A program made the translations under genes and the position numbers. From positions 1,240,001 through 1,304,000 of the forward strand of contig NZ_CP075339.1 of assembly GCF_024399335.1 (NCBI RefSeq): DNA of 64,000 bases, in the 5' to 3' direction. This document shows, piece after piece, positions 1 through 64,000 of the stretch; the stretch's first letter is position 1; each line of letters begins with the position of its first letter. The notes under the pieces were generated by a model. The model did no database searches, was not told where the DNA came from, and saw only the letters and a program-made list of their open reading frames with translations. The stretch comes from Leucobacter aridicollis. GTDB lineage: Bacteria; Actinomycetota; Actinomycetes; Actinomycetales; Microbacteriaceae.

Positions 1-59
1 ACGGCGGAAACGACCGCGGGAATGACCGTGCTGACGGCAAGCGCAAGCCGCGCTGGTAA
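1..59 (+). CDS. 3' end of a truncated upstream gene
   Basis: The reading frame starting at base 3 is open from the window edge and stops with TAA at 57-59, giving a C-terminus rich in Gly, Asn, Asp, Arg and Lys and ending in KRKPRW. Such tails occur on actinobacterial DEAD-box RNA helicases and other RNA-binding proteins, but 18 residues cannot identify the protein. A strong terminator follows directly, which supports this being a real gene end. Frame 1 is also open to a stop at 61-63, so the choice of frame is only moderately supported. Confidence 0.4.
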   Translation, partial: GGNDRGNDRADGKRKPRW

Positions 60-84
60 CTAGCGCAGGCGTAGGTAGCGTAGA

Positions 85-128
85 TGAGGAGGGCCTCCCG
101 GGACAATCGTCCCGGGAGGCCCTCCTCA
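85..128. terminator. Bidirectional hairpin terminator
   Basis: Perfect 20-bp inverted repeat (85-104 and 109-128) with a 4-nt loop. It lies between a plus-strand gene end and the end of the minus-strand aldehyde dehydrogenase, so it probably stops transcription from both sides. Confidence 0.9.
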
Positions 129-151
129 ATTGTGTGGGGCGCGCCGACGGG

Positions 152-1564
152 TTAGCCGCTGATGACGTGCGGCTCAGCGACGGCCTTCAAACCGAGCACG
201 CCAAACTCCCTGCCGTAGCCCGACTGCTTTGCCCCGCCGAACGGGATCATCGGGTGCAGGCCGCCGTGCGAGTTGATCCAGGTCGTGCCAGCCTCGAGCC
301 GTGCCGCGACCTCGAGCGCCTTGGCGCGGTCAGACGACCAGACGGAGGAGCCGAGGCCAACCTCGAGTTCGTTCGCGAGCGCGACAGCCTCATCGACATC
401 GGAGTACCGGATGATTGGCAGTGCGGGGCCGAACTGCTCCTCGAGCACGAGTTCTTGGTGGGCATCGATGTCGGCGATGAGCGTCGCCGGGTAGAAGTTG
501 CCGACGGCCTCACGGTCTGGGTTCCCGCCGAGCACAACCCGCGCGCCCGAGGCCTTCGCCGATTCGACGAGCCTGTCGACGATGTCGAACTGCGCACGGT
601 TCTGTAGCGGCCCGAGCACGTTCTGTTCGTCGAGTCCCACACCCATTGGCACAGCCGCGGCCACCGCCGCAAGCTCCTCGACGACAGCGTCGTACACCGA
701 GTCGTGCACGTACAGGCGCTTGAGCGCGGCACATGTCTGGCCAGTGTTGATGAACGCGCCCCAGAATAGATCCTCAGCGATCGCCTTCGGATCTACGTCG
801 GGCAACACGATCCCCGCGTCGTTTCCGCCGAGCTCGAGCGTGAGCCGCGTCACGTTCGGGGCCGAGGCTTCGATGATGCGCTTGCCGACCGGGGTGGACC
901 CAGTGAACATGATCTTGCCAATCTTCGGGCTGCGCGTGAGCGCGTCGCCGACGGTGCGGCCCGGGCCCGGCACGATGTTCAGTACGCCTTTCGGGAGCAC
1001 TGTGTTCATCACGTGCACGAGCGCGAGCACGGAGAGGGTCGTTGTCTCCGCTGGCTTCAGCACGACAGTGTTGCCCATGCGCAGCGATGGGGCGATCTGC
1101 CAGATCGAGATCATCATCGGCCAGTTCCATGGCGAGATCGCGCCGACGACGCCGATCGGGCGGTAGTGCAGTTCGGCGTAGCCCGACTCGTCATCCACGA
1201 CAACCTCGACGGGGAGCGGGGTGTCGGCTGCGGCCCGCGTCCACGCGACGCAGCCGCCGACCTCGAACCTCGCGTTCGGGCCGTTCAGCGGCTTGCCCTG
1301 CTCACGCGAGAGCAACTCGGCGAGCGGCTCAGCGTGGGCTTCGATTGCGTCGGCCGCGCGGTTCAGCATCTCGCTCCGCGCCTCGTGGCCGAGCGTTGCC
1401 CATTCTCGTTGGGCCTTCTCTGCCGTGTCAATCGCCGCTTCGAGCGCTGCGACGTCGCTCACCGGCGCCTGCCCGATGACCGCGTCGGTCGCTGGATCGC
1501 GAACCTCGCGGCTGTCGCCGCTGTTCGCGGTCACGGCGGCGAGTAGCTCTTCGTAGCTCAACAT
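152..1564 (-). CDS. NAD(P)-dependent aldehyde dehydrogenase (phenylacetaldehyde dehydrogenase-like)
   Basis: Cytosolic aldehyde dehydrogenase of about 470 residues, the usual family length. Visible family motifs: SPWNWP with Asn147, VVLKPAE with the cofactor-binding Lys170, FTGSTPVGK, LELGG with general base Glu244, and NTGQTC with catalytic Cys278. The start at 1564 (MLSYEEL) is chosen over a longer open frame because a GGAG Shine-Dalgarno lies 7 nt upstream and family similarity begins there. It sits 61 nt downstream of a copper amine oxidase on the same strand, so the likely substrate is the aldehyde that enzyme makes (phenylacetaldehyde, 4-hydroxyphenylacetaldehyde or a similar aldehyde), oxidised to the acid. 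The substrate is inferred from context; the enzyme family is secure. Confidence 0.92.
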   Translation of the reverse strand: MLSYEELLAAVTANSGDSREVRDPATDAVIGQAPVSDVAALEAAIDTAEKAQREWATLGHEARSEMLNRAADAIEAHAEPLAELLSREQGKPLNGPNARFEVGGCVAWTRAAADTPLPVEVVVDDESGYAELHYRPIGVVGAISPWNWPMMISIWQIAPSLRMGNTVVLKPAETTTLSVLALVHVMNTVLPKGVLNIVPGPGRTVGDALTRSPKIGKIMFTGSTPVGKRIIEASAPNVTRLTLELGGNDAGIVLPDVDPKAIAEDLFWGAFINTGQTCAALKRLYVHDSVYDAVVEELAAVAAAVPMGVGLDEQNVLGPLQNRAQFDIVDRLVESAKASGARVVLGGNPDREAVGNFYPATLIADIDAHQELVLEEQFGPALPIIRYSDVDEAVALANELEVGLGSSVWSSDRAKALEVAARLEAGTTWINSHGGLHPMIPFGGAKQSGYGREFGVLGLKAVAEPHVISG

Positions 1565-1625
1565 GTGGGTTCTCCATCTGTGAAGGGGTGAGTAAAAGTC
1601 GACGTTGGAGCGTGGTGGTACGCCG

Positions 1626-3734
1626 CTACGCGCGCGGCCGTCCGCACGCACAGGCCGCGCCGCCGCAACGGCATGACCCGCCTGCGCAGCAGCCGCATCC
1701 ACCGCCAGCGCAGCACCCGCCTGCGGCCCCGGCGCTGGGCCCGGAGTCGCCCGCGCAGGAGGCGCCGGCGCGAGCGTCTTCCGGGAGGTTCATCGCTGGG
1801 TTTTGGTCGAGGAACCCGTGCGGCTTGAACCAGAAGCCCGAGTAGTCAACCGGCATGATCGGCCAGTCTTCGGTGCGGGGAATGTGCGTCGGCCCGAACG
1901 AGTGCCAGAGCACGATGTCTTCGCCGTCGAGCGATCTGTCTGCCGCTGTCCACGCGGGAAGCCCGGCGCCCGGCTCGTGCGCGTTGGGGTAGAAGCCTGC
2001 AGGGTAAAGCTCTTCGGCGTCGTACTGCGTGCCCCACAGGTGCTTCGTCGCGAACGCCGCGCGCCCGTGCACGGTCGCCTCTGGCTGCGCCGCGAGCAGC
2101 ATCTTTCCCTCGGGGATCAGCCAGTACGCGGTCGGCTTACCAACGTAGTTTGTGCGGTGAGCGGAGCGCACCTCCCATACCCGCGATGACAGCCCGTTAG
2201 CGATCCGCTGCGCCTCAAGCTCGCTCGTGAGCTGCGTGTTCGTCCAGGTGAACGCGTTGCCATATGGATTCTCGGGGCCCGTCGGAATCCCTGCCGCCTC
2301 GATCTCGTGCAGCGTGTTGTCCTCGCCGTCGATTGCGACATCGAGTCGCGCGCAGAAAATGTGCTGGTGCACGGGCGTGAAGATGCCTGGCGCGATCTCG
2401 GGACCGTGCGGATTCTCGCTGCCAGGGATCCCGGCGCCGGCGAACACGATGCCTGTGGCCTTCGCTTCCATCTGGATCGAGCCGTCGAGGTAGAAGTACC
2501 AGAAGAACCCGTAGTCGTAGTTGCCGATTGTGGTGAAGTAACTCACGACGAGCCTGCGGCTGCGCCGTGTTTCGGCGTTGCCCGCGAGGTCTGTGTGCTT
2601 CCAGAGGATGCCGTAGTCCTCTTCGTGCATGCAGACGGCCTGCGGTATGACGACTGGGTTGCCGTGGTCGTCTGGGACGAACGCGTCGAAGTAGTGGATG
2701 ACGCCGAGGCAGTCGCATCCGAGCGCGAGCGAGTTCGCGTTCTTGCCGAGCAGGTATTCACCCGCGTCGAAGTAGCTGATCCAGTGCCGGCTCACCGACG
2801 TGTCGCCGTACGGCACGACCATCTCGGGCACGCTTGCGCGGGTCGCGACCGAGCGATCCTCATCGCCGTCTCGCCACGTGAGCTGGTTGAGCACGAGGCC
2901 TTCCTGCTGGTTGAAACCGACGCGGAACTTCCAGTTCTCCCACTGCACCAGGCTGCCGTCGACGGAGAACGACGGGCCCTCGGGCTGGGTGATCTCGATC
3001 GGCTTGAGAGAGGTGCGCACCGGGCCCTGCACGTCGAGCGTGTAGTTGCCGTGCTGCTCGGGGACGGGCACGTCGCCCTCGTCGTCGAGCCTGAAAACTC
3101 GCCGCTCGGTGAGGTCAACGTGCGCGACGAGGCCCTCGATCGGGTGCGCCCACGGGCTGTCGTTCTCGGAGAACCGCAGGTAGGTATGCGAGCGGACGAT
3201 TCGCTTGCCGACCTCGTCCTCGCGGCCGAAGAAGCCTGGGGCGAGCGGCGAGCAGAACGCGAGCTCAATGTGCTCCTCGAGCCCTCGGCGGCGCATCGCA
3301 GCCTGCCATTCGGGGGAGGCTTTCACGATGTCGGCCGCGTCATCGTATTCCTCGAAGAGGTACTGCGGCTGCCCGTAGGGTGCCTCGCCGTTCGGAATCA
3401 CGGTGAGCGAGTCGACCTCGCCGCGAGTCACCGAAACGATCGCCTCCGACGCGACCCCCGTCGAGCGTTCGAGGAGCGTTACCCTGATCCTGCGATCCAT
3501 CGGGTCGCCCGTGCGCCACGAGGCGAGTGCGTCTTTCGCGGGATCTACGGGGAGCATCCTGGGCACCCGTGTGTGCTCGGAGAAGTGGCCGGCATCGACG
3601 AGGATCGCGCGCGCCGCGGCGATCTCGTCGCCGGTGAGCGGGTCGAGCGGGTGCCGCACCTCGGTGGGCGTCGTGATCCGCTTGCCGTGCGTGTGCGTGA
3701 CATCGGGGGCATGAATGCCTGGAACGTGCGTCAT
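1626..3734 (-). CDS. Copper-containing primary-amine oxidase with Cys-rich C-terminal tail
   Basis: Topaquinone/copper amine oxidase: oxidises a primary amine to an aldehyde, releasing ammonia and H2O2. The N-Y-D motif (405-407) marks Tyr406 as the topaquinone precursor. Asp323 in YFDAGEY is the probable catalytic base, and His456, His458 and His617 are the expected Cu ligands. The body (about 1-655) matches the Arthrobacter-type enzymes of about 640 residues. The unusual part is the last 46 residues: almost only Gly, Ala and Cys, with ten Cys (660, 674, 675, 680, 682, 683, 688, 690, 695, 697). It is followed by an aldehyde dehydrogenase and preceded by an AraC-type regulator, as in the tynA-feaB-feaR system for phenylethylamine/tyramine. 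No signal peptide is seen. The actual amine is not determinable from sequence. Confidence 0.93.
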   Translation of the reverse strand: MTHVPGIHAPDVTHTHGKRITTPTEVRHPLDPLTGDEIAAARAILVDAGHFSEHTRVPRMLPVDPAKDALASWRTGDPMDRRIRVTLLERSTGVASEAIVSVTRGEVDSLTVIPNGEAPYGQPQYLFEEYDDAADIVKASPEWQAAMRRRGLEEHIELAFCSPLAPGFFGREDEVGKRIVRSHTYLRFSENDSPWAHPIEGLVAHVDLTERRVFRLDDEGDVPVPEQHGNYTLDVQGPVRTSLKPIEITQPEGPSFSVDGSLVQWENWKFRVGFNQQEGLVLNQLTWRDGDEDRSVATRASVPEMVVPYGDTSVSRHWISYFDAGEYLLGKNANSLALGCDCLGVIHYFDAFVPDDHGNPVVIPQAVCMHEEDYGILWKHTDLAGNAETRRSRRLVVSYFTTIGNYDYGFFWYFYLDGSIQMEAKATGIVFAGAGIPGSENPHGPEIAPGIFTPVHQHIFCARLDVAIDGEDNTLHEIEAAGIPTGPENPYGNAFTWTNTQLTSELEAQRIANGLSSRVWEVRSAHRTNYVGKPTAYWLIPEGKMLLAAQPEATVHGRAAFATKHLWGTQYDAEELYPAGFYPNAHEPGAGLPAWTAADRSLDGEDIVLWHSFGPTHIPRTEDWPIMPVDYSGFWFKPHGFLDQNPAMNLPEDARAGASCAGDSGPSAGAAGGCCAGGGCGCCAGGSCRCGGAACACGRPRA

Positions 3735-3855
3735 TGAAACCGTCCTTGTCGCCGTTGAGGGAGTGAACTCACCTCAGTATCGCAACGGGCCGCTTCGTTG
3801 GCTTGGACGTGGGCGCAGCCACGTTGACGGGCGGTGATCGAAGTCACGCCCAAGG

Positions 3856-4791
3856 CTAGACGCCGCGAAACTCCCGCGGCGAGACTCCGTGGGCCGCCTT
3901 GAATACCCGGCTGAAGTGCGCGGCGTCGCTGAACCCCCACCTCGTCGCAATGGCTGCGACGGTGCGATCGGACAGTGCCGGATCGCGGAGGTCTGCGCGG
4001 GAACGCTCGAGCCTGCGTTCCCTGATCCAGCTCGAAACCGTCGTGTCTGCACTGCGAAACAAGACGTGGAGGTGGCGTTTTGAGATGTAGTGCGCGGCTG
4101 CGATCGACCCGGGCGATAGCTCGGGGGAGCCGAGGTTGTCGTCGATGTAGCCGCAGATGCGCTGCAGCAGCAGCTGGTGCGGGTCGCGCTGCTCTGGCGA
4201 GGCGGCAAGCACGTCGGCGAAGAGCGTGCCGAGCAAGTCGAGGCTCGTGTGCGCGAGTTTCGCCCTCACGCCCTCGGCGAGCGGGGTGAGCCTGGCGGGG
4301 AACTGCGACAGGTACGTCGAGACAATCGGCACGAGCCCAGGGTGCTCTTCGGCGAGCGGCGCCGCAATGAGCTGGTCGGTGAGCGATGCGGGCAGCTCGA
4401 GACGGTCTTTCGGGAACATGACGATCAGTGTTTTAAACTCGTCGGCGAACTCGAGCGTGTACGGGCGAGAGGTGTCGTAGATTGCGAGGTCACCCGGCCC
4501 GATGACGAGCTCCCGGCCATCCTGCACCAGGTGACCGGAGCCCGACAGCATGAGACTCACCTTGTAGAAACCGGAGCCACCGTCAGCGATACTCGCCGCG
4601 GTGCGTTCGACGATGTGCGGGAGCGCAGCGATCTCGGTGAACGCAATGCCGTCGGTGTCGAGCGATTCCATGCTCGCGCTGAATGGCGCGCCGCGGCGCT
4701 CTCGCTCCCTCGTGACCTCCAGTGGCACGAACGAACTCGAGACCATGCCCCGGAAAGCGCCGAGGCTTTCCAAGACGGTCAGCCCACTCAT
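3856..4791 (-). CDS. AraC-family transcriptional regulator (FeaR-like)
   Basis: About 311 residues: an N-terminal cupin-like AraC-binding domain (roughly 1-190, with the stretch IGPGDLAIYDTSRPY typical of FeaR-type sensors) and a C-terminal double helix-turn-helix (roughly 205-311) ending in WGFSDAAHFSRVFKAAHGVSPREFR. The start at 4791 (MSGL) gives the normal family length; an upstream ATG at 4857 would add 22 unrelated residues and neither has a convincing ribosome binding site. It lies 121 nt upstream of the amine oxidase on the same strand and presumably activates that gene and the aldehyde dehydrogenase in response to an amine or its aldehyde. FeaR plays this role in Escherichia coli; the function here is inferred. 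Confidence 0.88.
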   Translation of the reverse strand: MSGLTVLESLGAFRGMVSSSFVPLEVTRERERRGAPFSASMESLDTDGIAFTEIAALPHIVERTAASIADGGSGFYKVSLMLSGSGHLVQDGRELVIGPGDLAIYDTSRPYTLEFADEFKTLIVMFPKDRLELPASLTDQLIAAPLAEEHPGLVPIVSTYLSQFPARLTPLAEGVRAKLAHTSLDLLGTLFADVLAASPEQRDPHQLLLQRICGYIDDNLGSPELSPGSIAAAHYISKRHLHVLFRSADTTVSSWIRERRLERSRADLRDPALSDRTVAAIATRWGFSDAAHFSRVFKAAHGVSPREFRGV

Positions 4792-4870
4792 GGGGCACAG
4801 ACTACCCCGAAAATCTCGAAAGACCAGCCTGAGGTGTCGCGGAGTGCTCGACGGCACGCCGTTTCAGCGG

Positions 4871-6247
4871 TCACCCGTAGACAGCGCCGGGGTTGAGGAT
4901 GCCCTCGGGGTCGAGCGCGCGCTTGATGCGGCGGTTGAGCTCCATGGCGTCGGGCCCGAGGTAGTCCGCGAGCCAGGGTTGCTTCATTCTCCCGACGCCG
5001 TGTTCGCCGGTGATGGTTCCGCCGAGGCTGATTGCGAGCTCCATGATTTCGCCGAATGCGAGATCGGCGCGGGCGCACTGCGCCGGGTCGCTGGGGTCGG
5101 TCACGATGAGCGGGTGTGTGTTTCCGTCGCCAGCGTGGGCGACGACGGCGATCGGCACCTCGCGCCGGGTAGCGATCTCGCTGATGCCGGTGACCAGGTC
5201 GCCGAGCCTCGGAAGCGGCACCCCAACATCCTCAAGCAAGAGCGTGCCACGGCGCTCTACGGCAGGAATCGCAATTCGGCGTGCGATGGCGAACGCCTCG
5301 CCCTCCTCAGCATCGGATGTCGCGAAGCACTCCGACGCCCCGGCTGCGGTGCAAATTTCGTTCACGCGCTCGATGAGCGTTGCCGCGTGCTCGCCTGGCT
5401 CGTCGCACTGGACGACGAGCATAGCGGCGGCGTCGCGGTCGAGGCCCATCCTGGTCTCATCCTCGACCGCGTTCACGGTCTCCCGATCCATGAACTCAAG
5501 CATTGCTGGTCGCATCTCAGCGGTGATCCCGAGTACTGCCGAGGTCGCAGATGCGAGGGTGGGAAACGCTGCCACGAGCGTGGTGCGGGCCCCCTGCGCG
5601 GGGATGAGGCGCAGCGTCACCTCGGTGATAACGCCGAGCGTGCCCTCGCTCCCGACAAACAGCTTGGTGAGCGACAGTCCGGCAACGTCCTTGAGTCTGG
5701 GCCCGCCGAGCGTGACTGCTGTGCCGTCGGCGAGTACGACCGTCATTCCGAGCACATAGTCGGTCGTGACTCCGTACTTCACGCAGCACAGCCCTCCGGC
5801 GTTCGTCGCAACATTGCCGCCAATCGAGCAAAACTCGAACGACGAGGGATCCGGCGGGTACCAGAGCCCATGCGCCGCTGCCGCGGCCTTCACCTCAGCG
5901 TTGAGTGCGCCGGGCTCGGCGGTCGCGGTGCGCGTGGCCGTGTCGATCGTGACTGACCGCATCCGATCGAGTGAGAGCACAATGCCGCCTTCGACGGCGG
6001 AGCTTCCGCCAGACAAACCGGAGCCCGCGCCGCGTGGTACGACAGGCACGCCGGCCGCTCCGGCGATCCTGACCGCCTGCTGGACCTCCGTCGTCGTCGT
6101 CGCTCGAACGACGGCGAGCGGGACTCCGGCGTTCGGGTCCCGTGCGCGATCCCACCGGTAGGCCTCCATGGACGCTGGGTCGGTGACGAGCGATTCCGGC
6201 GGGAGCGCTGTCGCGAGGGCTGCGAGTGTGTCGGCTGCGTGCATCAT
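4871..6247 (-). CDS. FAD-linked oxidase, GlcD / D-2-hydroxyacid dehydrogenase family
   Basis: A 458-residue flavoprotein of the glycolate oxidase subunit D / D-lactate dehydrogenase family. The PCMH-type FAD domain is clear in the N-terminal half (PRGAGSGLSGGS, SIGGNVATNAGG, GSEGTLGVITEV), and the C-terminal domain ends with the typical GEHGVGRMK and LDPEGILNPG motifs. The start at 6247 (MMHAADTL) is preferred because GGAAGG lies 7 nt upstream; an ATG at 6262 overlaps that signal. It probably oxidises glycolate or another 2-hydroxyacid to the 2-oxoacid. Next to it are an IclR regulator and malate synthase G, which consumes glyoxylate, so glycolate is the most likely substrate. No glcE or iron-sulfur glcF partner is present, so the electron acceptor is unknown. 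Confidence 0.9.
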   Translation of the reverse strand: MMHAADTLAALATALPPESLVTDPASMEAYRWDRARDPNAGVPLAVVRATTTTEVQQAVRIAGAAGVPVVPRGAGSGLSGGSSAVEGGIVLSLDRMRSVTIDTATRTATAEPGALNAEVKAAAAAHGLWYPPDPSSFEFCSIGGNVATNAGGLCCVKYGVTTDYVLGMTVVLADGTAVTLGGPRLKDVAGLSLTKLFVGSEGTLGVITEVTLRLIPAQGARTTLVAAFPTLASATSAVLGITAEMRPAMLEFMDRETVNAVEDETRMGLDRDAAAMLVVQCDEPGEHAATLIERVNEICTAAGASECFATSDAEEGEAFAIARRIAIPAVERRGTLLLEDVGVPLPRLGDLVTGISEIATRREVPIAVVAHAGDGNTHPLIVTDPSDPAQCARADLAFGEIMELAISLGGTITGEHGVGRMKQPWLADYLGPDAMELNRRIKRALDPEGILNPGAVYG

Positions 6248-6347
6248 TGAACTGCCTTCCATCGTCGGACTCCGGTGTCCGTACCGGAGTGGGGCCGGTT
6301 GCGACGGGATGCTAGCAGGCCGCGGTGTGTGGCCGACCCCTTTCTGC

Positions 6348-7148
6348 CTAGCGCGCGCCCCCGCCGAGGCGGGCGGCTGCGCTCTGCAGCGCTGCGACTA
6401 CCTGCGGCACCATCTCGTCGGTGATTCGTGCGGCGGGGCCCGAGACTGAGAGCGCGGCTGGAGGGGTTGCGCCAGGCACGGCGACGGCAATGCAGCGGAC
6501 ACCGATCTCGCGCTCGCCGTCGTCGAGCGCGTAGCCGCGCCCACGGGTGTCTCGTAGCTCGCGGAGGATCTCGGTGACAGTCGTACGCGTTGTGGCCGTG
6601 TATTTCGGAAGTCCGGTGGCCTCGAGGATCGCACGCACCCGCGTCTCGCTCAACGTCGCAAGCATCGCCTTGCCGGCACCCGCCGCGTGTGGCAGAACCC
6701 GGCGGCCGACCTCGGTGAACATTCGCATCTGGTGCCGCGAGGGTTGCTGGGCGACGTACACGGCGTTCGTGCCGTCGAGCACGACAAGGTTTGCCGTCTC
6801 CTGCGAGAGCTCTTCGAGCTCGCGAAGCATGGGCTGCGCGCGCACCGCGAGCTCGGGCGCAGCCCGGTTGCCGAGCGCAATGAGGCCCGGCCCGAGGCCA
6901 TACTCTCGCCCGGCAGTCTGGCGGGTGTAACCGAGCTCTTGCATGGTCTTCAAGAGCCGGTGGGCGGTGGGCTGAGCGAGCCCTGTGCGCTCGGCAAGTC
7001 GCTGCAGTGACATGGGCTCGGATTGCGCCGCGAGGGCCTCGAGGAGCGCGAAGGCGCGCGCAACTGACTGGACTTGGCCGGGCGGCGCCGTGTCGCGCTG
7101 CGCCGCTTCAACTTCGGGTTCTCCGATGCGTTTCTCCACGAATTCCAT
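6348..7148 (-). CDS. IclR-family transcriptional regulator (glycolate/glyoxylate module)
   Basis: A 266-residue IclR protein with an N-terminal winged helix-turn-helix (about 28-90, LQRLAERTGLAQPTAHRLLK) and a C-terminal effector domain (about 100-260) with the family stretch LPHAAGAGKAMLA and a C-terminal GVRCIAVAVPG segment. It is divergent from malate synthase G and followed 100 nt downstream by the GlcD-like flavoprotein, so it probably controls both in response to glyoxylate, glycolate or allantoin-type metabolites. The ATG at 7146-7148 has no visible ribosome binding site and is part of an inverted repeat, so the mRNA may be leaderless and autoregulated. A GTG three codons further in is a possible alternative start. 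Confidence 0.88.
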   Translation of the reverse strand: MEFVEKRIGEPEVEAAQRDTAPPGQVQSVARAFALLEALAAQSEPMSLQRLAERTGLAQPTAHRLLKTMQELGYTRQTAGREYGLGPGLIALGNRAAPELAVRAQPMLRELEELSQETANLVVLDGTNAVYVAQQPSRHQMRMFTEVGRRVLPHAAGAGKAMLATLSETRVRAILEATGLPKYTATTRTTVTEILRELRDTRGRGYALDDGEREIGVRCIAVAVPGATPPAALSVSGPAARITDEMVPQVVAALQSAAARLGGGAR

Positions 7149-7167
7149 AATACGGAATCAACATTCC
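7142..7167. promoter_or_regulatory. Probable IclR operator between regulator and malate synthase G
   Basis: Three alternating half-sites, ATTCC, GGAAT and ATTCC, at 7142-7146, 7154-7158 and 7163-7167, form two overlapping inverted repeats with 7- and 4-nt spacers. They cover the start codon of the IclR gene and the divergent promoter region, as expected for an autoregulated IclR-type switch. The assignment rests on symmetry and position only. Confidence 0.55.
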
Positions 7168-7243
7168 AAAACAACCCCGAAGCCCATATGGTTGGGACGG
7201 GGCAGCACTGCCCCTGACGCCGCCTACTGAGGAGAGCACCCCA

Positions 7244-9427
7244 ATGACCCCCACCGAAACCCGCGCAGGGCTCGCTGTCGCGACACCGATCGTCGAGTTC
7301 GCAGAGGAAGCGCTCGCCGCAGACCGAGCTTCGGGAGGCGCCATCACCGATAAAGCGTTCTGGGAGGGGGCTGCTGCGATCCTCGCTGACCTCACCCCCG
7401 AGAACGAGCGGCTGCTTGCCCGCCGTGACGAGCTTCAGGCCAAACTCGACGAGTATCACACCGCGAACCCGGGCCAGCCGGAGCCTGCGCAGTACCGGGC
7501 GTTTCTCACGGAGATTGGGTACGTCGAGCCGGAGCCGGCTGTTGTTACGGTGACCACTGACCGCGTTGACCCCGAGATCGCACGGCTCGCGGGCCCGCAG
7601 CTTGTCGTGCCGCTGCTCAATGCCCGGTTCGCGCTGAACGCGGTCAACGCGCGATGGGGGTCACTCTACGACGCCCTCTACGGCACCGACGCCATCTCGC
7701 GGGAGGGCGAGCTCGCCCCGGGCAACACCTACAACGCTGCCCGCGGGGCGGCCGTCATCGCTGAGGGGCGGCGGCTCCTCGACGCGCACGTTGCTCTCGC
7801 GAACGGCTCCCATGTCGACGCGACGGGGTACTCAGTCGTTGACGGTGCGCTCATCGTCACGCTGAAGGACGGCAGCCAGAGCGGGCTCGCAGATCCCGGG
7901 GCGTTCGCCGGATACCGGGGTGACGCGGCCGCGCCCGAGCGGGTACTCCTCACCCACAACGGGCTGCACATTGACATCGTCGTCGACCGAACGGGAACAA
8001 ACGGTGCGACCGACGCCGCAGGCATCGACGACATCGAGCTCGAATCTGCGCTCACCACCATCATGGACCTCGAAGACTCGGTCGCTGCTGTCGACGGCGA
8101 CGACAAGGCACTTGGATACCGCAACTGGCGCGGGCTGATGGATGGCACACTCGCCGAACAGGTATCGAAGGGTGGCGAAACGTTCACCCGCACCGCAAAC
8201 CCCGACCGTGAGTACACCGGCCCAAACGGTGAGGCGCTCGTGCTCCCCGGGCGGTCGCTGCTGTTCGTGCGAAACGTCGGGCACCTCATGCGCACCCCTG
8301 CGGCCCACGACGCGGCAGGCGCCGAGGTTTTCGAAGGGATCCTCGATGCGATCATGACAGCTGTCGGATCGCTCGCCGAGCTGCGCGGGTCGGCGAAGGG
8401 GCGCAACTCGCGTGCAGGCTCGATGTACATCGTGAAGCCGAAAATGCACGGCTCCGCCGAGGTTGCGTTCGCCGCGAAGCTGTTTGGCAGGGTCGAAGAG
8501 CTTCTGGGCCTGCCGGCGAACACCCTGAAAATCGGCATTATGGACGAAGAACGCCGAACCTCGGCAAACCTCGCAGCCTGCATCGCCGCCGCACGTGAGC
8601 GGGTCGTGTTCATCAACACGGGCTTCCTTGACCGCACCGGCGACGAGATCCACACGTCCATGCGGGCGGGTGCAATGTTGCCGAAGGGCGCCATCCGCGA
8701 GCAGCCCTGGCTGCCGACCTACGAGGCACGAAACGTCGCCATCGGCGTCGACTGCGGCCTCGATGGGCGGGCCCAGATCGGCAAGGGAATGTGGGCGATG
8801 CCAGACCTCATGGCGGCAATGCTCGACCAGAAGATCGGGCACGTTCGCGCCGGCGCGTCGACTGCGTGGGTGCCGTCGCCAACGGCGGCTACGCTGCACG
8901 CCCTGCACTACCACCAGCAGGACGCCTTCGTTGCGCGCCGCGGGCTACCCGCGCTCGCGGCAGACAGTCTTGAGACGCTGCTGACGATCCCGCTCGCCCC
9001 CGCTGGGGGGCTCACGCCAGAGATCGTTGCGACCGAAGTTGAGAACAACGTGCAGTCAATCCTCGGCTACGTTGTGCGCTGGATCGATCAGGGCGTCGGT
9101 TGCTCGAAGGTGCCGGACATTCACGATGTCGGGCTGATGGAGGATCGCGCGACGCTGCGAATCTCGAGCCAGCTGCTCGCGAACTGGCTGCTCCACGACG
9201 TCATCACTCCGGAGCAAGTAGACGCAGCGCTTGAGAGGTGCGCCGAGATCGTCGACAGGCAGAACGCCGCAGACGGTACGTACGAGCCCCTCGTGGGCGG
9301 CACGGGTACTGCCTACGAGGCTGCCCGCCGGCTTATTTTGGAGGGTGCGGCCCAGCCAAACGGGTACACGGAGCCGCTCCTGCACGCGCTGCGGCTGCGC
9401 AAGAAAGCTGAGCTCGCAGGCGCGTAG
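7244..9427 (+). CDS. glcB: Malate synthase G
   Basis: Condenses glyoxylate with acetyl-CoA to malate. The 727-residue length and sequence fit the monomeric G isoform (about 720-730 residues) rather than the shorter A form. Recognisable blocks include [33 protein letters not shown] and [21 protein letters not shown]; the last is typical of the active site surrounding the CoA channel. A GAGGAG ribosome binding site lies 8 nt before the ATG. It is divergent from an IclR regulator and ends at a strong terminator. With the adjacent GlcD-like oxidase it forms a two-step glycolate to malate route. Confidence 0.97.
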
Positions 9428-9451
9428 CTTCGAGGATTCTGACAATCTGTT

Positions 9452-9497
9452 CGCGGTTGCCCCGCACCCCTGGTTTTCGGGGTGCGGGGCAACCGCG
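9452..9497. terminator. Hairpin terminator after malate synthase G
   Basis: Perfect 19-bp inverted repeat (9452-9470 and 9479-9497) with an 8-nt T-rich loop, 24 nt after the glcB stop codon. The remaining bases up to 9686 show no credible gene. Confidence 0.9.
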
Positions 9498-9686
9498 TTC
9501 TGGTGGCGCTCGCTCGAAAGCGATTTTGAGCAGGCATTTTTGTGCGTGTCTCGTGGCGCGGCCTGAGCTGTGCGTGCTTGGTGGGCGCTGCGGTCGAGGC
9601 CGAATCGGGTGACTACGCATGTGGGTTAAGTGTGCTGCAGTGCGGCACACCGGCCGGGAATCATGTAGGGTGAACCTCGAGCTGTG

Positions 9687-9705
9687 GTGTTCAATTACCG
9701 CACAC
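9687..9705. promoter_or_regulatory. Putative operator upstream of MHS transporter, similar to mobA operator
   Basis: The 19-mer GTGTTCAATTACCGCACAC matches 16 of 19 bases of the perfect inverted repeat at 15851-15869 in front of the 3-hydroxybenzoate hydroxylase. It lies 35 nt before the transporter start. I infer that the same IclR protein binds both. Confidence 0.5.
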
Positions 9706-9739
9706 GCTGTTCATTAAACGACAAAGGAGTCTCCTGGGT

Positions 9740-11119
9740 ATGTCCTCCCACACTGCTGCGCCCACATCGCAGCGCGAGCTGCGGCGGGTCGCCGCCGCCA
9801 CCGTCATCGGCACCACCATCGAGTGGTACGACTTCTTCCTGTACGCGAGCGCAGCAGGCCTCGTGTTCGCTGAGCTGTTCTTCAAACCTGCAGGCCCGCA
9901 GTTCGCAACAATCCTGTCGTTCGCGACAGTCGGCGTCAGCTTCCTGTTCAGGCCGCTCGGGGCGTTCCTCGCCGGCCACTTCGGCGACAAGATCGGCCGC
10001 AAGGCGATGCTCGTAGTGACGCTGATCCTGATGGGCGTAGCGACGACGCTCATCGGTGTCCTGCCGACCTACGCGCAGGTCGGCATGCTCGCGCCGGTGC
10101 TGCTCATGGTGCTCCGCATCCTGCAGGGGCTCTCAACGGGCGGCGAGTGGGGTGGCGCAGTGCTCATGGCTGTCGAGCACGCTCCCGACGGCAAGCGCGG
10201 ACGCATGGGTGCGTTCCCGCAGATCGGCGTTCCGATCGGCCTGCTCCTCGCCTCGGGCGTGCTCGCGCTCATGACTGGCGTGATCTCGCCGGGCAACGCA
10301 TTCCTTGAGTGGGGTTGGCGCGTACCGTTCCTGCTGAGCTTCGTGCTCATCATCGTCGGAATTGTGGTTCGCCGCTCGGTCGAGGAGAGCCCGGTGTTCA
10401 CCGAGATCTCCGAGCGCAAGGAACAGACCAAGGCGCCCGTGCTGCAGCTCTTCAAGCGGCACTGGCTGCTCATCATTCTCGCGGCGCTTACGTTCGCAGG
10501 CAACAACGCTGCTGGCTACATGACGACAGGCGGCTACATCCAGAACTACGCGACCACCCCCATCGCTGACGGTGGCCACGTCGGCATGGACCGCACCGAT
10601 GTGCTGATCGCAGTCGCGGCAGCATCAGTCGTATGGCTCATCATGACATTCGCCGCTGGCGTGATTTCCGACAGGATCGGGCGCAAGAAGACCTACATCG
10701 CCGGCTGGATCGCCTTCCTGGCAGTCATCTTCATCCTGTTCCCGCTCGTGAACACGGGCAATGTGTGGCTCCTGTTCCTCGGCCTGTCGCTGTTCGCGAT
10801 CGGCAACGGACTCACGTATGGTCAGCAGGCCGCGTACTTCACGGAGCTGTTCCCAGCCTCCATCCGATACTCGGGCGTCTCGATCACCTACGCGATCGGT
10901 GCAATTATCGGTGGTGCGTTCGCTCCGATGATCTCGACGTGGCTTGTAGCAGCGACTGGCACTGCCACCTCGGTCGCCTTCTACATCGCCGGTGTGATGG
11001 TCGTCGCCTTCGTCGCGACGCTGCTGCTCAGGGACCGAAGCGACATTCCGCTCGGCCCCGAGCACGAAGAGGTCCAGCAGCAGGGCCACTTCGTGTGGGA
11101 GCCTGCCGCCAGGTACTAG
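9740..11119 (+). CDS. MFS transporter, metabolite:H+ symporter (MHS) family
   Basis: A 459-residue permease with about 12 predicted membrane segments. MHS hallmarks are the N-terminal TTIEWYDFFLYA segment, the loop motif GHFGDKIGRKA between segments 2 and 3, its weaker copy DRIGRKK in the second half, and the RILQGLSTGGEWGGA segment. Members import organic acids, betaines, shikimate or aromatic acids with protons. The shared operator-like sequence with the mobA region suggests 3-hydroxybenzoate or a related aromatic acid as cargo. AAGGAG lies about 10 nt before the start. A GC-rich stretch and a long inverted repeat follow the gene. Substrate is inferred, family is secure. Confidence 0.9.
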   Translation: MSSHTAAPTSQRELRRVAAATVIGTTIEWYDFFLYASAAGLVFAELFFKPAGPQFATILSFATVGVSFLFRPLGAFLAGHFGDKIGRKAMLVVTLILMGVATTLIGVLPTYAQVGMLAPVLLMVLRILQGLSTGGEWGGAVLMAVEHAPDGKRGRMGAFPQIGVPIGLLLASGVLALMTGVISPGNAFLEWGWRVPFLLSFVLIIVGIVVRRSVEESPVFTEISERKEQTKAPVLQLFKRHWLLIILAALTFAGNNAAGYMTTGGYIQNYATTPIADGGHVGMDRTDVLIAVAAASVVWLIMTFAAGVISDRIGRKKTYIAGWIAFLAVIFILFPLVNTGNVWLLFLGLSLFAIGNGLTYGQQAAYFTELFPASIRYSGVSITYAIGAIIGGAFAPMISTWLVAATGTATSVAFYIAGVMVVAFVATLLLRDRSDIPLGPEHEEVQQQGHFVWEPAARY

Positions 11120-11174
11120 CCCCTTCGGGGCCTGGGCCTGGGCTTGGGCGCCCCGCCCGGCCGCCACTCGATAA

Positions 11175-11231
11175 CTTCCTTGCAAGACCACCCCTATCTG
11201 ACAGTAGGTTTGGGGTGGTCTTGTAAGGAAG
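11175..11231. repeat. Long near-perfect inverted repeat, possible bidirectional terminator
   Basis: Arms of 20 bp at 11175-11194 and 11212-11231 differ at one position, with 17 nt between them that contain a further CCTA/TAGG pairing. It separates the convergent transporter and AbiEi-like genes and may act as a terminator, though no T-run follows. Confidence 0.6.
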
Positions 11232-11251
11232 ATCCTCTCTGGCCTGGCGCC

Positions 11252-11297
11252 CTGCGGCTGCCATGGCGACCGGTCTGCGGCCGCCATGGCGACCGGC
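11252..11297. repeat. Two tandem 23-bp repeats
   Basis: Units at 11252-11274 and 11275-11297 share the core GCCATGGCGACCGG and differ at about two positions; a third degenerate start follows. They lie just beyond the 3' end of the AbiEi-like gene. Confidence 0.7.
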
Positions 11298-11328
11298 TTG
11301 CGGTTTCCTTGACGCCTGGCCTGCAGGT

Positions 11329-12399
11329 CTACGGGAGCTGCTTCAAGAACCCCCGCGTCTCCGGCTCCAGGAGGGGACTCGGCAGCCCCGGTACCGCTAC
11401 TCCGTGGGCTTTGAGATGTGTAGCGAAGCGGTCACGCGTCAACACCTCCCGCACGCCCCATCGGATTCCGCGCAGGTTCGTCGTCCCTGCTATCCAGTCG
11501 TGCCTTCGCTTCTCGGCGTATAGGAGTTCCGCGGTGGAATGACCGTCGCCCGCAGCTCCAACGTATTTCGATTTGCCATCGCACTCTCCCCAGAAACCGA
11601 GTTCGGGAGCGTAGAAGTCCACGAAGTACCGGTTGCCGTTGGGTGCTGGGACGGAGACTTGCGTTTCGACGGAAATCCCGAGCTGGAGAAATCGCAGCCG
11701 GCTGATGGTTTCGAGTGGCGATTCGGCCCGGGGGTCCGCGTGCTGTGCGAGTATCCGGACTGCCCGCACACCAGGTCGTCCAGCATGGGCGCGCGATCGG
11801 GCCTGCATTCGCGCGCGCCAGCCAGCCACCTGTAGGGCATCGACCTTTCGGCCAGTGGAAGCTGTCTCGTGTAGATGCGCGTCGGCCGCGACCAGGGCGA
11901 CGCTGAAGGGTTCGGCTCTGGCGAGATCAAAGAGTGTTCGTTCTGGTGAGGTGTGGTGGAACTTGTCCAAGCTGGGAACAGGAGAAGCAGACACAACATC
12001 GTCGTCGTTCAGCATTGCCAGGTGGCGATGCCTCGTTGAGGTTGTCTTCCCCGTGCCGGGCACCGTGCTCATCGTGTGAACTTGACGCGGGTCACTCGGG
12101 GTCCTGGTCAACCACGCCGACCAGACAGGCCACCCATGGATCATGCTTGCGCTGCGGTGGGAGAACACTGGGGCAGAGCGCGATGAACGTTGCGCGGCGA
12201 CGATTGCGATGGCGTGCTGCAACTCGGGCAATGCGTCGCGCCAGGTCGTCTGGCGCACGTAGTAGCCACGCCGCACTCGAAAGACCTCACCGACTCGTAG
12301 CATCGACGCAATGTCGCGCTCCCGTAGCCCACTCCGAAGGAGTTCGTGGGTGCGGATGAGGGCCGTTCCGGCGGTTTCGAAAAGTTGATTGGGAGACAT
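11329..12399 (-). CDS. AbiEi-type antitoxin-like N-terminus fused to DUF559-like nuclease fold
   Basis: A 356-residue protein. The N-terminal part (about 1-60) has a winged-helix look with RDIASMLRVGEVFRVRRGYYV, which resembles the AbiEi-type antitoxin domain. The C-terminal part (about 240-330) contains ESPLETISRLRFLQLG, then FVDFYAPELGFWGECDGKSKY, the E/D-x-D/E-G-K pattern of DUF559/Vsr-like PD-(D/E)XK folds. Such proteins are common orphan genes in Microbacteriaceae, and no AbiEii toxin is adjacent. The start at 12399 (MSPNQLF) is chosen because similarity begins there; no clear ribosome binding site is present. Repeats flank both ends. Whether it acts in defence, as a regulator or as a nuclease is unknown. 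Confidence 0.7.
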   Translation of the reverse strand: MSPNQLFETAGTALIRTHELLRSGLRERDIASMLRVGEVFRVRRGYYVRQTTWRDALPELQHAIAIVAAQRSSRSAPVFSHRSASMIHGWPVWSAWLTRTPSDPRQVHTMSTVPGTGKTTSTRHRHLAMLNDDDVVSASPVPSLDKFHHTSPERTLFDLARAEPFSVALVAADAHLHETASTGRKVDALQVAGWRARMQARSRAHAGRPGVRAVRILAQHADPRAESPLETISRLRFLQLGISVETQVSVPAPNGNRYFVDFYAPELGFWGECDGKSKYVGAAGDGHSTAELLYAEKRRHDWIAGTTNLRGIRWGVREVLTRDRFATHLKAHGVAVPGLPSPLLEPETRGFLKQLP

Positions 12400-12556
12400 C
12401 GAGCGAGCTTGACACGACTCAGGCGGTCGAGGGAGTGTCTGAGCAACGCGTGAACAACCTGCTGGCTGCGCCCCTCTGTGCCGGGTTGTGGGCGAAGCAG
12501 CGAGAGTTTGGCGTCGGTGCTTGTAGAGCTGGGCCAAGCACCAGGACGGGGCATGG

Positions 12557-12699
12557 ACCTGCCCGGGTTCTGCCTGGGCTCTGCATGGGCTCCGCCTGGA
12601 CTTCGCCCGGACTTCCCCCGGACTTCCCCCGGACTTCCCCCGGACTTCGCCCGGACTCCGCCTGGACTTCGCCCGGACTCTGCCCGCACTCTGCCCAGG
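12557..12699. repeat. 11-bp minisatellite, about 13 copies
   Basis: Tandem 11-mers close to CTTCSCCCGGA; the ten best copies run 12590-12699, with degenerate copies back to 12557. The unit length is not a multiple of three, which argues against coding selection. Together with the 21-bp repeat it occupies most of the 607-nt space between the AbiEi-like gene and the ThDP enzyme, where I see no credible gene. Confidence 0.85.
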
Positions 12700-12826
12700 C
12701 TCCGCCTATTCCTGCCGACCTTCCGCGGCCCGACCCCCGCCGACGTCCCCGCCGCGGAGCCCCATTCCCGCGCCAGAGCATCATTCCGAGGGTCTGTAAG
12801 GGGTCCTCCTGCGGGAGTAAGGCTGT

Positions 12827-12925
12827 TTGGCGGGCCGGCGAGTAGGCTTGGCGGGCCGGCGAGGGGGCTTGGCGGGCCGGCGAGTGGGCTTGGCGGGCCG
12901 GCGAGTGGGCTTGGCGGGCCGACGG
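12827..12925. repeat. 21-bp tandem repeat, about 4.5 copies
   Basis: Four units of 21 bp (12827, 12848, 12869 and 12890), consensus TTGGCGGGCCGGCGAGTGGGC, differ at only one or two positions, and a partial fifth unit decays into GC-rich sequence up to about 12985. On the minus strand the array would encode a GPPSPLA heptad, but the surrounding frame looks noncoding. Confidence 0.85.
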
Positions 12926-13006
12926 GCGTGGCGCGCCGGCGCGGGCGTGGCCGACGGGCGAGCGGGCGCGGCGGCCAGGCGGACGGGCCCTTCAGCCGCC
13001 CTCGGC

Positions 13007-14899
13007 CTACTCGGCTGGGACGTCGAGCCCGTTCACTCGCTGCACCTCGCGCTGGTAGTCGGCGACAACCGAGCCGGACACCCGGCAATCCAGCACAATG
13101 GTGCCCTCCGCGCCCGCCGCTGTCCACGCACTGAGTGCCTCGAGGTCAGCAAGCGATTCGACGACAACTCCGGTCGCTCCGAGCGCCGACGCGACGCCCG
13201 CAAAGTTCACAGTCGGAATGAGCATCGGCGCCTTGTCGAGCCCCATCTCTCCGTACAGGTGTACTTCAGCGCTATACGCGCTGTCATTCCACACGACGAT
13301 GACCTGGCTTCGTGCCGTTCGAATTGCGGTCTCGAGGTCGGCCAGTGCCATCAGCCCGCCACCATCACCCGTGGTGAGAACCACTGTCGAGTCTGGCGCG
13401 GCTGCGGCCACCCCGGGTACCGTGCAGAACCCGAGCCCGATTGTCTGGTAGGCGGTGCCGACCATGATCATGCGCTCAGGGGACGCGACGTGCCAGTACA
13501 TGTTTGCCCAGCCGATGAAGTGACCGCCGTCGCTCGTGACGTGGCGGTCTTCGGGGAGTAGCTCGCCGATTCTGGCGGCGACGCCCCGCGGATCGAGGAG
13601 GCCGTCGGCGCAGAACTCGCTCTCGCCAGTGGGCCTCGACCGCAGCGTACCGCCGGGTTCAAGACCAGAGACCGTGTCGCGCCAGCCTGTCATTCGAGGT
13701 GTGTCGGCGAGCGCGGCCTGGATCGCGCGCAGCGTCTCGACGGCGCCGCCCTGCAGTAAGTGGTGCGTGATGGGGTGGACCGTCTTTGGGCCGCTCACCT
13801 GTTCAGTGTCGATCCGGAGCACCGTGGTGCCCTCCCCGAACAGCTCGCCAAACCGCATGGTGAACTGGTTGAGGCCAGCTCCGACGACAAGTGCGACATC
13901 GGCCTGCTGCAGAACGGCCATCGCCTCGGGCTGCCCGAACCCGCCCGCGACGCCGAGGTCGAACGTGGTCTCGGGGAAGATCCCTCGCGCGAGGGCTGTT
14001 GTTGCGGTGAGTGCGCCGAGCTTGGCTGCGAGCGATCCGAGTTCGGCGGCGGCGCCTGCGAGGTGCGCGCCATGGCCAGCAATGATGAGCGGTCGTTTCG
14101 CGCCGAGCAGCGCCTCGGCGGCGGCCTCGATGCGGTGGGGTGCCGGGACCGTTGAGGTTGAGACAATTGCGCCCGGCATCATCGCGGTCGGTGCAGGTGC
14201 GGTGGGCGCCGCGGGTTGAGGATCGGTGGCGGCAACCGAGACCGAGAGTTCCGCGAGCACCGCTGGGTCGCTCAGATCGATTTCCGTAGGAAGGGTGGAA
14301 TGGGCGGCGGGCGCGCCGAAGGCGCCAGCGGTGTCGCTTGAGGCGATTGCGCCCGATCCCGCGCCCGGGCCGGGGTCCGGCTGAACGACCGAGGCGCCCA
14401 CGAGGTCGTAGGGGAGTCCGAGCACTACGGGGCGTCGCATGCGAAGCGCGTAGCGGGTGGCCCTGTCGACCGTCTCGTCGACCCCGGCGACTCCGAGTGT
14501 GAACAGGCGCACGCCGACGGCGGCGCTCAGCATCTCCTCGTCAACGTCCCACGGGCGCGGCCCGCTTGACGGCGCATCGCCGACGACGACCAGCATGGGC
14601 GTGCGCGCCTGTGCTGCCTCGGCGAGGGCCGTCAACGTGTTGGTGAAACCTGCGCCATACGTGGTGGTCGCGATCGCAAGCTTGCCGCTCACGCGCGTGT
14701 ATGCGTCGGCGGCGGCAACGGTTGCCGCTTCGTGTCTGACCGCTGTATAGCTCACGCCAGCCTGGGTGAGATTGTCAATGAGGTGGGCGTTGCCGTTGCC
14801 CATGAGGCCAAAACTCTGACCGGCGTGCCGAGCGAGTGCCTGAGCGGTGGCTGCGGCGAGCGAAACAGGGGTCGACGAACGGGTGTGAATGTGAGACAT
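13007..14899 (-). CDS. Thiamine diphosphate-dependent enzyme (acetolactate synthase / benzoylformate decarboxylase-like)
   Basis: A 630-residue ThDP enzyme in the standard three-domain order: PYR domain (about 10-175, catalytic Glu57 in VRHEAAT), central domain (about 255-390) and PP domain (about 430-610) with the ThDP/Mg motif GDGG...WND. Between the first two domains is an Ala/Pro-rich linker (about 178-255) that makes it 50-70 residues longer than typical relatives. GAAGGA lies 7 nt before the ATG. It lies downstream of an IclR gene on the same strand, which is divergent from a 3-hydroxybenzoate hydroxylase. A 2-oxoacid decarboxylase feeding an aromatic aldehyde into that route is possible, but acetolactate synthase-like or other carboligase activity cannot be excluded. 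Confidence 0.82.
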   Translation of the reverse strand: MSHIHTRSSTPVSLAAATAQALARHAGQSFGLMGNGNAHLIDNLTQAGVSYTAVRHEAATVAAADAYTRVSGKLAIATTTYGAGFTNTLTALAEAAQARTPMLVVVGDAPSSGPRPWDVDEEMLSAAVGVRLFTLGVAGVDETVDRATRYALRMRRPVVLGLPYDLVGASVVQPDPGPGAGSGAIASSDTAGAFGAPAAHSTLPTEIDLSDPAVLAELSVSVAATDPQPAAPTAPAPTAMMPGAIVSTSTVPAPHRIEAAAEALLGAKRPLIIAGHGAHLAGAAAELGSLAAKLGALTATTALARGIFPETTFDLGVAGGFGQPEAMAVLQQADVALVVGAGLNQFTMRFGELFGEGTTVLRIDTEQVSGPKTVHPITHHLLQGGAVETLRAIQAALADTPRMTGWRDTVSGLEPGGTLRSRPTGESEFCADGLLDPRGVAARIGELLPEDRHVTSDGGHFIGWANMYWHVASPERMIMVGTAYQTIGLGFCTVPGVAAAAPDSTVVLTTGDGGGLMALADLETAIRTARSQVIVVWNDSAYSAEVHLYGEMGLDKAPMLIPTVNFAGVASALGATGVVVESLADLEALSAWTAAGAEGTIVLDCRVSGSVVADYQREVQRVNGLDVPAE

Positions 14900-15041
14900 C
14901 TACGAATCCTTCATTGGATCGAGCGGTGAATGGTGACCGTGTATGTCTCGCGAGTGCTCGCAGCAGCGCCCCTTTTTCGGGTGCCTTACCCGGCGAAGCG
15001 GGTGGACACTGTGTAGTGTAGCGGATCGCAGCCGCGCCGGC

Positions 15042-15767
15042 TCAGCGGTAGCTTGCAAGCACCTCGCGTGCGGCGCGGTGCAGGCGTTGGGCGACAGCGT
15101 CGACCGATTCTGGCAGTCGGAAATGGACAATCGCGATTGCGGCGGGTGGCTCGCCGGGTATGCGCAGCGGAACGGCGATCGAGGTGACCCCGTCGATGAC
15201 CTCGCTCTCGCTGAGTGCGTACCCGAGCGCCCGTGCCTCGAGCGCGGCCGGGCTGGTCTCGGCACCGCCGAGAGCCGCCTCGCGTTCGGCAGGGGAGAGT
15301 GTCGATTCGATTGCGTGGCCTGGGGCGCCGCGGTCCCATGGGTGGCGGACGCCAGGGTTTCGTGCGATGCTCGCGTCGACGTTTCCGGGTTCGACCGATG
15401 CGAGGGTGACGATGTCGCCGGCGTCGAGCACGGTGAGGAAAGCGGTCATGCCGAGGTCGTGTGCGAGCTCAGTAAGGACTGGGGCTGCTGCGGTGTTCAG
15501 GTGCGGCGCGACGCCGTGTGCAAGCGCAGCAATACGTGGGCCGAGACGGATAAGCCCAGCGTCGTCGCGAATCGCGAATCTGTGGTCTTCCAACGTGCGG
15601 AGGAGCCTGTAGGTGTTCGAGCGGTGCACGCCGAGTTCTTCGGAGAGGCGAGCGATTGAGATTGGGGATCCCGCCTCTGCCAGTATCTCCAGTGCCCGCA
15701 GACCGCGCGCGAGTGTCTGTGACCCCGCGGTCTGGGCCTGCGAACCTGCGGGAGTATTGGGGGCCAA
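15042..15767 (-). CDS. IclR-family regulator divergent from 3-hydroxybenzoate hydroxylase
   Basis: IclR protein of about 241 residues with an N-terminal winged helix-turn-helix (SIARLSEELGVHRSNTYRLL) and C-terminal effector domain. I place the start at a TTG (15765-15767) because an AGAGGAG ribosome binding site lies 5 nt upstream; the ATG at 15824 would add 19 poorly conserved residues and has no such signal. It is transcribed away from mobA, and the intergenic region holds a clean 19-bp inverted repeat. It probably senses an aromatic acid and controls mobA, the ThDP enzyme gene 142 nt downstream, and perhaps the MHS transporter, whose promoter carries a similar site. Confidence 0.87.
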   Translation of the reverse strand: MAPNTPAGSQAQTAGSQTLARGLRALEILAEAGSPISIARLSEELGVHRSNTYRLLRTLEDHRFAIRDDAGLIRLGPRIAALAHGVAPHLNTAAAPVLTELAHDLGMTAFLTVLDAGDIVTLASVEPGNVDASIARNPGVRHPWDRGAPGHAIESTLSPAEREAALGGAETSPAALEARALGYALSESEVIDGVTSIAVPLRIPGEPPAAIAIVHFRLPESVDAVAQRLHRAAREVLASYR

Positions 15768-15850
15768 TGGCGCTCCTCTGTCTGTATCGGTCGGTTGATG
15801 TTGTGCGATGCGTCGCGCGCACATACACTGGTGTGCAGTATTCGAATTTA

Positions 15851-15869
15851 GTGTTCAAATAGCGAACAC
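15851..15869. promoter_or_regulatory. Probable IclR operator for mobA
   Basis: Perfect inverted repeat GTGTTC-N7-GAACAC between the divergent IclR gene and mobA. A near copy is present at 9687-9705 before the MHS transporter. Binding by the adjacent IclR is inferred from symmetry and position. Confidence 0.6.
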
Positions 15870-15903
15870 GGGGCTCTCGGGCACAATGAAGTGAGGTTCA
15901 CGC

Positions 15904-17811
15904 ATGCAGTTCCACCATCATGGCTATGTTTCCACGGATCCGCGCGTGCTGCCAGCCGCAGGCGTCGGGCTCGACCGCCCGGATGAGCTCCCAGATGAGG
16001 TAGACGTGCTCATTGTGGGCTCCGGCCCGGCTGGGATCGTCGCAGCCGCGCAGCTTGCGCAGTTCCCAAACGTCGTGACTCGCATCGTTGAGCGCCGTGA
16101 CTCGCGTCTCGTGCTCGGTCAGGCCGACGGCATTCAGGCCCGGAGTGTCGAGACCTTTCAGGCCTTTGGTTTCGCTAGAAGGATCATCGATGAGGCCTAC
16201 CAGATCACTGAGACGAACTTCTGGACGCCGGATCCTGAGAACCCCAAGCACATCGTCCGCAGTTCGGTCACTGATGACGACCCTGCGGGCATCAGCGAGT
16301 TTCCGCACCTCATTGTGAACCAGGCCCGAGTGATCGACTACTTCGCCGAGTATGCGCGCCGGGCCCCTGCGCGCGGCGAGGTCGACTATGGCTATGAGTT
16401 CGAAGGACTCGAAGTCGGGGCGGGGGAGTATCCGGTCGCAGTCACGCTTCGGGAGGTCACTGGCCAGAGCGGCGCGGGCATCAACGCCGAGGAGTCGGCC
16501 GACGCCGTTCGCGGCAAGACCCGCATCGTGCGCGCGAAGTATGTGATCGGTGCCGACGGGGCGAGCTCGCGCGTGCGGCGCTCGATCGGGGGATCGCTTT
16601 CAGGATCGACATCGATGCACGCCTGGGGCGTCATGGACGTGCTGGCGGTGACTGACTTCCCTGACATTCGCAAGAAGTGCATCATTCACTCCGAGGCGGG
16701 AAGCATTCTGCACATTCCGCGCGAGGGAAACCACCTGTGCCGGATCTACGTTGACCTCGGAGAGGTCGCGGAGGGGGATGATCGCAAGGTTCGCGATACG
16801 CCGCTCGAGGAGATCATTGCACGAGCGAATGCGATCCTCAGTCCGTACACGATTGACGTGCGTGACGTTCCCTGGCACAGCGTGTACGAAGTGGGCCACC
16901 GTCTTACTGACCGCTTTGACGACGCGGAAACCTCGCCCGATGGCAAGGGGCGCGTGTTTCTTATGGGAGACGCCTGCCACACGCACAGCGCGAAGGCTGG
17001 CCAGGGGATGAACGTCTCGATGCAGGACGGCTGGAACCTGGGGTGGAAGCTCGGCTACGTTCTTGACGGGCGCAGCCCAGAGTCACTGCTTGCGACCTAC
17101 TCCGAGGAACGTCGCGTCACCGCCAAGAACCTCATCGACTTTGACCGCGAATGGTCGACGCTGATGGCGAAGAAGCCCGAGGAGTTCGACTCACCCTCGC
17201 AGCTTGAGGAATTCTACGTGCAGACGGCCGAGTTCCCGGCGGGCTTCATGACCGAGTACACCGAGTCGATGCTCACTGGCGGTGCGTCTCACCAGGCGCT
17301 CGCCTCCGGCTTCCCGATCGGCAAGCGGTTCAAGTCGGTGATGACGACGCGGGTTGCTGACGCGGTGCCGGTGCACCTTGGTCACCATCACCGGGCCGAC
17401 GGCCGCTACCGTGTGTATGCGTTCGCCGATCGCTCGGGTGAACAGCTCGAGCGCTGGGCTGAATGGCAGCTCGAGAACGATGCCTCGCCGATCAAGCGAT
17501 TTACCCCCGCGGGCGCAGACCTCGACGCTGTCTTCGATGTGAAGGCGGTGATGCAGCAGCCGCATCGCGAGGTGCGGATCGAGGAGCTCTCGAAGCTCTT
17601 CCTTCCGGCGTCGGGCCCGCTCGGCATGACTGACTACGAGAAGATCTACGCGGCGAACCCGGGTGAGGACATCTTTGATCTGCGCGGCGTGAGCCGTGAT
17701 GGCGCGGTAGTCGTTGTGCGCCCGGATCAGTACGTCGCAGCGGTGCTTCCGCTTGACGCGCCTGAGGCGCTCGCGGAGTTCCTGTCGACGGCCTTCCTCG
17801 ACCGCCGCTGA
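15904..17811 (+). CDS. mobA: 3-hydroxybenzoate 4-monooxygenase
   Basis: FAD-dependent aromatic hydroxylase that converts 3-hydroxybenzoate to protocatechuate with NADPH and O2. The 635-residue length and sequence blocks match the Comamonas MobA type: N-terminal MQFH, FAD motif VGSGPAG (residues 38-44), LGQADGI, SEFPH-NQARV, WGVMDVLAVTDFPD, GDACHTHSAKAGQGMN (FAD-pyrophosphate GD motif near 355) and ASHQALASGF. The C-terminal thioredoxin-like domain ends RPDQYVAAVLPL. A GAGG site lies 8 nt before the ATG. It is divergent from an IclR regulator. No protocatechuate ring-cleavage genes are in the window, so they must be elsewhere. Confidence 0.9.
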   Translation: MQFHHHGYVSTDPRVLPAAGVGLDRPDELPDEVDVLIVGSGPAGIVAAAQLAQFPNVVTRIVERRDSRLVLGQADGIQARSVETFQAFGFARRIIDEAYQITETNFWTPDPENPKHIVRSSVTDDDPAGISEFPHLIVNQARVIDYFAEYARRAPARGEVDYGYEFEGLEVGAGEYPVAVTLREVTGQSGAGINAEESADAVRGKTRIVRAKYVIGADGASSRVRRSIGGSLSGSTSMHAWGVMDVLAVTDFPDIRKKCIIHSEAGSILHIPREGNHLCRIYVDLGEVAEGDDRKVRDTPLEEIIARANAILSPYTIDVRDVPWHSVYEVGHRLTDRFDDAETSPDGKGRVFLMGDACHTHSAKAGQGMNVSMQDGWNLGWKLGYVLDGRSPESLLATYSEERRVTAKNLIDFDREWSTLMAKKPEEFDSPSQLEEFYVQTAEFPAGFMTEYTESMLTGGASHQALASGFPIGKRFKSVMTTRVADAVPVHLGHHHRADGRYRVYAFADRSGEQLERWAEWQLENDASPIKRFTPAGADLDAVFDVKAVMQQPHREVRIEELSKLFLPASGPLGMTDYEKIYAANPGEDIFDLRGVSRDGAVVVVRPDQYVAAVLPLDAPEALAEFLSTAFLDRR

Positions 17812-17861
17812 GGGGTGCAACGGGTGTGCGGGGCAGCGGCGACGCGCACCCGCGCGCGCCG

Positions 17862-18314
17862 CTAGAGCAGCTGGTGCTGCCTGCGTGCGATGAGCCCACG
17901 GAGCATGATCGCTGTTGACGTGCGGATCACGCCGCGGCACTTCATGATCTCCTGCGTCACGCGGTAGACGTCGTCGGCGTCGCGCGCGACGATCTCAATT
18001 GCGAGATCGCTCGGCCCCGAGACGGCGAAGCACTCGGTGATCTCGGGAATGAGCTCGAGGTCTGCGATCATGCCCTCGAGCTCTTCCTGATTCGCCTCAG
18101 CCGTAATGCGCGCTCGAAGTGGCCAACCGAGCGCCGGCGGGTCGAGCCTGAGCGAGTTCGCTCGGAGGGCGCCGGAGGTCTGGAGCTTGTCGAGGCGGGT
18201 GTGCACCGTGCCGCGCGCGAGCCCGAGCCGGTACGCGATGGCCTGCACTGTGGCCCGCGGGTCGGCGTCGAGGACCGTGAGGATCCGGCGGTCGGTGGCG
18301 TCAAGGACATGCAT
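17862..18314 (-). CDS. Lrp/AsnC-family transcriptional regulator
   Basis: A 150-residue Lrp protein: N-terminal helix-turn-helix (LDATDRRILTVLDADPRATV then AIAYRLGLARGTVHTRLDKL) and a C-terminal RAM/ACT-like effector domain. The start at 18314 (MHVLDATD) matches the family; an in-frame ATG at 18350 would add 12 residues. It is divergent from an amino acid dehydrogenase and probably controls it in response to a branched-chain or aromatic amino acid. Confidence 0.9.
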   Translation of the reverse strand: MHVLDATDRRILTVLDADPRATVQAIAYRLGLARGTVHTRLDKLQTSGALRANSLRLDPPALGWPLRARITAEANQEELEGMIADLELIPEITECFAVSGPSDLAIEIVARDADDVYRVTQEIMKCRGVIRTSTAIMLRGLIARRQHQLL

Positions 18315-18350
18315 ACTGTTCAAGGTAGTCCCACCTGGGCGGGAATTCAT

Positions 18351-18366
18351 CGATCAAAACGATCAA
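18351..18366. promoter_or_regulatory. Candidate Lrp-type site
   Basis: CGATCAA occurs twice with a 9-bp period between the divergent Lrp gene and the dehydrogenase gene. Repeated AT-rich half-sites in this position suit an Lrp-type regulator, but this is position-based inference. Confidence 0.35.
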
Positions 18367-18417
18367 TAACTTGGATGCCACTTGTCGGATTCGCTAGCTG
18401 TCGATTGAATTCTCGGC

Positions 18418-19500
18418 ATGACTAGTGCTTCTACCCTGACCGTGCCGCCCCTCACCGACGAGAGTGCGGCAACGGTGTTCCCGTTCCTTGACCACGAGAA
18501 GGTCAACATCTCGACAGGTGCCCGGTCGGGGCTCACGATTATCGTCGCCGTGCACAGCACGAAGCTCGGCCCTGCGCTCGGCGGCTGCCGCGTGTGGAGC
18601 TACAGCGGCTGGGGCGAGGCCCTCGCGGACGCGCTGCGGCTGTCACGCGGCATGACCTCGAAGAACGCGCTCGCTGGGCTCAAGCTCGGTGGCGGCAAGT
18701 CTGTGATCGTGCTCGAGCCAGGCCAGCAGCTCACCGGCGAACTGCGCCGCAACGCGTTCCTTGACCTCGGTGACGCCGTCGAGGCGCTCGGGGGTGCCTA
18801 TCTGACGGCCGAGGACGTTGGCACGACTGCGGCCGACATGGCCGTCGTGTCTGAGCTCACCGAGCACGCGGTCGGGCTCCCTGCTGACAAGGGCGGCCTG
18901 GGCGATCCCGGCGCCTACACGGCCCGCGGCGTGTACTCCGCGCTCCGCGAGACGCTTCGCCGCACGCACGGCAGCACTGACCCGAAGGGGCGCAAGATCA
19001 CCATCGTGGGCCTCGGCCACGTCGGGTCGGCGCTCGCCGAGCGCCTCGCCGCCGAGGGCGCGGTGCTCACACTTTCAGACATCAACGAGGCAAAGAGGGA
19101 GCTCGCCTCGGGGCTCGGAGCCGACTGGGTCGCGCCAGCGGACGCCCACCGCGTTCCCGCTGACGTGTTCATGCCCGCCGGTGTCGGCGGGATGCTCTCG
19201 CCGCAGGTGATTGATGAGCTCGAGGTTGCCGCGGCCGTCGGCCCCGCGAACAACCAGCTCGCTCAGTCTGACGGTGCCGAGCAGCTCGCTGCACGCGGCA
19301 TCCTCTACGCCCCTGACTACCTCGTGAACGCTGGCGGCGTCCTGTACCTCGGCGCCGAGGGCGACACGATCGACGAGCGCATTGCGCGCATCGACGCGAT
19401 CGGTGACACGCTCTCGCGAGTGTTCGACGAGGCAGAAGCTCGCGGCATCACCACAGTGGTTGCCGCAGATAACCTCGTGAACGAGCTGCTCGGCAAGTAG
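18418..19500 (+). CDS. Leu/Val/Phe-type amino acid dehydrogenase
   Basis: NAD-dependent oxidative deaminase of the leucine/valine/phenylalanine dehydrogenase family, 360 residues, the usual length for actinobacterial valine dehydrogenases. Catalytic lysines are Lys82 in MTSKNA and Lys94 in LGGGKSV, and the Rossmann motif VGLGHVGSALAERL begins near residue 197. It converts a branched-chain or aromatic L-amino acid to its 2-oxoacid plus ammonia, the first catabolic step. It is divergent from an Lrp regulator. No strong ribosome binding site is seen. Valine/leucine preference over phenylalanine is not decidable here. Confidence 0.88.
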   Translation: MTSASTLTVPPLTDESAATVFPFLDHEKVNISTGARSGLTIIVAVHSTKLGPALGGCRVWSYSGWGEALADALRLSRGMTSKNALAGLKLGGGKSVIVLEPGQQLTGELRRNAFLDLGDAVEALGGAYLTAEDVGTTAADMAVVSELTEHAVGLPADKGGLGDPGAYTARGVYSALRETLRRTHGSTDPKGRKITIVGLGHVGSALAERLAAEGAVLTLSDINEAKRELASGLGADWVAPADAHRVPADVFMPAGVGGMLSPQVIDELEVAAAVGPANNQLAQSDGAEQLAARGILYAPDYLVNAGGVLYLGAEGDTIDERIARIDAIGDTLSRVFDEAEARGITTVVAADNLVNELLGK

Positions 19501-19521
19501 CGCTCTTCCACGGGACGTAGG

Positions 19522-19560
19522 CAACGCACTCGTTCGGCCACAAGCCGAACGGGTGCGTTG
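19522..19560. terminator. Hairpin terminator after amino acid dehydrogenase
   Basis: 17-bp stem (19522-19538 with 19544-19560, one T-G pair) with loop CACAA, followed by TTCTGT, 21 nt after the stop codon. Confidence 0.85.
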
Positions 19561-19640
19561 TTCTGTGCGACGAAGCACCTCAGGTGCTCTCGTAAGTGCT
19601 CACAACTTCCGAGGCCTGGTCGACCACTAGTCTGCTCAGT

Positions 19641-20543
19641 ATGAGCACGCACAATATCGATGAAGATACACTCACCGCACGCATCAATGAGGTCGCCGAA
19701 GAGGCAGGGGTGTTCGCTTTCGCGCACGCTCGCGACATCGACACCGGCGTCGAAGTTGGGTTCAACTCAGACGCGCCGACAGTGACTGCGTCCGTGTTTA
19801 AGGTTCCGGTGCTTGTCGAGTATGTGCGTCAGGTTGCTGCGGGGGAGCTCGATCCTGCGACGCGCATCCGCGTCTCGCCAGCAGAGGCGACACTCGGACC
19901 GACAGGGCTGAGCGTATTCTCGGACGACGCCGACTGGTCGCTGCGCGACATCGCAACTTCGATGATCACCGTCAGTGACAACGCGGCAACAGATATCGTC
20001 ACGGGACTGGTGACAGTGGATCGCGTCAACGCGACGATGCGCGAGCTCGGGCTGCCGGGTACACAGCTAACCGGCGATTGCGCTTTGATCTTTGAAGAGA
20101 TCGCGAGAGATCTCGCAGCGGCGGGTATTGGCACGATCGACGGCATGGCAAGCGTCGACTACGAGACCGCTGCGACGTTTACCGCTGCGACGCCCGAAAA
20201 GACGAACCGCACAACGCCCCGCGAGGCTGCGTCGCTGCTGCAGCAGATCTGGACTGACGCAGCTGCGCCCGCGGAGGCGTGTGCTGAGGCGCGTCGAATC
20301 CTCGGTTTGCAGGTGTGGCCGCACCGGTTGAGCTCCGGGTTCCCGCGCGACGACGTCAAGATCTCGGGCAAGACAGGCACCATCGGCATGGTGCGCAATG
20401 AGATCGGCGTCGTCGAGTTCCCGGGCGGCAAGCGTCACGCGATCGCAGTTTTCCTCCGCGGAAAGACCCTGCAGTCACGAAACCCCGCGGCTGACCGAGC
20501 GATCGGCGATATCGCGCGCCTGCTCTCCGACGCGCTGGGGTAG
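19641..20543 (+). CDS. Class A beta-lactamase-like serine hydrolase, no signal peptide
   Basis: About 300 residues with the three penicilloyl-serine hydrolase motifs in class A order: S-V-F-K (nucleophile Ser), S-D-N, and K-T-G in SGKTGT. I use the ATG at 19641 (MSTHNIDED); an upstream ATG at 19596 would add 15 residues that do not resemble a signal peptide. With no export signal it would act in the cytoplasm, unlike true beta-lactamases, so a peptidase/amidase or esterase role is as likely. It lies convergent to the D-aminopeptidase gene and may relate to D-peptide metabolism next door, but this is speculative. Confidence 0.82.
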   Translation: MSTHNIDEDTLTARINEVAEEAGVFAFAHARDIDTGVEVGFNSDAPTVTASVFKVPVLVEYVRQVAAGELDPATRIRVSPAEATLGPTGLSVFSDDADWSLRDIATSMITVSDNAATDIVTGLVTVDRVNATMRELGLPGTQLTGDCALIFEEIARDLAAAGIGTIDGMASVDYETAATFTAATPEKTNRTTPREAASLLQQIWTDAAAPAEACAEARRILGLQVWPHRLSSGFPRDDVKISGKTGTIGMVRNEIGVVEFPGGKRHAIAVFLRGKTLQSRNPAADRAIGDIARLLSDALG

Positions 20544-20578
20544 CGGCTCGGGCGGCGGCTTGCAGCCCCGGAGCGCGA

Positions 20579-20624
20579 ACACGAAATGGCCCGGGCCCCG
20601 TGAGGGGCCCGGGCCATTTCGTGT
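20579..20624. terminator. Bidirectional hairpin terminator
   Basis: Perfect 21-bp stem (20579-20599 and 20604-20624) with 4-nt loop GTGA between the convergent serine hydrolase and dppA genes. Confidence 0.92.
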
Positions 20625-20631
20625 GGGGTGG

Positions 20632-21474
20632 CTAGCGGTTGATGAGCGGCAACATGCCGCGCAGTGACGCCGCAGCGAACTGGTAGCACGCGGTGATGAA
20701 GTTCACTGCCTCGCGCGGCGACTGCGCGCTCAGCTTGATCGTGCGGATTGCAGTCCGCTCAGCAGTTGGGATCATCTGCGCGAGCTCGGCGGAGGGGATG
20801 TTCGGCATGTCGATCTCAACCTCGATGACCTCGGGCACCGGCGCGAGCTTCAGCGAGCTCGCACCCTCGACCGCCCGCTTGGCCGCGTCGTGGATGAGGC
20901 GGCGCGATTCGGTGGGGGAGACGGAATCCGCCGCGTTGTAGCCGTGCGCCTCCTTCACGGTCACCGTCTCGATACCGGGCAGCGAGGTCGAGATGTCGGC
21001 GCAGATCACGTCGTCGCCGGTGAGCAGCGCGACGGGCACGCCCACCGCAGCGGCCTGCAGCGCGTTCACGTCTGCTTCTGAGACCGGCTTTCCGTTCACG
21101 CGGACCTCGTTGAAGAGCGAAGAATAGGTGTGTGCGATGACTCCTGGCCCGCCTGCGGCCGCGTGATAGCCGATGAACAGCGCAACGTCGTGATCCTTGT
21201 CGATGCCCTCGGCCATGCAGTCGACCTTTGGGCTTCCGAATACGACGCGGGCGCGCTGATCGAGATCCTCATGAATGAGGTTATCCATGGTGCCGTGGCT
21301 GTCGTTGATTGTGACCTCCGTCGCACCGCCCGCGAACGCCCCCTCGATTGCTGCGTTCGCCTCACCAGTCATGAGCTGCTGCGCGCGTGGGTAGCCGTGA
21401 CCGCCTCGGACCACCTGGTCCATTGTGGCGATGCCTGCGACACCCTCCATATCGATTGAAATGTATACGCGCAT
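20632..21474 (-). CDS. dppA: D-aminopeptidase DppA (peptidase family M55)
   Basis: Zinc-dependent D-stereospecific aminopeptidase, 280 residues. All residues known from Bacillus subtilis DppA are in place: Asp8 and Glu10 (DMEG), His60 (NDSHG), His104 (GYHAA), catalytic His115 (VIAH) and Glu133. It releases N-terminal D-amino acids such as D-Ala from short peptides in the cytoplasm. GAAAGG lies 6 nt before the ATG at 21474; the longer open frame upstream lacks family similarity. It is divergent from a dipeptide ABC importer with 212 nt between them, and that importer operon encodes further D-peptide and D-amino acid enzymes. Confidence 0.95.
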   Translation of the reverse strand: MRVYISIDMEGVAGIATMDQVVRGGHGYPRAQQLMTGEANAAIEGAFAGGATEVTINDSHGTMDNLIHEDLDQRARVVFGSPKVDCMAEGIDKDHDVALFIGYHAAAGGPGVIAHTYSSLFNEVRVNGKPVSEADVNALQAAAVGVPVALLTGDDVICADISTSLPGIETVTVKEAHGYNAADSVSPTESRRLIHDAAKRAVEGASSLKLAPVPEVIEVEIDMPNIPSAELAQMIPTAERTAIRTIKLSAQSPREAVNFITACYQFAAASLRGMLPLINR

Positions 21475-21686
21475 GACAAACCTTTCAGTGGGAATGGGAA
21501 CCGGCGGCGTCGCACCGTCGCGGAGCTCGTGGCCTCCAATCTCGAAGCATATGAGGTATCGCAATCGGCGTGTTGGTATGCCGGACAGTTTTTGAGCTCG
21601 TTGCTTGGCGCGTCCGACAATGCGACGCGATTCACTTCTCCGCAATACTGAATCCAGCAGCTACGACCCAACGGCGAGGAGAGCGC
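21475..21686. promoter_or_regulatory. Divergent promoter region of dppA and the importer operon
   Basis: The 212-nt space between two divergent start codons must hold both promoters. I see no clear palindrome or conserved operator; two loosely similar segments around GCCGGACAGT and GTCCGACAAT are the only candidate half-sites. Confidence 0.4.
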
Positions 21687-22709
21687 ATGCCAGCAATTTC
21701 TGCGAGTCCAATAGCGGACACTGATACACCACAACCGCAGAAGCGAGAATCGTTCCTGGCCCGCAAACCCTGGGCCGCGTATCTCCTGCGCCGCGGCGGC
21801 TACTTCGTCGTATCGATGTTCGTGCTTGTCACTGTCGCATTCTTGCTGATGCAGCTCATCCCGGGGGATCCCGCTCGTGTGTCCGCCGGTGAAAACGCCT
21901 CGCCTGAGGCTGTTGAAGCGCGTCGGGTTGAGCTCGGTCTCGACAAGCCGGTGTTCGTCCAGTACCTCTCGTTCTGGAAGGGCCTCTTCACGGGCGACCT
22001 CGGCGAGTCGATCAGCTCGCGCATGCCTGTGATCGACGTCATTATGCAGCGGGCGCCAGCTACCCTCGAGATCGCGTGGTCGGCAGTCGCGATTGCGCTT
22101 GTCGTCGCGATTTGCCTGGGGCTCACGTTTGGCGCGCTCACGCACGGAGATCGCCGACCCGGTGTCGACATCGGCTTCAATTCGGTCACCGCAGTGATTG
22201 CACTCATCCCCGAGTTTCTCGCGGGCATCCTGCTCGTCTACTTTTTCGCGGTAACGCTCGATTTGCTGCCTGTCGCGGGACGCGGCGATTTCGCCTCGTA
22301 TATCTTGCCGGTGACTGCTCTCGCCTTTGGGCCGGCTGCCGCGCTCACCCGGATCGTCCGCGCTGAGACGCTGACAGTGCTGCAGCAGGATTACGTTCGT
22401 ACGGCTCGCGCCCGCAGGATGTCACCAGTTCGCCTGTACGGAAAACACGTGCTCCCGAACCTGTTGACCTCGACACTCACAATCTCGGGTATGGCGCTCG
22501 GAGGCATGATCGCCGGAACCGTGATCGTTGAGAGCATCTTCGCTTGGCCGGGTCTCGGCAGCGTCATCGTGCAGTCCATTCAGGAAAAGGACTACCCGCT
22601 TGTGCAGGCGATCATCATCTTCTACGGAGCGGTTGTGCTGCTCATCAACCTTGCTATTGACATGGCGCTGATCCTGCTCGATCCGCGTACCGCATTGGAC
22701 AAATCATGA
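21687..22709 (+). CDS. Peptide ABC transporter permease, DppB type
   Basis: A 340-residue inner-membrane permease with the DppB/OppB pattern: an early transmembrane helix (about 35-55), the LIPGDPAR segment, and the C-terminal half with the EAA-type loop (YVRTARARRMSPVRLYGKHVLPN) that contacts the ATPase. GAGGAG lies about 6 nt before the ATG at 21687; upstream in-frame codons do not look coding. Its stop overlaps the next start by ATGA, so the two are translationally coupled. First gene of the operon for uptake of small peptides. Confidence 0.92.
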   Translation: MPAISASPIADTDTPQPQKRESFLARKPWAAYLLRRGGYFVVSMFVLVTVAFLLMQLIPGDPARVSAGENASPEAVEARRVELGLDKPVFVQYLSFWKGLFTGDLGESISSRMPVIDVIMQRAPATLEIAWSAVAIALVVAICLGLTFGALTHGDRRPGVDIGFNSVTAVIALIPEFLAGILLVYFFAVTLDLLPVAGRGDFASYILPVTALAFGPAAALTRIVRAETLTVLQQDYVRTARARRMSPVRLYGKHVLPNLLTSTLTISGMALGGMIAGTVIVESIFAWPGLGSVIVQSIQEKDYPLVQAIIIFYGAVVLLINLAIDMALILLDPRTALDKS

Positions 22710-24577
22710 CGACATCCCAACGATTCCTGCATACGCTGCGGACACCCGTCGGCGTAGCCGCAAGCATCGCGTTTCTCGCGCTCGCCTTTCTCGCGATCTT
22801 CGCGCCGATCATCTGGGGTCAACAGGCCTCTGTGACGAACACGAGCCTGATCTCGCAGCCTCCGAGCCCGGAGCACGTCTTCGGAACTGACGGGAGCGGC
22901 CGCGACATCTTGCTTCGCACGCTCGTCGCAACTCGGCTGTCGGTCGTAATGGCGCTCACCGCCACAGCAATTGGCATCGTCTGCGGCGTCGTCCTCGGAC
23001 TGCTGCCGCTCATACTCGGCGGAACGCCAGGTCGGTGGATTGTGGCTGGCATCAATATTGGTGTCGCGTTTCCCGGCCTGCTGCTCGCAATCGCGTTCTC
23101 TGTCATCCTGGGTCAGAGCGCCGCGGCCGCGAGCCTCGCGATCGCGATCGCGATGATGCCGAACTATGGCCGCTTTGTGCACAACCTTGCGGCGTCTGTG
23201 TGGGGCCGCGACTACGTGTCCGCTGCGCTCGTGCTCGGCGTGCCCAAGCGTCAGATCGTCTTCAGGCACGTGCTCCCAAACATCCGCGATCCGCTGCTCG
23301 TGAACGCGACGCTCACTGCAGGCGGAACGCTGCTCGCGTTCGCCGGCCTGTCGTTCCTTGGGCTCGGCGTGCAGGTGCCGCAGTTCGACTGGGGTCGGAT
23401 GCTGAACGAGGGCATTAGCCGGATCTTCGTCACGCCGGCGGCCGCACTTGTTCCTGGCGTCGCGATCATCCTCGCCGGTCTCACATTTGTGCTCCTCGGC
23501 GAAGTGCTGAGCCGCACGCTCAACACGGGTGCGAGGCGTACGCTGTCTGCTCGGGTGCTTCGGAAGCTGAAGCGTGTCAGGCTGCGCGCGGCGGAAGACG
23601 CGAAACAGGATCACGCCACCATCGACACTGGCGAGGCAAGCGAGAACGTCCTTTCGGTTCGCGGGCTCAAGGTGTTTGCGCCCGGAAGTGACGCCGAACT
23701 GCGCCCGCTCGTCGACGGAGTCTCGTTTGATATCGGCCGCGGCGAGATCGTCGGTGTCGTCGGTGAGTCGGGCTCGGGAAAGAGCCTCACGCTCATGTCG
23801 ATTGCTGGCCTCTTGGAAGCGCCACTGCATGTCACGGCGCGCTCTGCAAGCTTCGACGGTGAAGATTTGGTGTTGAGCGAAGACGGCCATCCGCGCTCGC
23901 TCGACCACCACTTCGGCACCAAGCTCGCGATGGTCTTCCAAGACCCGATGTCGTCCCTGAATCCCGCTCTGCACGTGGGAACGCAGGTTGCCGAGAGCGG
24001 CCAGCTGCACCTCGACATGACGCGCGCCGAGGCGAAGGCTACGGCTGTCGCGAGGCTTGAGGACGTCAGGATCCCTGATGCGGAGCGCCGTTACTCGCAG
24101 TACCCACACGAGTACTCGGGCGGTATGAGACAGCGCGCGATGATCGCAGCGGGTCTCATGGGTAAGCCGTCGCTGATCCTCGCCGATGAGCCAACAACCG
24201 CACTGGATGTGACGGTGCAGGCTGGCATCCTCAAACTGCTGGGGCAGATCAATGAGGAGGACGGCACGGCGATCATGTTTGTCTCGCACGACATCGCTGT
24301 GGTGACGTCGCTCTGCACGCGCGTACTCGTCATGTACCGGGGCCGGCTCGTTGAAGACATTAGTGCAGACGAGCTACGGGCCGGGAACGCGGCGCACCCG
24401 TACACGCAGGCCCTGATGGCGACGGTACCGACAATGAGTAGCCCGCGTGGCGAAGCGATGGCGTCGATTCCTGATGATGCTGACTTCACGGGGACGTCCC
24501 CGATTGGGGTTATCGAGGCGGTTCTCCCGCCGACCGAGGCCATTCGTCTGATCGACTTCGAAGGAGCAGCAAAGTGA
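22706..24577 (+). CDS. Fused peptide ABC permease (DppC) and ATPase (DppD)
   Basis: A 623-residue two-domain protein. Residues 1-290 are a DppC-type permease (HVFGTDGSGRDILLR, EAA-loop GRDYVSAALVLGVPKRQIVFRH... region near 168-190). Residues 315-600 are a DppD-type ATPase with Walker A GESGSGKS (353-360), signature YSGGMRQRA and Walker B ILADEPTTALD. The two are separate genes in most peptide importers; the link here (about 271-315) is charged and the frame is uninterrupted. It overlaps dppB by 4 nt and the next ATPase by GTGA. It supplies one permease half and one ATPase half of the importer. Confidence 0.92.
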   Translation: MTTSQRFLHTLRTPVGVAASIAFLALAFLAIFAPIIWGQQASVTNTSLISQPPSPEHVFGTDGSGRDILLRTLVATRLSVVMALTATAIGIVCGVVLGLLPLILGGTPGRWIVAGINIGVAFPGLLLAIAFSVILGQSAAAASLAIAIAMMPNYGRFVHNLAASVWGRDYVSAALVLGVPKRQIVFRHVLPNIRDPLLVNATLTAGGTLLAFAGLSFLGLGVQVPQFDWGRMLNEGISRIFVTPAAALVPGVAIILAGLTFVLLGEVLSRTLNTGARRTLSARVLRKLKRVRLRAAEDAKQDHATIDTGEASENVLSVRGLKVFAPGSDAELRPLVDGVSFDIGRGEIVGVVGESGSGKSLTLMSIAGLLEAPLHVTARSASFDGEDLVLSEDGHPRSLDHHFGTKLAMVFQDPMSSLNPALHVGTQVAESGQLHLDMTRAEAKATAVARLEDVRIPDAERRYSQYPHEYSGGMRQRAMIAAGLMGKPSLILADEPTTALDVTVQAGILKLLGQINEEDGTAIMFVSHDIAVVTSLCTRVLVMYRGRLVEDISADELRAGNAAHPYTQALMATVPTMSSPRGEAMASIPDDADFTGTSPIGVIEAVLPPTEAIRLIDFEGAAK

Positions 24578-25353
24578 CGAGTCAGCTCGTATTCGAATCA
24601 ACTAGCATCACTTATGGTCACGGCTCGTCGCTCTTCACTGCGGTTGACGAGGTCAGTCTTGATCTTCGGGCTGGCGAGGTGTTGGGACTCGTCGGCGAGT
24701 CTGGCTCTGGTAAATCGACGATTGCGCGAGCGGCTGTTGGGCTCTCCGAGCCCTCATCGGGGCGGATTCTTCTCGAGGGCACAGAGATCTCGCACGCCCG
24801 TGGTGACAGAGTGCGCGAACGCCGCCGGGTGCAGATGATTTTTCAGGATCCGCAGTCGTGCTTCAACCCGAGGCGCACGATCGGGCAGTCGCTTGACGAG
24901 GCGCTCGTCGCAGCTCACAAGCGTGATGGTTCTGCTATCCCCGGGATCAAGGCGCGAAAAGACGAAATAGCGAATCTGCTGCGTGCGGTCGCGTTGCCGA
25001 CAGACACTGCCCAGCGAATGCCGACACAGCTCTCTGGCGGACAGCGCCAGCGTGTCGCCGTGGCTCGCGCAATCGCTGCGAAGCCGGCGGTGATTCTTGC
25101 TGACGAGATCACGTCTGCGCTCGATGTCTCGGTGCAGGGGTCCGTGCTCAATCTGCTGAAGAAGCTGCAGCGCGAACTCGGTTTCTCCATGCTGTTCATC
25201 AGCCACAATCTCGCTGTTGTGCGCCTTGTGTGTGACCGAGTCGCGGTTATGCGTCAGGGCAGTCTCGTCGAGGTCGGAGAGACGCTCGAAGTGATGCACA
25301 ACCCGCAGCACGAGTACACCCGTGAGTTGATCGCAGCGGTGCCGACGCTGTAG
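24574..25353 (+). CDS. Peptide ABC transporter ATPase, DppF type
   Basis: A 259-residue ATPase with Walker A GESGSGKST, the QDPQSCFNPRRTI segment of the DppF/OppF group, signature LSGGQRQRVAVARA and Walker B ILADEITSALD. The start is a GTG (24574) overlapping the previous stop, with AAGGAG upstream. It pairs with the ATPase domain of the preceding fused protein to drive peptide import. The 139 nt after it contain no gene and could carry a promoter for the binding protein. Confidence 0.93.
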   Translation: MTSQLVFESTSITYGHGSSLFTAVDEVSLDLRAGEVLGLVGESGSGKSTIARAAVGLSEPSSGRILLEGTEISHARGDRVRERRRVQMIFQDPQSCFNPRRTIGQSLDEALVAAHKRDGSAIPGIKARKDEIANLLRAVALPTDTAQRMPTQLSGGQRQRVAVARAIAAKPAVILADEITSALDVSVQGSVLNLLKKLQRELGFSMLFISHNLAVVRLVCDRVAVMRQGSLVEVGETLEVMHNPQHEYTRELIAAVPTL

Positions 25354-25492
25354 GCCGTCACACTTTCACACTTGCATCACCAAACTGTTCAGGTCAACAG
25401 ATTGGGAGCGCAGATTTGTCGAGCACGCCGAAGTGCGCGACGTGCACTCCCGAGATGATTGTCACCTGGGCCTCAACACGAAGGAACACACT

Positions 25493-27088
25493 ATGAAGGC
25501 GTATAAGATCCTTGGACTTGCTGCTGTCGGGGCGCTGGCCCTGTCAGCATGCACGGGAGGTGGCGGCGGCGCTACCCCAGAGGCTGGTGGCGGAGGGGAG
25601 CCCGTCGTTGACGGCACGCTCAACTTCGCGCTGACTCGCGACCCGGGAATGCTGTTCACCCCGCTGAACCCGAGCGCAGTGCTCAGTTCGGTCACGCCGT
25701 GGGCGTACGAGTCCCTCGTCTACTTCGACACCGACGGTTCGACCAAGGGCTGGCTTGCGACTGAGTGGGAGGAGACTCCGACCTCGCTGCACTTCAAGGT
25801 CCGCGACGACGCGGTCTGTGCAGACGGGACCAAGCTCACCGCTGAGACGATCGCGAACAACTTCCGGTGGATTGCAGACCCGGCCAACAGTTCAACGGCG
25901 ATTAACCTCGTCGTGCCTGCCGACGCGAAGATCGAGAATGACGACACGAGCGTCACGATCACGACGACGGAGCCAGACCCCTTCCGCATCACTGCGATTG
26001 GTACTATGCCGATCTTCTGCCAGGCCGCGCTCGATGACCCTAAGAGCGTTGCGACCGCGACGAATGGTACCGGCCTGTACGCGATGACCGAGGCTGTCAC
26101 CGGCGATCACTACACCTTTGAGCGGCGTGACGACTACGCATGGGGCCCTGAGGGGGCTCCGACGGGGGCGACACCGGGCGTTCCCAAGACAGTCGTCATC
26201 AGCATCGTCGAGAACGAGAGCACCCGCGCAAACCTGCTGCTCTCGAAGGAACTGAACCTCGCGACAGTGACAGGTCCTGACGCAGACAGGCTCGAAGGCA
26301 AGGTTGACGTCTACGCGCAGGGCAAGCTGCTCACAGGCGGCATCCTCTACAGCCAGGCAGCCGATCAGCCCACCTCGGACCGCGACGTGCGCATTGCGCT
26401 CACGAAGGCGCTCAACCTCGATGAGCTCATGCAGGTGAGCTCGGCAGGTAAGGGCGAGCGGGCGCAGCGCCTCGCCGTAGCGAACCCGCAGGTTTGTCAG
26501 TATGACGCGGCGGGCCCCAACCTTCCGACAACGGACGTCGCTGAGGCTGAGAAGATGCTCGACAAGGCGGGCTGGGTCAAGGGTTCCGACGGCAAGCGCG
26601 CGAAGGACGGCCAGAAGCTCGACCTCGAGTTCGCCTGGCAGTCAAAGGGTGCCGAGACAGCATCGACTGCCGAGATGATGGCGGAGCAGTGGGCGAAGAT
26701 CGGCGTTGGAGTGAACCATCACGGCGCAGACTACGGCGCGTTCATCGAAGAGATCAGCAAGCCCGGCGCGGCGTCGACGCTCGACACGATCATGCTCTCC
26801 GCGAACTTCCCCGTGCCGAGCGCCCTGATGACGTATTTCACCGGTGAGACCCCGCCGAATGGCAACAACTTCATGGCGCTCAACAACCCGAAGTTCGACG
26901 AACTCGTCGCAGAGGCGAACACGCACACTGGCACCGAGGCCTGCGCGGCCTGGGAGACTGCCGAGGCTGAGATGTACAAGTCGGCCGACTACGTTCCATT
27001 CGCGATGACTGCCACCTCGAGCTTCTCGCAAGGCATTGAAGCGTACGGCATCGACGAGTTCTACACGGCGATCATCCTCGTCAAGTAG
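25493..27088 (+). CDS. Peptide-binding lipoprotein of ABC importer (SBP family 5)
   Basis: A 531-residue extracellular solute-binding protein, DppA/OppA superfamily. It has a lipoprotein signal: MKAYK, a hydrophobic run and lipobox LSAC with Cys20 as the lipidated residue, then a Gly-rich linker. The mature part has the family architecture of a long family-5 binding protein (WAYESLVYFDTDGSTKGWLA near the start, closing with a MYKSADYVPF segment). AAGGA lies 7-8 nt before ATG 25493. It lies between the importer ATPase and the hydrolase genes and is expected to select the peptide. Ligand is not predictable from sequence. Confidence 0.93.
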   Translation: MKAYKILGLAAVGALALSACTGGGGGATPEAGGGGEPVVDGTLNFALTRDPGMLFTPLNPSAVLSSVTPWAYESLVYFDTDGSTKGWLATEWEETPTSLHFKVRDDAVCADGTKLTAETIANNFRWIADPANSSTAINLVVPADAKIENDDTSVTITTTEPDPFRITAIGTMPIFCQAALDDPKSVATATNGTGLYAMTEAVTGDHYTFERRDDYAWGPEGAPTGATPGVPKTVVISIVENESTRANLLLSKELNLATVTGPDADRLEGKVDVYAQGKLLTGGILYSQAADQPTSDRDVRIALTKALNLDELMQVSSAGKGERAQRLAVANPQVCQYDAAGPNLPTTDVAEAEKMLDKAGWVKGSDGKRAKDGQKLDLEFAWQSKGAETASTAEMMAEQWAKIGVGVNHHGADYGAFIEEISKPGAASTLDTIMLSANFPVPSALMTYFTGETPPNGNNFMALNNPKFDELVAEANTHTGTEACAAWETAEAEMYKSADYVPFAMTATSSFSQGIEAYGIDEFYTAIILVK

Positions 27089-27096
27089 CACTCGAA

Positions 27097-27135
27097 ACGT
27101 GGGCGCCGCATGCCGACTGGCGGCGGCGCCCACGT
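27097..27135 (+). terminator. Intra-operon hairpin after the binding-protein gene
   Basis: 13-bp perfect stem (27097-27109 and 27123-27135) with a 13-nt loop, 9 nt after the binding-protein stop and 54 nt before the next start. It has no T-run. It may raise binding-protein mRNA level by partial termination or 3' protection, a common arrangement in importer operons. Confidence 0.6.
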
Positions 27136-27189
27136 GCACCACCCAACACTAACTTTCAGGCACACCACACCAGATCACAGGAGTCAACG

Positions 27190-28614
27190 ATGACGAACCC
27201 GCTGAGCCCCCTCGCTTTCGACACCGCGCGGTGGGAAGAGTTTCTCGGTGAGACTGCGAGAAGGCACCACGTGCCAGGAATCGTCGCAGGCGTGCTGCGA
27301 ATCGACGAGGCGACGGGCCGCCAGCAGCGGTTTGTCGCAAGCACGGGGCTTGCGAACAATCGCACGGGTGTCGAGTCCACACGAGACACTCTCTGCCAGA
27401 TCGGCTCGGTCACGAAGATCATCACCGCGACGATGATCATGCAGCTGCGCGAGGAGGGCAAGCTCGAGCTTGAGACACTCGTCTCCGAGCTGCTCCCAGA
27501 CACCCCGCTATCGACGACGGACGACGGGTCGAAGATCACGATCCGTCACCTCCTCTCGCACACGTCGGGCATCAACGGCGATGTTTTCACCGACACCGGC
27601 CGTGGAGACGACTGCATTGAGAAGTACGTTGCCCTGCTGAAGGACGCCGAGCCGCTGTTCAGCCCCGGCGCCGGCTGGTCGTACTGCAACTCGGGATGGG
27701 TTGTGCTCGGCCGGATCATCGAACTCATCGACGGCCGCACCTGGGACGCCTCGGTCCAGGCGCGTATCAGCCAGCGTCTCGACCTGCACCAGTTCTTGAC
27801 GCTGCCCGAGCAGATCATGAGCCACCGCTACCAGCATGGTCACACCCGCGAAACGGGTGCGAAAGATTGGGTGCCCGCACCGACGACTGCGCTGCCTCGC
27901 TCGGTCGGGCCTGCAGGCATCATCAACAGCAGCGTCGACGACCTGCTCAACTTCGGTCGATCCTTCCTGCGCGGCGGCCTCGGCGTGGCTGGCACAAACG
28001 TGCTGAGCCCGGAGTCGGTGGAGCTGATGGCGCAGGTCCAGGCGGATCTCGGCGACGCAGACGCGCTGTCTCCGCAGTGGGGCCTCGGCTGGATCCTCGA
28101 CGAGTGGGAGGGCCACCGCCTCTTCTGGCACGGCGGTACCACTGTCGGGAATAAGGCCTGGTTCCAAGTGCTCCCCGATGATGGCGTTGTCATCGTCGTG
28201 TTCTGCAACGGCGGTATCGCGAACCGCGCGGGCGGCGAGATTGTGGAGGCCTTCGCGCGCGAGTTCGTCGGCGTCTCCACCGGCGCGGGAGTGAGCCCGT
28301 CGGGCCCTGCGAGCCAGGCGGTCGTCAAGGACGAGTGGCTCGGCACGTACGGCGACTTCATCACCTCGGTCGAGGTGTTCAAGACCGAAGACGGCCAGGT
28401 CAAGGCGAAGCTCACCCAGGGCCTCGACCCCAGCTCAGTCACCTCCACGCTCTTCGACATGCTGCCAACCGCGAAGCCAAACCGCTTCGTCTCCCGCCCA
28501 GACTCGCTGTCGACATGGTCGCAGCTCACGTTCACAATTGTCGACGGTCACCCATGCTTGTACGCTGACATTCGGTGCCTGCGCAAGCGTGACGAAGCTG
28601 AAGCTGCAGCCTAA
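27190..28614 (+). CDS. Serine hydrolase, beta-lactamase class C / D-aminopeptidase-type family
   Basis: A 474-residue cytosolic-looking penicilloyl-serine hydrolase. Motifs: S73-V-T-K76, Y165-C-N167 and H314-G-G316, the class C/DD-peptidase pattern. A C-terminal extra domain (about 370-470) resembles the beta-barrel found in some D-aminopeptidases and related esterases. No signal peptide is visible. AGGAG lies 6 nt before the ATG. Its stop overlaps the next start (TAATG). The position in a D-peptide operon makes a D-specific peptidase or amidase role more likely than antibiotic resistance; this is inference. Confidence 0.85.
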   Translation: MTNPLSPLAFDTARWEEFLGETARRHHVPGIVAGVLRIDEATGRQQRFVASTGLANNRTGVESTRDTLCQIGSVTKIITATMIMQLREEGKLELETLVSELLPDTPLSTTDDGSKITIRHLLSHTSGINGDVFTDTGRGDDCIEKYVALLKDAEPLFSPGAGWSYCNSGWVVLGRIIELIDGRTWDASVQARISQRLDLHQFLTLPEQIMSHRYQHGHTRETGAKDWVPAPTTALPRSVGPAGIINSSVDDLLNFGRSFLRGGLGVAGTNVLSPESVELMAQVQADLGDADALSPQWGLGWILDEWEGHRLFWHGGTTVGNKAWFQVLPDDGVVIVVFCNGGIANRAGGEIVEAFAREFVGVSTGAGVSPSGPASQAVVKDEWLGTYGDFITSVEVFKTEDGQVKAKLTQGLDPSSVTSTLFDMLPTAKPNRFVSRPDSLSTWSQLTFTIVDGHPCLYADIRCLRKRDEAEAAA

Positions 28615-30089
28615 TGCAACGCGTCATCTTGCGCGGAGGCCGGGTGGTGGATCCCGGAAACGGGACCGACCGCGTCGCCGACGTGCTCATTGAGAACGGC
28701 AAGGTCGCTGCAGTCGGGTTGGAACTCCGTGTCGAAGACGCCGAGGAGATCGACGTCGCAGGCAAGATCGTCGGGCCTGGCTTCGTTGACCTCCACAGCC
28801 ATGTGAACTCGATTGCGGGTCAACGGTTGCAGGCCCGTGACGGTGTCACGACGGCGCTCGAACTCGAGGCAGGTCTGCTGCCCGTCGAGCTCGCGTACAC
28901 GAAGGCGATGCAAGAGGGGCGTCCGATTAACTTCGGGTTTTCAGCCTCCTGGGGGATGGCGCGAGCCGAAGTGCTTTCGGGGAGATCAGCAAATGCCGAC
29001 TTCGCCGAGGGGCTTTCGATCCTTGGAGATCCTGCGTGGCAGGCTGACTCAACACCGGCGCAGCTGCGCGCATGGCTCGGACGCCTCGAGAGCGAGATCG
29101 CCGATGGGGCGCTCGGGATCGGAATCCTGCAGGGCTACGCGCCGCGTACTGACCCAGCCGAGTACCTCGCAGTGAACGAGCTCGCGGCGCGCGCTGGTGT
29201 GCCGACGTTCACTCACGTACGCGAGATCACTGAGGCCGATCCGACGACGCCGATGGACGGTACCGAGGAAGCCGCACGCGCCGCGATGGAGTTCGGCGGA
29301 CAGGTGCATCACTGTCACGTGAACAGCACCTCGCGCAGGCACATTGACCGCACGCTCGGGGTCATCGAGCGGGCTCGCGAGGGCGGCGCCGCCATCACCG
29401 TCGAAACGTACCCCTACGGCGCGGGCAGCACGGGCATCGGCGCAGCCTTTCTTGCGCCCGAACGGCTTGGCGTCTGGGGGATCTCGCCATCGAGTATCGT
29501 CATCGTCGCCACCGGAGAACGGATCCGTGACGCCGAGCACCTTCGGCACATGCGCAAGACTGACCCCGGCGCCGCGTGCATCGTCGCGTTCATCGACGAC
29601 GAGGATCCTGCGGACCGCGCCCTGCTTGAGCGCGCGCTCGCGTTCCCCGACGGAATCGTTGCGTCGGACGCGATGCAGGTCAACTGGCCAGACGGCACAG
29701 TTGACACGCGCGAGTGGCCGTTGCCAGCGGGTGGCACCACCCATCCGCGCACAGCGGGAACCTTCGCGCGCTCTCTCCGCATGATGGTACGTGAGCAGCA
29801 GGCTTGGACTTGGCTCGAGGCCTTTCGCCGCTGCAGCTTTCTGCCTGCGCGCGTCATGGACGCGACGACACCGGCTTTTGCGCAGAAGGGGCACCTTGGC
29901 CTGGGAGCCGACGCCGACATCATCGTGATTGACCCGGATCGCGTGACGGACCAGGCGACGTACCTCGATAGCACCCGGCCCTCGATCGGGATCGAGTGCG
30001 TCTTGGTCGCCGGCGAGTTCGTCGTGCGCGACGAAGACATCGTGACTGACGCCTACCCTGGGCGCGGACTCCGCGGTCACCTCAGGTGA
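28614..30089 (+). CDS. Amidohydrolase, D-aminoacylase/dihydroorotase-like
   Basis: A 491-residue metal-dependent amidohydrolase. The entry strand carries the HxH pair (His61, His63 in GFVDLHSH), later metal-binding candidates are in the FTHVRE and HHCHVNS segments, and the C-terminal small domain (KGHLGLGADADIIVIDPD) is typical of this superfamily. Relatives include N-acyl-D-amino-acid deacylases and D-aminoacyl hydrolases. It starts one nt before the end of the preceding gene. In context it probably cleaves an amide in a D-amino acid-containing compound. The exact substrate is unknown. Confidence 0.85.
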   Translation: MQRVILRGGRVVDPGNGTDRVADVLIENGKVAAVGLELRVEDAEEIDVAGKIVGPGFVDLHSHVNSIAGQRLQARDGVTTALELEAGLLPVELAYTKAMQEGRPINFGFSASWGMARAEVLSGRSANADFAEGLSILGDPAWQADSTPAQLRAWLGRLESEIADGALGIGILQGYAPRTDPAEYLAVNELAARAGVPTFTHVREITEADPTTPMDGTEEAARAAMEFGGQVHHCHVNSTSRRHIDRTLGVIERAREGGAAITVETYPYGAGSTGIGAAFLAPERLGVWGISPSSIVIVATGERIRDAEHLRHMRKTDPGAACIVAFIDDEDPADRALLERALAFPDGIVASDAMQVNWPDGTVDTREWPLPAGGTTHPRTAGTFARSLRMMVREQQAWTWLEAFRRCSFLPARVMDATTPAFAQKGHLGLGADADIIVIDPDRVTDQATYLDSTRPSIGIECVLVAGEFVVRDEDIVTDAYPGRGLRGHLR

Positions 30090-30106
30090 CACCCCTCATC
30101 CTTGCC

Positions 30107-30129
30107 CCGAGCGGCCACAAGCCGCTCGG
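30107..30129 (+). other. Small intra-operon hairpin
   Basis: 9-bp stem (30107-30115 and 30121-30129) with loop CACAA between the amidohydrolase and the M20 peptidase genes. It may adjust expression between the two halves of the operon. Confidence 0.45.
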
Positions 30130-30159
30130 AAGACAGAGAAGACAGAAAGGTCTATCGAC

Positions 30160-31281
30160 ATGACACCGCACACGGTGCGACTCGATGACATCGTCGAGAC
30201 GATTCACACCCTCGTCGAATGCGAGTCCCCCTCAGACAATCACGACGCGGTTGCGACGTCGGCCACGCTTGTTGCCGAGCTCGGCGAAAAGCTGCTCGGA
30301 GTTTCACCGGAGCGGATCGTTCTCGACGGGGTGAGCCACCTAAAGTGGAGTTTCGGGGAGACGACTCGGGTGCTGCTCGTCGCGCACCACGACACTGTAT
30401 GGCCGCTCGGAACGCTCTCGCGGCTGCCGTTCACACACGCTGACGGCGTGCTGACCGGCCCAGGCTGCTTTGACATGAAGACTGGCCTCGCAATGGCGAT
30501 GCACGCGACAGCCGCGCTCGCTGAGCGCGACGGCGTGACGCTACTCGTGACCGGCGACGAGGAACTCGGCTCGCCGAGTTCGCGATCCCTCATCGAGGAG
30601 ACTGCGCGCGGCGCGCGCGCCGCACTCGTGCTTGAAGCCGCCGCCGACGGTGGTGCGCTGAAGATTGAGCGCAAGGGTGTCTCGCTGTACGAGGTCGTTG
30701 TGTACGGCGTCGCCGCGCATGCGGGGCTCGAACCAGAAAAGGGTGTTAACGCGTCGCTAGAACTCGCGCACCAGCTCATCGCCGTCGCGGGGCTCGGCGA
30801 TGCTGAGCTGGGAACCACTGTGACCCCTACTGTCGCGACAGCAGGCACGACGAGCAACACTGTGCCCGCGCGAGCGTCGTTCAAGGTCGACGTGCGGGCG
30901 CGCACGTTCGCCGAGCAGGATCGGGTACACGAGGCTATGCTCGCCCTTCGCCCGGTGCTCGCCGGCGCGCAGCTCGAGGTCGTTGGCGGCCCGAATCGGC
31001 CTCCGCTCGAGTCTGCGTCGTCAGCCGCACTCTTCGATAGGGCGCAGGCCGCGGCGGCGACGCTCGGCCTCGAGCCTCTCGAGGGTGTCGCTGTCGGCGG
31101 CGCGAGCGACGGCAACTTCACTGCCGGAATCGGGGTTCCGACACTCGACGGACTCGGCGCTGTCGGCGGCGGGGCGCACGCCGAGAGCGAGCACGTGCTC
31201 GTCGCCGCGATCGAGCCGCGCACCCTGCTGCTCACTGAACTCATGACGAGCCTGCTCGACGAACCGAAAGCTGGTGCATGA
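30160..31281 (+). CDS. M20-family metallopeptidase (ArgE/DapE/CPG2 type), probable N-acyl-L-amino acid deacylase
   Basis: A 373-residue di-zinc hydrolase. Visible ligands: His76-x-Asp78 in AHHDTV, bridging Asp105 in FDMK, general base Glu134 and ligand Glu135 in TGDEELGS, Glu159, and a C-terminal His in GGGAHAESEH. The dimerisation lid domain is present in the middle. It is directly followed (4-nt overlap) by a GNAT acyltransferase and then an N-succinylamino acid racemase; in Geobacillus the same trio turns D- into L-amino acids, with the M20 enzyme hydrolysing N-succinyl-L-amino acid. I infer that role here; a simple peptidase activity remains possible. Confidence 0.88.
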   Translation: MTPHTVRLDDIVETIHTLVECESPSDNHDAVATSATLVAELGEKLLGVSPERIVLDGVSHLKWSFGETTRVLLVAHHDTVWPLGTLSRLPFTHADGVLTGPGCFDMKTGLAMAMHATAALAERDGVTLLVTGDEELGSPSSRSLIEETARGARAALVLEAAADGGALKIERKGVSLYEVVVYGVAAHAGLEPEKGVNASLELAHQLIAVAGLGDAELGTTVTPTVATAGTTSNTVPARASFKVDVRARTFAEQDRVHEAMLALRPVLAGAQLEVVGGPNRPPLESASSAALFDRAQAAAATLGLEPLEGVAVGGASDGNFTAGIGVPTLDGLGAVGGGAHAESEHVLVAAIEPRTLLLTELMTSLLDEPKAGA

Positions 31282-32093
31282 TGGCCGGAGACCGCATCAC
31301 CGACGAGATGAAGCGCCAGGCTCACCTCGATGCCGAGCGGGCCGCAGCCCTCACCGGAGTGACGGTGCGCGAGATGCGCGGCACTGAGGAGGAGGCGCAG
31401 GTCATCGACCTGCTCGCGCTCATCTGGGGACGCACGGCCGACAACCCTGTCGTGCCGAAGGAAATCATGCGTGTGCTCGGCAAGACGGGAAACTACATCG
31501 CTGGCGCATTTCTCGACGGCGAGCTCGTCGGCGCCGCGCTCGGACTGCACTCAAGCCCTGAGCGCTCGACGTTGCACAGCCACATCACCGGCGTGGTTCC
31601 GGGCCTCGTTGGCAAGGCAGTCGGCTACGGCATCAAGCTGCACCAGCGAGCCTGGGCGCTCGATCGCGGTATCGAAGCGATCGAGTGGACGTATGATCCG
31701 CTCGTTTCCCGCAACGCGAGCTTCAATTTCAACAAGCTTGGCGCTGTGCCTGTGGAGTACCTCGAGAACTTCTACGGACTCATGTCAGACACGATCAACG
31801 CGGGCGACTTGAGCGACAGACTGCTCGTCCGATGGCACCTGCTTGACGAGAATGTCTCGCGGCTTGCGGGCGGCGATCGATCTGGCAGTACTGTCCCGAA
31901 GGGATTCGCTGTCGCGATCCCTGACGACATCGAGGGGCTCCGCGTCACCGATCCGGACCAGGCGCGGAAGTGGCGCGGCACGATCCGCGAGCAGCTTACC
32001 TCGCACCTGAACAACGGCGCCCGCATCGTCGGATTTGAGCGCGGCACCGGCTACATCTTGCAACACGCATCAACTGAAGGAGAACAAGACTGA
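31278..32093 (+). CDS. GNAT-family N-acyltransferase, probable D-amino acid N-succinyltransferase
   Basis: A 271-residue protein of the COG3375-like GNAT group that accompanies N-succinylamino acid racemases. Landmarks are VREMRGTEEEAQVIDLLALIWG near the N-terminus, the central GVVPGLVGKAVGYGIKLHQRAWA acyl-CoA-binding segment and the WTYDPLVSRNASFNFNKLGA segment. It overlaps both neighbours (ATGA with the M20 gene; 1 nt with the racemase), so expression is tightly coupled. In the pathway known from Geobacillus it succinylates D-amino acids with succinyl-CoA. Donor and acceptor specificity here are inferred from the operon. Confidence 0.85.
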   Translation: MMAGDRITDEMKRQAHLDAERAAALTGVTVREMRGTEEEAQVIDLLALIWGRTADNPVVPKEIMRVLGKTGNYIAGAFLDGELVGAALGLHSSPERSTLHSHITGVVPGLVGKAVGYGIKLHQRAWALDRGIEAIEWTYDPLVSRNASFNFNKLGAVPVEYLENFYGLMSDTINAGDLSDRLLVRWHLLDENVSRLAGGDRSGSTVPKGFAVAIPDDIEGLRVTDPDQARKWRGTIREQLTSHLNNGARIVGFERGTGYILQHASTEGEQD

Positions 32094-33193
32094 TGAAGAT
32101 CGAGGGCTTTGAGCTGCGCCGAGTGGGGCTGCCGCTGGTTTCACCGTTCCGCACGTCGTTCAGCACGCAGACCGCGCGCGACATTCTGCTCGTAAAGGCT
32201 GTCACCGACGAGGCCGAAGGGTGGGGCGAGTGCGTCACACTCGGCGATCCGCTGTACTCACCCGAGTACACCGACGGCGCCGCTGACATCATGAAGCGCT
32301 ACTTCATCGAGGCAATTGCGAACGTCACCGACGCGACGGGCGTTGGCCAGGCACTGCACAAGTTCAAAGGCCACCCGATGGCGAAGGCGGCGCTCGAGAC
32401 CGCAGTGCTCGACGCGGAGCTGCGTGCGGAGGGTCGCTCATTCGGTCGCGAACTCGGCTCGGTCCGAGACGTCGTTCCGTGCGGCGTGTCGGTGGGCATC
32501 ATGGATTCGATCCCTGAGCTGCTCGACGCCGTCGGAGGCTACATCGACGAGGGGTACGTTCGCATCAAGCTGAAGATCGAGCCCGGCTGGGACGTCGAGG
32601 CGGTCCGTGCGGTGCGCGAGCGCTTCGGCGACGATGTGCAGCTGCAGGTTGACGCGAACACGGCGTACACGCTGCGTGACGCGCGCCACCTCGCGAAGCT
32701 CGACGACTTCGACCTGCTGCTCATCGAGCAGCCGCTCGAGGAGGAAGACATCGTCGGTCACGCCGACCTCGCGAAGATGCTGAAGACGCCGATCTGCCTC
32801 GACGAGTCAGTGACGTCTGCCCAGACCGCTGCAGCGGCGATCCGCCTCGGCGCGACGAGCGTCATCAACATCAAGCCCGGTCGCGTCGGTGGCTATCTTG
32901 AGGCCCGACGCATCCATGACCTCGCCGTCGCGGCAGGGGTTCCCGTCTGGTGCGGCGGCATGCTCGAGTCTGGCATTGGACGCGCGGCGAACATCGCGCT
33001 CGCCTCGCTTCCTGGCTTCACGCTTCCAGGCGACGTCTCGTCGAGCAGCCGCTTCTACAAGACAGACATCACGGAGCCGTGGGTCATGGAGAACGGCCAT
33101 CTCACCGTTCCTACGGGACCGGGCCTCGGCGTTGCTCCGATTCCCGAACTGCTCGAGGAGTTCACCACTAGCGTCGAGTGGATCGCGGTCTAA
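32093..33193 (+). CDS. N-succinylamino acid racemase (enolase superfamily, OSBS/NSAR group)
   Basis: A 366-residue enolase-superfamily enzyme. Catalytic residues match Amycolatopsis NSAR with a shift of two: Lys161 in K-L-K, Asp187 in VDAN, Glu212 in IEQPL, Asp237 in LDES and Lys261 in KPGR. The family performs o-succinylbenzoate synthesis and/or racemisation of N-succinylamino acids. No menaquinone genes are nearby, whereas a GNAT acyltransferase and an M20 deacylase are fused to it by overlapping reading frames, so racemisation of N-succinyl-D- to L-amino acids is the supported role. Last enzyme gene of the operon; a PucR regulator follows 42 nt later. Confidence 0.92.
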   Translation: MKIEGFELRRVGLPLVSPFRTSFSTQTARDILLVKAVTDEAEGWGECVTLGDPLYSPEYTDGAADIMKRYFIEAIANVTDATGVGQALHKFKGHPMAKAALETAVLDAELRAEGRSFGRELGSVRDVVPCGVSVGIMDSIPELLDAVGGYIDEGYVRIKLKIEPGWDVEAVRAVRERFGDDVQLQVDANTAYTLRDARHLAKLDDFDLLLIEQPLEEEDIVGHADLAKMLKTPICLDESVTSAQTAAAAIRLGATSVINIKPGRVGGYLEARRIHDLAVAAGVPVWCGGMLESGIGRAANIALASLPGFTLPGDVSSSSRFYKTDITEPWVMENGHLTVPTGPGLGVAPIPELLEEFTTSVEWIAV

Positions 33194-33235
33194 CTGTGTG
33201 GGCCTCGCTGACGTCAGCGCACGGGAGCTAGCGAT

Positions 33236-34960
33236 ATGCTTCCCTTCATGAGTGACAGGCACGAACCACGATTCACCAGGTTCAGTCTGGGACGCGTGCT
33301 TGACGACCTCGGGCTCACACTGCTCGAGGTCGTCCACGGGCGCATCGACGATCAGCAAGACATCGGCGGGGTCGTCATCTACGACCCCGTCGATGAGCCG
33401 TTGTATCCAGCGCATGCAGTCGTGCTCGGCGTGGGGGTGCACGGCAGCGAAGGGCTCGGTGAACTCATCGCGGGTCTCTCCGGCCACGCGATCGCCGCGG
33501 TCGTGGTGCGGTCGCCAGTTGAGATCACCGCTGAGACTCGTGCCCTGGCAGACGAGCACGGTATCGTCGTGCTCGGCCTCGCGCGAGGTGCGACATGGAC
33601 GCAGCTTGCAGCGCTGTTGAGGTCGCTCCTTGCCGAAGACGACGTGGGGGACACCCACGTCGATTCCCTCGGCGGCATCCCGTCGGGCGACCTATTCGCT
33701 GTCGCGAACGCCATCTCCTCGCTGCTCGACGCGCCAGTGACGATTGAGGATCGCTCCTCGCGCGTGCTCGCGTTCTCGGGTCGGCAGGAAGAAGCCGACC
33801 CGGCTCGCGCCGAGACGATCATCGGCAGGCGGGTGCCGGAGCGATACCGCCACCATCTGACGCAGCAGGGCGTCTTCCGGGACCTCTACCGAAGCGAAGA
33901 TCCGGTGGTGATCACGCGCATCGAGGCAGAGGTCGACATGTCGACCCCGCGCGTGGCAATCGGCGTTCGCGCGGGCGATGAGGTACTCGGGTCGATCTGG
34001 GCGGCGATGGACGGGCCGCTCACCGACGAGCGCAGGACCACGTTGCGCGACGCCGCGAAGCTCGTCGCGCTGCACCTGCTTCGGGTGCGCGCGGGAGCTG
34101 ACGTGCAGCGCCGGCTTCGCGCTGAGTTGTTGAGCACCGCGCTTGAAGGCGGTTCGGGTGCGAGCGAGGCGCTCTCGCGGTTGAACCTCGCCGGGCAGCC
34201 CGTGTGCGTTGTTGCGGCGGTGTTGACTGAAACCGAGCACGGGGGAGCCGCAAGCGCAGACCAGGCGCTGATGGCCGAGCGGGAGCGCTTCGCTGACGCA
34301 CTTGCCGTGCACCTGTCTGCAATGCGGCCAGGCTCAGCAGTGGCGCTGCTCGGCGACACTGTGTACGGGATCCTCCCAGAGCCGAACGACCCGACGGGCG
34401 ACCACGCAGTGCGCACGATGGAGGACTTTCTCGACCGTGTCGGGAGTCGGATGTCTGCAGTTATCGCTGTGGGCCCCCCAGCAGACGACATCGGTGGCAT
34501 CTCGCGATCGCGGGCGTCTGCTCGACGCGTGCTCAGGGCGCTCCTCGAGCCGGCGGCTGGCCAGGCGATAACACCGCACGAACCCAGTGCTGCGGGGAGC
34601 ACCGGCGGGCGCTCCCGAAGCGGCGACGTGCGGGCGCGCGTCGCGCGACTGAGCGACGTGCACGCGTCGGTGCTCATGCTCGAGCTGCGCGATCTCATGG
34701 TGTCTCGTGGCGACGAGTTCACTGGCCCCGTGTCCAGGCTCATGGAGCACGATGCCAAACAAAAGGGGCACCTCGTTGACACCCTGCGTGCCTGGTTCGA
34801 CCACTTCGGCGACGTCGCGAAGGCCGCAGACATGCTCTTTGTGCATCCGAACACGTTCAGGTACCGCCTGCGTCGAGCAGTCGAGATCAGCGGGATCGAC
34901 CTCGACAACGCTGACGACAGGTTCGAGGCGATGCTTCAGCTTCGCCTGCTCGAACGCTAG
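33236..34960 (+). CDS. PucR-family transcriptional regulator
   Basis: About 574 residues: an N-terminal PucR-type sensor region (about 1-150), a GAF-like/GGDEF-like middle and the C-terminal PucR helix-turn-helix (about 510-570, VDTLRAWFDHFGDVAKAADM then HPNTFRYRLRRA). GGGAG lies 8 nt before ATG 33236. It is encoded just after the racemase in the same direction and probably activates the D-peptide operon in response to a peptide or D-amino acid. PucR proteins usually control purine or amino acid catabolism; the effector here is unknown. Confidence 0.9.
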   Translation: MLPFMSDRHEPRFTRFSLGRVLDDLGLTLLEVVHGRIDDQQDIGGVVIYDPVDEPLYPAHAVVLGVGVHGSEGLGELIAGLSGHAIAAVVVRSPVEITAETRALADEHGIVVLGLARGATWTQLAALLRSLLAEDDVGDTHVDSLGGIPSGDLFAVANAISSLLDAPVTIEDRSSRVLAFSGRQEEADPARAETIIGRRVPERYRHHLTQQGVFRDLYRSEDPVVITRIEAEVDMSTPRVAIGVRAGDEVLGSIWAAMDGPLTDERRTTLRDAAKLVALHLLRVRAGADVQRRLRAELLSTALEGGSGASEALSRLNLAGQPVCVVAAVLTETEHGGAASADQALMAERERFADALAVHLSAMRPGSAVALLGDTVYGILPEPNDPTGDHAVRTMEDFLDRVGSRMSAVIAVGPPADDIGGISRSRASARRVLRALLEPAAGQAITPHEPSAAGSTGGRSRSGDVRARVARLSDVHASVLMLELRDLMVSRGDEFTGPVSRLMEHDAKQKGHLVDTLRAWFDHFGDVAKAADMLFVHPNTFRYRLRRAVEISGIDLDNADDRFEAMLQLRLLER

Positions 34961-34981
34961 CGAACCGGGCCCCGCACAGCA

Positions 34982-35035
34982 CACAGCACTGAGGGGGTGC
35001 GGATCCAATCGGATCCGCACCCCCTCAGTGCTGTG
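34982..35035. terminator. Bidirectional hairpin terminator
   Basis: Perfect 25-bp stem (34982-35006 and 35011-35035) with a 4-nt loop between the convergent PucR and aldehyde dehydrogenase genes. It marks the end of the D-peptide cluster. Confidence 0.95.
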
Positions 35036-35043
35036 CGAAACGC

Positions 35044-36399
35044 TTAGCCCGCGTAGCGGAAGAGCTTCTTGTTGGCGAACTCAAGCATGCCAACCTTGCC
35101 GAGCTCGCGGCCGTAGCCCGACTTCTTCACGCCGCCGAAGGGCACGTCAGCGCCCTCGAGGCCCGCGCCGCCGATGAAGACCATGCCAACGTCAAGCTGG
35201 TTTCCGACCTGCTCCGCGCGCTCGAGGTCGTCACAGATGATGACGGAGCCGAGGCCGTAGGGCGAGGAGTTCGCGAGCTGGATCGCCTCTTCGTCGCTCG
35301 ATACCTTGTAGAGCTGCGCGACGGGGCCGAAGAGCTCTTGGCTGTAGACGTCCATCGCCGGGGTGATGTTCGTGATGATCGACGGGGTGTAGAGGTTGCC
35401 CTCGGGCTCGTTGTTGCCAACGACAACCTCGGCGCCCTGGTCGATCGCACCCTGCACCTGAGCGGTGAGGGTCTTCGTCGCAGCTTCAGACGACATCGGG
35501 CCGAAGTCACCGTCGCTGTACGACTGGCCGGCGATAGCGGCCTGGAACTTCTTCGAGAACTCGTCGAAGTACTTGTCCATGACAACGATACGCTTCGAGC
35601 CGTTGCACGCCTGGCCGGTGTTCTCCATGCGGCCGCCAACAGCGTGCTCAACAGCGTGGTCGAGGTCTGCCGAGTCGAGCACGAGGAAAACGTCCGAGCC
35701 GCCGAGCTCGAGCACGCACTTCTTCAGCGCGCGGCCTGCCTGCTCGGCAACAATCGCGCCTGCGCGCTCCGAACCGGTGAGCGAGACGCCCTGCACGCGG
35801 TCGTCGGCGATGATGTCGCTGACCTGCTCGTGAGTTGCGAAGACGTTGACGTAGGCGCCCTTCGGGAAGCCTGCGTCAAGGAACAGCTGCTCGAGCGCGA
35901 GCGCCGACTCGGGGCACTGCGCTGCGTGCTTCAGCACGATCGTGTTGCCGAGGATGAGGTTCGGCACGGCGAAGCGCGCGACCTGGTAGTACGGGTAGTT
36001 CCACGGCATGATGCCAAGGATCACGCCTGTGCCCTGGAAGCGGAAGAAAGTCTTCAGGCCATCTTCAACCTCGAGGTGCTCGTCGGCGAGCCACTTCTCG
36101 GCGTTGTCTGCGAACGCAGCAGTAATCGCGCCCGAGAACTCGGCCTCGCCGATCGACTGATCGAGGGGCTTGCCCATCTCGCGGTTGATGATTGCGCCGA
36201 GTTCTTCCTTGCGCTCATCGAAGAGTTCTGCCGCGCGCTTTGCGAGTGCTGCACGCTCGGCAACGGTGGTCTTGCGTGACCACTCCTGGTAAGTCTGCTG
36301 CGTCGAAGCGAGTGCTGCTTCGATGTCAGCAGCGGTCGCGTCCGGGTACTCTGCGAGCTTCTCGCCCGTAGCCGGATTAATGACGGCGAAGGTGCCCAT
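35044..36399 (-). CDS. gabD: NAD(P)-dependent succinate-semialdehyde dehydrogenase-like enzyme
   Basis: A 451-residue aldehyde dehydrogenase with MPWNYP (Asn134), CVLELGG (Glu231) and NTGQACNGSKR (Cys265). The block PLDQSIGEAEFSGAITAAFADNAEKWLADE and the overall length fit the Sad/GabD-like group that oxidises succinate semialdehyde to succinate. AAGGAG is 10 nt before the ATG. It stands last of three minus-strand genes but 129 nt after the lipoprotein gene, so may have its own promoter. No 4-aminobutyrate transaminase is adjacent, hence substrate specificity is tentative. Confidence 0.85.
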   Translation of the reverse strand: MGTFAVINPATGEKLAEYPDATAADIEAALASTQQTYQEWSRKTTVAERAALAKRAAELFDERKEELGAIINREMGKPLDQSIGEAEFSGAITAAFADNAEKWLADEHLEVEDGLKTFFRFQGTGVILGIMPWNYPYYQVARFAVPNLILGNTIVLKHAAQCPESALALEQLFLDAGFPKGAYVNVFATHEQVSDIIADDRVQGVSLTGSERAGAIVAEQAGRALKKCVLELGGSDVFLVLDSADLDHAVEHAVGGRMENTGQACNGSKRIVVMDKYFDEFSKKFQAAIAGQSYSDGDFGPMSSEAATKTLTAQVQGAIDQGAEVVVGNNEPEGNLYTPSIITNITPAMDVYSQELFGPVAQLYKVSSDEEAIQLANSSPYGLGSVIICDDLERAEQVGNQLDVGMVFIGGAGLEGADVPFGGVKKSGYGRELGKVGMLEFANKKLFRYAG

Positions 36400-36528
36400 A
36401 TTTGACTCACTCCTTAGTGACTTCGTCGGTGACTGGTTGAGGCTAGTCTTTCACACCTCGATGAGTATCACTAGCGTCCCACGCGCTGCTCTTTTGGCGG
36501 GCCTGCAGGGGCGACAGCGATCGAATCG

Positions 36529-37464
36529 CTAGGAGGTGGGGTCTTCTGCGACTGATTCCGCAGGATCGGCGCTCAGCGGTTTCTCAGGCGTATCGGCGAT
36601 CCGGGCGCGTCGCCTTCGCCTGCGCAGCGGGATCAAAACGGCCACGGCCACGATCGCGAGCAGCGCGAGCCAAGGAAGCGCGAATCCGAGACCGACGAAC
36701 GCGCCAACAAAGAACGACCCGATCGACGCGACGCCTGCCTTGAGAGCGTCCCAGAAGGAGCTCGGGCCGCCCCCGGGAAGCGGGCTCTGTTCGCTCAGCG
36801 AGACCCAGATGCTTGCCTGGGAGACCTGGCCCTCGAGCGATTCGAGCTGGGCTTTGAGCCCGTCGAGCTCCTGCTGGCGTGCAGAGAGCGCGCTCTCTGC
36901 TTCAATAAGCTCGCTCGTCGTTGCGGCGCCGGCCATGAGATCTGTGAGCCGCTTCACCGAGGACTCGAGCGCGGCGACGCGGGCCGCGAGATCGACGTGC
37001 GTTTCGGTGACGTCATCGGCGGAGCGGGAATCTGAGGTGACGTCGCCGAGCTTGGAGAGCTCAAGGACTGCCTCGTCGAGTCGCTCAGCCGGGACTCGCA
37101 GTGAGACCTCTCCTGTCGCGGCGGCGCCACCATCGCCACTGATCGACTGGGAGGAGACTGAGCCGTCGAGGCGTTTCGCGACCTCGGCAACGTCGTCAGC
37201 TGCGGCGCGCACAGACTTCACGGTGAGCGCGAGCGAGGCTGAGCGGATGATTGACCGGCTCTCGCTCTGCACTGCCTCGCGATTGCCGTCGAGCAGACCC
37301 GATCCTTGCTCGACGGAAGCGTCCGCGGCAGACGCGAACTCACCGCCGGCCATCGAATCGACTGCGGGGACCCCAGCGACGTCAGATGACGACGCTGAGC
37401 ATCCCGCGAGCCCGACAGCCACGAGGGTGGCGGCAAGCCCCGCCAGGAATCGCTTGGTATTCAT
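36529..37464 (-). CDS. DUF4349-domain lipoprotein
   Basis: A 311-residue predicted lipoprotein. It has a signal peptide with lipobox LAGC (Cys22), a DUF4349 region (about 70-265) containing a coiled-coil stretch (about 170-215, ESALSARQQELDGLKAQLESL), then one C-terminal membrane helix (about 240-275) and a basic Arg-rich segment facing the cytoplasm. The family has no defined biochemical role; proteins of this kind are envelope-associated. It lies 54 nt downstream of an MFS transporter gene on the same strand. Confidence 0.9.
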   Translation of the reverse strand: MNTKRFLAGLAATLVAVGLAGCSASSSDVAGVPAVDSMAGGEFASAADASVEQGSGLLDGNREAVQSESRSIIRSASLALTVKSVRAAADDVAEVAKRLDGSVSSQSISGDGGAAATGEVSLRVPAERLDEAVLELSKLGDVTSDSRSADDVTETHVDLAARVAALESSVKRLTDLMAGAATTSELIEAESALSARQQELDGLKAQLESLEGQVSQASIWVSLSEQSPLPGGGPSSFWDALKAGVASIGSFFVGAFVGLGFALPWLALLAIVAVAVLIPLRRRRRRARIADTPEKPLSADPAESVAEDPTS

Positions 37465-37518
37465 GCCCTAACGATAGCCAGGCGGTGGCAGGCTGCGGAA
37501 GTGTCGAACCCGTGAATG

Positions 37519-38745
37519 TTACGGGAGTGGAAGCGTGATCGTGCCGGTCTCGGGAGGCTGCTCGATATCGCGGTCCTTCAGATCGGGCACCCACTTTGTC
37601 GTTGCGAGTGCGACGACACCGGCGACGAGGATCAGCCCTGTCGACACGATGATGGCTCCCTGGGCGCCCATTGCGTCGATCGCGACGCCGGCGATTGCGG
37701 AACCCGTCGCGACACCGACGAGCTGGCCCGTACCGATCCACCCGAACGCCTCGGCGGTTTCCGAGAACTTGACCGTTGAACCGATCATGCTCGAGATCCC
37801 AGCGAATGTCGGCGCGGTGCCGAGGCCGCCGATGAACAGCACGATCGACAACCACCAGATGTTGAGGCTGACGAGGCATGCCGCGGTGCCGATGAGCACG
37901 ACACCGATCCTGATCGCGAGCGACCACGGACGCAACGGGCGGTGGCCGATGATGAGGCCGCCGACGAGCGAGCCGCCAGCGAACACCGCGAGCACGATGC
38001 CCGACTCAATGCTCGAGTGGCCACCTTCGGCGGCTGGCGCGAACGCGCGCACGACGCCCGCCTCGATCGCGGCAAACGACGCCACGAAGAAGAAGCCGAT
38101 CACTGTCGCGATGATCACGGTGGGGCGCTTCAGCACCGCTCCGAGGCTAGCCTTCGACGGCGGAATCTTGACGACCCCGACAGGGCGGCTCATGATGAAC
38201 CAGGCGCCTCCGAACAGCATGAATGCTGCGGCAACTGACAGACCGACGGCCGTGCCGAACTGCGCGGCGACAAAGACAGCGATGACGGGCCCGAGTACCC
38301 AGATGAGTTCCTGTGCAGCCGCGTCGAGCGAGAACAGCGCCGAGATCTGCTTGCCTGGCACCAGCCGCGGGTACAGGGTGCGCACCGCTGGCGTGATGGG
38401 CGGTGTCGTCAGGCCGATCGAAAACGAGATCAGCGCCGTGACAGCCAGCGGCAGGTGCACGAACGCGATCAGCACAATGAACCCGCTGCACAGTACCGAC
38501 GTGACCCAGAGCACTCGTCGCATGCCGAAACGACCCATGAGGCGGCTCGAGAGCGGGCCTGAGATCGCCTGGCCGATGCTCTGGGTTGCGAGCACTATGC
38601 CTGCGGCGGTGTACTCACCGAACTGCTCCTGCATGTGCAGCAGCACGATAATGGACAGCATCCCGAAAGGAAACCTCGCGGTGAGCTGCGAGAAAAGAAT
38701 ACGAAAAACGCCCTCATTGCGCGCGAGCTCGCGGTAAATGCCCAT
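37519..38745 (-). CDS. MFS transporter
   Basis: A 408-residue major facilitator protein with about 12 hydrophobic segments; the loop RLMGRFGMRRVLW after segment 2 resembles the MFS signature. The similarity is to the group of small-molecule or drug efflux permeases (arabinose efflux type) and the substrate is not predictable. The start at 38745 has only a distant GAGGA. Divergent from a small lipoprotein gene. Confidence 0.85.
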   Translation of the reverse strand: MGIYRELARNEGVFRILFSQLTARFPFGMLSIIVLLHMQEQFGEYTAAGIVLATQSIGQAISGPLSSRLMGRFGMRRVLWVTSVLCSGFIVLIAFVHLPLAVTALISFSIGLTTPPITPAVRTLYPRLVPGKQISALFSLDAAAQELIWVLGPVIAVFVAAQFGTAVGLSVAAAFMLFGGAWFIMSRPVGVVKIPPSKASLGAVLKRPTVIIATVIGFFFVASFAAIEAGVVRAFAPAAEGGHSSIESGIVLAVFAGGSLVGGLIIGHRPLRPWSLAIRIGVVLIGTAACLVSLNIWWLSIVLFIGGLGTAPTFAGISSMIGSTVKFSETAEAFGWIGTGQLVGVATGSAIAGVAIDAMGAQGAIIVSTGLILVAGVVALATTKWVPDLKDRDIEQPPETGTITLPLP

Positions 38746-38892
38746 CAGGCGATTCTAGTCCTCGCTGGCACCCCAATTCGACTCGCTTCGCCGTTTTGGC
38801 ACGGTGAATATTTGGGGGCATCGAGAGCCCATGTTGAGGACACCTGCTAGGGTCGGGGCACCAGCTGAGGATTCGTGAAGGAGCGAAGTATC

Positions 38893-39354
38893 ATGCCAGG
38901 CATTTCTCGCCCGAACCAGACCTGGGGCCTCGTCACGGTCGCCCTGGCGACGACTCTCACGCTCGCAGCCTGTGCCCCGGCGGCTACCCCCGAGTCGCAG
39001 GACGGTACTGAGCCCGCGGAAACGCAGGCAGGTCCCACGGACGCTGCGTTCGTGTGCGGTCAGCTCAACGCGTTGGAGGCCGCCCTTTGGCGTGCGACGA
39101 TCGACGAGCAAAAGGGTGTGCTGGCGGGTGACGCGGTCGACGCCGTCCAGAACTCGGTGTTCGACGGCTACGCCACGATCATGGAGCGGGCACCCAGCGA
39201 TCTCGGCAAAGAGGTTGCAGCACTCCGAGAGAGTGCCGAGGCCGACCCTCGCGATCCCGGGGCGATTGAAGATGCAAGCCGGGCGCTGGGAAGCGCGTGC
39301 GAGGAGGCCGGTATAGCGATCGCGATACTCGCGCGTCCGGGCGACGGCGGCTAG
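38893..39354 (+). CDS. Small predicted lipoprotein of unknown function
   Basis: A 153-residue protein with a signal peptide and lipobox LAAC, followed by a Pro/Thr/Glu-rich linker and a short helical domain with two cysteines (VCGQLNALEAALWRA near the front and ALGSACEEAG near the end) that could form a disulfide. AAGGAG lies 9 nt before ATG 38893; an upstream GTG at 38875 overlaps that signal and is less likely. I do not recognise the family. Confidence 0.75.
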   Translation: MPGISRPNQTWGLVTVALATTLTLAACAPAATPESQDGTEPAETQAGPTDAAFVCGQLNALEAALWRATIDEQKGVLAGDAVDAVQNSVFDGYATIMERAPSDLGKEVAALRESAEADPRDPGAIEDASRALGSACEEAGIAIAILARPGDGG

Positions 39355-39369
39355 CACGCCGCACCGCCG

Positions 39370-42300
39370 TTAGCCCGCGAGGGCCTTCTGGATTCGCTGC
39401 AGCGAGACGGCTTCGGCAGCCCGCAGCTGCTGCGCGAACAGGCTGACCCTGAACTCCTCGATGAGCCAGCGCGCCCGCTCAATGTGCGGGGGAGCGTCGA
39501 TTGGCAGCGGGATCTGCCCGCCGGCTTCGTCGAAGAGCACCAGCGCGCGATCCACATCGTTCTGCCAGGCGCGGTCGCGGCCAGGGTTCGCCTGCAGCGC
39601 CTGCATGCGCAGCCTCAGCGCCTCGAGGTAGACGGGAACCCGCTCAAGTTGCGTCGCGCCGGTGCGAGAGACGAAGCCGTCGAACACGAGCCCGTCGAGC
39701 TGCTTCGCGGCGTCCGCGACCTGGCCGAGCACCTGGAGCGACTTCGCCTGATCGATAGCCTTCTTCGCCAGGCGAGCCCCGTCGAGCACCTTCGCGGTGA
39801 GCGCGATCGTGCCGTAGATCTCGTCGATGAGGCTGCGCGCGTAGTCGTTCGCGATTGCCTCGAAGTCGGCGGCACGCCACACGAGCCCGTCAGGCGCGTG
39901 ACGCTGAATCACGCGATCCGCGACCGCGAGTGAGACGTCGGCGATGGCGGTGTCAAGGGAACGGTATGGCCCGGCCCCGAGCAGCAACTTCTCCTGGTTT
40001 GAGAGGTGATCGCGCACGTAGCTCGCGGGCGACGGGCTCGAGAGCACTACCAGGCGCCTGATGCCGCGCCGTGACGCGCGCCGCTGCTCGGCCTCGTCTG
40101 CAACGAGTCCAAGGTCGACGCTCGTGCGCCGATCCACGATCGCGGGATACGCGCGCACGACGCCCGCGCTGCCCGACCTGCCCTTCGCGTAGCTCGAATC
40201 CACGTGTTTCGGGAGATCTCCGAAGTCCCATGTCGTTGCCCCAGTGCGTTCGAGCTCGCTCTTGGGGAGCGCCGCTTGGGCGACCCGCGCGACGCCCTTC
40301 GTCGCCTGCTCCTTGTGCTTCGACTGGAGCTCGGCGAGGTCCTTGCCTGCGCCCACGGTGCGGCCGCGCGCATCGATGACGCGGAACGTCGGCGTGAGGT
40401 GTGCGGGCAGTCGCGTCGGATCAAAGTCGCTCGGCTGTACCTGCTGGCTCGTGCGGCGCCTGATCTCGTCGGCGAGCAGCTGGGTGAGCGACGCGTCGGA
40501 TCCGGCCCCGGCGGCACCGTCAAGCTTGGGGCCTACCGCGCCAAGGAGCGTCCGCGCCCAGTCCGCGGCGGGGACGACGTGCTTCCTGATCGACTTTGGC
40601 AGCGTTTTGATGAGCGCTGTGACGAGCTCTTCGCGCATGCCTGGCACGAGTTTCTCGAAGTCGCCCTGCGCGAGGCGGGGCAACAGCGGGAGCGGCACGT
40701 TCACAGTCACGCCGTCGTCGTCGCTCGTGGGATCGAACCGGTACTTGAGTTTCAGGGACTGGTCGCCGTGCTGCCACTGGCGCGGGTACTCGGTCTCGTC
40801 GACATCGACAGACTCCTCCTCGAGCAGATCCTCGCGCTTGAGATGCAGGTACTGCGGATCCGAAGAACGCTTGGTCTTCCACCAGCCCTCGAAGTCGCGT
40901 GTGCTCGCGACGTCTTTGGGAATGCGGGCGTCATAGAACTCGAACACAGCCTCGTCGCCGTCGAGGATGTCGCGGCGGCGGGTGCGCTCCTCGAGCTGAA
41001 CGAGCTCGCGCCTGAGTTGGTGGTTCGCGCGGTCGAATGCCTGCGGGGAATCCCAATCACCGTCGACGAGCGCGTGCCTGATGAACAGCTCACGCGCCTC
41101 GACGGGGTCGAAGCGTGAGAGCTGCACGCGGCGGCCAGTGACGATGGGCACGCCGTAGAGGGTGACGCGCTCGGTCGCGACCGCGGCGCCCTGCTTGCGC
41201 TCCCACCGGGGCTCGGAGAGCTGCCGCTTCGCGAGTGCACCGGCGAGCTCCTCGGCCCACTCGGGCTCGACCTGGGCGTTCGAGCGGGCGAACAGGCGGC
41301 TCGTCTCGACGAGCTCGACACTCATCACGACCTCCGGCGGCTTCTTCGCAAGCACCGACCCCGGGTAGAGCACGAAACGCGTGCCGCGCGAGCCGAGATA
41401 CTCCTGTGCGGGCTTGCGCTTCACGGCGCCGGGTACCTCGCGGCCGCGGCCGGGGGTGCTCCGATCTTGCCTATCGTCGCGCACGCCGAGCTGCGAGAGT
41501 AGGCCGGCAAGTACCGATCGGTGAATGAGCTCAGCGGATCCGCCTGTCGCCTCACGTACCTGGCCCTTGACGCCCGCGGCTTTCGAGAGCTGCCTCACGA
41601 GGTCCATCCACTCGCGCACCCTGAGGAAGTTCAAGAACTCCTTCTTGCACAGCCTGCGGAAGGCGCTCGAGGAAAGCTCCGCCTGCTGCTTCTGCAGGTA
41701 GTTCCAGAGGTTGAGCAGGGTCATCAGGTCGCCGAGTGGGTCGTTGAAACGCGCGTGGAACTGGTCAGCCTGCGCGCGCTCTGCGACTGGCCGCTCGCGC
41801 ACGTCCTGAATGGTGAGCCCGGCTACGATCGCGAGCACCTCAGGGACGACCTCGTGCCTGCGCGCCTCGATGACCATGCGCGCAAACCTCGGCTCGATCG
41901 GCAAGCGGGCGAGTTCACGGCCCGTCTTGGTGATCGCGTGGGTCGCGCCGTCAGACGCCGAAGCCCCCTCTCCGCGTTTCGCGGCCCGCCCCCGGCCGGC
42001 GGGCCGCACGGCCCCGAGCTCTTCGAGGAGGCCAAGGCCGTCGCGAATACCGCGCTGATCCGGGGGCGTAAGAAACGGGAAGCCAGCGATATCGCCAAGG
42101 CCGAGCGAAAGCATCTGCAGGATGACACTCGCGAGGCCGGTGCGCCGGATCTCAGGCTCCGTGAACGCGGGGCGCGACTCAAAGTCCTCCTCGCTGTACA
42201 ACCGGATCGCGATGCCGTTGCTCGTGCGACCAGACCGGCCCGAGCGCTGATTCGCGCTGGCCTGCGAGATCGCCTCGATCGGCAACCGCTGCACCTTCGA

Positions 42301-43320
42301 CCGCGACGAGTATCGCGAGATGCGTGCAGTGCCGGCGTCGATGACATACCTGATGCCGGGAACAGTGAGCGAGGTCTCAGCGACGTTCGTTGCAAGCACG
42401 ATCCGCCGCGCGCCCGAATCCTGGCGGCGCTCGAATACGCGATGCTGCTCAGCCGCCGAAAGCCTGCCGTAGAGGGGGAGGATCTCGGTGCGGTTCGCCG
42501 GTCCGCCGCGACCGGCCCGGCCCTGGAGCGCGTCGGCGGCGTCACGGATCTCAGCTTCGCCAGACAGGAACACGAGCACGTCGCCGCGCGACTCGCGCCC
42601 GAGCTCGTCGACTGCCTCGCCGATCGCCTCGAACACATCGCGCTCGATCTTCCGAGTCTTCGCCTGCTTGGTCTTCGGGTCGACGACCTCGCGCTCCTCG
42701 ATGAGCGGCCTGTAGCGAATCTCGACGGGGTACGTGCGACCCGACACTTCGATGATCGGAGCCGGTGTGCCGGTGCGGTGATCGGCGAAGTGCTTCGCGA
42801 ATGACTCAGGGTCGATCGTTGCCGACGTAATGATCACCTTGAGATCTGGTCGGCGCGGCAGCAGGGTGCGCAGATACCCGAGCAGGAAGTCGATGTTCAG
42901 TGAACGCTCGTGCGCCTCATCGATGATGATCGTGTCGTAGGCCTTGAGGTCCCGATCCCGATGGATCGCATTCAGCAGAATCCCGTCGGTCATCAGCCTG
43001 ATCTTCGTATCTTTCGAGGCCTGATCAGTGAACCTCACCTGATATCCGACGAGCCCGCCGAGCTCAGTGCCTGTCTCCTCGGCGATGCGTTCGGCGATGG
43101 TGCGGGCCGCGATCCTACGCGGCTGCGTGTGCGCAATTCTCTCGCGGCCAAGTGCGAGCGCGATCTTCGGAAGCTGAGTGGTCTTGCCTGAGCCCGTCTC
43201 ACCCGCGACGATGACGACCTGGTTGTCGGAGATCGCCTGCTGGATCTCGTCTCGCATCTGCGAAACCGGGAGCTCCTCGGGGAACTCGATGCGTGGTGTA
43301 GGGCCTTCGGGGTTCGACAT
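39370..43320 (-). CDS. hrpA: ATP-dependent RNA helicase HrpA (DEAH box)
   Basis: About 1316 residues, the usual HrpA length. Order: helicase domain 1 with Walker A GETGSGKT (40-47) and DEAH (134-137), motif III SAT, helicase domain 2 with NVAETSLT and QRSGRSGR, then winged-helix, HA2, OB-fold and the long HrpA-specific C-terminal region (DUF3418). HrpA unwinds RNA and has been linked to mRNA processing and rescue of stalled ribosomes. The start is uncertain: 43320 (MSNPEG, weak GGA 7 nt upstream), 43332 or 43347 are all in frame. The open frame continues far upstream inside the divergent aldo/keto reductase gene, which is antisense and not coding here. Confidence 0.93.
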   Translation of the reverse strand: MSNPEGPTPRIEFPEELPVSQMRDEIQQAISDNQVVIVAGETGSGKTTQLPKIALALGRERIAHTQPRRIAARTIAERIAEETGTELGGLVGYQVRFTDQASKDTKIRLMTDGILLNAIHRDRDLKAYDTIIIDEAHERSLNIDFLLGYLRTLLPRRPDLKVIITSATIDPESFAKHFADHRTGTPAPIIEVSGRTYPVEIRYRPLIEEREVVDPKTKQAKTRKIERDVFEAIGEAVDELGRESRGDVLVFLSGEAEIRDAADALQGRAGRGGPANRTEILPLYGRLSAAEQHRVFERRQDSGARRIVLATNVAETSLTVPGIRYVIDAGTARISRYSSRSKVQRLPIEAISQASANQRSGRSGRTSNGIAIRLYSEEDFESRPAFTEPEIRRTGLASVILQMLSLGLGDIAGFPFLTPPDQRGIRDGLGLLEELGAVRPAGRGRAAKRGEGASASDGATHAITKTGRELARLPIEPRFARMVIEARRHEVVPEVLAIVAGLTIQDVRERPVAERAQADQFHARFNDPLGDLMTLLNLWNYLQKQQAELSSSAFRRLCKKEFLNFLRVREWMDLVRQLSKAAGVKGQVREATGGSAELIHRSVLAGLLSQLGVRDDRQDRSTPGRGREVPGAVKRKPAQEYLGSRGTRFVLYPGSVLAKKPPEVVMSVELVETSRLFARSNAQVEPEWAEELAGALAKRQLSEPRWERKQGAAVATERVTLYGVPIVTGRRVQLSRFDPVEARELFIRHALVDGDWDSPQAFDRANHQLRRELVQLEERTRRRDILDGDEAVFEFYDARIPKDVASTRDFEGWWKTKRSSDPQYLHLKREDLLEEESVDVDETEYPRQWQHGDQSLKLKYRFDPTSDDDGVTVNVPLPLLPRLAQGDFEKLVPGMREELVTALIKTLPKSIRKHVVPAADWARTLLGAVGPKLDGAAGAGSDASLTQLLADEIRRRTSQQVQPSDFDPTRLPAHLTPTFRVIDARGRTVGAGKDLAELQSKHKEQATKGVARVAQAALPKSELERTGATTWDFGDLPKHVDSSYAKGRSGSAGVVRAYPAIVDRRTSVDLGLVADEAEQRRASRRGIRRLVVLSSPSPASYVRDHLSNQEKLLLGAGPYRSLDTAIADVSLAVADRVIQRHAPDGLVWRAADFEAIANDYARSLIDEIYGTIALTAKVLDGARLAKKAIDQAKSLQVLGQVADAAKQLDGLVFDGFVSRTGATQLERVPVYLEALRLRMQALQANPGRDRAWQNDVDRALVLFDEAGGQIPLPIDAPPHIERARWLIEEFRVSLFAQQLRAAEAVSLQRIQKALAG

Positions 43321-43380
43321 AACAGGATCCATTATCGCGCGAGTCATAGACTGGCACCCATTCGACTTCAAGGAGAGACT

Positions 43381-44217
43381 GTGGCTGCACTCGAAATCCC
43401 GAACATCACCCTGCACGACGGCACCGAGATTCCCCAGCTTGGGCTCGGCGTATTCAAGGTCGACCCAGGCGAAGCGGAGCGGGTCGTCGCCGACGCGCTC
43501 GCCGCAGGCTATCGCCACATCGACACCGCCGCGATCTACCGAAACGAAGCAGAGGTGGGGGCCGCGATCGCCGCGAGTGGTGTGCCTCGCGAAGACCTCT
43601 TCGTCACTACGAAGCTCTGGAATAGCGACCAGCTGCGAGGCGAGGAGGCATTCCAGGAGAGCCTCGACAAGCTCGGCCTCGATCGTGTCGACCTGTACCT
43701 CGTGCACTGGCCGCAGCCCATGTTTGGCGAGGCGCTCACCGCGTGGCGCTCGCTCGTGAAGATCCACGAGTCGGGGCGGGCGACCTCGATCGGAGTTTCG
43801 AACTTCGAGATCTCGGACCTCGAGGAGATCATCTCCGAGACTGGCGTCGTGCCGACGGTGAACCAGATCGAGCTGCACCCCCTGCACCAGCGCCGCGAGC
43901 TCGTCGAGTACTGCGAGTCCAAGGGCATCCGTGTTGAGGCCTGGGGGCCGCTGGCGCAGGGCAAGTCCGACCTGTTTGAGCGCCCGGCGATCGCTGACGC
44001 CGCTGCAGCCCACTCGAAGACCCCCGCACAGGCGGTGCTGCGGTGGCATGTGCAGCAGGGTCGCATCGTGTTTCCGAAGACAGTGCGGGCCGAGCGCATG
44101 ATCGAGAATGCTCAGATCTTCGACTTCGAGCTCTCAGCCGCCGAGATTGCCGCGATTGACGCGCTCGACGAACAGAAGAACTTCGGCTCGAACCCGCACG
44201 AGATGGACGTGCGCTAG
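43381..44217 (+). CDS. Aldo/keto reductase
   Basis: A 278-residue NADPH-dependent carbonyl reductase, (alpha/beta)8 barrel. The catalytic tetrad is visible: Asp48, Tyr53 (IDTAAIYRNE), Lys78 (TTKLWN) and His109 (VHWP); SIGVSNF is the family signature. GTG start with AAGGAG upstream. It resembles 2,5-diketo-D-gluconate reductase-like enzymes with broad substrates. Divergent from hrpA. Confidence 0.93.
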   Translation: MAALEIPNITLHDGTEIPQLGLGVFKVDPGEAERVVADALAAGYRHIDTAAIYRNEAEVGAAIAASGVPREDLFVTTKLWNSDQLRGEEAFQESLDKLGLDRVDLYLVHWPQPMFGEALTAWRSLVKIHESGRATSIGVSNFEISDLEEIISETGVVPTVNQIELHPLHQRRELVEYCESKGIRVEAWGPLAQGKSDLFERPAIADAAAAHSKTPAQAVLRWHVQQGRIVFPKTVRAERMIENAQIFDFELSAAEIAAIDALDEQKNFGSNPHEMDVR

Positions 44218-44318
44218 CAGCGTGCGGGGTGGGGCCCGCCCCGACCCGGGCGTGCCCACCCACCCCATCGGCCCATAGATTTTCGAACGCGGAGACAGGA
44301 ACCAGGTAGCGTGGAACC

Positions 44319-46267
<1,949 letters not shown>

Positions 46268-46291
46268 TCCTGGCAGCGCGAGCGACTGCGT

Positions 46292-46909
46292 CTAGGCTCG
46301 TGGGGTCACGAGCGTTGTGAGCTGTCGGCGGATGCGAGTGAACGTTTCGAGGTCGATGACGAGTTCGCCATCTACCTCGCGCACGTGGCGCTGAGCCTCG
46401 TCTCCGAGCGCGATTGAGAGGTTCACTGCGAGGCGTGCCTCGGTTTCGTGCGCGACCCCCTCGAGCCTGGCGTCGTCTGGGTGACTGTCGAGCCACGCCG
46501 CGAGTATCGCGATGAGCCTCTCGGTGCTCGTGCCGCTGGACCACGAGACTCGGCTCGTGAGCTCGGGCTCTCGCGAGAAAAGCGCCAGGCGCTTCTTCGT
46601 GACTGGGTTATCTGCTTGTCCGCGCACGGATTCCATGACGATGAGCGAGGACGCGACGACGAGGTCGCCGGAGCGCTCGGTCAGGATCCGCGTGGTGAGT
46701 TCGGGGTCAAACTCGAGCGGCGAGCCGAAGATTGCCTGTTCGAGCGATGGGAAGTAGTTGAAGAAGGTGCTTCTCGACACCATTGCGGCGGCGCACACGC
46801 GATCAACGGTGACGGCCGCCACTCCTTCCGCATACGCAATCTCAACGGCGGCGGCCTCCAGTTGCTCGCGCGTGAGTCGCATCTTGCGTTCGCGCAGGCC
46901 CTCCGTCAT
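46292..46909 (-). CDS. TetR-family transcriptional regulator
   Basis: A 205-residue TetR protein: N-terminal helix-turn-helix (about 15-60, VTVDRVCAAAMVSRSTFFNYF) and a divergent ligand domain. The start at 46909 is set by a strong AGGAGG 4 nt upstream. It is divergent from a cell-surface protein gene; the palindrome at 46977-46989 inside the shared promoter region is its probable operator. The ligand is unknown. Confidence 0.92.
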   Translation of the reverse strand: MTEGLRERKMRLTREQLEAAAVEIAYAEGVAAVTVDRVCAAAMVSRSTFFNYFPSLEQAIFGSPLEFDPELTTRILTERSGDLVVASSLIVMESVRGQADNPVTKKRLALFSREPELTSRVSWSSGTSTERLIAILAAWLDSHPDDARLEGVAHETEARLAVNLSIALGDEAQRHVREVDGELVIDLETFTRIRRQLTTLVTPRA

Positions 46910-46963
46910 GACTCCTCCTGATTGGGCATGCTCGCCCCGATAGCGGTTGGTCATCCACCCTAC

Positions 46964-46989
46964 TTGACAAAAATATTGGACAGTGTCCA
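46964..46989 (+). promoter_or_regulatory. TTGACA promoter box with overlapping TetR operator
   Basis: A consensus -35 box TTGACA at 46964-46969 is followed by the palindrome TGGACAGTGTCCA at 46977-46989, which lies in the spacer before the expected -10 region. A repressor bound there would block the promoter of the surface-protein gene and possibly its own. Confidence 0.65.
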
Positions 46990-47039
46990 TTCTTGTAGTG
47001 TGTGCAAAAGGGTTGCACTCGATCGAAGGGGAACGACAC

Positions 47040-48881
47040 ATGCGACGCCAATCATCGCGCCATCAAGTAGTGGGGGCGGCGCTCCTTGCGGCAGCCCTTC
47101 TCGTGACGGGGGCTCCCGGCGCGGCTCACGCGGTCCAGGGCCAATCTGAAGAGAACATCACGCGAGAGGTCGCGATCCAGGTTTCGATCGACGACGGTTC
47201 GACGTCGAGGCCGTTGGCGGGAAGTCGAGTCTCGGTCAGCGGAATTGACGACGGCACGGGCGACCTAGTCGAAGTGGCCTCAGGCGTCGCAGATCGAGAT
47301 GGCCTTGCGACGGTGTCGGTGACTGGCCCCGACACGAGCTACATCGTTGACGCCGTGTGGCCGGGCGCGCTTGGCGACCTTGAGAGCGCGTCGTCACGGG
47401 CCGAGTTTCGGCTGGGCTCAGAGGAGCCCGTCACTGTGCGCCTCTGGGGCCCGATCAGCACTGTCGCCGGCAAGATTGCGGCGACCGCGAAGGGGACTGC
47501 TGTGGCAGACCTCGAAGGCGCGAACCTCGTGCTCGTGAGTGGCGGTGTTGACGTGCAAACGTTGGAGGTTGCGGCCGATGGCACGTTCGCATCGGCGGCC
47601 GTGCCGACGAGCTCGGATGCCGACTACAGCGTGCGCTTCGTTCCCCCGACCGGCTACAGGCTCGCTGACGTGCAGCCCGCCAACGACGCATTTGCCCTGC
47701 CACGAGTGAGTGACGGCGTCTCCGTCCATTCAATCGAGCGCGCGTTCGAGCTCGTTTCGACGGCAACGACGCCTGACCCGGAGCCAGGCGGGGAGGATCC
47801 GGATCTCCTGCTCGCGCCCGGCGCGCTCGGCGGCGACCTGTTCCAGGGTGCTGGCACACCCGCCGCGCTCGGCGCGATGCTCGGCGGCATGTCTGAAGAA
47901 GCGCTCGCGGCCCTGCAGGCGGCCACACAGAACCCCGCGGGGGACGGCGTCGTGATTGCGAACGCGAACAGCCAGGTGCTTGGTCTCGCTTTCGGTGTGA
48001 CTGGCGAGCAGCAGCAGACTGCAAACGGGGTAGTCGGCCCAACGATCGCTGCATTCCAGCGCCCGCCAACGCCGAACGTTGACACGCTGAGTCTCGATCT
48101 TGAGACAGCACTCCTCGCGGTGCAGTCGCAGCGCGCGAGCCAGCTCAACGCGCAGCTCGCCGACCAGATCGCCGCCGTGCAGCAGCTCAACGCGAAGCTC
48201 GGGAGTCTCGCGGCCGCTACCGCCGCCGTGCAGGCATTTGTCTCGGCGCCCGGTGAGGAGGCGTTCGCTGCGGCTTCGAAGGCAACGCGTGACGCTGGAG
48301 TTTCGCACGCATTCCTCGATGCTCCGGTAGCGGAGCGGCCCGCGCAGGCCGCGGCACTACTCACACACCTCAAGGCCGTTTCTGATGCCTCGGCAAACTC
48401 GCAACAGATGGACATGCTGCGTCTTCAGTCGCTGAGTGGTAAGCGCAACGAAACCTTCGACCTCATGAGCGACTTCGTGAAGAAGATGCAGGAGTCGCGG
48501 TCGAGCATCATTGGCAACATGCGATCGACGCCGGTGGCGATCGGCTCGGTCGAGTGGGATCGAGGAACGGTCTCGGGCACCTTCGACGTCTCGGGCGTCG
48601 AGCCGGGCGACCACCATCTCATCATGCATTTTGCGGATCTCGGCTACACCACAATCTCGAGCCTCACGCTTGCCGGTGACCCTTCCGGCGAGGGCGCGGG
48701 GGAGTCCGAGGTGCCGAGCACGGTGACCCCACCTGCTCCAAGGCAGACGATCGCGGAGACGGGCGGGTCGTCACACGCCGCAGGCTGGGCCTCGGGCGGC
48801 GCGCTCCTGCTGCTCGGTGCGGCCGCCGTCGCGCTGGGGCTGCGCCCCGGGGCGTTCACCCGGCGCGTCAAGCACCCGTAG
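47040..48881 (+). CDS. Sortase-anchored cell-surface protein (LAXTG-like signal)
   Basis: A 613-residue secreted protein. It has a signal peptide (about 1-35, cleavage after AAHA), a first half with Ig/collagen-binding-B-like beta segments (LAGSRVSVSGID, VTVRLWGPISTVAGKI), and a Gln/Ala-rich helical part (about 350-470, AQLADQIAAVQQLNAKLGSL). A further beta domain follows (about 520-565), then IAETGG, a hydrophobic helix and a basic tail. This C-terminus is the layout of a sorting signal for a class E-type sortase that recognises LAXTG. The gene is divergent from TetR and sits behind its operator. The function is unknown, adhesion being the usual guess. The next gene argG starts 9 nt later. 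Confidence 0.85.
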   Translation: MRRQSSRHQVVGAALLAAALLVTGAPGAAHAVQGQSEENITREVAIQVSIDDGSTSRPLAGSRVSVSGIDDGTGDLVEVASGVADRDGLATVSVTGPDTSYIVDAVWPGALGDLESASSRAEFRLGSEEPVTVRLWGPISTVAGKIAATAKGTAVADLEGANLVLVSGGVDVQTLEVAADGTFASAAVPTSSDADYSVRFVPPTGYRLADVQPANDAFALPRVSDGVSVHSIERAFELVSTATTPDPEPGGEDPDLLLAPGALGGDLFQGAGTPAALGAMLGGMSEEALAALQAATQNPAGDGVVIANANSQVLGLAFGVTGEQQQTANGVVGPTIAAFQRPPTPNVDTLSLDLETALLAVQSQRASQLNAQLADQIAAVQQLNAKLGSLAAATAAVQAFVSAPGEEAFAAASKATRDAGVSHAFLDAPVAERPAQAAALLTHLKAVSDASANSQQMDMLRLQSLSGKRNETFDLMSDFVKKMQESRSSIIGNMRSTPVAIGSVEWDRGTVSGTFDVSGVEPGDHHLIMHFADLGYTTISSLTLAGDPSGEGAGESEVPSTVTPPAPRQTIAETGGSSHAAGWASGGALLLLGAAAVALGLRPGAFTRRVKHP

Positions 48882-50312
<1,431 letters not shown>

Positions 50313-50354
50313 CGACCTGCTGCCCGCTACGGGCAGCGAACGACGGACACGCAG

Positions 50355-50394
50355 CTGTGGGCTGCGCGCGGCTGAGGCCGGGCGCAGCCCACAG
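50355..50394 (+). terminator. Hairpin terminator after argG
   Basis: Perfect 13-bp stem (50355-50367 and 50382-50394), 43 nt after the argG stop, followed by TCGTATT. Confidence 0.75.
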
Positions 50395-50814
50395 TCGTAT
50401 TCTGCGGCGTGCGCGGCGCTCGGGCTATGTCGTGAAACCTGTGGATGAGAACACCGACACCCCTCGGCGGCGTCCCCGTTTCACGGAACCCGACCCGGGG
50501 CCTGTGTTGTACGACACGGGTCTCGACGCTATTGAGGGGCTCTGGCTCTGTACCGGGTGGGCGGGAAGGCCTGAGCACGCCCGGGCCTATCCACACGTTG
50601 TGCAACATTGCCCCGATGTACACGCTTCTCGCGAGTGCACACGAATCCAACCCGTAGAAATCGTGTACACGTGCAGGGGTCGTGTGCACTCGGAGGGCAC
50701 CAACACCTACTGTCAGCGGGCACGGCCGCGTGGGCTGAGCGGGGTGGGGCGGACGAGCACGACGAGCCCGGGCCTATCCACACGTTGTGCAACATAGCCA
50801 CGTTGACCCCACAA
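50395..50814. repeat. Repeat-rich intergenic region with 29-bp direct repeat
   Basis: No credible gene. Identical 29-bp copies lie at 50580-50608 and 50767-50795, each containing CTATCCACA, one mismatch from the DnaA-box consensus TTATCCACA; an inverted near-match TGTGGATGA is at 50440-50448. A 12-bp inverted repeat (50633-50644 with 50680-50691, GAGTGCACACGA) lies between the direct repeats. Function unknown. Confidence 0.7.
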
Positions 50815-50858
50815 CGCAACGAGTCCCGGCACCTTATCGGGTGCCGGGACTCGTTGCG
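50815..50858. terminator. Hairpin terminator after whiB1
   Basis: Perfect 19-bp stem (50815-50833 and 50840-50858) with 6-nt loop TTATCG, 24 nt beyond the whiB stop on the minus strand. Confidence 0.9.
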
Positions 50859-50881
50859 GCCGCGTCAGCGGCTCTGGCGCG

Positions 50882-51130
50882 TTAGGAGGCGCGACGTGCG
50901 CGTGCTGCGCGACGCTTGAGGGCGCGACGCTCGTCTTCGCTGAGGCCACCCCAAACGCCTGAATCCTGGCCGGTGTCCATTGCGTACTGGAGGCACATTT
51001 CCGTCACTGGGCAGCGGGCGCAGACGGCCTTCGCTCGCTCAATCTGATCCACTGCCGGGCCGGTGTTGCCAACCGGAAAGAACAGCTCGGGATCTACGGT
51101 CAGACACGCAGCCTGTTCACGCCAATCCAT
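50882..51130 (-). CDS. whiB1: WhiB1-type [4Fe-4S] transcriptional regulator
   Basis: An 82-residue WhiB protein. The four cluster ligands are Cys9, Cys37, Cys40 and Cys46; the GVWGGLSEDERRALKRR segment is the WhiB turn plus basic DNA-binding end. The N-terminal WREQAACLTVDPELFFPVG and overall length match the WhiB1 subgroup, which binds the sigma-A region 4 and is NO-sensitive and essential in mycobacteria. GAGGAGG lies 5 nt before the ATG. The 214-nt upstream region without genes holds its promoter. Confidence 0.93.
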   Translation of the reverse strand: MDWREQAACLTVDPELFFPVGNTGPAVDQIERAKAVCARCPVTEMCLQYAMDTGQDSGVWGGLSEDERRALKRRAARARRAS

Positions 51131-51344
51131 ACTTACCTCCTCTGCGTCGCACGTGCGATGCTCAATCTGTACACGCGCTAATCAGCAAAGGCCAGGTAGC
51201 CTAAGAGAGATCGCGCGTTGCCTTTTGTCAACGTGACTGAGAATGCTCACACCGGCGTGCGCGAAACTCTGATGAATATATGGTTCCACGGAATTGAACG
51301 AAAGACAATAGGCTTTTTGCCGTAGTTTCAGGAAACGAATAGGT

Positions 51345-51755
51345 ATGGTGACGAATATGCGCTCACGCTCCGCTTGGCTCGCGCTTACTGCGGTGCTTGC
51401 CATCGAATTGGTGCTGGGGCTCGTTCTCGTCATCACGATGGTTCCGACGTTTCCGGCAGCGGGGCCAGATCAGGCTGCGCTGATGCCGCTGTGGATCAGC
51501 CTGCTAGTGAGCATGATCCTTGCGTGCGTGTGGGTCGCAGCGACTCTCGTCGGGGCTATGCGGCGACAGGGAAGTTGGGTGCGCGGGTCGGCGGTGACGA
51601 TTCACGTGCTCATGTTCGCCGCAGCGCTCGGTGTGTTTCAGGGCATTCTCGGTACCCCAGCGATTGGCGCGCTGCTGTTGGGCCTCGCCGTCATCGGATT
51701 CGCCTCGGCGATCGTGATCGGGAAGCCCTCGGAGCCGGCGCCGCAGGCGGGCTGA
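51345..51755 (+). CDS. Small four-helix membrane protein of unknown function
   Basis: A 136-residue protein with four hydrophobic segments (about 10-33, 45-68, 82-100 and 105-126) and a short Pro-rich cytoplasmic end. The ATG at 51345 is used; the in-frame ATG at 51357 with GGTGA upstream is an alternative start. I do not recognise the family. Divergent from whiB1. Confidence 0.65.
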   Translation: MVTNMRSRSAWLALTAVLAIELVLGLVLVITMVPTFPAAGPDQAALMPLWISLLVSMILACVWVAATLVGAMRRQGSWVRGSAVTIHVLMFAAALGVFQGILGTPAIGALLLGLAVIGFASAIVIGKPSEPAPQAG

Positions 51756-51959
51756 TCGCTCCGGCGAACGGGGGCCGCGCCTCGAGCCCACCGACGGGCA
51801 GAGTGCCGACCCGTAGCGGCCGCTGAAGGCGGCATTGACGCCGCGCCGCGTGAACGAGAGATGTCTGACTGGTGCCGCGGCGCCCAGCTGGACGACGAAC
51901 GCCGCAGCGGCCGGTAGAATCCGGCGTACGCTGCGGCGTGTAACGTGCGGGGCGGCTGG
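51756..51959. other. Intergenic space between convergent genes
   Basis: About 200 GC-rich bases between the membrane protein and bcp gene ends. I found no gene, tRNA or clear terminator hairpin. Confidence 0.5.
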
Positions 51960-52433
51960 CTAGGCGTCGACCATTTTGAGGATTCGGGCGACGTGTCCGG
52001 TTGCCTTGATGTTGTAGAGCGCGCGCTCGATGACGCCCTGCTCGTCGAGAATGAACGTCGAGCGGATGACTCCCTCGACGATGCGACCGTAACTGTTCTT
52101 CTCGCCAAACGTGCCGTACGCGCGATGCACTGCGGTATCGGGATCGCTGAGGAGGGGATAGTCGAGCCCGTCGCGGTCGGCGAAGCGCCTGAGTTTGTCG
52201 ACCGCGTCGCGCGAGATCCCGATGACACGGTAACCGGCTGCCTCGAGGGCAGCGGTCGACTCCTGGAACTCGCACGCCTCGGTCGTGCAAGCGGGCGTCA
52301 TCGCCTGCGGGTAGAAGAAGATGACGAGCTTCGAGCCGCGGAAGTCGCTGAGGGCCCGTTCAGTGCCGTCTTGGTCGAGCAGCGCGAAGTCGGGGGCGGG
52401 CATACCTGGCTCAAGAATCACACGTTCAGTCAT
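51960..52433 (-). CDS. bcp: Thiol peroxidase, Bcp/PrxQ type
   Basis: A 157-residue peroxiredoxin that reduces H2O2 and organic hydroperoxides with thioredoxin or a similar thiol donor. The peroxidatic Cys49 and resolving Cys54 are five residues apart in TPACTTEAC, the PrxQ two-cysteine pattern. Cytosolic. Next to a membrane protein gene transcribed in the same direction. Confidence 0.95.
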   Translation of the reverse strand: MTERVILEPGMPAPDFALLDQDGTERALSDFRGSKLVIFFYPQAMTPACTTEACEFQESTAALEAAGYRVIGISRDAVDKLRRFADRDGLDYPLLSDPDTAVHRAYGTFGEKNSYGRIVEGVIRSTFILDEQGVIERALYNIKATGHVARILKMVDA

Positions 52434-52472
52434 ACGCTCAAGCCTAGCGGCGGCAGGTGTCGCGAGTGCTGG

Positions 52473-53204
52473 CTACTGACCGGGACCCTGCCCGGGAGGC
52501 GGCCCCTGCGGCGCGTGGAAGCCCGGTGCGGCACCCTGTGCAGTGGGGAATCCCTGCGCTGGCGGCGCGTACTGACGCGGCACCGCGAACCCTGCGAGGT
52601 ACCTGTGTTCTTCCGCGAGCTGTCCCTGTTGCAGCGCCCAGAGCGCCGTCACGCCCTGCTTCCCGTAGCCAAGCTCGAGTCGGCGCACACTCAGCGCCTG
52701 ACCGAGGCCTGCAGCAGGAACGAGCAGCACTCCGACAATGAAGAGGCCGAGCATGGGCAGCCCGTTCGTGAGGCCGCCCGTCGCCGTAAACGGGGCGACG
52801 ACCGGTGCGACAAGGATGAGCAGGAACCCGATGCTTGGGAGTACAAGCCCGAACCAGAGCAGGGCGCCGACGGAGCTCCCCGCCCCCGGGAAGTGCCGTA
52901 CCATCCCACGCACTGTGACCCCGCTCGTGACGACGCTCGCGATCATGCAGAGCCAGCCGATGACGGCGAGCATGAGTGAGGGGCCCGCGACGCCTGTGAG
53001 GGCGGCGACGCCGATCCCGTATGCGCCGATCAGGATCAGTGCGACACACGGAAACACGACGGTGAATAATGGGCGGGTCAGCGAGACGAGCGAGAGGTAG
53101 CCGCGCGCGAGGTCGGGGAGCGGCTTCGGCACGACGACAGGAGGCGCGGGCGCGCCCTGCTGAGGTGGTTCGAACCGAGGGGACTGCTGCGGCTGGCCTG
53201 ACAT
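52473..53204 (-). CDS. Integral membrane protein with Pro/Gln-rich ends
   Basis: A 243-residue protein with four predicted membrane helices (about 45-65, 75-100, 110-135, 145-170). The N-terminus is Pro/Gln-rich and the C-terminus is Pro/Gly/Gln-rich (ending PPPGQGPGQ), both probably cytoplasmic and disordered. No family recognised. The position between bcp and rsgA gives no function. Confidence 0.7.
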   Translation of the reverse strand: MSGQPQQSPRFEPPQQGAPAPPVVVPKPLPDLARGYLSLVSLTRPLFTVVFPCVALILIGAYGIGVAALTGVAGPSLMLAVIGWLCMIASVVTSGVTVRGMVRHFPGAGSSVGALLWFGLVLPSIGFLLILVAPVVAPFTATGGLTNGLPMLGLFIVGVLLVPAAGLGQALSVRRLELGYGKQGVTALWALQQGQLAEEHRYLAGFAVPRQYAPPAQGFPTAQGAAPGFHAPQGPPPGQGPGQ

Positions 53205-53237
53205 GTCCCCAGTGTAGGGTCGCGCGGTGCTGGGCTC

Positions 53238-54329
53238 CTACTTCAGGAGGCGGCGGAGCGATTCGACGCGGCGCGCGCCGAGCGCGTCTAACCGGCCGTC
53301 GGCGATAGCCAGGTCGAGCTCGCAGTCGGGCGCCCCCTCAGTATGGGAGCAACCCCGCGGGCACGCGTCGAGGAGGGGCACGAGGTCGGTGAAGCCTCGC
53401 AGTATCCCGTCGCTCGTGACGTGTCCGAGCCCGAACGAGCGGACCCCGGGGGTGTCGATCACCCAGCCCGATTCGCCGGCTGCTGCTCCGGGGGTTGCCG
53501 CACGCAGCGCGACCGATGACGACGAGGTGTGGCGGCCGCGGCCGGTGACCTCGTTGACGTGCCCGGTCGCGCGCTCAGCCTCGGGCACGAGCGCGTTGAT
53601 GAGCGTCGACTTGCCGACACCCGAGTGGCCGACGAACACGGTGGTCTTACCCGCAAGCGTCTCCCGGATCTGCGACAGCACGCCAGCGGGAGAGTCGTCC
53701 TCCCATGCGCCGGGGGCTGAGCGGAAGATCGGCACTTCGAGGGCCGCGAAGTTCTCGAGGAAGGGCTCGGGGTCTGCGAGGTCGATCTTGGTGAGACAGA
53801 TGAGTGGCTGAATGCCTGCATCGTATGCGGCAACAAGGTATCTGTCGACGAGCCTGACTCTCGGCTCTGGGTTTGCGGCGGCGACGACAATGAGCATCTG
53901 CTCGGCATTCGCGACCATGATGCGCTCGACACGGTCGCTGTCGTCAGCGCTTCGCCTCAGCATCGTTGTGCGATCCTCGACGGCGACGATGCGCGAGAGG
54001 CTGCCCTCGGCTCCCGAAACGTCGCCGACGAGCTGCACGCGGTCGCCGATCACGATCGCTGTCTTGCGGAGCTCGCGGGCACGCGCGGCGACGACGACAC
54101 GTTCCGGCGCGGCCTTGGGCCCGCCCTTCACGGAGGGAGTTGCGGGCACGAGCGCGGTGTAGCGGCCGCGGTCGACAGCGGTGATCATGCCGATGACCGC
54201 GTCGGCGTGTTCAGGGCGGCGCTTGGTGCGCGGACGGTTCGCCTTTGGGTTCGGCCTCGTCCGCACCTCATGGTCGGCGTACTCGCCGTACGGGGCGTCG
54301 TCCTCGTCGTCAACGGTGAACCAGCTCAC
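53238..54329 (-). CDS. rsgA: Ribosome small subunit-dependent GTPase A
   Basis: A 363-residue circularly permuted GTPase that assists late 30S assembly. The order is N-terminal OB-fold, then G4 (TKID), G1 (GHSGVGKST) and G3 (DTPG), with a C-terminal zinc-binding knuckle (CPRGCSHTEGAPDC). The start is a GTG at 54329 (residues start VSWF..., read as Met) with AAGGG upstream; the longer frame lies in the aroA gene. It starts 4 nt downstream of the aroA stop, so the two form an operon. Confidence 0.94.
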   Translation of the reverse strand: MSWFTVDDEDDAPYGEYADHEVRTRPNPKANRPRTKRRPEHADAVIGMITAVDRGRYTALVPATPSVKGGPKAAPERVVVAARARELRKTAIVIGDRVQLVGDVSGAEGSLSRIVAVEDRTTMLRRSADDSDRVERIMVANAEQMLIVVAAANPEPRVRLVDRYLVAAYDAGIQPLICLTKIDLADPEPFLENFAALEVPIFRSAPGAWEDDSPAGVLSQIRETLAGKTTVFVGHSGVGKSTLINALVPEAERATGHVNEVTGRGRHTSSSSVALRAATPGAAAGESGWVIDTPGVRSFGLGHVTSDGILRGFTDLVPLLDACPRGCSHTEGAPDCELDLAIADGRLDALGARRVESLRRLLK

Positions 54330-54333
54330 GTGC

Positions 54334-55890
54334 TCAGATCCCTTCGAGGAATCCGCGGGCGAAGCGGCTGAGCGAGCCAGCGATCTCGGCGCCGTGAGCG
54401 GCGCCCTCCGAAGCGGTGTCGAGCCCGAGGCCCAGCCCGTCGTGCTCGGCGGCCTCGGCGCCGGGCACGATACCGCGCCAGAGCTCAGGGAACTGGGGGA
54501 GCGTTTTCGAGGTGCTCGCGATGTCGTCGATTTCGACCCCAGAGACCAGCAGCCCGATGAGCGCACCCGTCGTCGCAATCCGGTGATCGGCGTAGGCCCG
54601 CCAGAGCCCCCCGTGCATCTTGGCCGGGTGGATTGCGATTCCGTCTGGAAGCTCCTCAGCATTGCCGCCGAGGCGATTGATCTCGGCTACCAGGGCCGCG
54701 ATGCGGTCAGTTTCGTGATGCCGGGTATGGCCGATGCCGGTGATCGTGCTCGGCTCGCCGGGCGTTCCGTCTGGCCTCGGAAGCGCGGCAAGCGCGGCGA
54801 GACCGACGAGCGTGGGCGAGAGCTCACCTGCGTCAGGCATATGAATGTTCACGCCGCGCAGCTTCCCGGTCCCTGTCACCGTGAGCATCCCGTGTTCGAG
54901 GGTGACGGTGCCACCAAACTCGGGGAGGAGTTCGCGCAACTGGTCGCCGACCTGGGTAGTCTCTGCGGGCCAGTGGGGGATCGAAACCGTTCCCCCGACA
55001 GCGAGCGCCGCGGCAAGGAAGGGCGCAGCGTTCGAGAGGTCGGGCTCGATAGTGATCTCGCGCGCCTGGATGGGGCCGGGAGCAACCCGCCATTCGCCTG
55101 TCGCGGGGGAGTCTGCCTCCACGCCGCGAGCTCGGAGCGCTTCGAGCGTCATCTCGATATGCGGCACGCTCGGAAGCCTGTCGCCAGTGTGGATGACATG
55201 TACGCCCTGCTCAAAGCGGGGCGCTGAGAGGAGTAGGGCGGAGACGAACTGGCTCGACAGCGACGCGTCGACCTCAACCCGGCCGCCCCGCAGGCTGCCC
55301 ATGCCGTGCACGGTGAATGGCAGCGCACCGCGGCCGTCATCGGAAATGTCGGCTCCGAGCGTGCGCAGTGCGTCGAGCACCGGACGCATCGGCCGCTTCC
55401 GCGCGTAAGGGTCGCCGTCGAACGCGACGGGCCCGAGCGAGAGCGCGGCGACTGCTGGCACGAACCGCATGACTGTTCCGGCGAGGCCGCAGTCGATACT
55501 CGTCGAGCCGGTGAGTTGCTCTGCTGGGGTGACGCGGAGGTCGGGGCCGTATGGGTTCTTGCCTGGGAGTGGCGTGATCTCGGTGCCGAGAAGGCGCAGC
55601 GCCTCCACCATGAGATCAGTGTCTCGCGAGTGCAGCGGCACCCGGAGCGTGCCGGGGCCGTCGGCGAGGGCGGCGAGGATGAGTTCGCGGCCCGTCAGCG
55701 ACTTCGACCCGGGCAGCGGCACATAGGCGTTGAGTGGTTCGCGCGCGGCGTCCAATTCGGTGCCGGGGTCACCCTCCGGGGTGACGAGCGGCACCGTCGG
55801 GGCAGCCCAATGTTCGGCAACCTCGTCGGGCACATCGCCGGAACGGTCGCCGTTGTCATCGTTTCCACGGTTCATCTTTGCAGCCAACAT
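54334..55890 (-). CDS. aroA: 3-phosphoshikimate 1-carboxyvinyltransferase (EPSP synthase)
   Basis: Shikimate pathway enzyme joining shikimate-3-phosphate and PEP. It has PGSKS (Lys63, Ser64), [18 protein letters not shown], the [12 protein letters not shown] loop, and [10 protein letters not shown] near the end. At the usual N-R pair after PGSKS the sequence reads G-R (Gly67, Arg68). The protein is about 518 residues with both an N-terminal extension (about 48 residues) and a C-terminal one, longer than the usual 430-460. The start is uncertain (ATG at 55890 or 55875, neither with a good ribosome binding site). rsgA follows in the same operon. Confidence 0.92.
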
Positions 55891-56148
55891 CAGTTCAGAG
55901 CTTACCTGGCTTCGCTGCGCCGGGCGGGAGTGTTCGGCGCAGCACACACGCGTGAGAGGCTGGAGGCATCGTGAACGGGGAGGCGCGGATGGCCGCCGCG
56001 CCTGAGCGAATGTGGGCCAACCTGCGCGAGGCGAGACAAAACTGCGCGGGACGCGCAATTGACCTCGAGTGAAGTTCCCCTTAAGGTGGTCGAAGCGCGC
56101 ATTTCCTGCGCCATATCTGCGTGTTTCAATTACTTTAAGGAGGTCGAT

Positions 56149-57477
56149 GTGGACCTGCAACTGCTTGCCGCGCTCATCGTTGGCGTGGCTGCGATCATTC
56201 TCATCATTCTGAAGACCCGCCTCGACGCGTTCCCCGCGCTGCTCATCGGCGCGATCGTCACCGGCCTGGTCGCAGGCGTCGCGCCCGTCGAGCTCGTCGG
56301 ATTGATGACTGCAGGCTTTGGAAACACGCTCGCAAGCATCGGCATTGTCATCGGTCTCGGCGTCGCGCTCGGCAAGCTGATGGAGGTGACGGGCGCGGCC
56401 GACGCGCTCGCACGCGCTTTCGTCAAGCTCTTCGGCAAGGGGCGCGAAGCCCTCGCCATGACGATGACGGGTTCGGTCGTCTCGATCCCCGTGTTCTGCG
56501 ACAGCGGCTACGTGATGCTGCACCCGCTCGCGCGTTCGCTCGCTCGCCGAACACAGCAGGGCGTCGTGGTGCTGTCGCTGGCGCTCGCGGGCGGTCTCGT
56601 GCTGAGCCACACCCTGGTCCCGCCAACGCCCGGCCCGCTCGCGGTCGCTGGTCTGCTCGGCGTCGACCTCGGCGTGATGTTCCTCGTCGGCATTCCGTTC
56701 ATCATTGTGCTCATCCCGGTCGTGCTGCTGTTCGCCCGGATCATGGGCAACAAGCTCGAGCCCTTCCGCGACCCGAGCATGTTCGCACTTGAGGACGAAG
56801 AGGCAAACACGCGCCCAGTTATTGGCGCGTTCCGGGCGGCGCTGCCAATCGTCGTGCCGATCCTCCTCATCGTGTCGAACACGGCCTCAAAAGCGCTCTT
56901 CCCCGGGACCTCGCTCGAGGCCGTGACGAGCTTCATCGGTGCCCCCGCGATTGCCCTGCTCATCGGCCTCGTGCTCGGCGCATACACGCTGCCGCAGCGC
57001 GGCACCGAGCGCAAGGAAGTCGTCGGCTGGCTGAGCGAGGCAGCGGCCTCCGGCGGTCTCATCATCTTCATCACCGGTGCGGGCGGCGCGTTCGCGAATG
57101 TGCTCACCGAGTCTGGCGTCGGCAGCAACCTCGCCGACGGCGTCGGTATGCTCCCGCTTCCGCTGTTTCTCATCCCGTTCCTCGTTGCCAGTGTGCTCCG
57201 CGTTGCGCAAGGCTCTGGCACCGTGGCGATGATTACCGCTGCGACGCTCGCAGTTCCCCTCGTCGAGGCAGGTACCCTCAACCCCGTGCTTGCAGCAATG
57301 GCAGCGGCTTGCGGCGCGTTCCTGTTCTCGCACTTCAACGACTCGTTCTTCTGGGTCGTGACGAAGTTCGCGGGTCTTTCAGGCACGAAGGCGATGAAGG
57401 CCTGGAGCGGGATGACCACCACCATCTGGGTCGCAACCATCCCGCTGCTGTTCATCCTGTGGGCTATCGTCGGCTAG
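56149..57477 (+). CDS. GntP-family gluconate-type permease
   Basis: A 442-residue permease with about 12-14 membrane segments. Family landmarks are [27 protein letters not shown] and [12 protein letters not shown] near the end. GTG start (56149) with AAGGAGG 5 nt upstream. GntP relatives import gluconate or other sugar acids by proton symport. It is the first gene of a cassette with a DUF1537 kinase and PdxA2, so D-threonate or a similar tetronate is the probable cargo. Confidence 0.93.
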
Positions 57478-57523
57478 CCCCGGCCTCGCACTGATTTTCA
57501 CCGGCTTCGCAGAAGGGCACCCT

Positions 57524-58840
57524 TTGACTGCTTCGAATCCCGTTCTCGTGATCGCGGACGACCTCACCGGCGCGAACGCGTCTGGAGCGCGCTTCGCCCG
57601 CGCCGGCCTCCGGTCGGCAACGGTGACGTCGAAGGCGCTCGACGGGCCTATCCCCGGGTTCGACGCGCTCATCGTGACTACCGACAGCCGGCATGCGTCC
57701 GCTGCCGACGCGGCAGCCAGGGTGCGCGCCGCCGTCGAGGCGATCCCGGGCGCGGAGCTCGTGGTCAAGCGCACCGACACGACCCTGCGCGGGAACGTCT
57801 CGGCGGAAGTCGCCGCGGTGCTCGACGCAGTGCGTGCAGCGCATCCGGGGGAGCGTGTGCGTGCGCTCGTCGTGCCCGCTTATCCGACATCCGGGCGGAC
57901 GACGGTTGACGGCGTGCAACTGCTCGACGGGCGTCCGCTCGAGCAGACCGAACTGCGGTACGACGTGCACAATCCGATGACGACCTCGATCGTCGCGGAC
58001 ATCCTTTCCGCGCAGCGACCGCTGAGCTCGCGGCACGTGTCCCTGCGCACCGTCCTTGGGGCGGCGCTCACGGAGTCGCTTGTCGCGGGCGACGAGGATC
58101 TCGTTATCTGCGACGCGCTCGACGACGGGCACATCCAACTCATCGCCGCAGCCGCTGCGCAGGCGACTCGGGAACACGGGGTCCGCTGGGTGACCGTTGA
58201 CCCCGGCCCCGCAGGCGCATTTCTCGCACGAGCGCTCGAACTCGGTACGCCCGAGCGGGCGGACGAGCCGCCACTGCTCGCCGTCATCGGAAGTGTCACC
58301 GACCTCTCGATCACGCAGGCGGAGTACCTCGCACAGAGCGAACTCGTTCGCGTGCTCGAGGTCGACTCACTGCGGCTCGCGGGAGAACGCGAGGGCCAGT
58401 CGGGCGCGGTCGATCCCGTCGACCAGCTCGCCGGCGAGCTGCGGCAGCTCATTGAGGCGAGCGCGTTTCCCGAGCAGATTCTCATGCGCGTGCAGCCTCC
58501 CGCGATCGGCGGTCACCTGTCGCCAGCTGGACGGGAGCGGTTGCCCGGGCTGCTCGCGGCTGTGGTGCTTCGCGCCCTTGAAACGGCGCCCGTCGCCGGC
58601 GTCTACAGCAGTGGCGGCGACATTACCGCGGCGATCCTCGATGCCGCGGGGATTCGCGCGTTCGAGGTCATCGGCGAGGTCATCCCGCTCGCTGTCTACG
58701 GCACCGCGATCGGCGGCACGCTCGACGGGGTCGCCGTCGTCACCAAGGGCGGCCTCATCGGTACCGAGGTCACGGCCGAGGCCTGTATGAACCAGCTCCG
58801 CACCCTCGCGGAACGCACCTTTGCGCGGGCGGATCGCTAG
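57524..58840 (+). CDS. Four-carbon acid sugar kinase (DUF1537, DtnK/OtnK-like)
   Basis: A 438-residue kinase of the DUF1537 family: an N-terminal sugar-binding domain (IADDLTGANASG, TDSRH, KRTDTTLRGN) and a C-terminal nucleotide-binding domain (SSGGDITAAIL, TKGGLIG). It phosphorylates a four-carbon acid sugar at O4; association with PdxA2 points to D-threonate kinase rather than the 3-oxo-tetronate kinase that pairs with other enzymes. TTG start (57524) with AAGGG 6-7 nt upstream. Second gene of the GntP-kinase-PdxA2 operon. Confidence 0.9.
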   Translation: MTASNPVLVIADDLTGANASGARFARAGLRSATVTSKALDGPIPGFDALIVTTDSRHASAADAAARVRAAVEAIPGAELVVKRTDTTLRGNVSAEVAAVLDAVRAAHPGERVRALVVPAYPTSGRTTVDGVQLLDGRPLEQTELRYDVHNPMTTSIVADILSAQRPLSSRHVSLRTVLGAALTESLVAGDEDLVICDALDDGHIQLIAAAAAQATREHGVRWVTVDPGPAGAFLARALELGTPERADEPPLLAVIGSVTDLSITQAEYLAQSELVRVLEVDSLRLAGEREGQSGAVDPVDQLAGELRQLIEASAFPEQILMRVQPPAIGGHLSPAGRERLPGLLAAVVLRALETAPVAGVYSSGGDITAAILDAAGIRAFEVIGEVIPLAVYGTAIGGTLDGVAVVTKGGLIGTEVTAEACMNQLRTLAERTFARADR

Positions 58841-58894
58841 CGCCACGCGCGCAGCACGCCCTACACACTTCACCAACATCCATCTGGAGGAATC

Positions 58895-59920
58895 ATGACC
58901 CGTCACACACTCGCACTCACCCTCGGTGACCCTGCAGGTATCGGCCCCGAGATCGCCGTCCAGGCGGTGCTCAACGCCGCCGGCCCCGCGGGCCCGGCGC
59001 GCGCTGTCATCGTCGGCGACCCTGTCTCGGTGACCGCAGCCCTCACCGTGCTCGGGCTCGACGCGACGGTGCGCACAGTTGCGTCGTGGGACGATCTCCC
59101 AGCCGAGGAAGCCGGGGTGATCGACGTGTTCGACATTGGCGTGCTCGGCGACGAGCCAGTTGTCTGGGGCGAGATCTCGGCCCGCGCCGGCGCCTCCGCG
59201 GTGCGCGCCATCGAGGTGGCAACCCAGGCTGCCCTCGACGGCAAGGTCGCGGGCATCGTCACCGCGCCCATCAACAAGGAAGCCATCTGGGCCGCCGGAA
59301 GCGAGCACCTCGGCCACACCGAGATGCTCGCCGAGCTCACCGGTTCCTCGCGCTCGAACACGATGTTCGTCGCGCGCGGTAAGAAGATCTTCTTCGCCAC
59401 TCGCCACGTGTCGCTGCGCGGCGCGCTTGAGCGGATCAGCACGGAACTTGAGGTCGACGCGATCGACGAGGCGCTGCGCGCGCTCAAGGTCTACGGCACC
59501 GACGAGCCCCGCCTCGCGGTCGCAGCCATCAACCCGCACGGCGGCGAGAACGGCAAGTTCGGCACGGAGGAGATCGACTTCATTCGCCCGGCCGTCGCCG
59601 AGATGCAGGAGCGCGGGCACAACGTCGTCGGGCCGATCCCAGCGGACTCGGTCTTCCACCAGCTGTTCACGGACCGCTACGACGCGGTGCTCTCCCAGTA
59701 CCACGACCAGGGTCACATCCCTGCGAAGACGATCGACTTCAATGGGACGATCTCGGTGACGGTGGGCCTCCCGATCCTCCGCACGTCCGTCGACCACGGC
59801 ACCGCATTCGACATCGCAGGCAAGGCAATCGCTGACCCCGGCACGATGATCTCCGCCTACCTTTCGGGCGCGGAGTTTGCTCCGTTCGCTGGCCGCATCC
59901 GCGAGGACTTCAACCGATAG
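58895..59920 (+). CDS. pdxA2: 4-phospho-D-threonate 3-dehydrogenase (PdxA2)
   Basis: A 341-residue PdxA-family NAD-dependent oxidative decarboxylase. It has TLGDPAGIGPEI at the front and metal-binding His residues in GHTEML, INPHGGENG and QYHDQGH. In this gene context PdxA2 oxidises and decarboxylates 4-phospho-D-threonate to dihydroxyacetone phosphate, rather than serving in pyridoxine synthesis. GGAGGA lies 5 nt before the ATG. It is followed 97 nt later by a DeoR regulator. Confidence 0.92.
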   Translation: MTRHTLALTLGDPAGIGPEIAVQAVLNAAGPAGPARAVIVGDPVSVTAALTVLGLDATVRTVASWDDLPAEEAGVIDVFDIGVLGDEPVVWGEISARAGASAVRAIEVATQAALDGKVAGIVTAPINKEAIWAAGSEHLGHTEMLAELTGSSRSNTMFVARGKKIFFATRHVSLRGALERISTELEVDAIDEALRALKVYGTDEPRLAVAAINPHGGENGKFGTEEIDFIRPAVAEMQERGHNVVGPIPADSVFHQLFTDRYDAVLSQYHDQGHIPAKTIDFNGTISVTVGLPILRTSVDHGTAFDIAGKAIADPGTMISAYLSGAEFAPFAGRIREDFNR

Positions 59921-60017
59921 TTGCCAGGCGCGGAGCGCGGCGGCACCCTGCACGAGCAGATAGGCTGGCGGCGATTGCAACCATGCAGCGCCGCACGCGA
60001 GAGAGAGGCCATCGAAC

Positions 60018-60815
60018 ATGGGGGAGACGCCCGCGCTCCGCGGAGAGTACCAGCACACGAAACGGCGGCGCGAGCGCCTCGTTGAGCTCGTTGAAGCTGG
60101 CTCGGGCAGCGAGAACGTGCACGCCCTCGCCGATGAGCTCGACGTCTCGGTATCAACGGTGCGGCGCGATCTCGCTCACCTTGAAGCCGACGGGAAGCTC
60201 GCGCGCACCTACGGCGGGGCCATGGGAGCCGGGCGGCTCGACCGGTCCTGGCAGGTGAAATCGACCGAGCACCAGGACCGGAAGCAGGAGATCGCGCGAT
60301 ACGCCGCGACGAAGGTCTCGCGCGGCATGACCGTGCTCCTCGACTCGGGAACGACTGTCGCAGAGGCAGCCGCCATCCTGGGCACCCGGCCAGACACCCA
60401 CCTGGTGACGAACGGGCTAAGCTCGCTGCTCGCGCTCGCCGATTCAGATGCAGACGTCACTGTGCTCGGCGGTAGGCTGCGCCGCCCGAGCGAGTCAATC
60501 ATCGGAGCGGCGACGCTGCAGATGCTCCAGCACCTCACCGTGGACGTCGGTTTCCTTGGGGCCGAAGCCCTGCACCCGACGCGTGGGCTCAACTGCCCTG
60601 AGATGGACCAAGCTCTCGTGAAGCAGCTCATGTCTGACAACTCGAAGCGCACGTGGGTGCTCGTCGACTCAAGCAAGCTTGAACGGGAGGCACCGTTCTC
60701 GTACTGGGCCCCGGTTGCCGCAGGCTGTGGCGTCATCACCGACTCGCGCGCAACCGATGCTCAGCTCGCGCCCTTCGTTGACGGCGGGTGGACCGTCGAG
60801 ATCGCACCGGAATAG
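60018..60815 (+). CDS. DeoR-family regulator of the acid sugar cassette
   Basis: A 265-residue DeoR protein: N-terminal helix-turn-helix (VHALADELDVSVSTVRRDLAHLE) and a C-terminal sugar-phosphate-binding domain (LLDSGTTVAEAA, FLGAEALHPTRGL, DSSKL). It probably represses the GntP-kinase-PdxA2 operon until a phosphorylated intermediate appears. Same strand as that operon and possibly co-transcribed with it. Confidence 0.92.
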   Translation: MGETPALRGEYQHTKRRRERLVELVEAGSGSENVHALADELDVSVSTVRRDLAHLEADGKLARTYGGAMGAGRLDRSWQVKSTEHQDRKQEIARYAATKVSRGMTVLLDSGTTVAEAAAILGTRPDTHLVTNGLSSLLALADSDADVTVLGGRLRRPSESIIGAATLQMLQHLTVDVGFLGAEALHPTRGLNCPEMDQALVKQLMSDNSKRTWVLVDSSKLEREAPFSYWAPVAAGCGVITDSRATDAQLAPFVDGGWTVEIAPE

Positions 60816-60894
60816 CCCGGGCCGGGCGCCGATGACCTCCCCGACCCCGGCACGTCCCCAGGCCGGCGGCGCCACTCCCCGGTAGGCTGGGTGT

Positions 60895-61527
60895 GTGAAT
60901 AGCAATGAGCAGGCGGCGAGCGGCGACCTTCAGGCCCGCTTCGCCGAAGAGGCGTTGCCGCTCCTTGACCAACTCTTTGGCGCCGCGATGAAGATGACGC
61001 GGAACCAGCAGGACGCGCAGGACCTCGTGCAGGAGACCTTCTTGAAGGCATTCCAAGCGTTCTCCTCGTTCGAGCAGGGTACGAACCTCAAGGCGTGGTT
61101 GTACCGCATCATGACGAACAGCTACATCAACACGTACCGCAAGAAGCAGCGCCAGCCGTTCCTCGGCGCCGTCGAGGAGCTGGAGGACTGGCAGCTCGGT
61201 GGAGCCGAATCAACAACGGCCATGGCCTCGCAGTCTGCTGAGGCGGAGGCAATCGACCGCACCCCGGATTCGGTCGTCACGACCGCCCTCAATGATCTCG
61301 CCGAAGACTTTCGGATGGCCGTCTACCTCGCAGACGTTGAGGGGTTCAGCTATCAAGAGATCGCCGACATTCAGGGCGTGCCGATCGGCACGGTCATGAG
61401 CCGACTGCACCGTGGGCGGGCAAAGCTCAGGCAGGTCCTCGGGGAATACGCCAGGGAACAGGGCGTTGGACTTGATAGAGCCGACACGGCAACACAGACA
61501 TCAACCAAGAAGGGAGCCGCGCGATGA
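60895..61527 (+). CDS. sigR: ECF sigma factor, SigR/SigH (RpoE-like) group
   Basis: A 210-residue sigma-70 factor with region 2 (DAQDLVQETFLKAF, YRIMTNSYINTYRKKQRQP) and region 4 (YLADVEGFSYQEIADIQGVPIGTVMSRLHRGRAKL). It resembles SigR/SigH, the thiol-oxidative stress sigma factors of actinobacteria. GTG start at 60895. It overlaps the downstream anti-sigma gene by ATGA, the normal arrangement. Confidence 0.93.
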   Translation: MNSNEQAASGDLQARFAEEALPLLDQLFGAAMKMTRNQQDAQDLVQETFLKAFQAFSSFEQGTNLKAWLYRIMTNSYINTYRKKQRQPFLGAVEELEDWQLGGAESTTAMASQSAEAEAIDRTPDSVVTTALNDLAEDFRMAVYLADVEGFSYQEIADIQGVPIGTVMSRLHRGRAKLRQVLGEYAREQGVGLDRADTATQTSTKKGAAR

Positions 61528-61763
61528 GTGACTGCGGGTGCGACAAAGCCAAAGCCAATATTTATGAGTTGCTGCGCGGTGAGCTGTGCGCAGAGGAATC
61601 AGCCCCAATTCGTGAGCACCTCGAGCACTGTACCGACTGCCAGAATGAAGAGAGCGTCTGCGCGCGCTTGACCACCGCGGTTCGCCGCGCATGCGAGGAA
61701 GAGCGCGACGGCGCCGCGCCGGCCGACCTGCGCGACGCGATTCTCCGCGGCCTCTCGGTCTAG
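61524..61763 (+). CDS. rsrA: RsrA-type zinc anti-sigma factor
   Basis: A 79-residue ZAS-family protein with the H-x3-C-x2-C motif (His32, Cys36, Cys39) and further cysteines near the N-terminus (Cys4, Cys6) and at 22 and 46. In Streptomyces RsrA, oxidation of the zinc cysteines releases SigR. AAGGGAG precedes the ATG and it overlaps sigR by 4 nt. Confidence 0.92.
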   Translation: MSDCGCDKAKANIYELLRGELCAEESAPIREHLEHCTDCQNEESVCARLTTAVRRACEEERDGAAPADLRDAILRGLSV

Positions 61764-61804
61764 CCGGGGCTCGCGGCCCTGCCCGTTCGGGCGAGGGACT
61801 CAGC

Positions 61805-62293
61805 CTATGCTTCGTCGCGCCAGCCTGTGCAGACATCGACCCACCCGAGGGCGTCGCTCAACTCCTCGAGCTCCGCGATCGTGAGCTCGACGGCTGAGTT
61901 TGCACTGCCAGCTGCCGGAAACACCGTGGCGAAACGTCTGAGTGACTCGTCGAGGTAGACGCGCGCGTCGTCGGGGTTCGCAAACGGGCACACGCCGCCA
62001 ACCGGGTGGCCCGTGAGCTGTTCGACGTCGTCGAACTTCAGCATGCTCGGCTTTGCCCGAAACTCACGCTTGAACATGCCGCCGTTGACCTTCGCGTCGC
62101 CCGCGGCGACGACGAGGATTGCGCCAGGCACATCGGTCGTGCTCGCAAACGCGAGCGTCTTCGCGATGCGGGCGGGCTCCGTCCCTGCCTGCTTGGCGGC
62201 GAGCTCAACTGTGGCGCTCGACTCGGCAAACTCGAGGATGGTGCCTGTCCAGCCCTGCGCGAGTAGGTCAGCGCGTACGGTGTCGATGCTCAT
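61805..62293 (-). CDS. YbaK/EbsC-family aminoacyl-tRNA deacylase
   Basis: A 162-residue editing-domain protein of the YbaK/ProX group, which hydrolyses mischarged prolyl- or cysteinyl-tRNA. Visible family segments: AAGDAKVNGGMFKREF with the key Lys, and HPVGGVCPFA. The segment SANSAVELTIAELEEL is typical of the Cys-tRNA(Pro)-type members. Single gene between rsrA (convergent) and the peptide ABC ATPase gene. Confidence 0.9.
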   Translation of the reverse strand: MSIDTVRADLLAQGWTGTILEFAESSATVELAAKQAGTEPARIAKTLAFASTTDVPGAILVVAAGDAKVNGGMFKREFRAKPSMLKFDDVEQLTGHPVGGVCPFANPDDARVYLDESLRRFATVFPAAGSANSAVELTIAELEELSDALGWVDVCTGWRDEA

Positions 62294-62323
62294 ATCTGAT
62301 CCTCCGATTCCTGCGGTGTTGGC

Positions 62324-63220
62324 TTAGCCGCGCCAGGTCGTGTCGGGAAGCTGCAGCCGCGATGCGACGAGCTCCCTGGTGTACGGGTGCGTCGGGGCTG
62401 CAAGAAGCTCCGCGGTAGGGCCGTCCTCGACGATCCTGCCACCCTGCATCACGATCGTGCGCTCCGCGAGCTGCGGGACGATGCCGAGGTCGTGTGTGAT
62501 CGTGACGAGGGTGAGCCCGAACTCGGCCCGAAGCTCGGCAAGAAGCCCCAAGACGCGTGCCCGCACGAGCACGTCGAGCGCGCTCACCGGCTCGTCGCCG
62601 ACGAGTAGCTCCGGGCCGTGCACGATCGCACGGGCGACCGCGATACGCTGACGCTGCCCTCCTGAGAAGGCGTCGGGGTAGCGGGTTGCGGCGCTCGCTG
62701 GCAGCCCGACGCGTTCGAGTACCGCGCGAACCATTGCGCCGTGCTCCCCCTGGAATCCTGCGCCCTCGAGGGACTCCGCCACCGACTGTTCGATTGTGCG
62801 GCGCGGGTTGAACGACGAGTACGGGTCTTGGAAGACGAGCCCTGTGCGGCGTCGCAGCCAGCCGAGGTCGCCCGATGTCGGGTCGACCTCCCTGCCCGCA
62901 AACTTCACGGTTCCCGCGGTCGGCTTGCTCAGTCCGAGGAGCTGCCTGATGAGGGTTGTCTTCCCCGACCCCGATTCGCCGACGATCGCGACGCTCTCGC
63001 CGCGCTCGATTGTGAGCGAGGCGCTGTCGAGCGCGCGCACGACTTGACCGCGCTCGAACAGCTTCCGCGCGGGCGTGCGAAACTCCTTCGACACGTTCGC
63101 GAGCTCGACGAGCGGGTGCCCGGCCTCGCGCGCGCGTTCAGCCGCGTCGGGAAGGTTCAGCTGCCCCGTCCAGGGGGTGCTGCCCGTCCACTGTGCCGCG
63201 GGCGGTGTCTGCTCATTCAT
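62324..63220 (-). CDS. Peptide/nickel-type ABC transporter ATPase (DppF-like)
   Basis: A 298-residue ATPase: Walker A GESGSGKTT, QDPYSSFNPRRTI, signature FSGGQRQRIAVARA, Walker B LLVGDEPVSALDV. A Pro/Thr-rich leader of about 35 residues precedes the domain. The start at 63220 has GGGAGGGGAAG upstream and overlaps the stop of the preceding ATPase gene by ATGA. It forms a heteromeric pair with that ATPase for uptake of peptides or a related solute; the permeases lie outside the window. Confidence 0.93.
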   Translation of the reverse strand: MNEQTPPAAQWTGSTPWTGQLNLPDAAERAREAGHPLVELANVSKEFRTPARKLFERGQVVRALDSASLTIERGESVAIVGESGSGKTTLIRQLLGLSKPTAGTVKFAGREVDPTSGDLGWLRRRTGLVFQDPYSSFNPRRTIEQSVAESLEGAGFQGEHGAMVRAVLERVGLPASAATRYPDAFSGGQRQRIAVARAIVHGPELLVGDEPVSALDVLVRARVLGLLAELRAEFGLTLVTITHDLGIVPQLAERTIVMQGGRIVEDGPTAELLAAPTHPYTRELVASRLQLPDTTWRG

Positions 63221-64000
63221 GCAGCTTCCCCTCCCGCTGCCGCGATGAGCGCCCGCGTGACCGCGTGGGTCGGGCGCTCGAGAATCTCGCGCACGCTGCC
63301 CTGTTCGACGATCTCGCCGTCGGCGAAGACGAGCACGCGCTCTGCAACCTGGTTCACGACGGCGATGTCGTGGGTGATACAGACGAGTGAGCACTCGTCA
63401 CGGTCGGTGATCTCGGTGAACAGCTCGAGGATTCCCCGCTGCACTGTCACGTCAAGCGCGGTCGTCGGCTCGTCGGCCAGCAGTAGACCCGGAGACGCCG
63501 AGATCGCAGCCGCGATCGCAGCGCGCTGTCGTTGACCTCCCGACACCTCGTGTGGGTAGGCCCGCACGATGCGTTCAGGATCGCGGAGCCCGACCTGGTG
63601 TGCGAGCCTGAGCGCCGCCTCCCGCCGCTCCCCGCGATCGAGATGGTAGTGGAGAGCGAGTGCCTCGGTCATCTGGACGCCGAGCCGACGAAACGGGCTG
63701 AGAGCGGTCTTCGGTTCCTGGAACACCATTCCGATGCGGTCACCTCGGATCGCAGCGAGCTCGCGGTCCGACAACCCCAGCAGCTCTCGGCCGTTCGCCC
63801 GCACCGAGCCGCTCACTGTCGCCTCGCGGGGGAGTAGGCCAGCGATCGCGAGCGCCGTCATCGTCTTGCCCGAACCGGACCCACCTATGATTCCGAGGCG
63901 TTCACCAGCCTCGAGGCTGAAGCTGATCCCGTGCAGGATCTCAGTGCCGCCAATGGCTACTCGGAGATCTTCGACAACGAGTTCCGTCGCGCCAGTCTCA
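63217..64000 (-). CDS. Peptide/nickel-type ABC transporter ATPase (DppD-like), 5' end beyond window
   Basis: The reading frame continues to the window end; the visible part begins with a domain start segment ELVVEDLRVAIG, then Walker A GGSGSGKT just before the first in-window Met. It also has QEPKTALSPF, signature VSGGQRQRAAIAAAI and Walker B LLADEPTTALDV. It is the upstream partner of the 62324-63220 ATPase. Only the N-terminus is missing. Confidence 0.92.
   Translation of the reverse strand, partial: ETGATELVVEDLRVAIGGTEILHGISFSLEAGERLGIIGGSGSGKTMTALAIAGLLPREATVSGSVRANGRELLGLSDRELAAIRGDRIGMVFQEPKTALSPFRRLGVQMTEALALHYHLDRGERREAALRLAHQVGLRDPERIVRAYPHEVSGGQRQRAAIAAAISASPGLLLADEPTTALDVTVQRGILELFTEITDRDECSLVCITHDIAVVNQVAERVLVFADGEIVEQGSVREILERPTHAVTRALIAAAGGEAA

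Follow-up and report, generated by a model that had tools for sequence, protein, structure and literature searches.

A probable gene cluster for the use of D-amino-acid-containing peptides, built around an N-succinylamino acid racemase, in Leucobacter aridicollis

Genes of the cluster

The window, by which we mean the whole stretch of 64,000 nucleotides that was analysed, holds genes for a peptide importer and several hydrolases beside an N-succinylamino acid racemase (NSAR; Table 1). The gene set that an earlier note had named at 20632-34960 was confirmed by the ORF list and profile searches: every gene is present as an intact ORF and matches its family as stated. The dppA-like gene lies on the minus strand, divergent from an operon with the order importer, S12 hydrolase, amidohydrolase, M20, GNAT, NSAR and PucR. 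The reading frames had been described as mostly overlapping, and indeed there are five overlapping junctions (22706/22709, 24574/24577, 28614, 31278/31281 and 32093) versus four gaps, which precede the genes for the binding protein, the S12 hydrolase, the M20 protein and PucR. When three sequences of the 95-bp intergenic region were aligned, nothing clear emerged as a shared operator. The first permease gene (PermB) may alternatively start at the ATG at 21687. Comparison of eight cluster genes with genome G797 gave dN/dS values of 0.02-0.11, which indicates purifying selection. As these genes are under such selection and the gene order is conserved in other genera, the cluster is not a product of chance.

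Table 1. Features of the cluster, with positions in the window
Feature	Position	Strand	Basis
Class-A-beta-lactamase-like serine hydrolase	19596..20543	+	PF13354; SxxK, SDN, KTG motifs
DppA-like M55 D-aminopeptidase, 280 aa	20632..21474	-	PF04951, 308.7 bits; phmmer to 1hi9; six active-site residues
Intergenic region	21475..21569	.	95 bp between divergent start codons; putative promoter/operator region
Peptide ABC importer permease, DppB/OppB type	21570..22709	+	Profile match
Permease (DppC type) fused to first ATPase (DppD type), 623 aa	22706..24577	+	Profile match
Second ABC ATPase, DppF type	24574..25353	+	Profile match
Solute-binding lipoprotein, family 5 (importer's receptor)	25493..27088	+	PF00496 (SBP_bac_5); lipobox LSAC
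S12 serine hydrolase	27190..28614	+	PF00144; SxxK 73, YxN 165, HGG 314
Amidohydrolase, subfamily NF006560	28614..30089	+	617.6 bits, cut-off 340
M20 metallohydrolase	30160..31281	+	M20 profile; nearest solved protein carboxypeptidase G2
GNAT acyltransferase	31278..32093	+	AlphaFold pLDDT 92.9; Foldseek GNAT hits
N-succinylamino acid racemase (NSAR/OSBS subfamily)	32093..33193	+	phmmer to 1sja; TIGR01928
PucR-family regulator	33236..34960	+	PF13556, PF17853; HTH_30

DppA had been credited with five metal ligands and a catalytic histidine. All six residues were found (D8, E10, H60, H104, H115 and E133 in the alignment to 1hi9), and we take them to have these roles as in Bacillus subtilis DppA. 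They are kept in 14 of 14 aligned M55 rows, one of which is a repeat. The protein falls under the NCBIfam cut-off for the DppA equivalog (199.6 versus 430 bits), so that it counts as a relative of DppA within M55 and cannot be called a certified equivalog.

The claim of a peptide ABC importer holds insofar as genes of the Opp/Dpp type are present, but the second permease and the first ATPase are not separate: they form one fused ORF. This fusion of DppC and DppD types recurs in relatives, and the binding protein gene is duplicated in G797. The imported ligand is uncertain, because the nearest solved relatives of the binding protein are nickel-binding proteins.

The class-A-like hydrolase was absent from the gene list of the earlier note and probably belongs to the cluster. 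Homologues occur in the NSAR loci of G380 (45%), G537 (47%) and G822 (66%). For the S12 hydrolase, the nearest solved chains are named IS11, alpha/beta hydrolase, D-alanyl-D-alanine carboxypeptidase and alkaline D-peptidase. Inspection by eye revealed no signal peptide in the window hydrolases.

D-Aminoacylases use an HxH motif and two further histidines as metal ligands, a cysteine as another metal ligand, and a catalytic aspartate. The window amidohydrolase, in whose subfamily some relatives are named D-glutamate deacylase, has HxH at 61/63, Glu85, His201, His232/233/235 and Asp352. The HxH and histidines align to 3gip and are invariant in 32 rows; Asp352 is also invariant and was assigned from its motif only, as it lies outside the stretches aligned to 3gip. 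Thus, the description of this protein as D-aminoacylase-like stands for the HxH and histidine ligands, but the cysteine ligand is replaced by alanine in the 3gip alignment, next to an invariant Glu85. The G380 amidohydrolase was considered as an orthologue and rejected; its nearest models are dihydropyrimidinase and hydantoinase, below their cut-offs. We infer the D-specificity of each hydrolase, and the roles of the amidohydrolase and the M20 protein are presumed from family and position.

The best match of the NSAR, end to end, was the characterised Amycolatopsis NSAR 1sja (593 bits over residues 1-365, by phmmer), whereas its score to the L-Ala-D/L-Glu epimerase 1jpm was only 116 bits; against TIGR01928 it scored 308.4 (cut-off 200.65). 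The catalytic residues claimed for it (KxK, Asp, Glu, Asp and Lys) are all present, and K159, K161, D187, E212, D237, K261 and R264 are kept in all 126 aligned rows, of which 125 differ from one another. The enzyme is predicted to racemise N-succinyl-amino acids. R264, presumably the second-shell arginine (R266 in Amycolatopsis numbering), was tried as a marker of the peptide clade and was useless, being invariant in all rows. Automatic annotation would name this protein MenC. However, other parts of the genome encode MenD and a separate actinobacterial MenC (442.8 bits, cut-off 288), so the window NSAR is not needed for menaquinone and we rejected that identity. The excerpts of PMC8142540 and PMC7431475 treat NSAR kinetics and biotechnology and hold nothing about this gene cluster.

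The GNAT protein matched no Pfam or NCBIfam model, yet structure prediction gave it a GNAT fold, which upholds the acyltransferase call. It is 30% identical to the NSAR-linked GNAT of Priestia, 37% to that of Deinococcus and 38% to that of Sulfitobacter, which represent three other phyla. We presume that it is a succinyl-CoA:D-amino acid N-succinyltransferase and that the M20 protein is an N-succinyl-L-amino acid hydrolase. An M20 gene stands just before GNAT-NSAR in loci that lack peptide genes, such as L058, L061 and L063. PucR, which adjoins or lies near NSAR in relatives, presumably regulates the cluster.

Distribution and relation to known systems

We compared NSAR loci at two levels. The order sample comprised 101 NSAR matches, of which 60 loci were fetched besides that of the window. 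Of 60 matches in the phylum sample, 57 lay outside G000, G021 and G083, and 50 were fetched (10 + 40), the ten being one subset that includes the richest cases. Some loci are short contigs, and absences are lower bounds. A GNAT gene was found near NSAR in 47/50 phylum loci and 47/60 order loci, compared with 0/20 control regions. S12 homologues were found in four of the 60 order loci (p 0.57) and five of the 50 phylum loci (p 0.31) versus none of the 20 controls; the pooled count, 9/110, was not significant (p 0.35), and three of the five S12-bearing phylum loci had been fetched because their genomes have M55. From these counts, we rejected the idea that NSAR loci generally include serine hydrolases. 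A generic ATPase profile was left unused, as it also matched 5/20 controls. A minority of NSAR loci carry the peptide extension.

Nevertheless, the conserved gene order that the earlier note had proposed to seek was found in other genera. Near-complete clusters occur at L044, L045, L103-L106 and L209, on one Arthrobacter plasmid (L211) and on two Streptomyces plasmids (L210 and L219). Among 24 GNAT loci, NSAR was found in 18, M20 in 12, and S12 and PucR in five each. A single ORF encodes both an S9 and an S12 peptidase in G260, G858 and these two Streptomyces plasmids. On the NSAR tree, in which some rows are not independent (the NSARs of L055 and L123 are identical), the peptide label requires 12 gains or losses, at least eight of them forced by starred branches; as read from this tree, the peptide trait has been gained or lost several times. 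The NSAR of G021 is 79% identical to that of the window and lacks all the specific partner genes in its neighbourhood. The claim that the pathway is wired to its own import and D-specific hydrolysis is thus supported in part: NSAR-GNAT(-M20) is linked to an importer and to S12 or S9 peptidases in several genera and orders.

The link to DppA is narrower, holding in the host genus, G380 and G430 and mostly absent from clusters of other genera. M55 was found in 8/9 host-genus genomes with this NSAR versus 0/38 others examined (47 of 54 genomes, G000 included). DppA is separated from NSAR by 18 bp in G380, by 10.8 kb in G430, by 42 kb in G858 and by hundreds of kilobases in two Embleya plasmid records. 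The stretches fetched for L044, L045, L103-L106 and L209 yielded no DppA, nor did those for the plasmid clusters L210, L211 and L219. Overall, 18/149 genomes were M55-positive, with partial or weak matches such as that of G338 left out of the counts; in 13 of the 18, M55 and NSAR are on different contigs, and the distance is 66 kb in one genome and megabases in another.

Parts of the cluster resemble known systems. Bacillus subtilis dppABCDE places the M55 protein DppA beside a dipeptide ABC importer and, to our knowledge, has no GNAT, NSAR or M20; compared with it, the window has a divergent DppA and a fused permease and ATPase. Sakai and co-workers are said to have described in 2006 how GNAT, NSAR and M20 of Geobacillus kaustophilus convert D- to L-amino acids via N-succinyl derivatives. 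This pathway (Sakai et al., 2006) is cited in the excerpt of PMC8762209. The window shares with it NSAR, a GNAT of the NSAR-linked family, a hydrolase of the M20 family and the same inferred D-to-L logic, and adds its own peptide importer, several peptidases and PucR. Its M20 is nearest to carboxypeptidase G2 and hardly resembles the M20 that neighbours NSAR in Cytobacillus. The neighbourhood of Pab87 (CubicO) in Pyrococcus abyssi combines an S12 D-peptidase, a D-aminoacylase and a dipeptide ABC transporter, for which its authors propose a role in using environmental D-peptides, and the window has genes of the same families together; according to the excerpt of PMC2651629, it has a PLP aminotransferase instead of NSAR and GNAT and lists no M55, whereas the window has all three. 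The full combination was not found described among the papers listed, judged by title and start of abstract; the claim that it is new must be qualified, as half of it is known around Pab87.

A close likeness is on the plasmids of Streptomyces sp. SYP-A7193 and NBC_00257 (NZ_CP045548 and NZ_CP108083), which share with the window the serine hydrolase, binding protein, permease, permease-ATPase fusion, ATPase, M20, GNAT, 'menC' and PucR. They differ in having no DppA match in the stretch and an S9-S12 peptidase of ~1,100 aa. The NBC_00257 plasmid also has counterparts of the amidohydrolase (61% identical) and the class-A-like hydrolase (49%, with a second copy at 43%).

Proposed function and alternatives

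We propose that the cluster is a pathway for feeding on D-amino-acid-containing peptides through import, cytosolic cleavage and D-to-L conversion, and we consider this reading probable. The binding protein and ABC importer would take up short D-containing peptides, and cytosolic peptidases would release D-amino acids; these would be M55 DppA, the S12 hydrolase and probably two more, the class-A-like enzyme and the amidohydrolase. The GNAT would cap each D-amino acid with succinyl from succinyl-CoA, NSAR would racemise the N-succinyl derivative, and the M20 protein would act on the L form alone, so that its hydrolysis would draw the reaction toward L-amino acid and succinate. PucR presumably controls expression. 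We infer all of this chemistry, including every substrate, the step order and the regulation.

The cluster probably acts on hydrophobic or aromatic D-residues, which would come from nonribosomal peptides or aged protein and not from peptidoglycan. Dedicated racemases serve D-Ala and D-Glu. In the excerpt of PMC8762209, the amino acids used by the characterised GNAT are D-Phe, D-Tyr and D-Trp. For these two reasons, peptidoglycan, earlier suggested as a possible source, is unsupported.

It is also conceivable, although unlikely, that the neighbours have separate functions, with GNAT-NSAR-M20 scavenging free D-amino acids and the importer and hydrolases handling ordinary peptides. Most often GNAT-NSAR occurs without peptide genes, and six records outside the actinobacteria fit this idea: the module sits with an amino-acid ABC importer in Sulfitobacter, beside a substrate-binding protein in two Deinococcus records, and with M20 or an amidohydrolase in the other three. 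However, the window genes overlap in one operon, distant genera and plasmids carry the same combination in varying gene orders, and DppA tracks this NSAR within the host genus. Additionally, in one of the six records, from Stenotrophomonas, a peptide MFS transporter adjoins the module.

Slightly less likely still is a locus for resistance to, or detoxification of, nonribosomal peptide antibiotics that contain D-residues, in which nutrition would be a secondary role. Enzymes of resistance generally work outside the cell, whereas the window hydrolases have no visible signal peptide and an importer to supply them. Cleavage of such antibiotics is described for S12 peptidases such as BogQ (excerpt of PMC9541196), and one of the clusters lies near transposase genes on a linear plasmid of Streptomyces. 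Resistance would not, however, need a full D-to-L route.

We give very little credence to a locus that recycles peptidoglycan (murein peptides), the role that we take the dpp-ykf region to have in Bacillus subtilis: DppA with a dipeptide importer and the DD-carboxypeptidases of the S12 family would suit it, but the racemase is NSAR rather than L-Ala-D/L-Glu epimerase, LD-carboxypeptidase and gamma-D-Glu endopeptidase were not found among the cluster genes scanned, and D-Ala and D-Glu are served by racemases of their own. It could also draw on the excerpt of PMC2651629, in which the Pab87 authors propose that D-peptides originate from cell-wall debris.

Returning to feeding on D-peptides, we put forward a broader idea as a tentative one, more doubtful than not. 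An actinobacterial pathway, partly plasmid-borne and unrecognised since its key gene is annotated menC, may let bacteria eat D-peptides, including antibiotic-type nonribosomal peptides, by import, cytosolic D-peptidases (M55, S12, S9-S12 fusions, class-A-like and amidohydrolase) and inversion from D to L by NSAR; the GNAT-NSAR core, which amino-acid importers supply in other organisms, may have been redirected to peptides several times. If true, NSAR would have a physiological role in actinobacteria, which would explain its persistence beside true MenC, and there would be a testable route returning peptide D-amino acids to the L pool. Actinobacterial genes of this kind labelled menC would be misnamed, and several uncharacterised hydrolases would be nominated as D-peptidases. 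The SYP-A7193 and NBC_00257 plasmids are both predicted to be non-mobilizable.

Gene layout and protein families

Reading-frame and family searches of the window, which spans bases 1,240,001-1,304,000 of a single-contig genome of 3.6 Mb, recovered intact every gene that the earlier note had assigned to the D-peptide cluster. The note had also described the reading frames as mostly overlapping. Five plus-strand junctions do overlap, by 1 or 4 bases, but DppA, the M55 D-aminopeptidase, is divergent. A class-A-beta-lactamase-like serine hydrolase (PF13354) is probably a further member of the cluster, because relatives of this sequence are present in the NSAR loci of three other genomes (G380, G537 and G822) and of one Streptomyces plasmid.

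Coordinates of cluster genes, flanking genes and fused peptidase reading frames (no prefix, window positions; L-numbers, fetched loci)
Feature	Position	Strand	Remark
Phenol 2-monooxygenase-family gene	15904-17811
ScyB-like gene	18418-19500		adjoins cluster
PF13354 serine hydrolase	19596-20543		just past DppA
DppA	20632-21474	minus	divergent from plus-strand gene run
Importer-to-PucR gene run	21570-34960	plus	back to back with DppA
Permease-ATPase fusion of peptide ABC importer	22706-24577		recurs in relatives
NSAR	32093-33193	plus	relatives commonly annotated menC
Succinic-semialdehyde-dehydrogenase-like gene	35044-36399		beside cluster
S9 prolyl-oligopeptidase-family + S12 serine hydrolase, one ORF	L209:7501-10866
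Same	L044:8028-11750	minus
Same	L210:26584-29907		Streptomyces plasmid
Same	L219:7343-10726		Streptomyces plasmid

Among the flanking genes, the succinic-semialdehyde-dehydrogenase-like gene is conserved in G797 (98%) and G822 (87%). The ScyB-like gene is nearest to the tryptophan dehydrogenase ScyB, scores below the ScyB cut-off and is divergent from an AsnC/Lrp-type regulator. The phenol 2-monooxygenase-family gene matches NF006144 with 949 bits.

The claim that DppA retains its catalytic residues was borne out by alignment: all six active-site residues known from the B. subtilis enzyme are kept. The catalytic residues of NSAR are likewise kept and are invariant in 126 of the 126 NSAR rows examined; the protein matches the Amycolatopsis enzyme with 593 bits across residues 1-365. 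The S12 hydrolase contains SxxK, YxN and HGG motifs. The amidohydrolase was assigned to the NCBIfam family NF006560, some members of which carry the name D-glutamate deacylase; its description as D-aminoacylase-like holds for the HxH and His ligands, but the Cys ligand is absent. For GNAT, neither Pfam nor NCBIfam models nor solved sequences gave a match. In a structure comparison, however, its predicted model (pLDDT 92.9) matched GNATs, and the protein is 30-38% identical to the NSAR-adjacent GNATs of Priestia, Deinococcus and Sulfitobacter. The nearest named relatives of GNAT and the amidohydrolase come from Leucobacter, so the window probably belongs to an actinobacterium akin to Leucobacter. 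By eye, no signal peptide was seen in the N-termini of the S12 hydrolase, amidohydrolase, M20, class-A-like hydrolase or DppA, and a lipobox was read in that of the binding protein (SBP). Eight genes are under purifying selection relative to G797 (dN/dS 0.02-0.11).

NSAR passes the threshold of TIGR01928, a 'menC' model, and its relatives are commonly labelled menC in public plasmid records. A role as the menaquinone MenC was nevertheless rejected in view of the genome's own MenC near 172 kb (442.8 bits against a cut-off of 288) and MenD near 209 kb.

The GNAT-NSAR core and its peptide extension

At E 1e-30, matches to NSAR came from 94 of the 396 genomes of the order; at E 1e-100, they came from 58 of the 396 genomes of the phylum. 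In profile counts, GNAT was near NSAR in 47/60 order and 47/50 phylum loci, M20 in 28/60 and 9/50, and PucR in 6/60 and 4/50, each compared with 0/20 control regions. The S12 hydrolase was near NSAR in 4/60 order (p 0.57) and 5/50 phylum loci (p 0.31) compared with 0/20 controls, which is not significant; a further peptide gene (SBP, S9, DppA or PF13354) accompanied it in 3/60 order, 2/50 phylum and 4/24 named GNAT loci. By these corrected counts, GNAT and NSAR form the core, and only a minority of loci carries the peptide extension. In a Saccharothrix locus (L107), GNAT and an S12 hydrolase stand with an amidohydrolase of the window's kind (65%), and no NSAR match was seen in the stretch.

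When the same gene order was sought in other genomes, whole or near-whole clusters did turn up in other genera and on plasmids, but as a minority form. The recurring set, well conserved where it is present, consists of a serine hydrolase, SBP, permease, permease-ATPase fusion, ATPase, S9 peptidase, serine hydrolase, M20, GNAT, NSAR and PucR, complete or nearly so and somewhat shifted in order between loci. Near-complete clusters occur in the window's own family (L044 and L045), Paractinoplanes (L104 and L106), Streptomyces (L105), Sphaerisporangium (L103, no S9 match) and at L209. Three plasmids carry such a cluster too, two from Streptomyces (strains SYP-A7193 and NBC_00257) and one from Arthrobacter ERGS1:01, the last without an S9 match; all three are non-mobilizable according to PLSDB. 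The S9 and S12 peptidases share a single reading frame in G260, G858 and the two Streptomyces plasmids.

In a quick tree built from 126 NSAR rows, 18 rows were labelled as having at least one peptide gene nearby, some by virtue of one such gene alone. This label required 12 gains or losses, at least eight of them forced by starred branches. It is also clustered, because shuffled labels averaged 17.1 changes. Beyond the clade to which the window belongs, the richest clusters (G380, G430 and G401/G537) are placed elsewhere on the tree, and the specific partner genes are absent from the NSAR vicinity in G021 (NSAR 79% identical). In six records from outside the actinobacteria, NSAR is accompanied by a MurR/RpiR regulator in four and by GNAT in five; Sulfitobacter also has an amino-acid ABC importer there, two Deinococcus records a substrate-binding protein, Cytobacillus an M20, and Stenotrophomonas an amidohydrolase with a peptide MFS transporter.

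A putative route for D-peptides

In our best reading, peptides would be imported and D-peptides cleaved in the cytosol; the freed D-amino acids would then be succinylated, racemised and, with L-selectivity, desuccinylated. For these last three steps, the chemistry is carried over by analogy from Geobacillus, where it was reportedly described by Sakai et al. in 2006. The assignment of M20 as the desuccinylase leans on gene position, and the window M20 is unlike the Cytobacillus M20 found with NSAR. According to one report, the Geobacillus GNAT yields N-acetyl- and N-succinyl-D-Phe, -D-Tyr and -D-Trp (PMC8762209). The earlier note had suggested peptidoglycan fragments as a possible source; hydrophobic D-residues would be the more likely cargo. 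A second report describes an S12 peptidase active on D-peptides, in whose neighbourhood a D-aminoacylase and a dipeptide ABC transporter are encoded, and proposes that D-peptides from cell debris are processed (PMC2651629). Among the literature matches listed, in which subscription journals are thinly covered, none seemed from its entry to describe the cluster combined with NSAR; because this coverage is incomplete, the absence is weak evidence of novelty.

Linkage of DppA to NSAR

A long M55 match was found in 18 of 149 NSAR-positive genomes (5/80 and 13/69). It lies less than 12 kb from NSAR in three, namely the window's genome, G380 (18 bp) and G430 (10.8 kb), 66 kb away in G120, megabases away in G520 and on a different contig in the remaining 13. 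Assuming uniform placement in 4 Mb, the chance of three linked cases in 18 is ~2e-4, and with the window left out (2/17) ~0.005.

Within the genus, 9 of 54 genomes encode an NSAR that shares 87% identity or more with that of the window. M55 was present in 8 of these 9 and in 0 of 38 others among the 47 examined (Fisher p 3e-8, uncorrected for relatedness); eight of the 38 hold only more distant NSARs. In seven of the eight M55-positive genomes, M55 and NSAR share a contig and are 10.6-12.4 kb apart. The cluster is syntenic in G822, class-A-like hydrolase included, and from DppA onward in G797, where the SBP gene is duplicated.

No DppA was found in the fetched stretches of other-genus clusters; in G858 its distance to NSAR is 42 kb, and in two Embleya plasmids it is unlinked to NSAR. 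DppA is therefore a genus-level addition, linked separately in G380 and G430. In many of the proteobacterial plasmids listed, the annotation places an M55 gene next to a P1-family peptidase, a pair that is perhaps another D- or beta-peptide locus.
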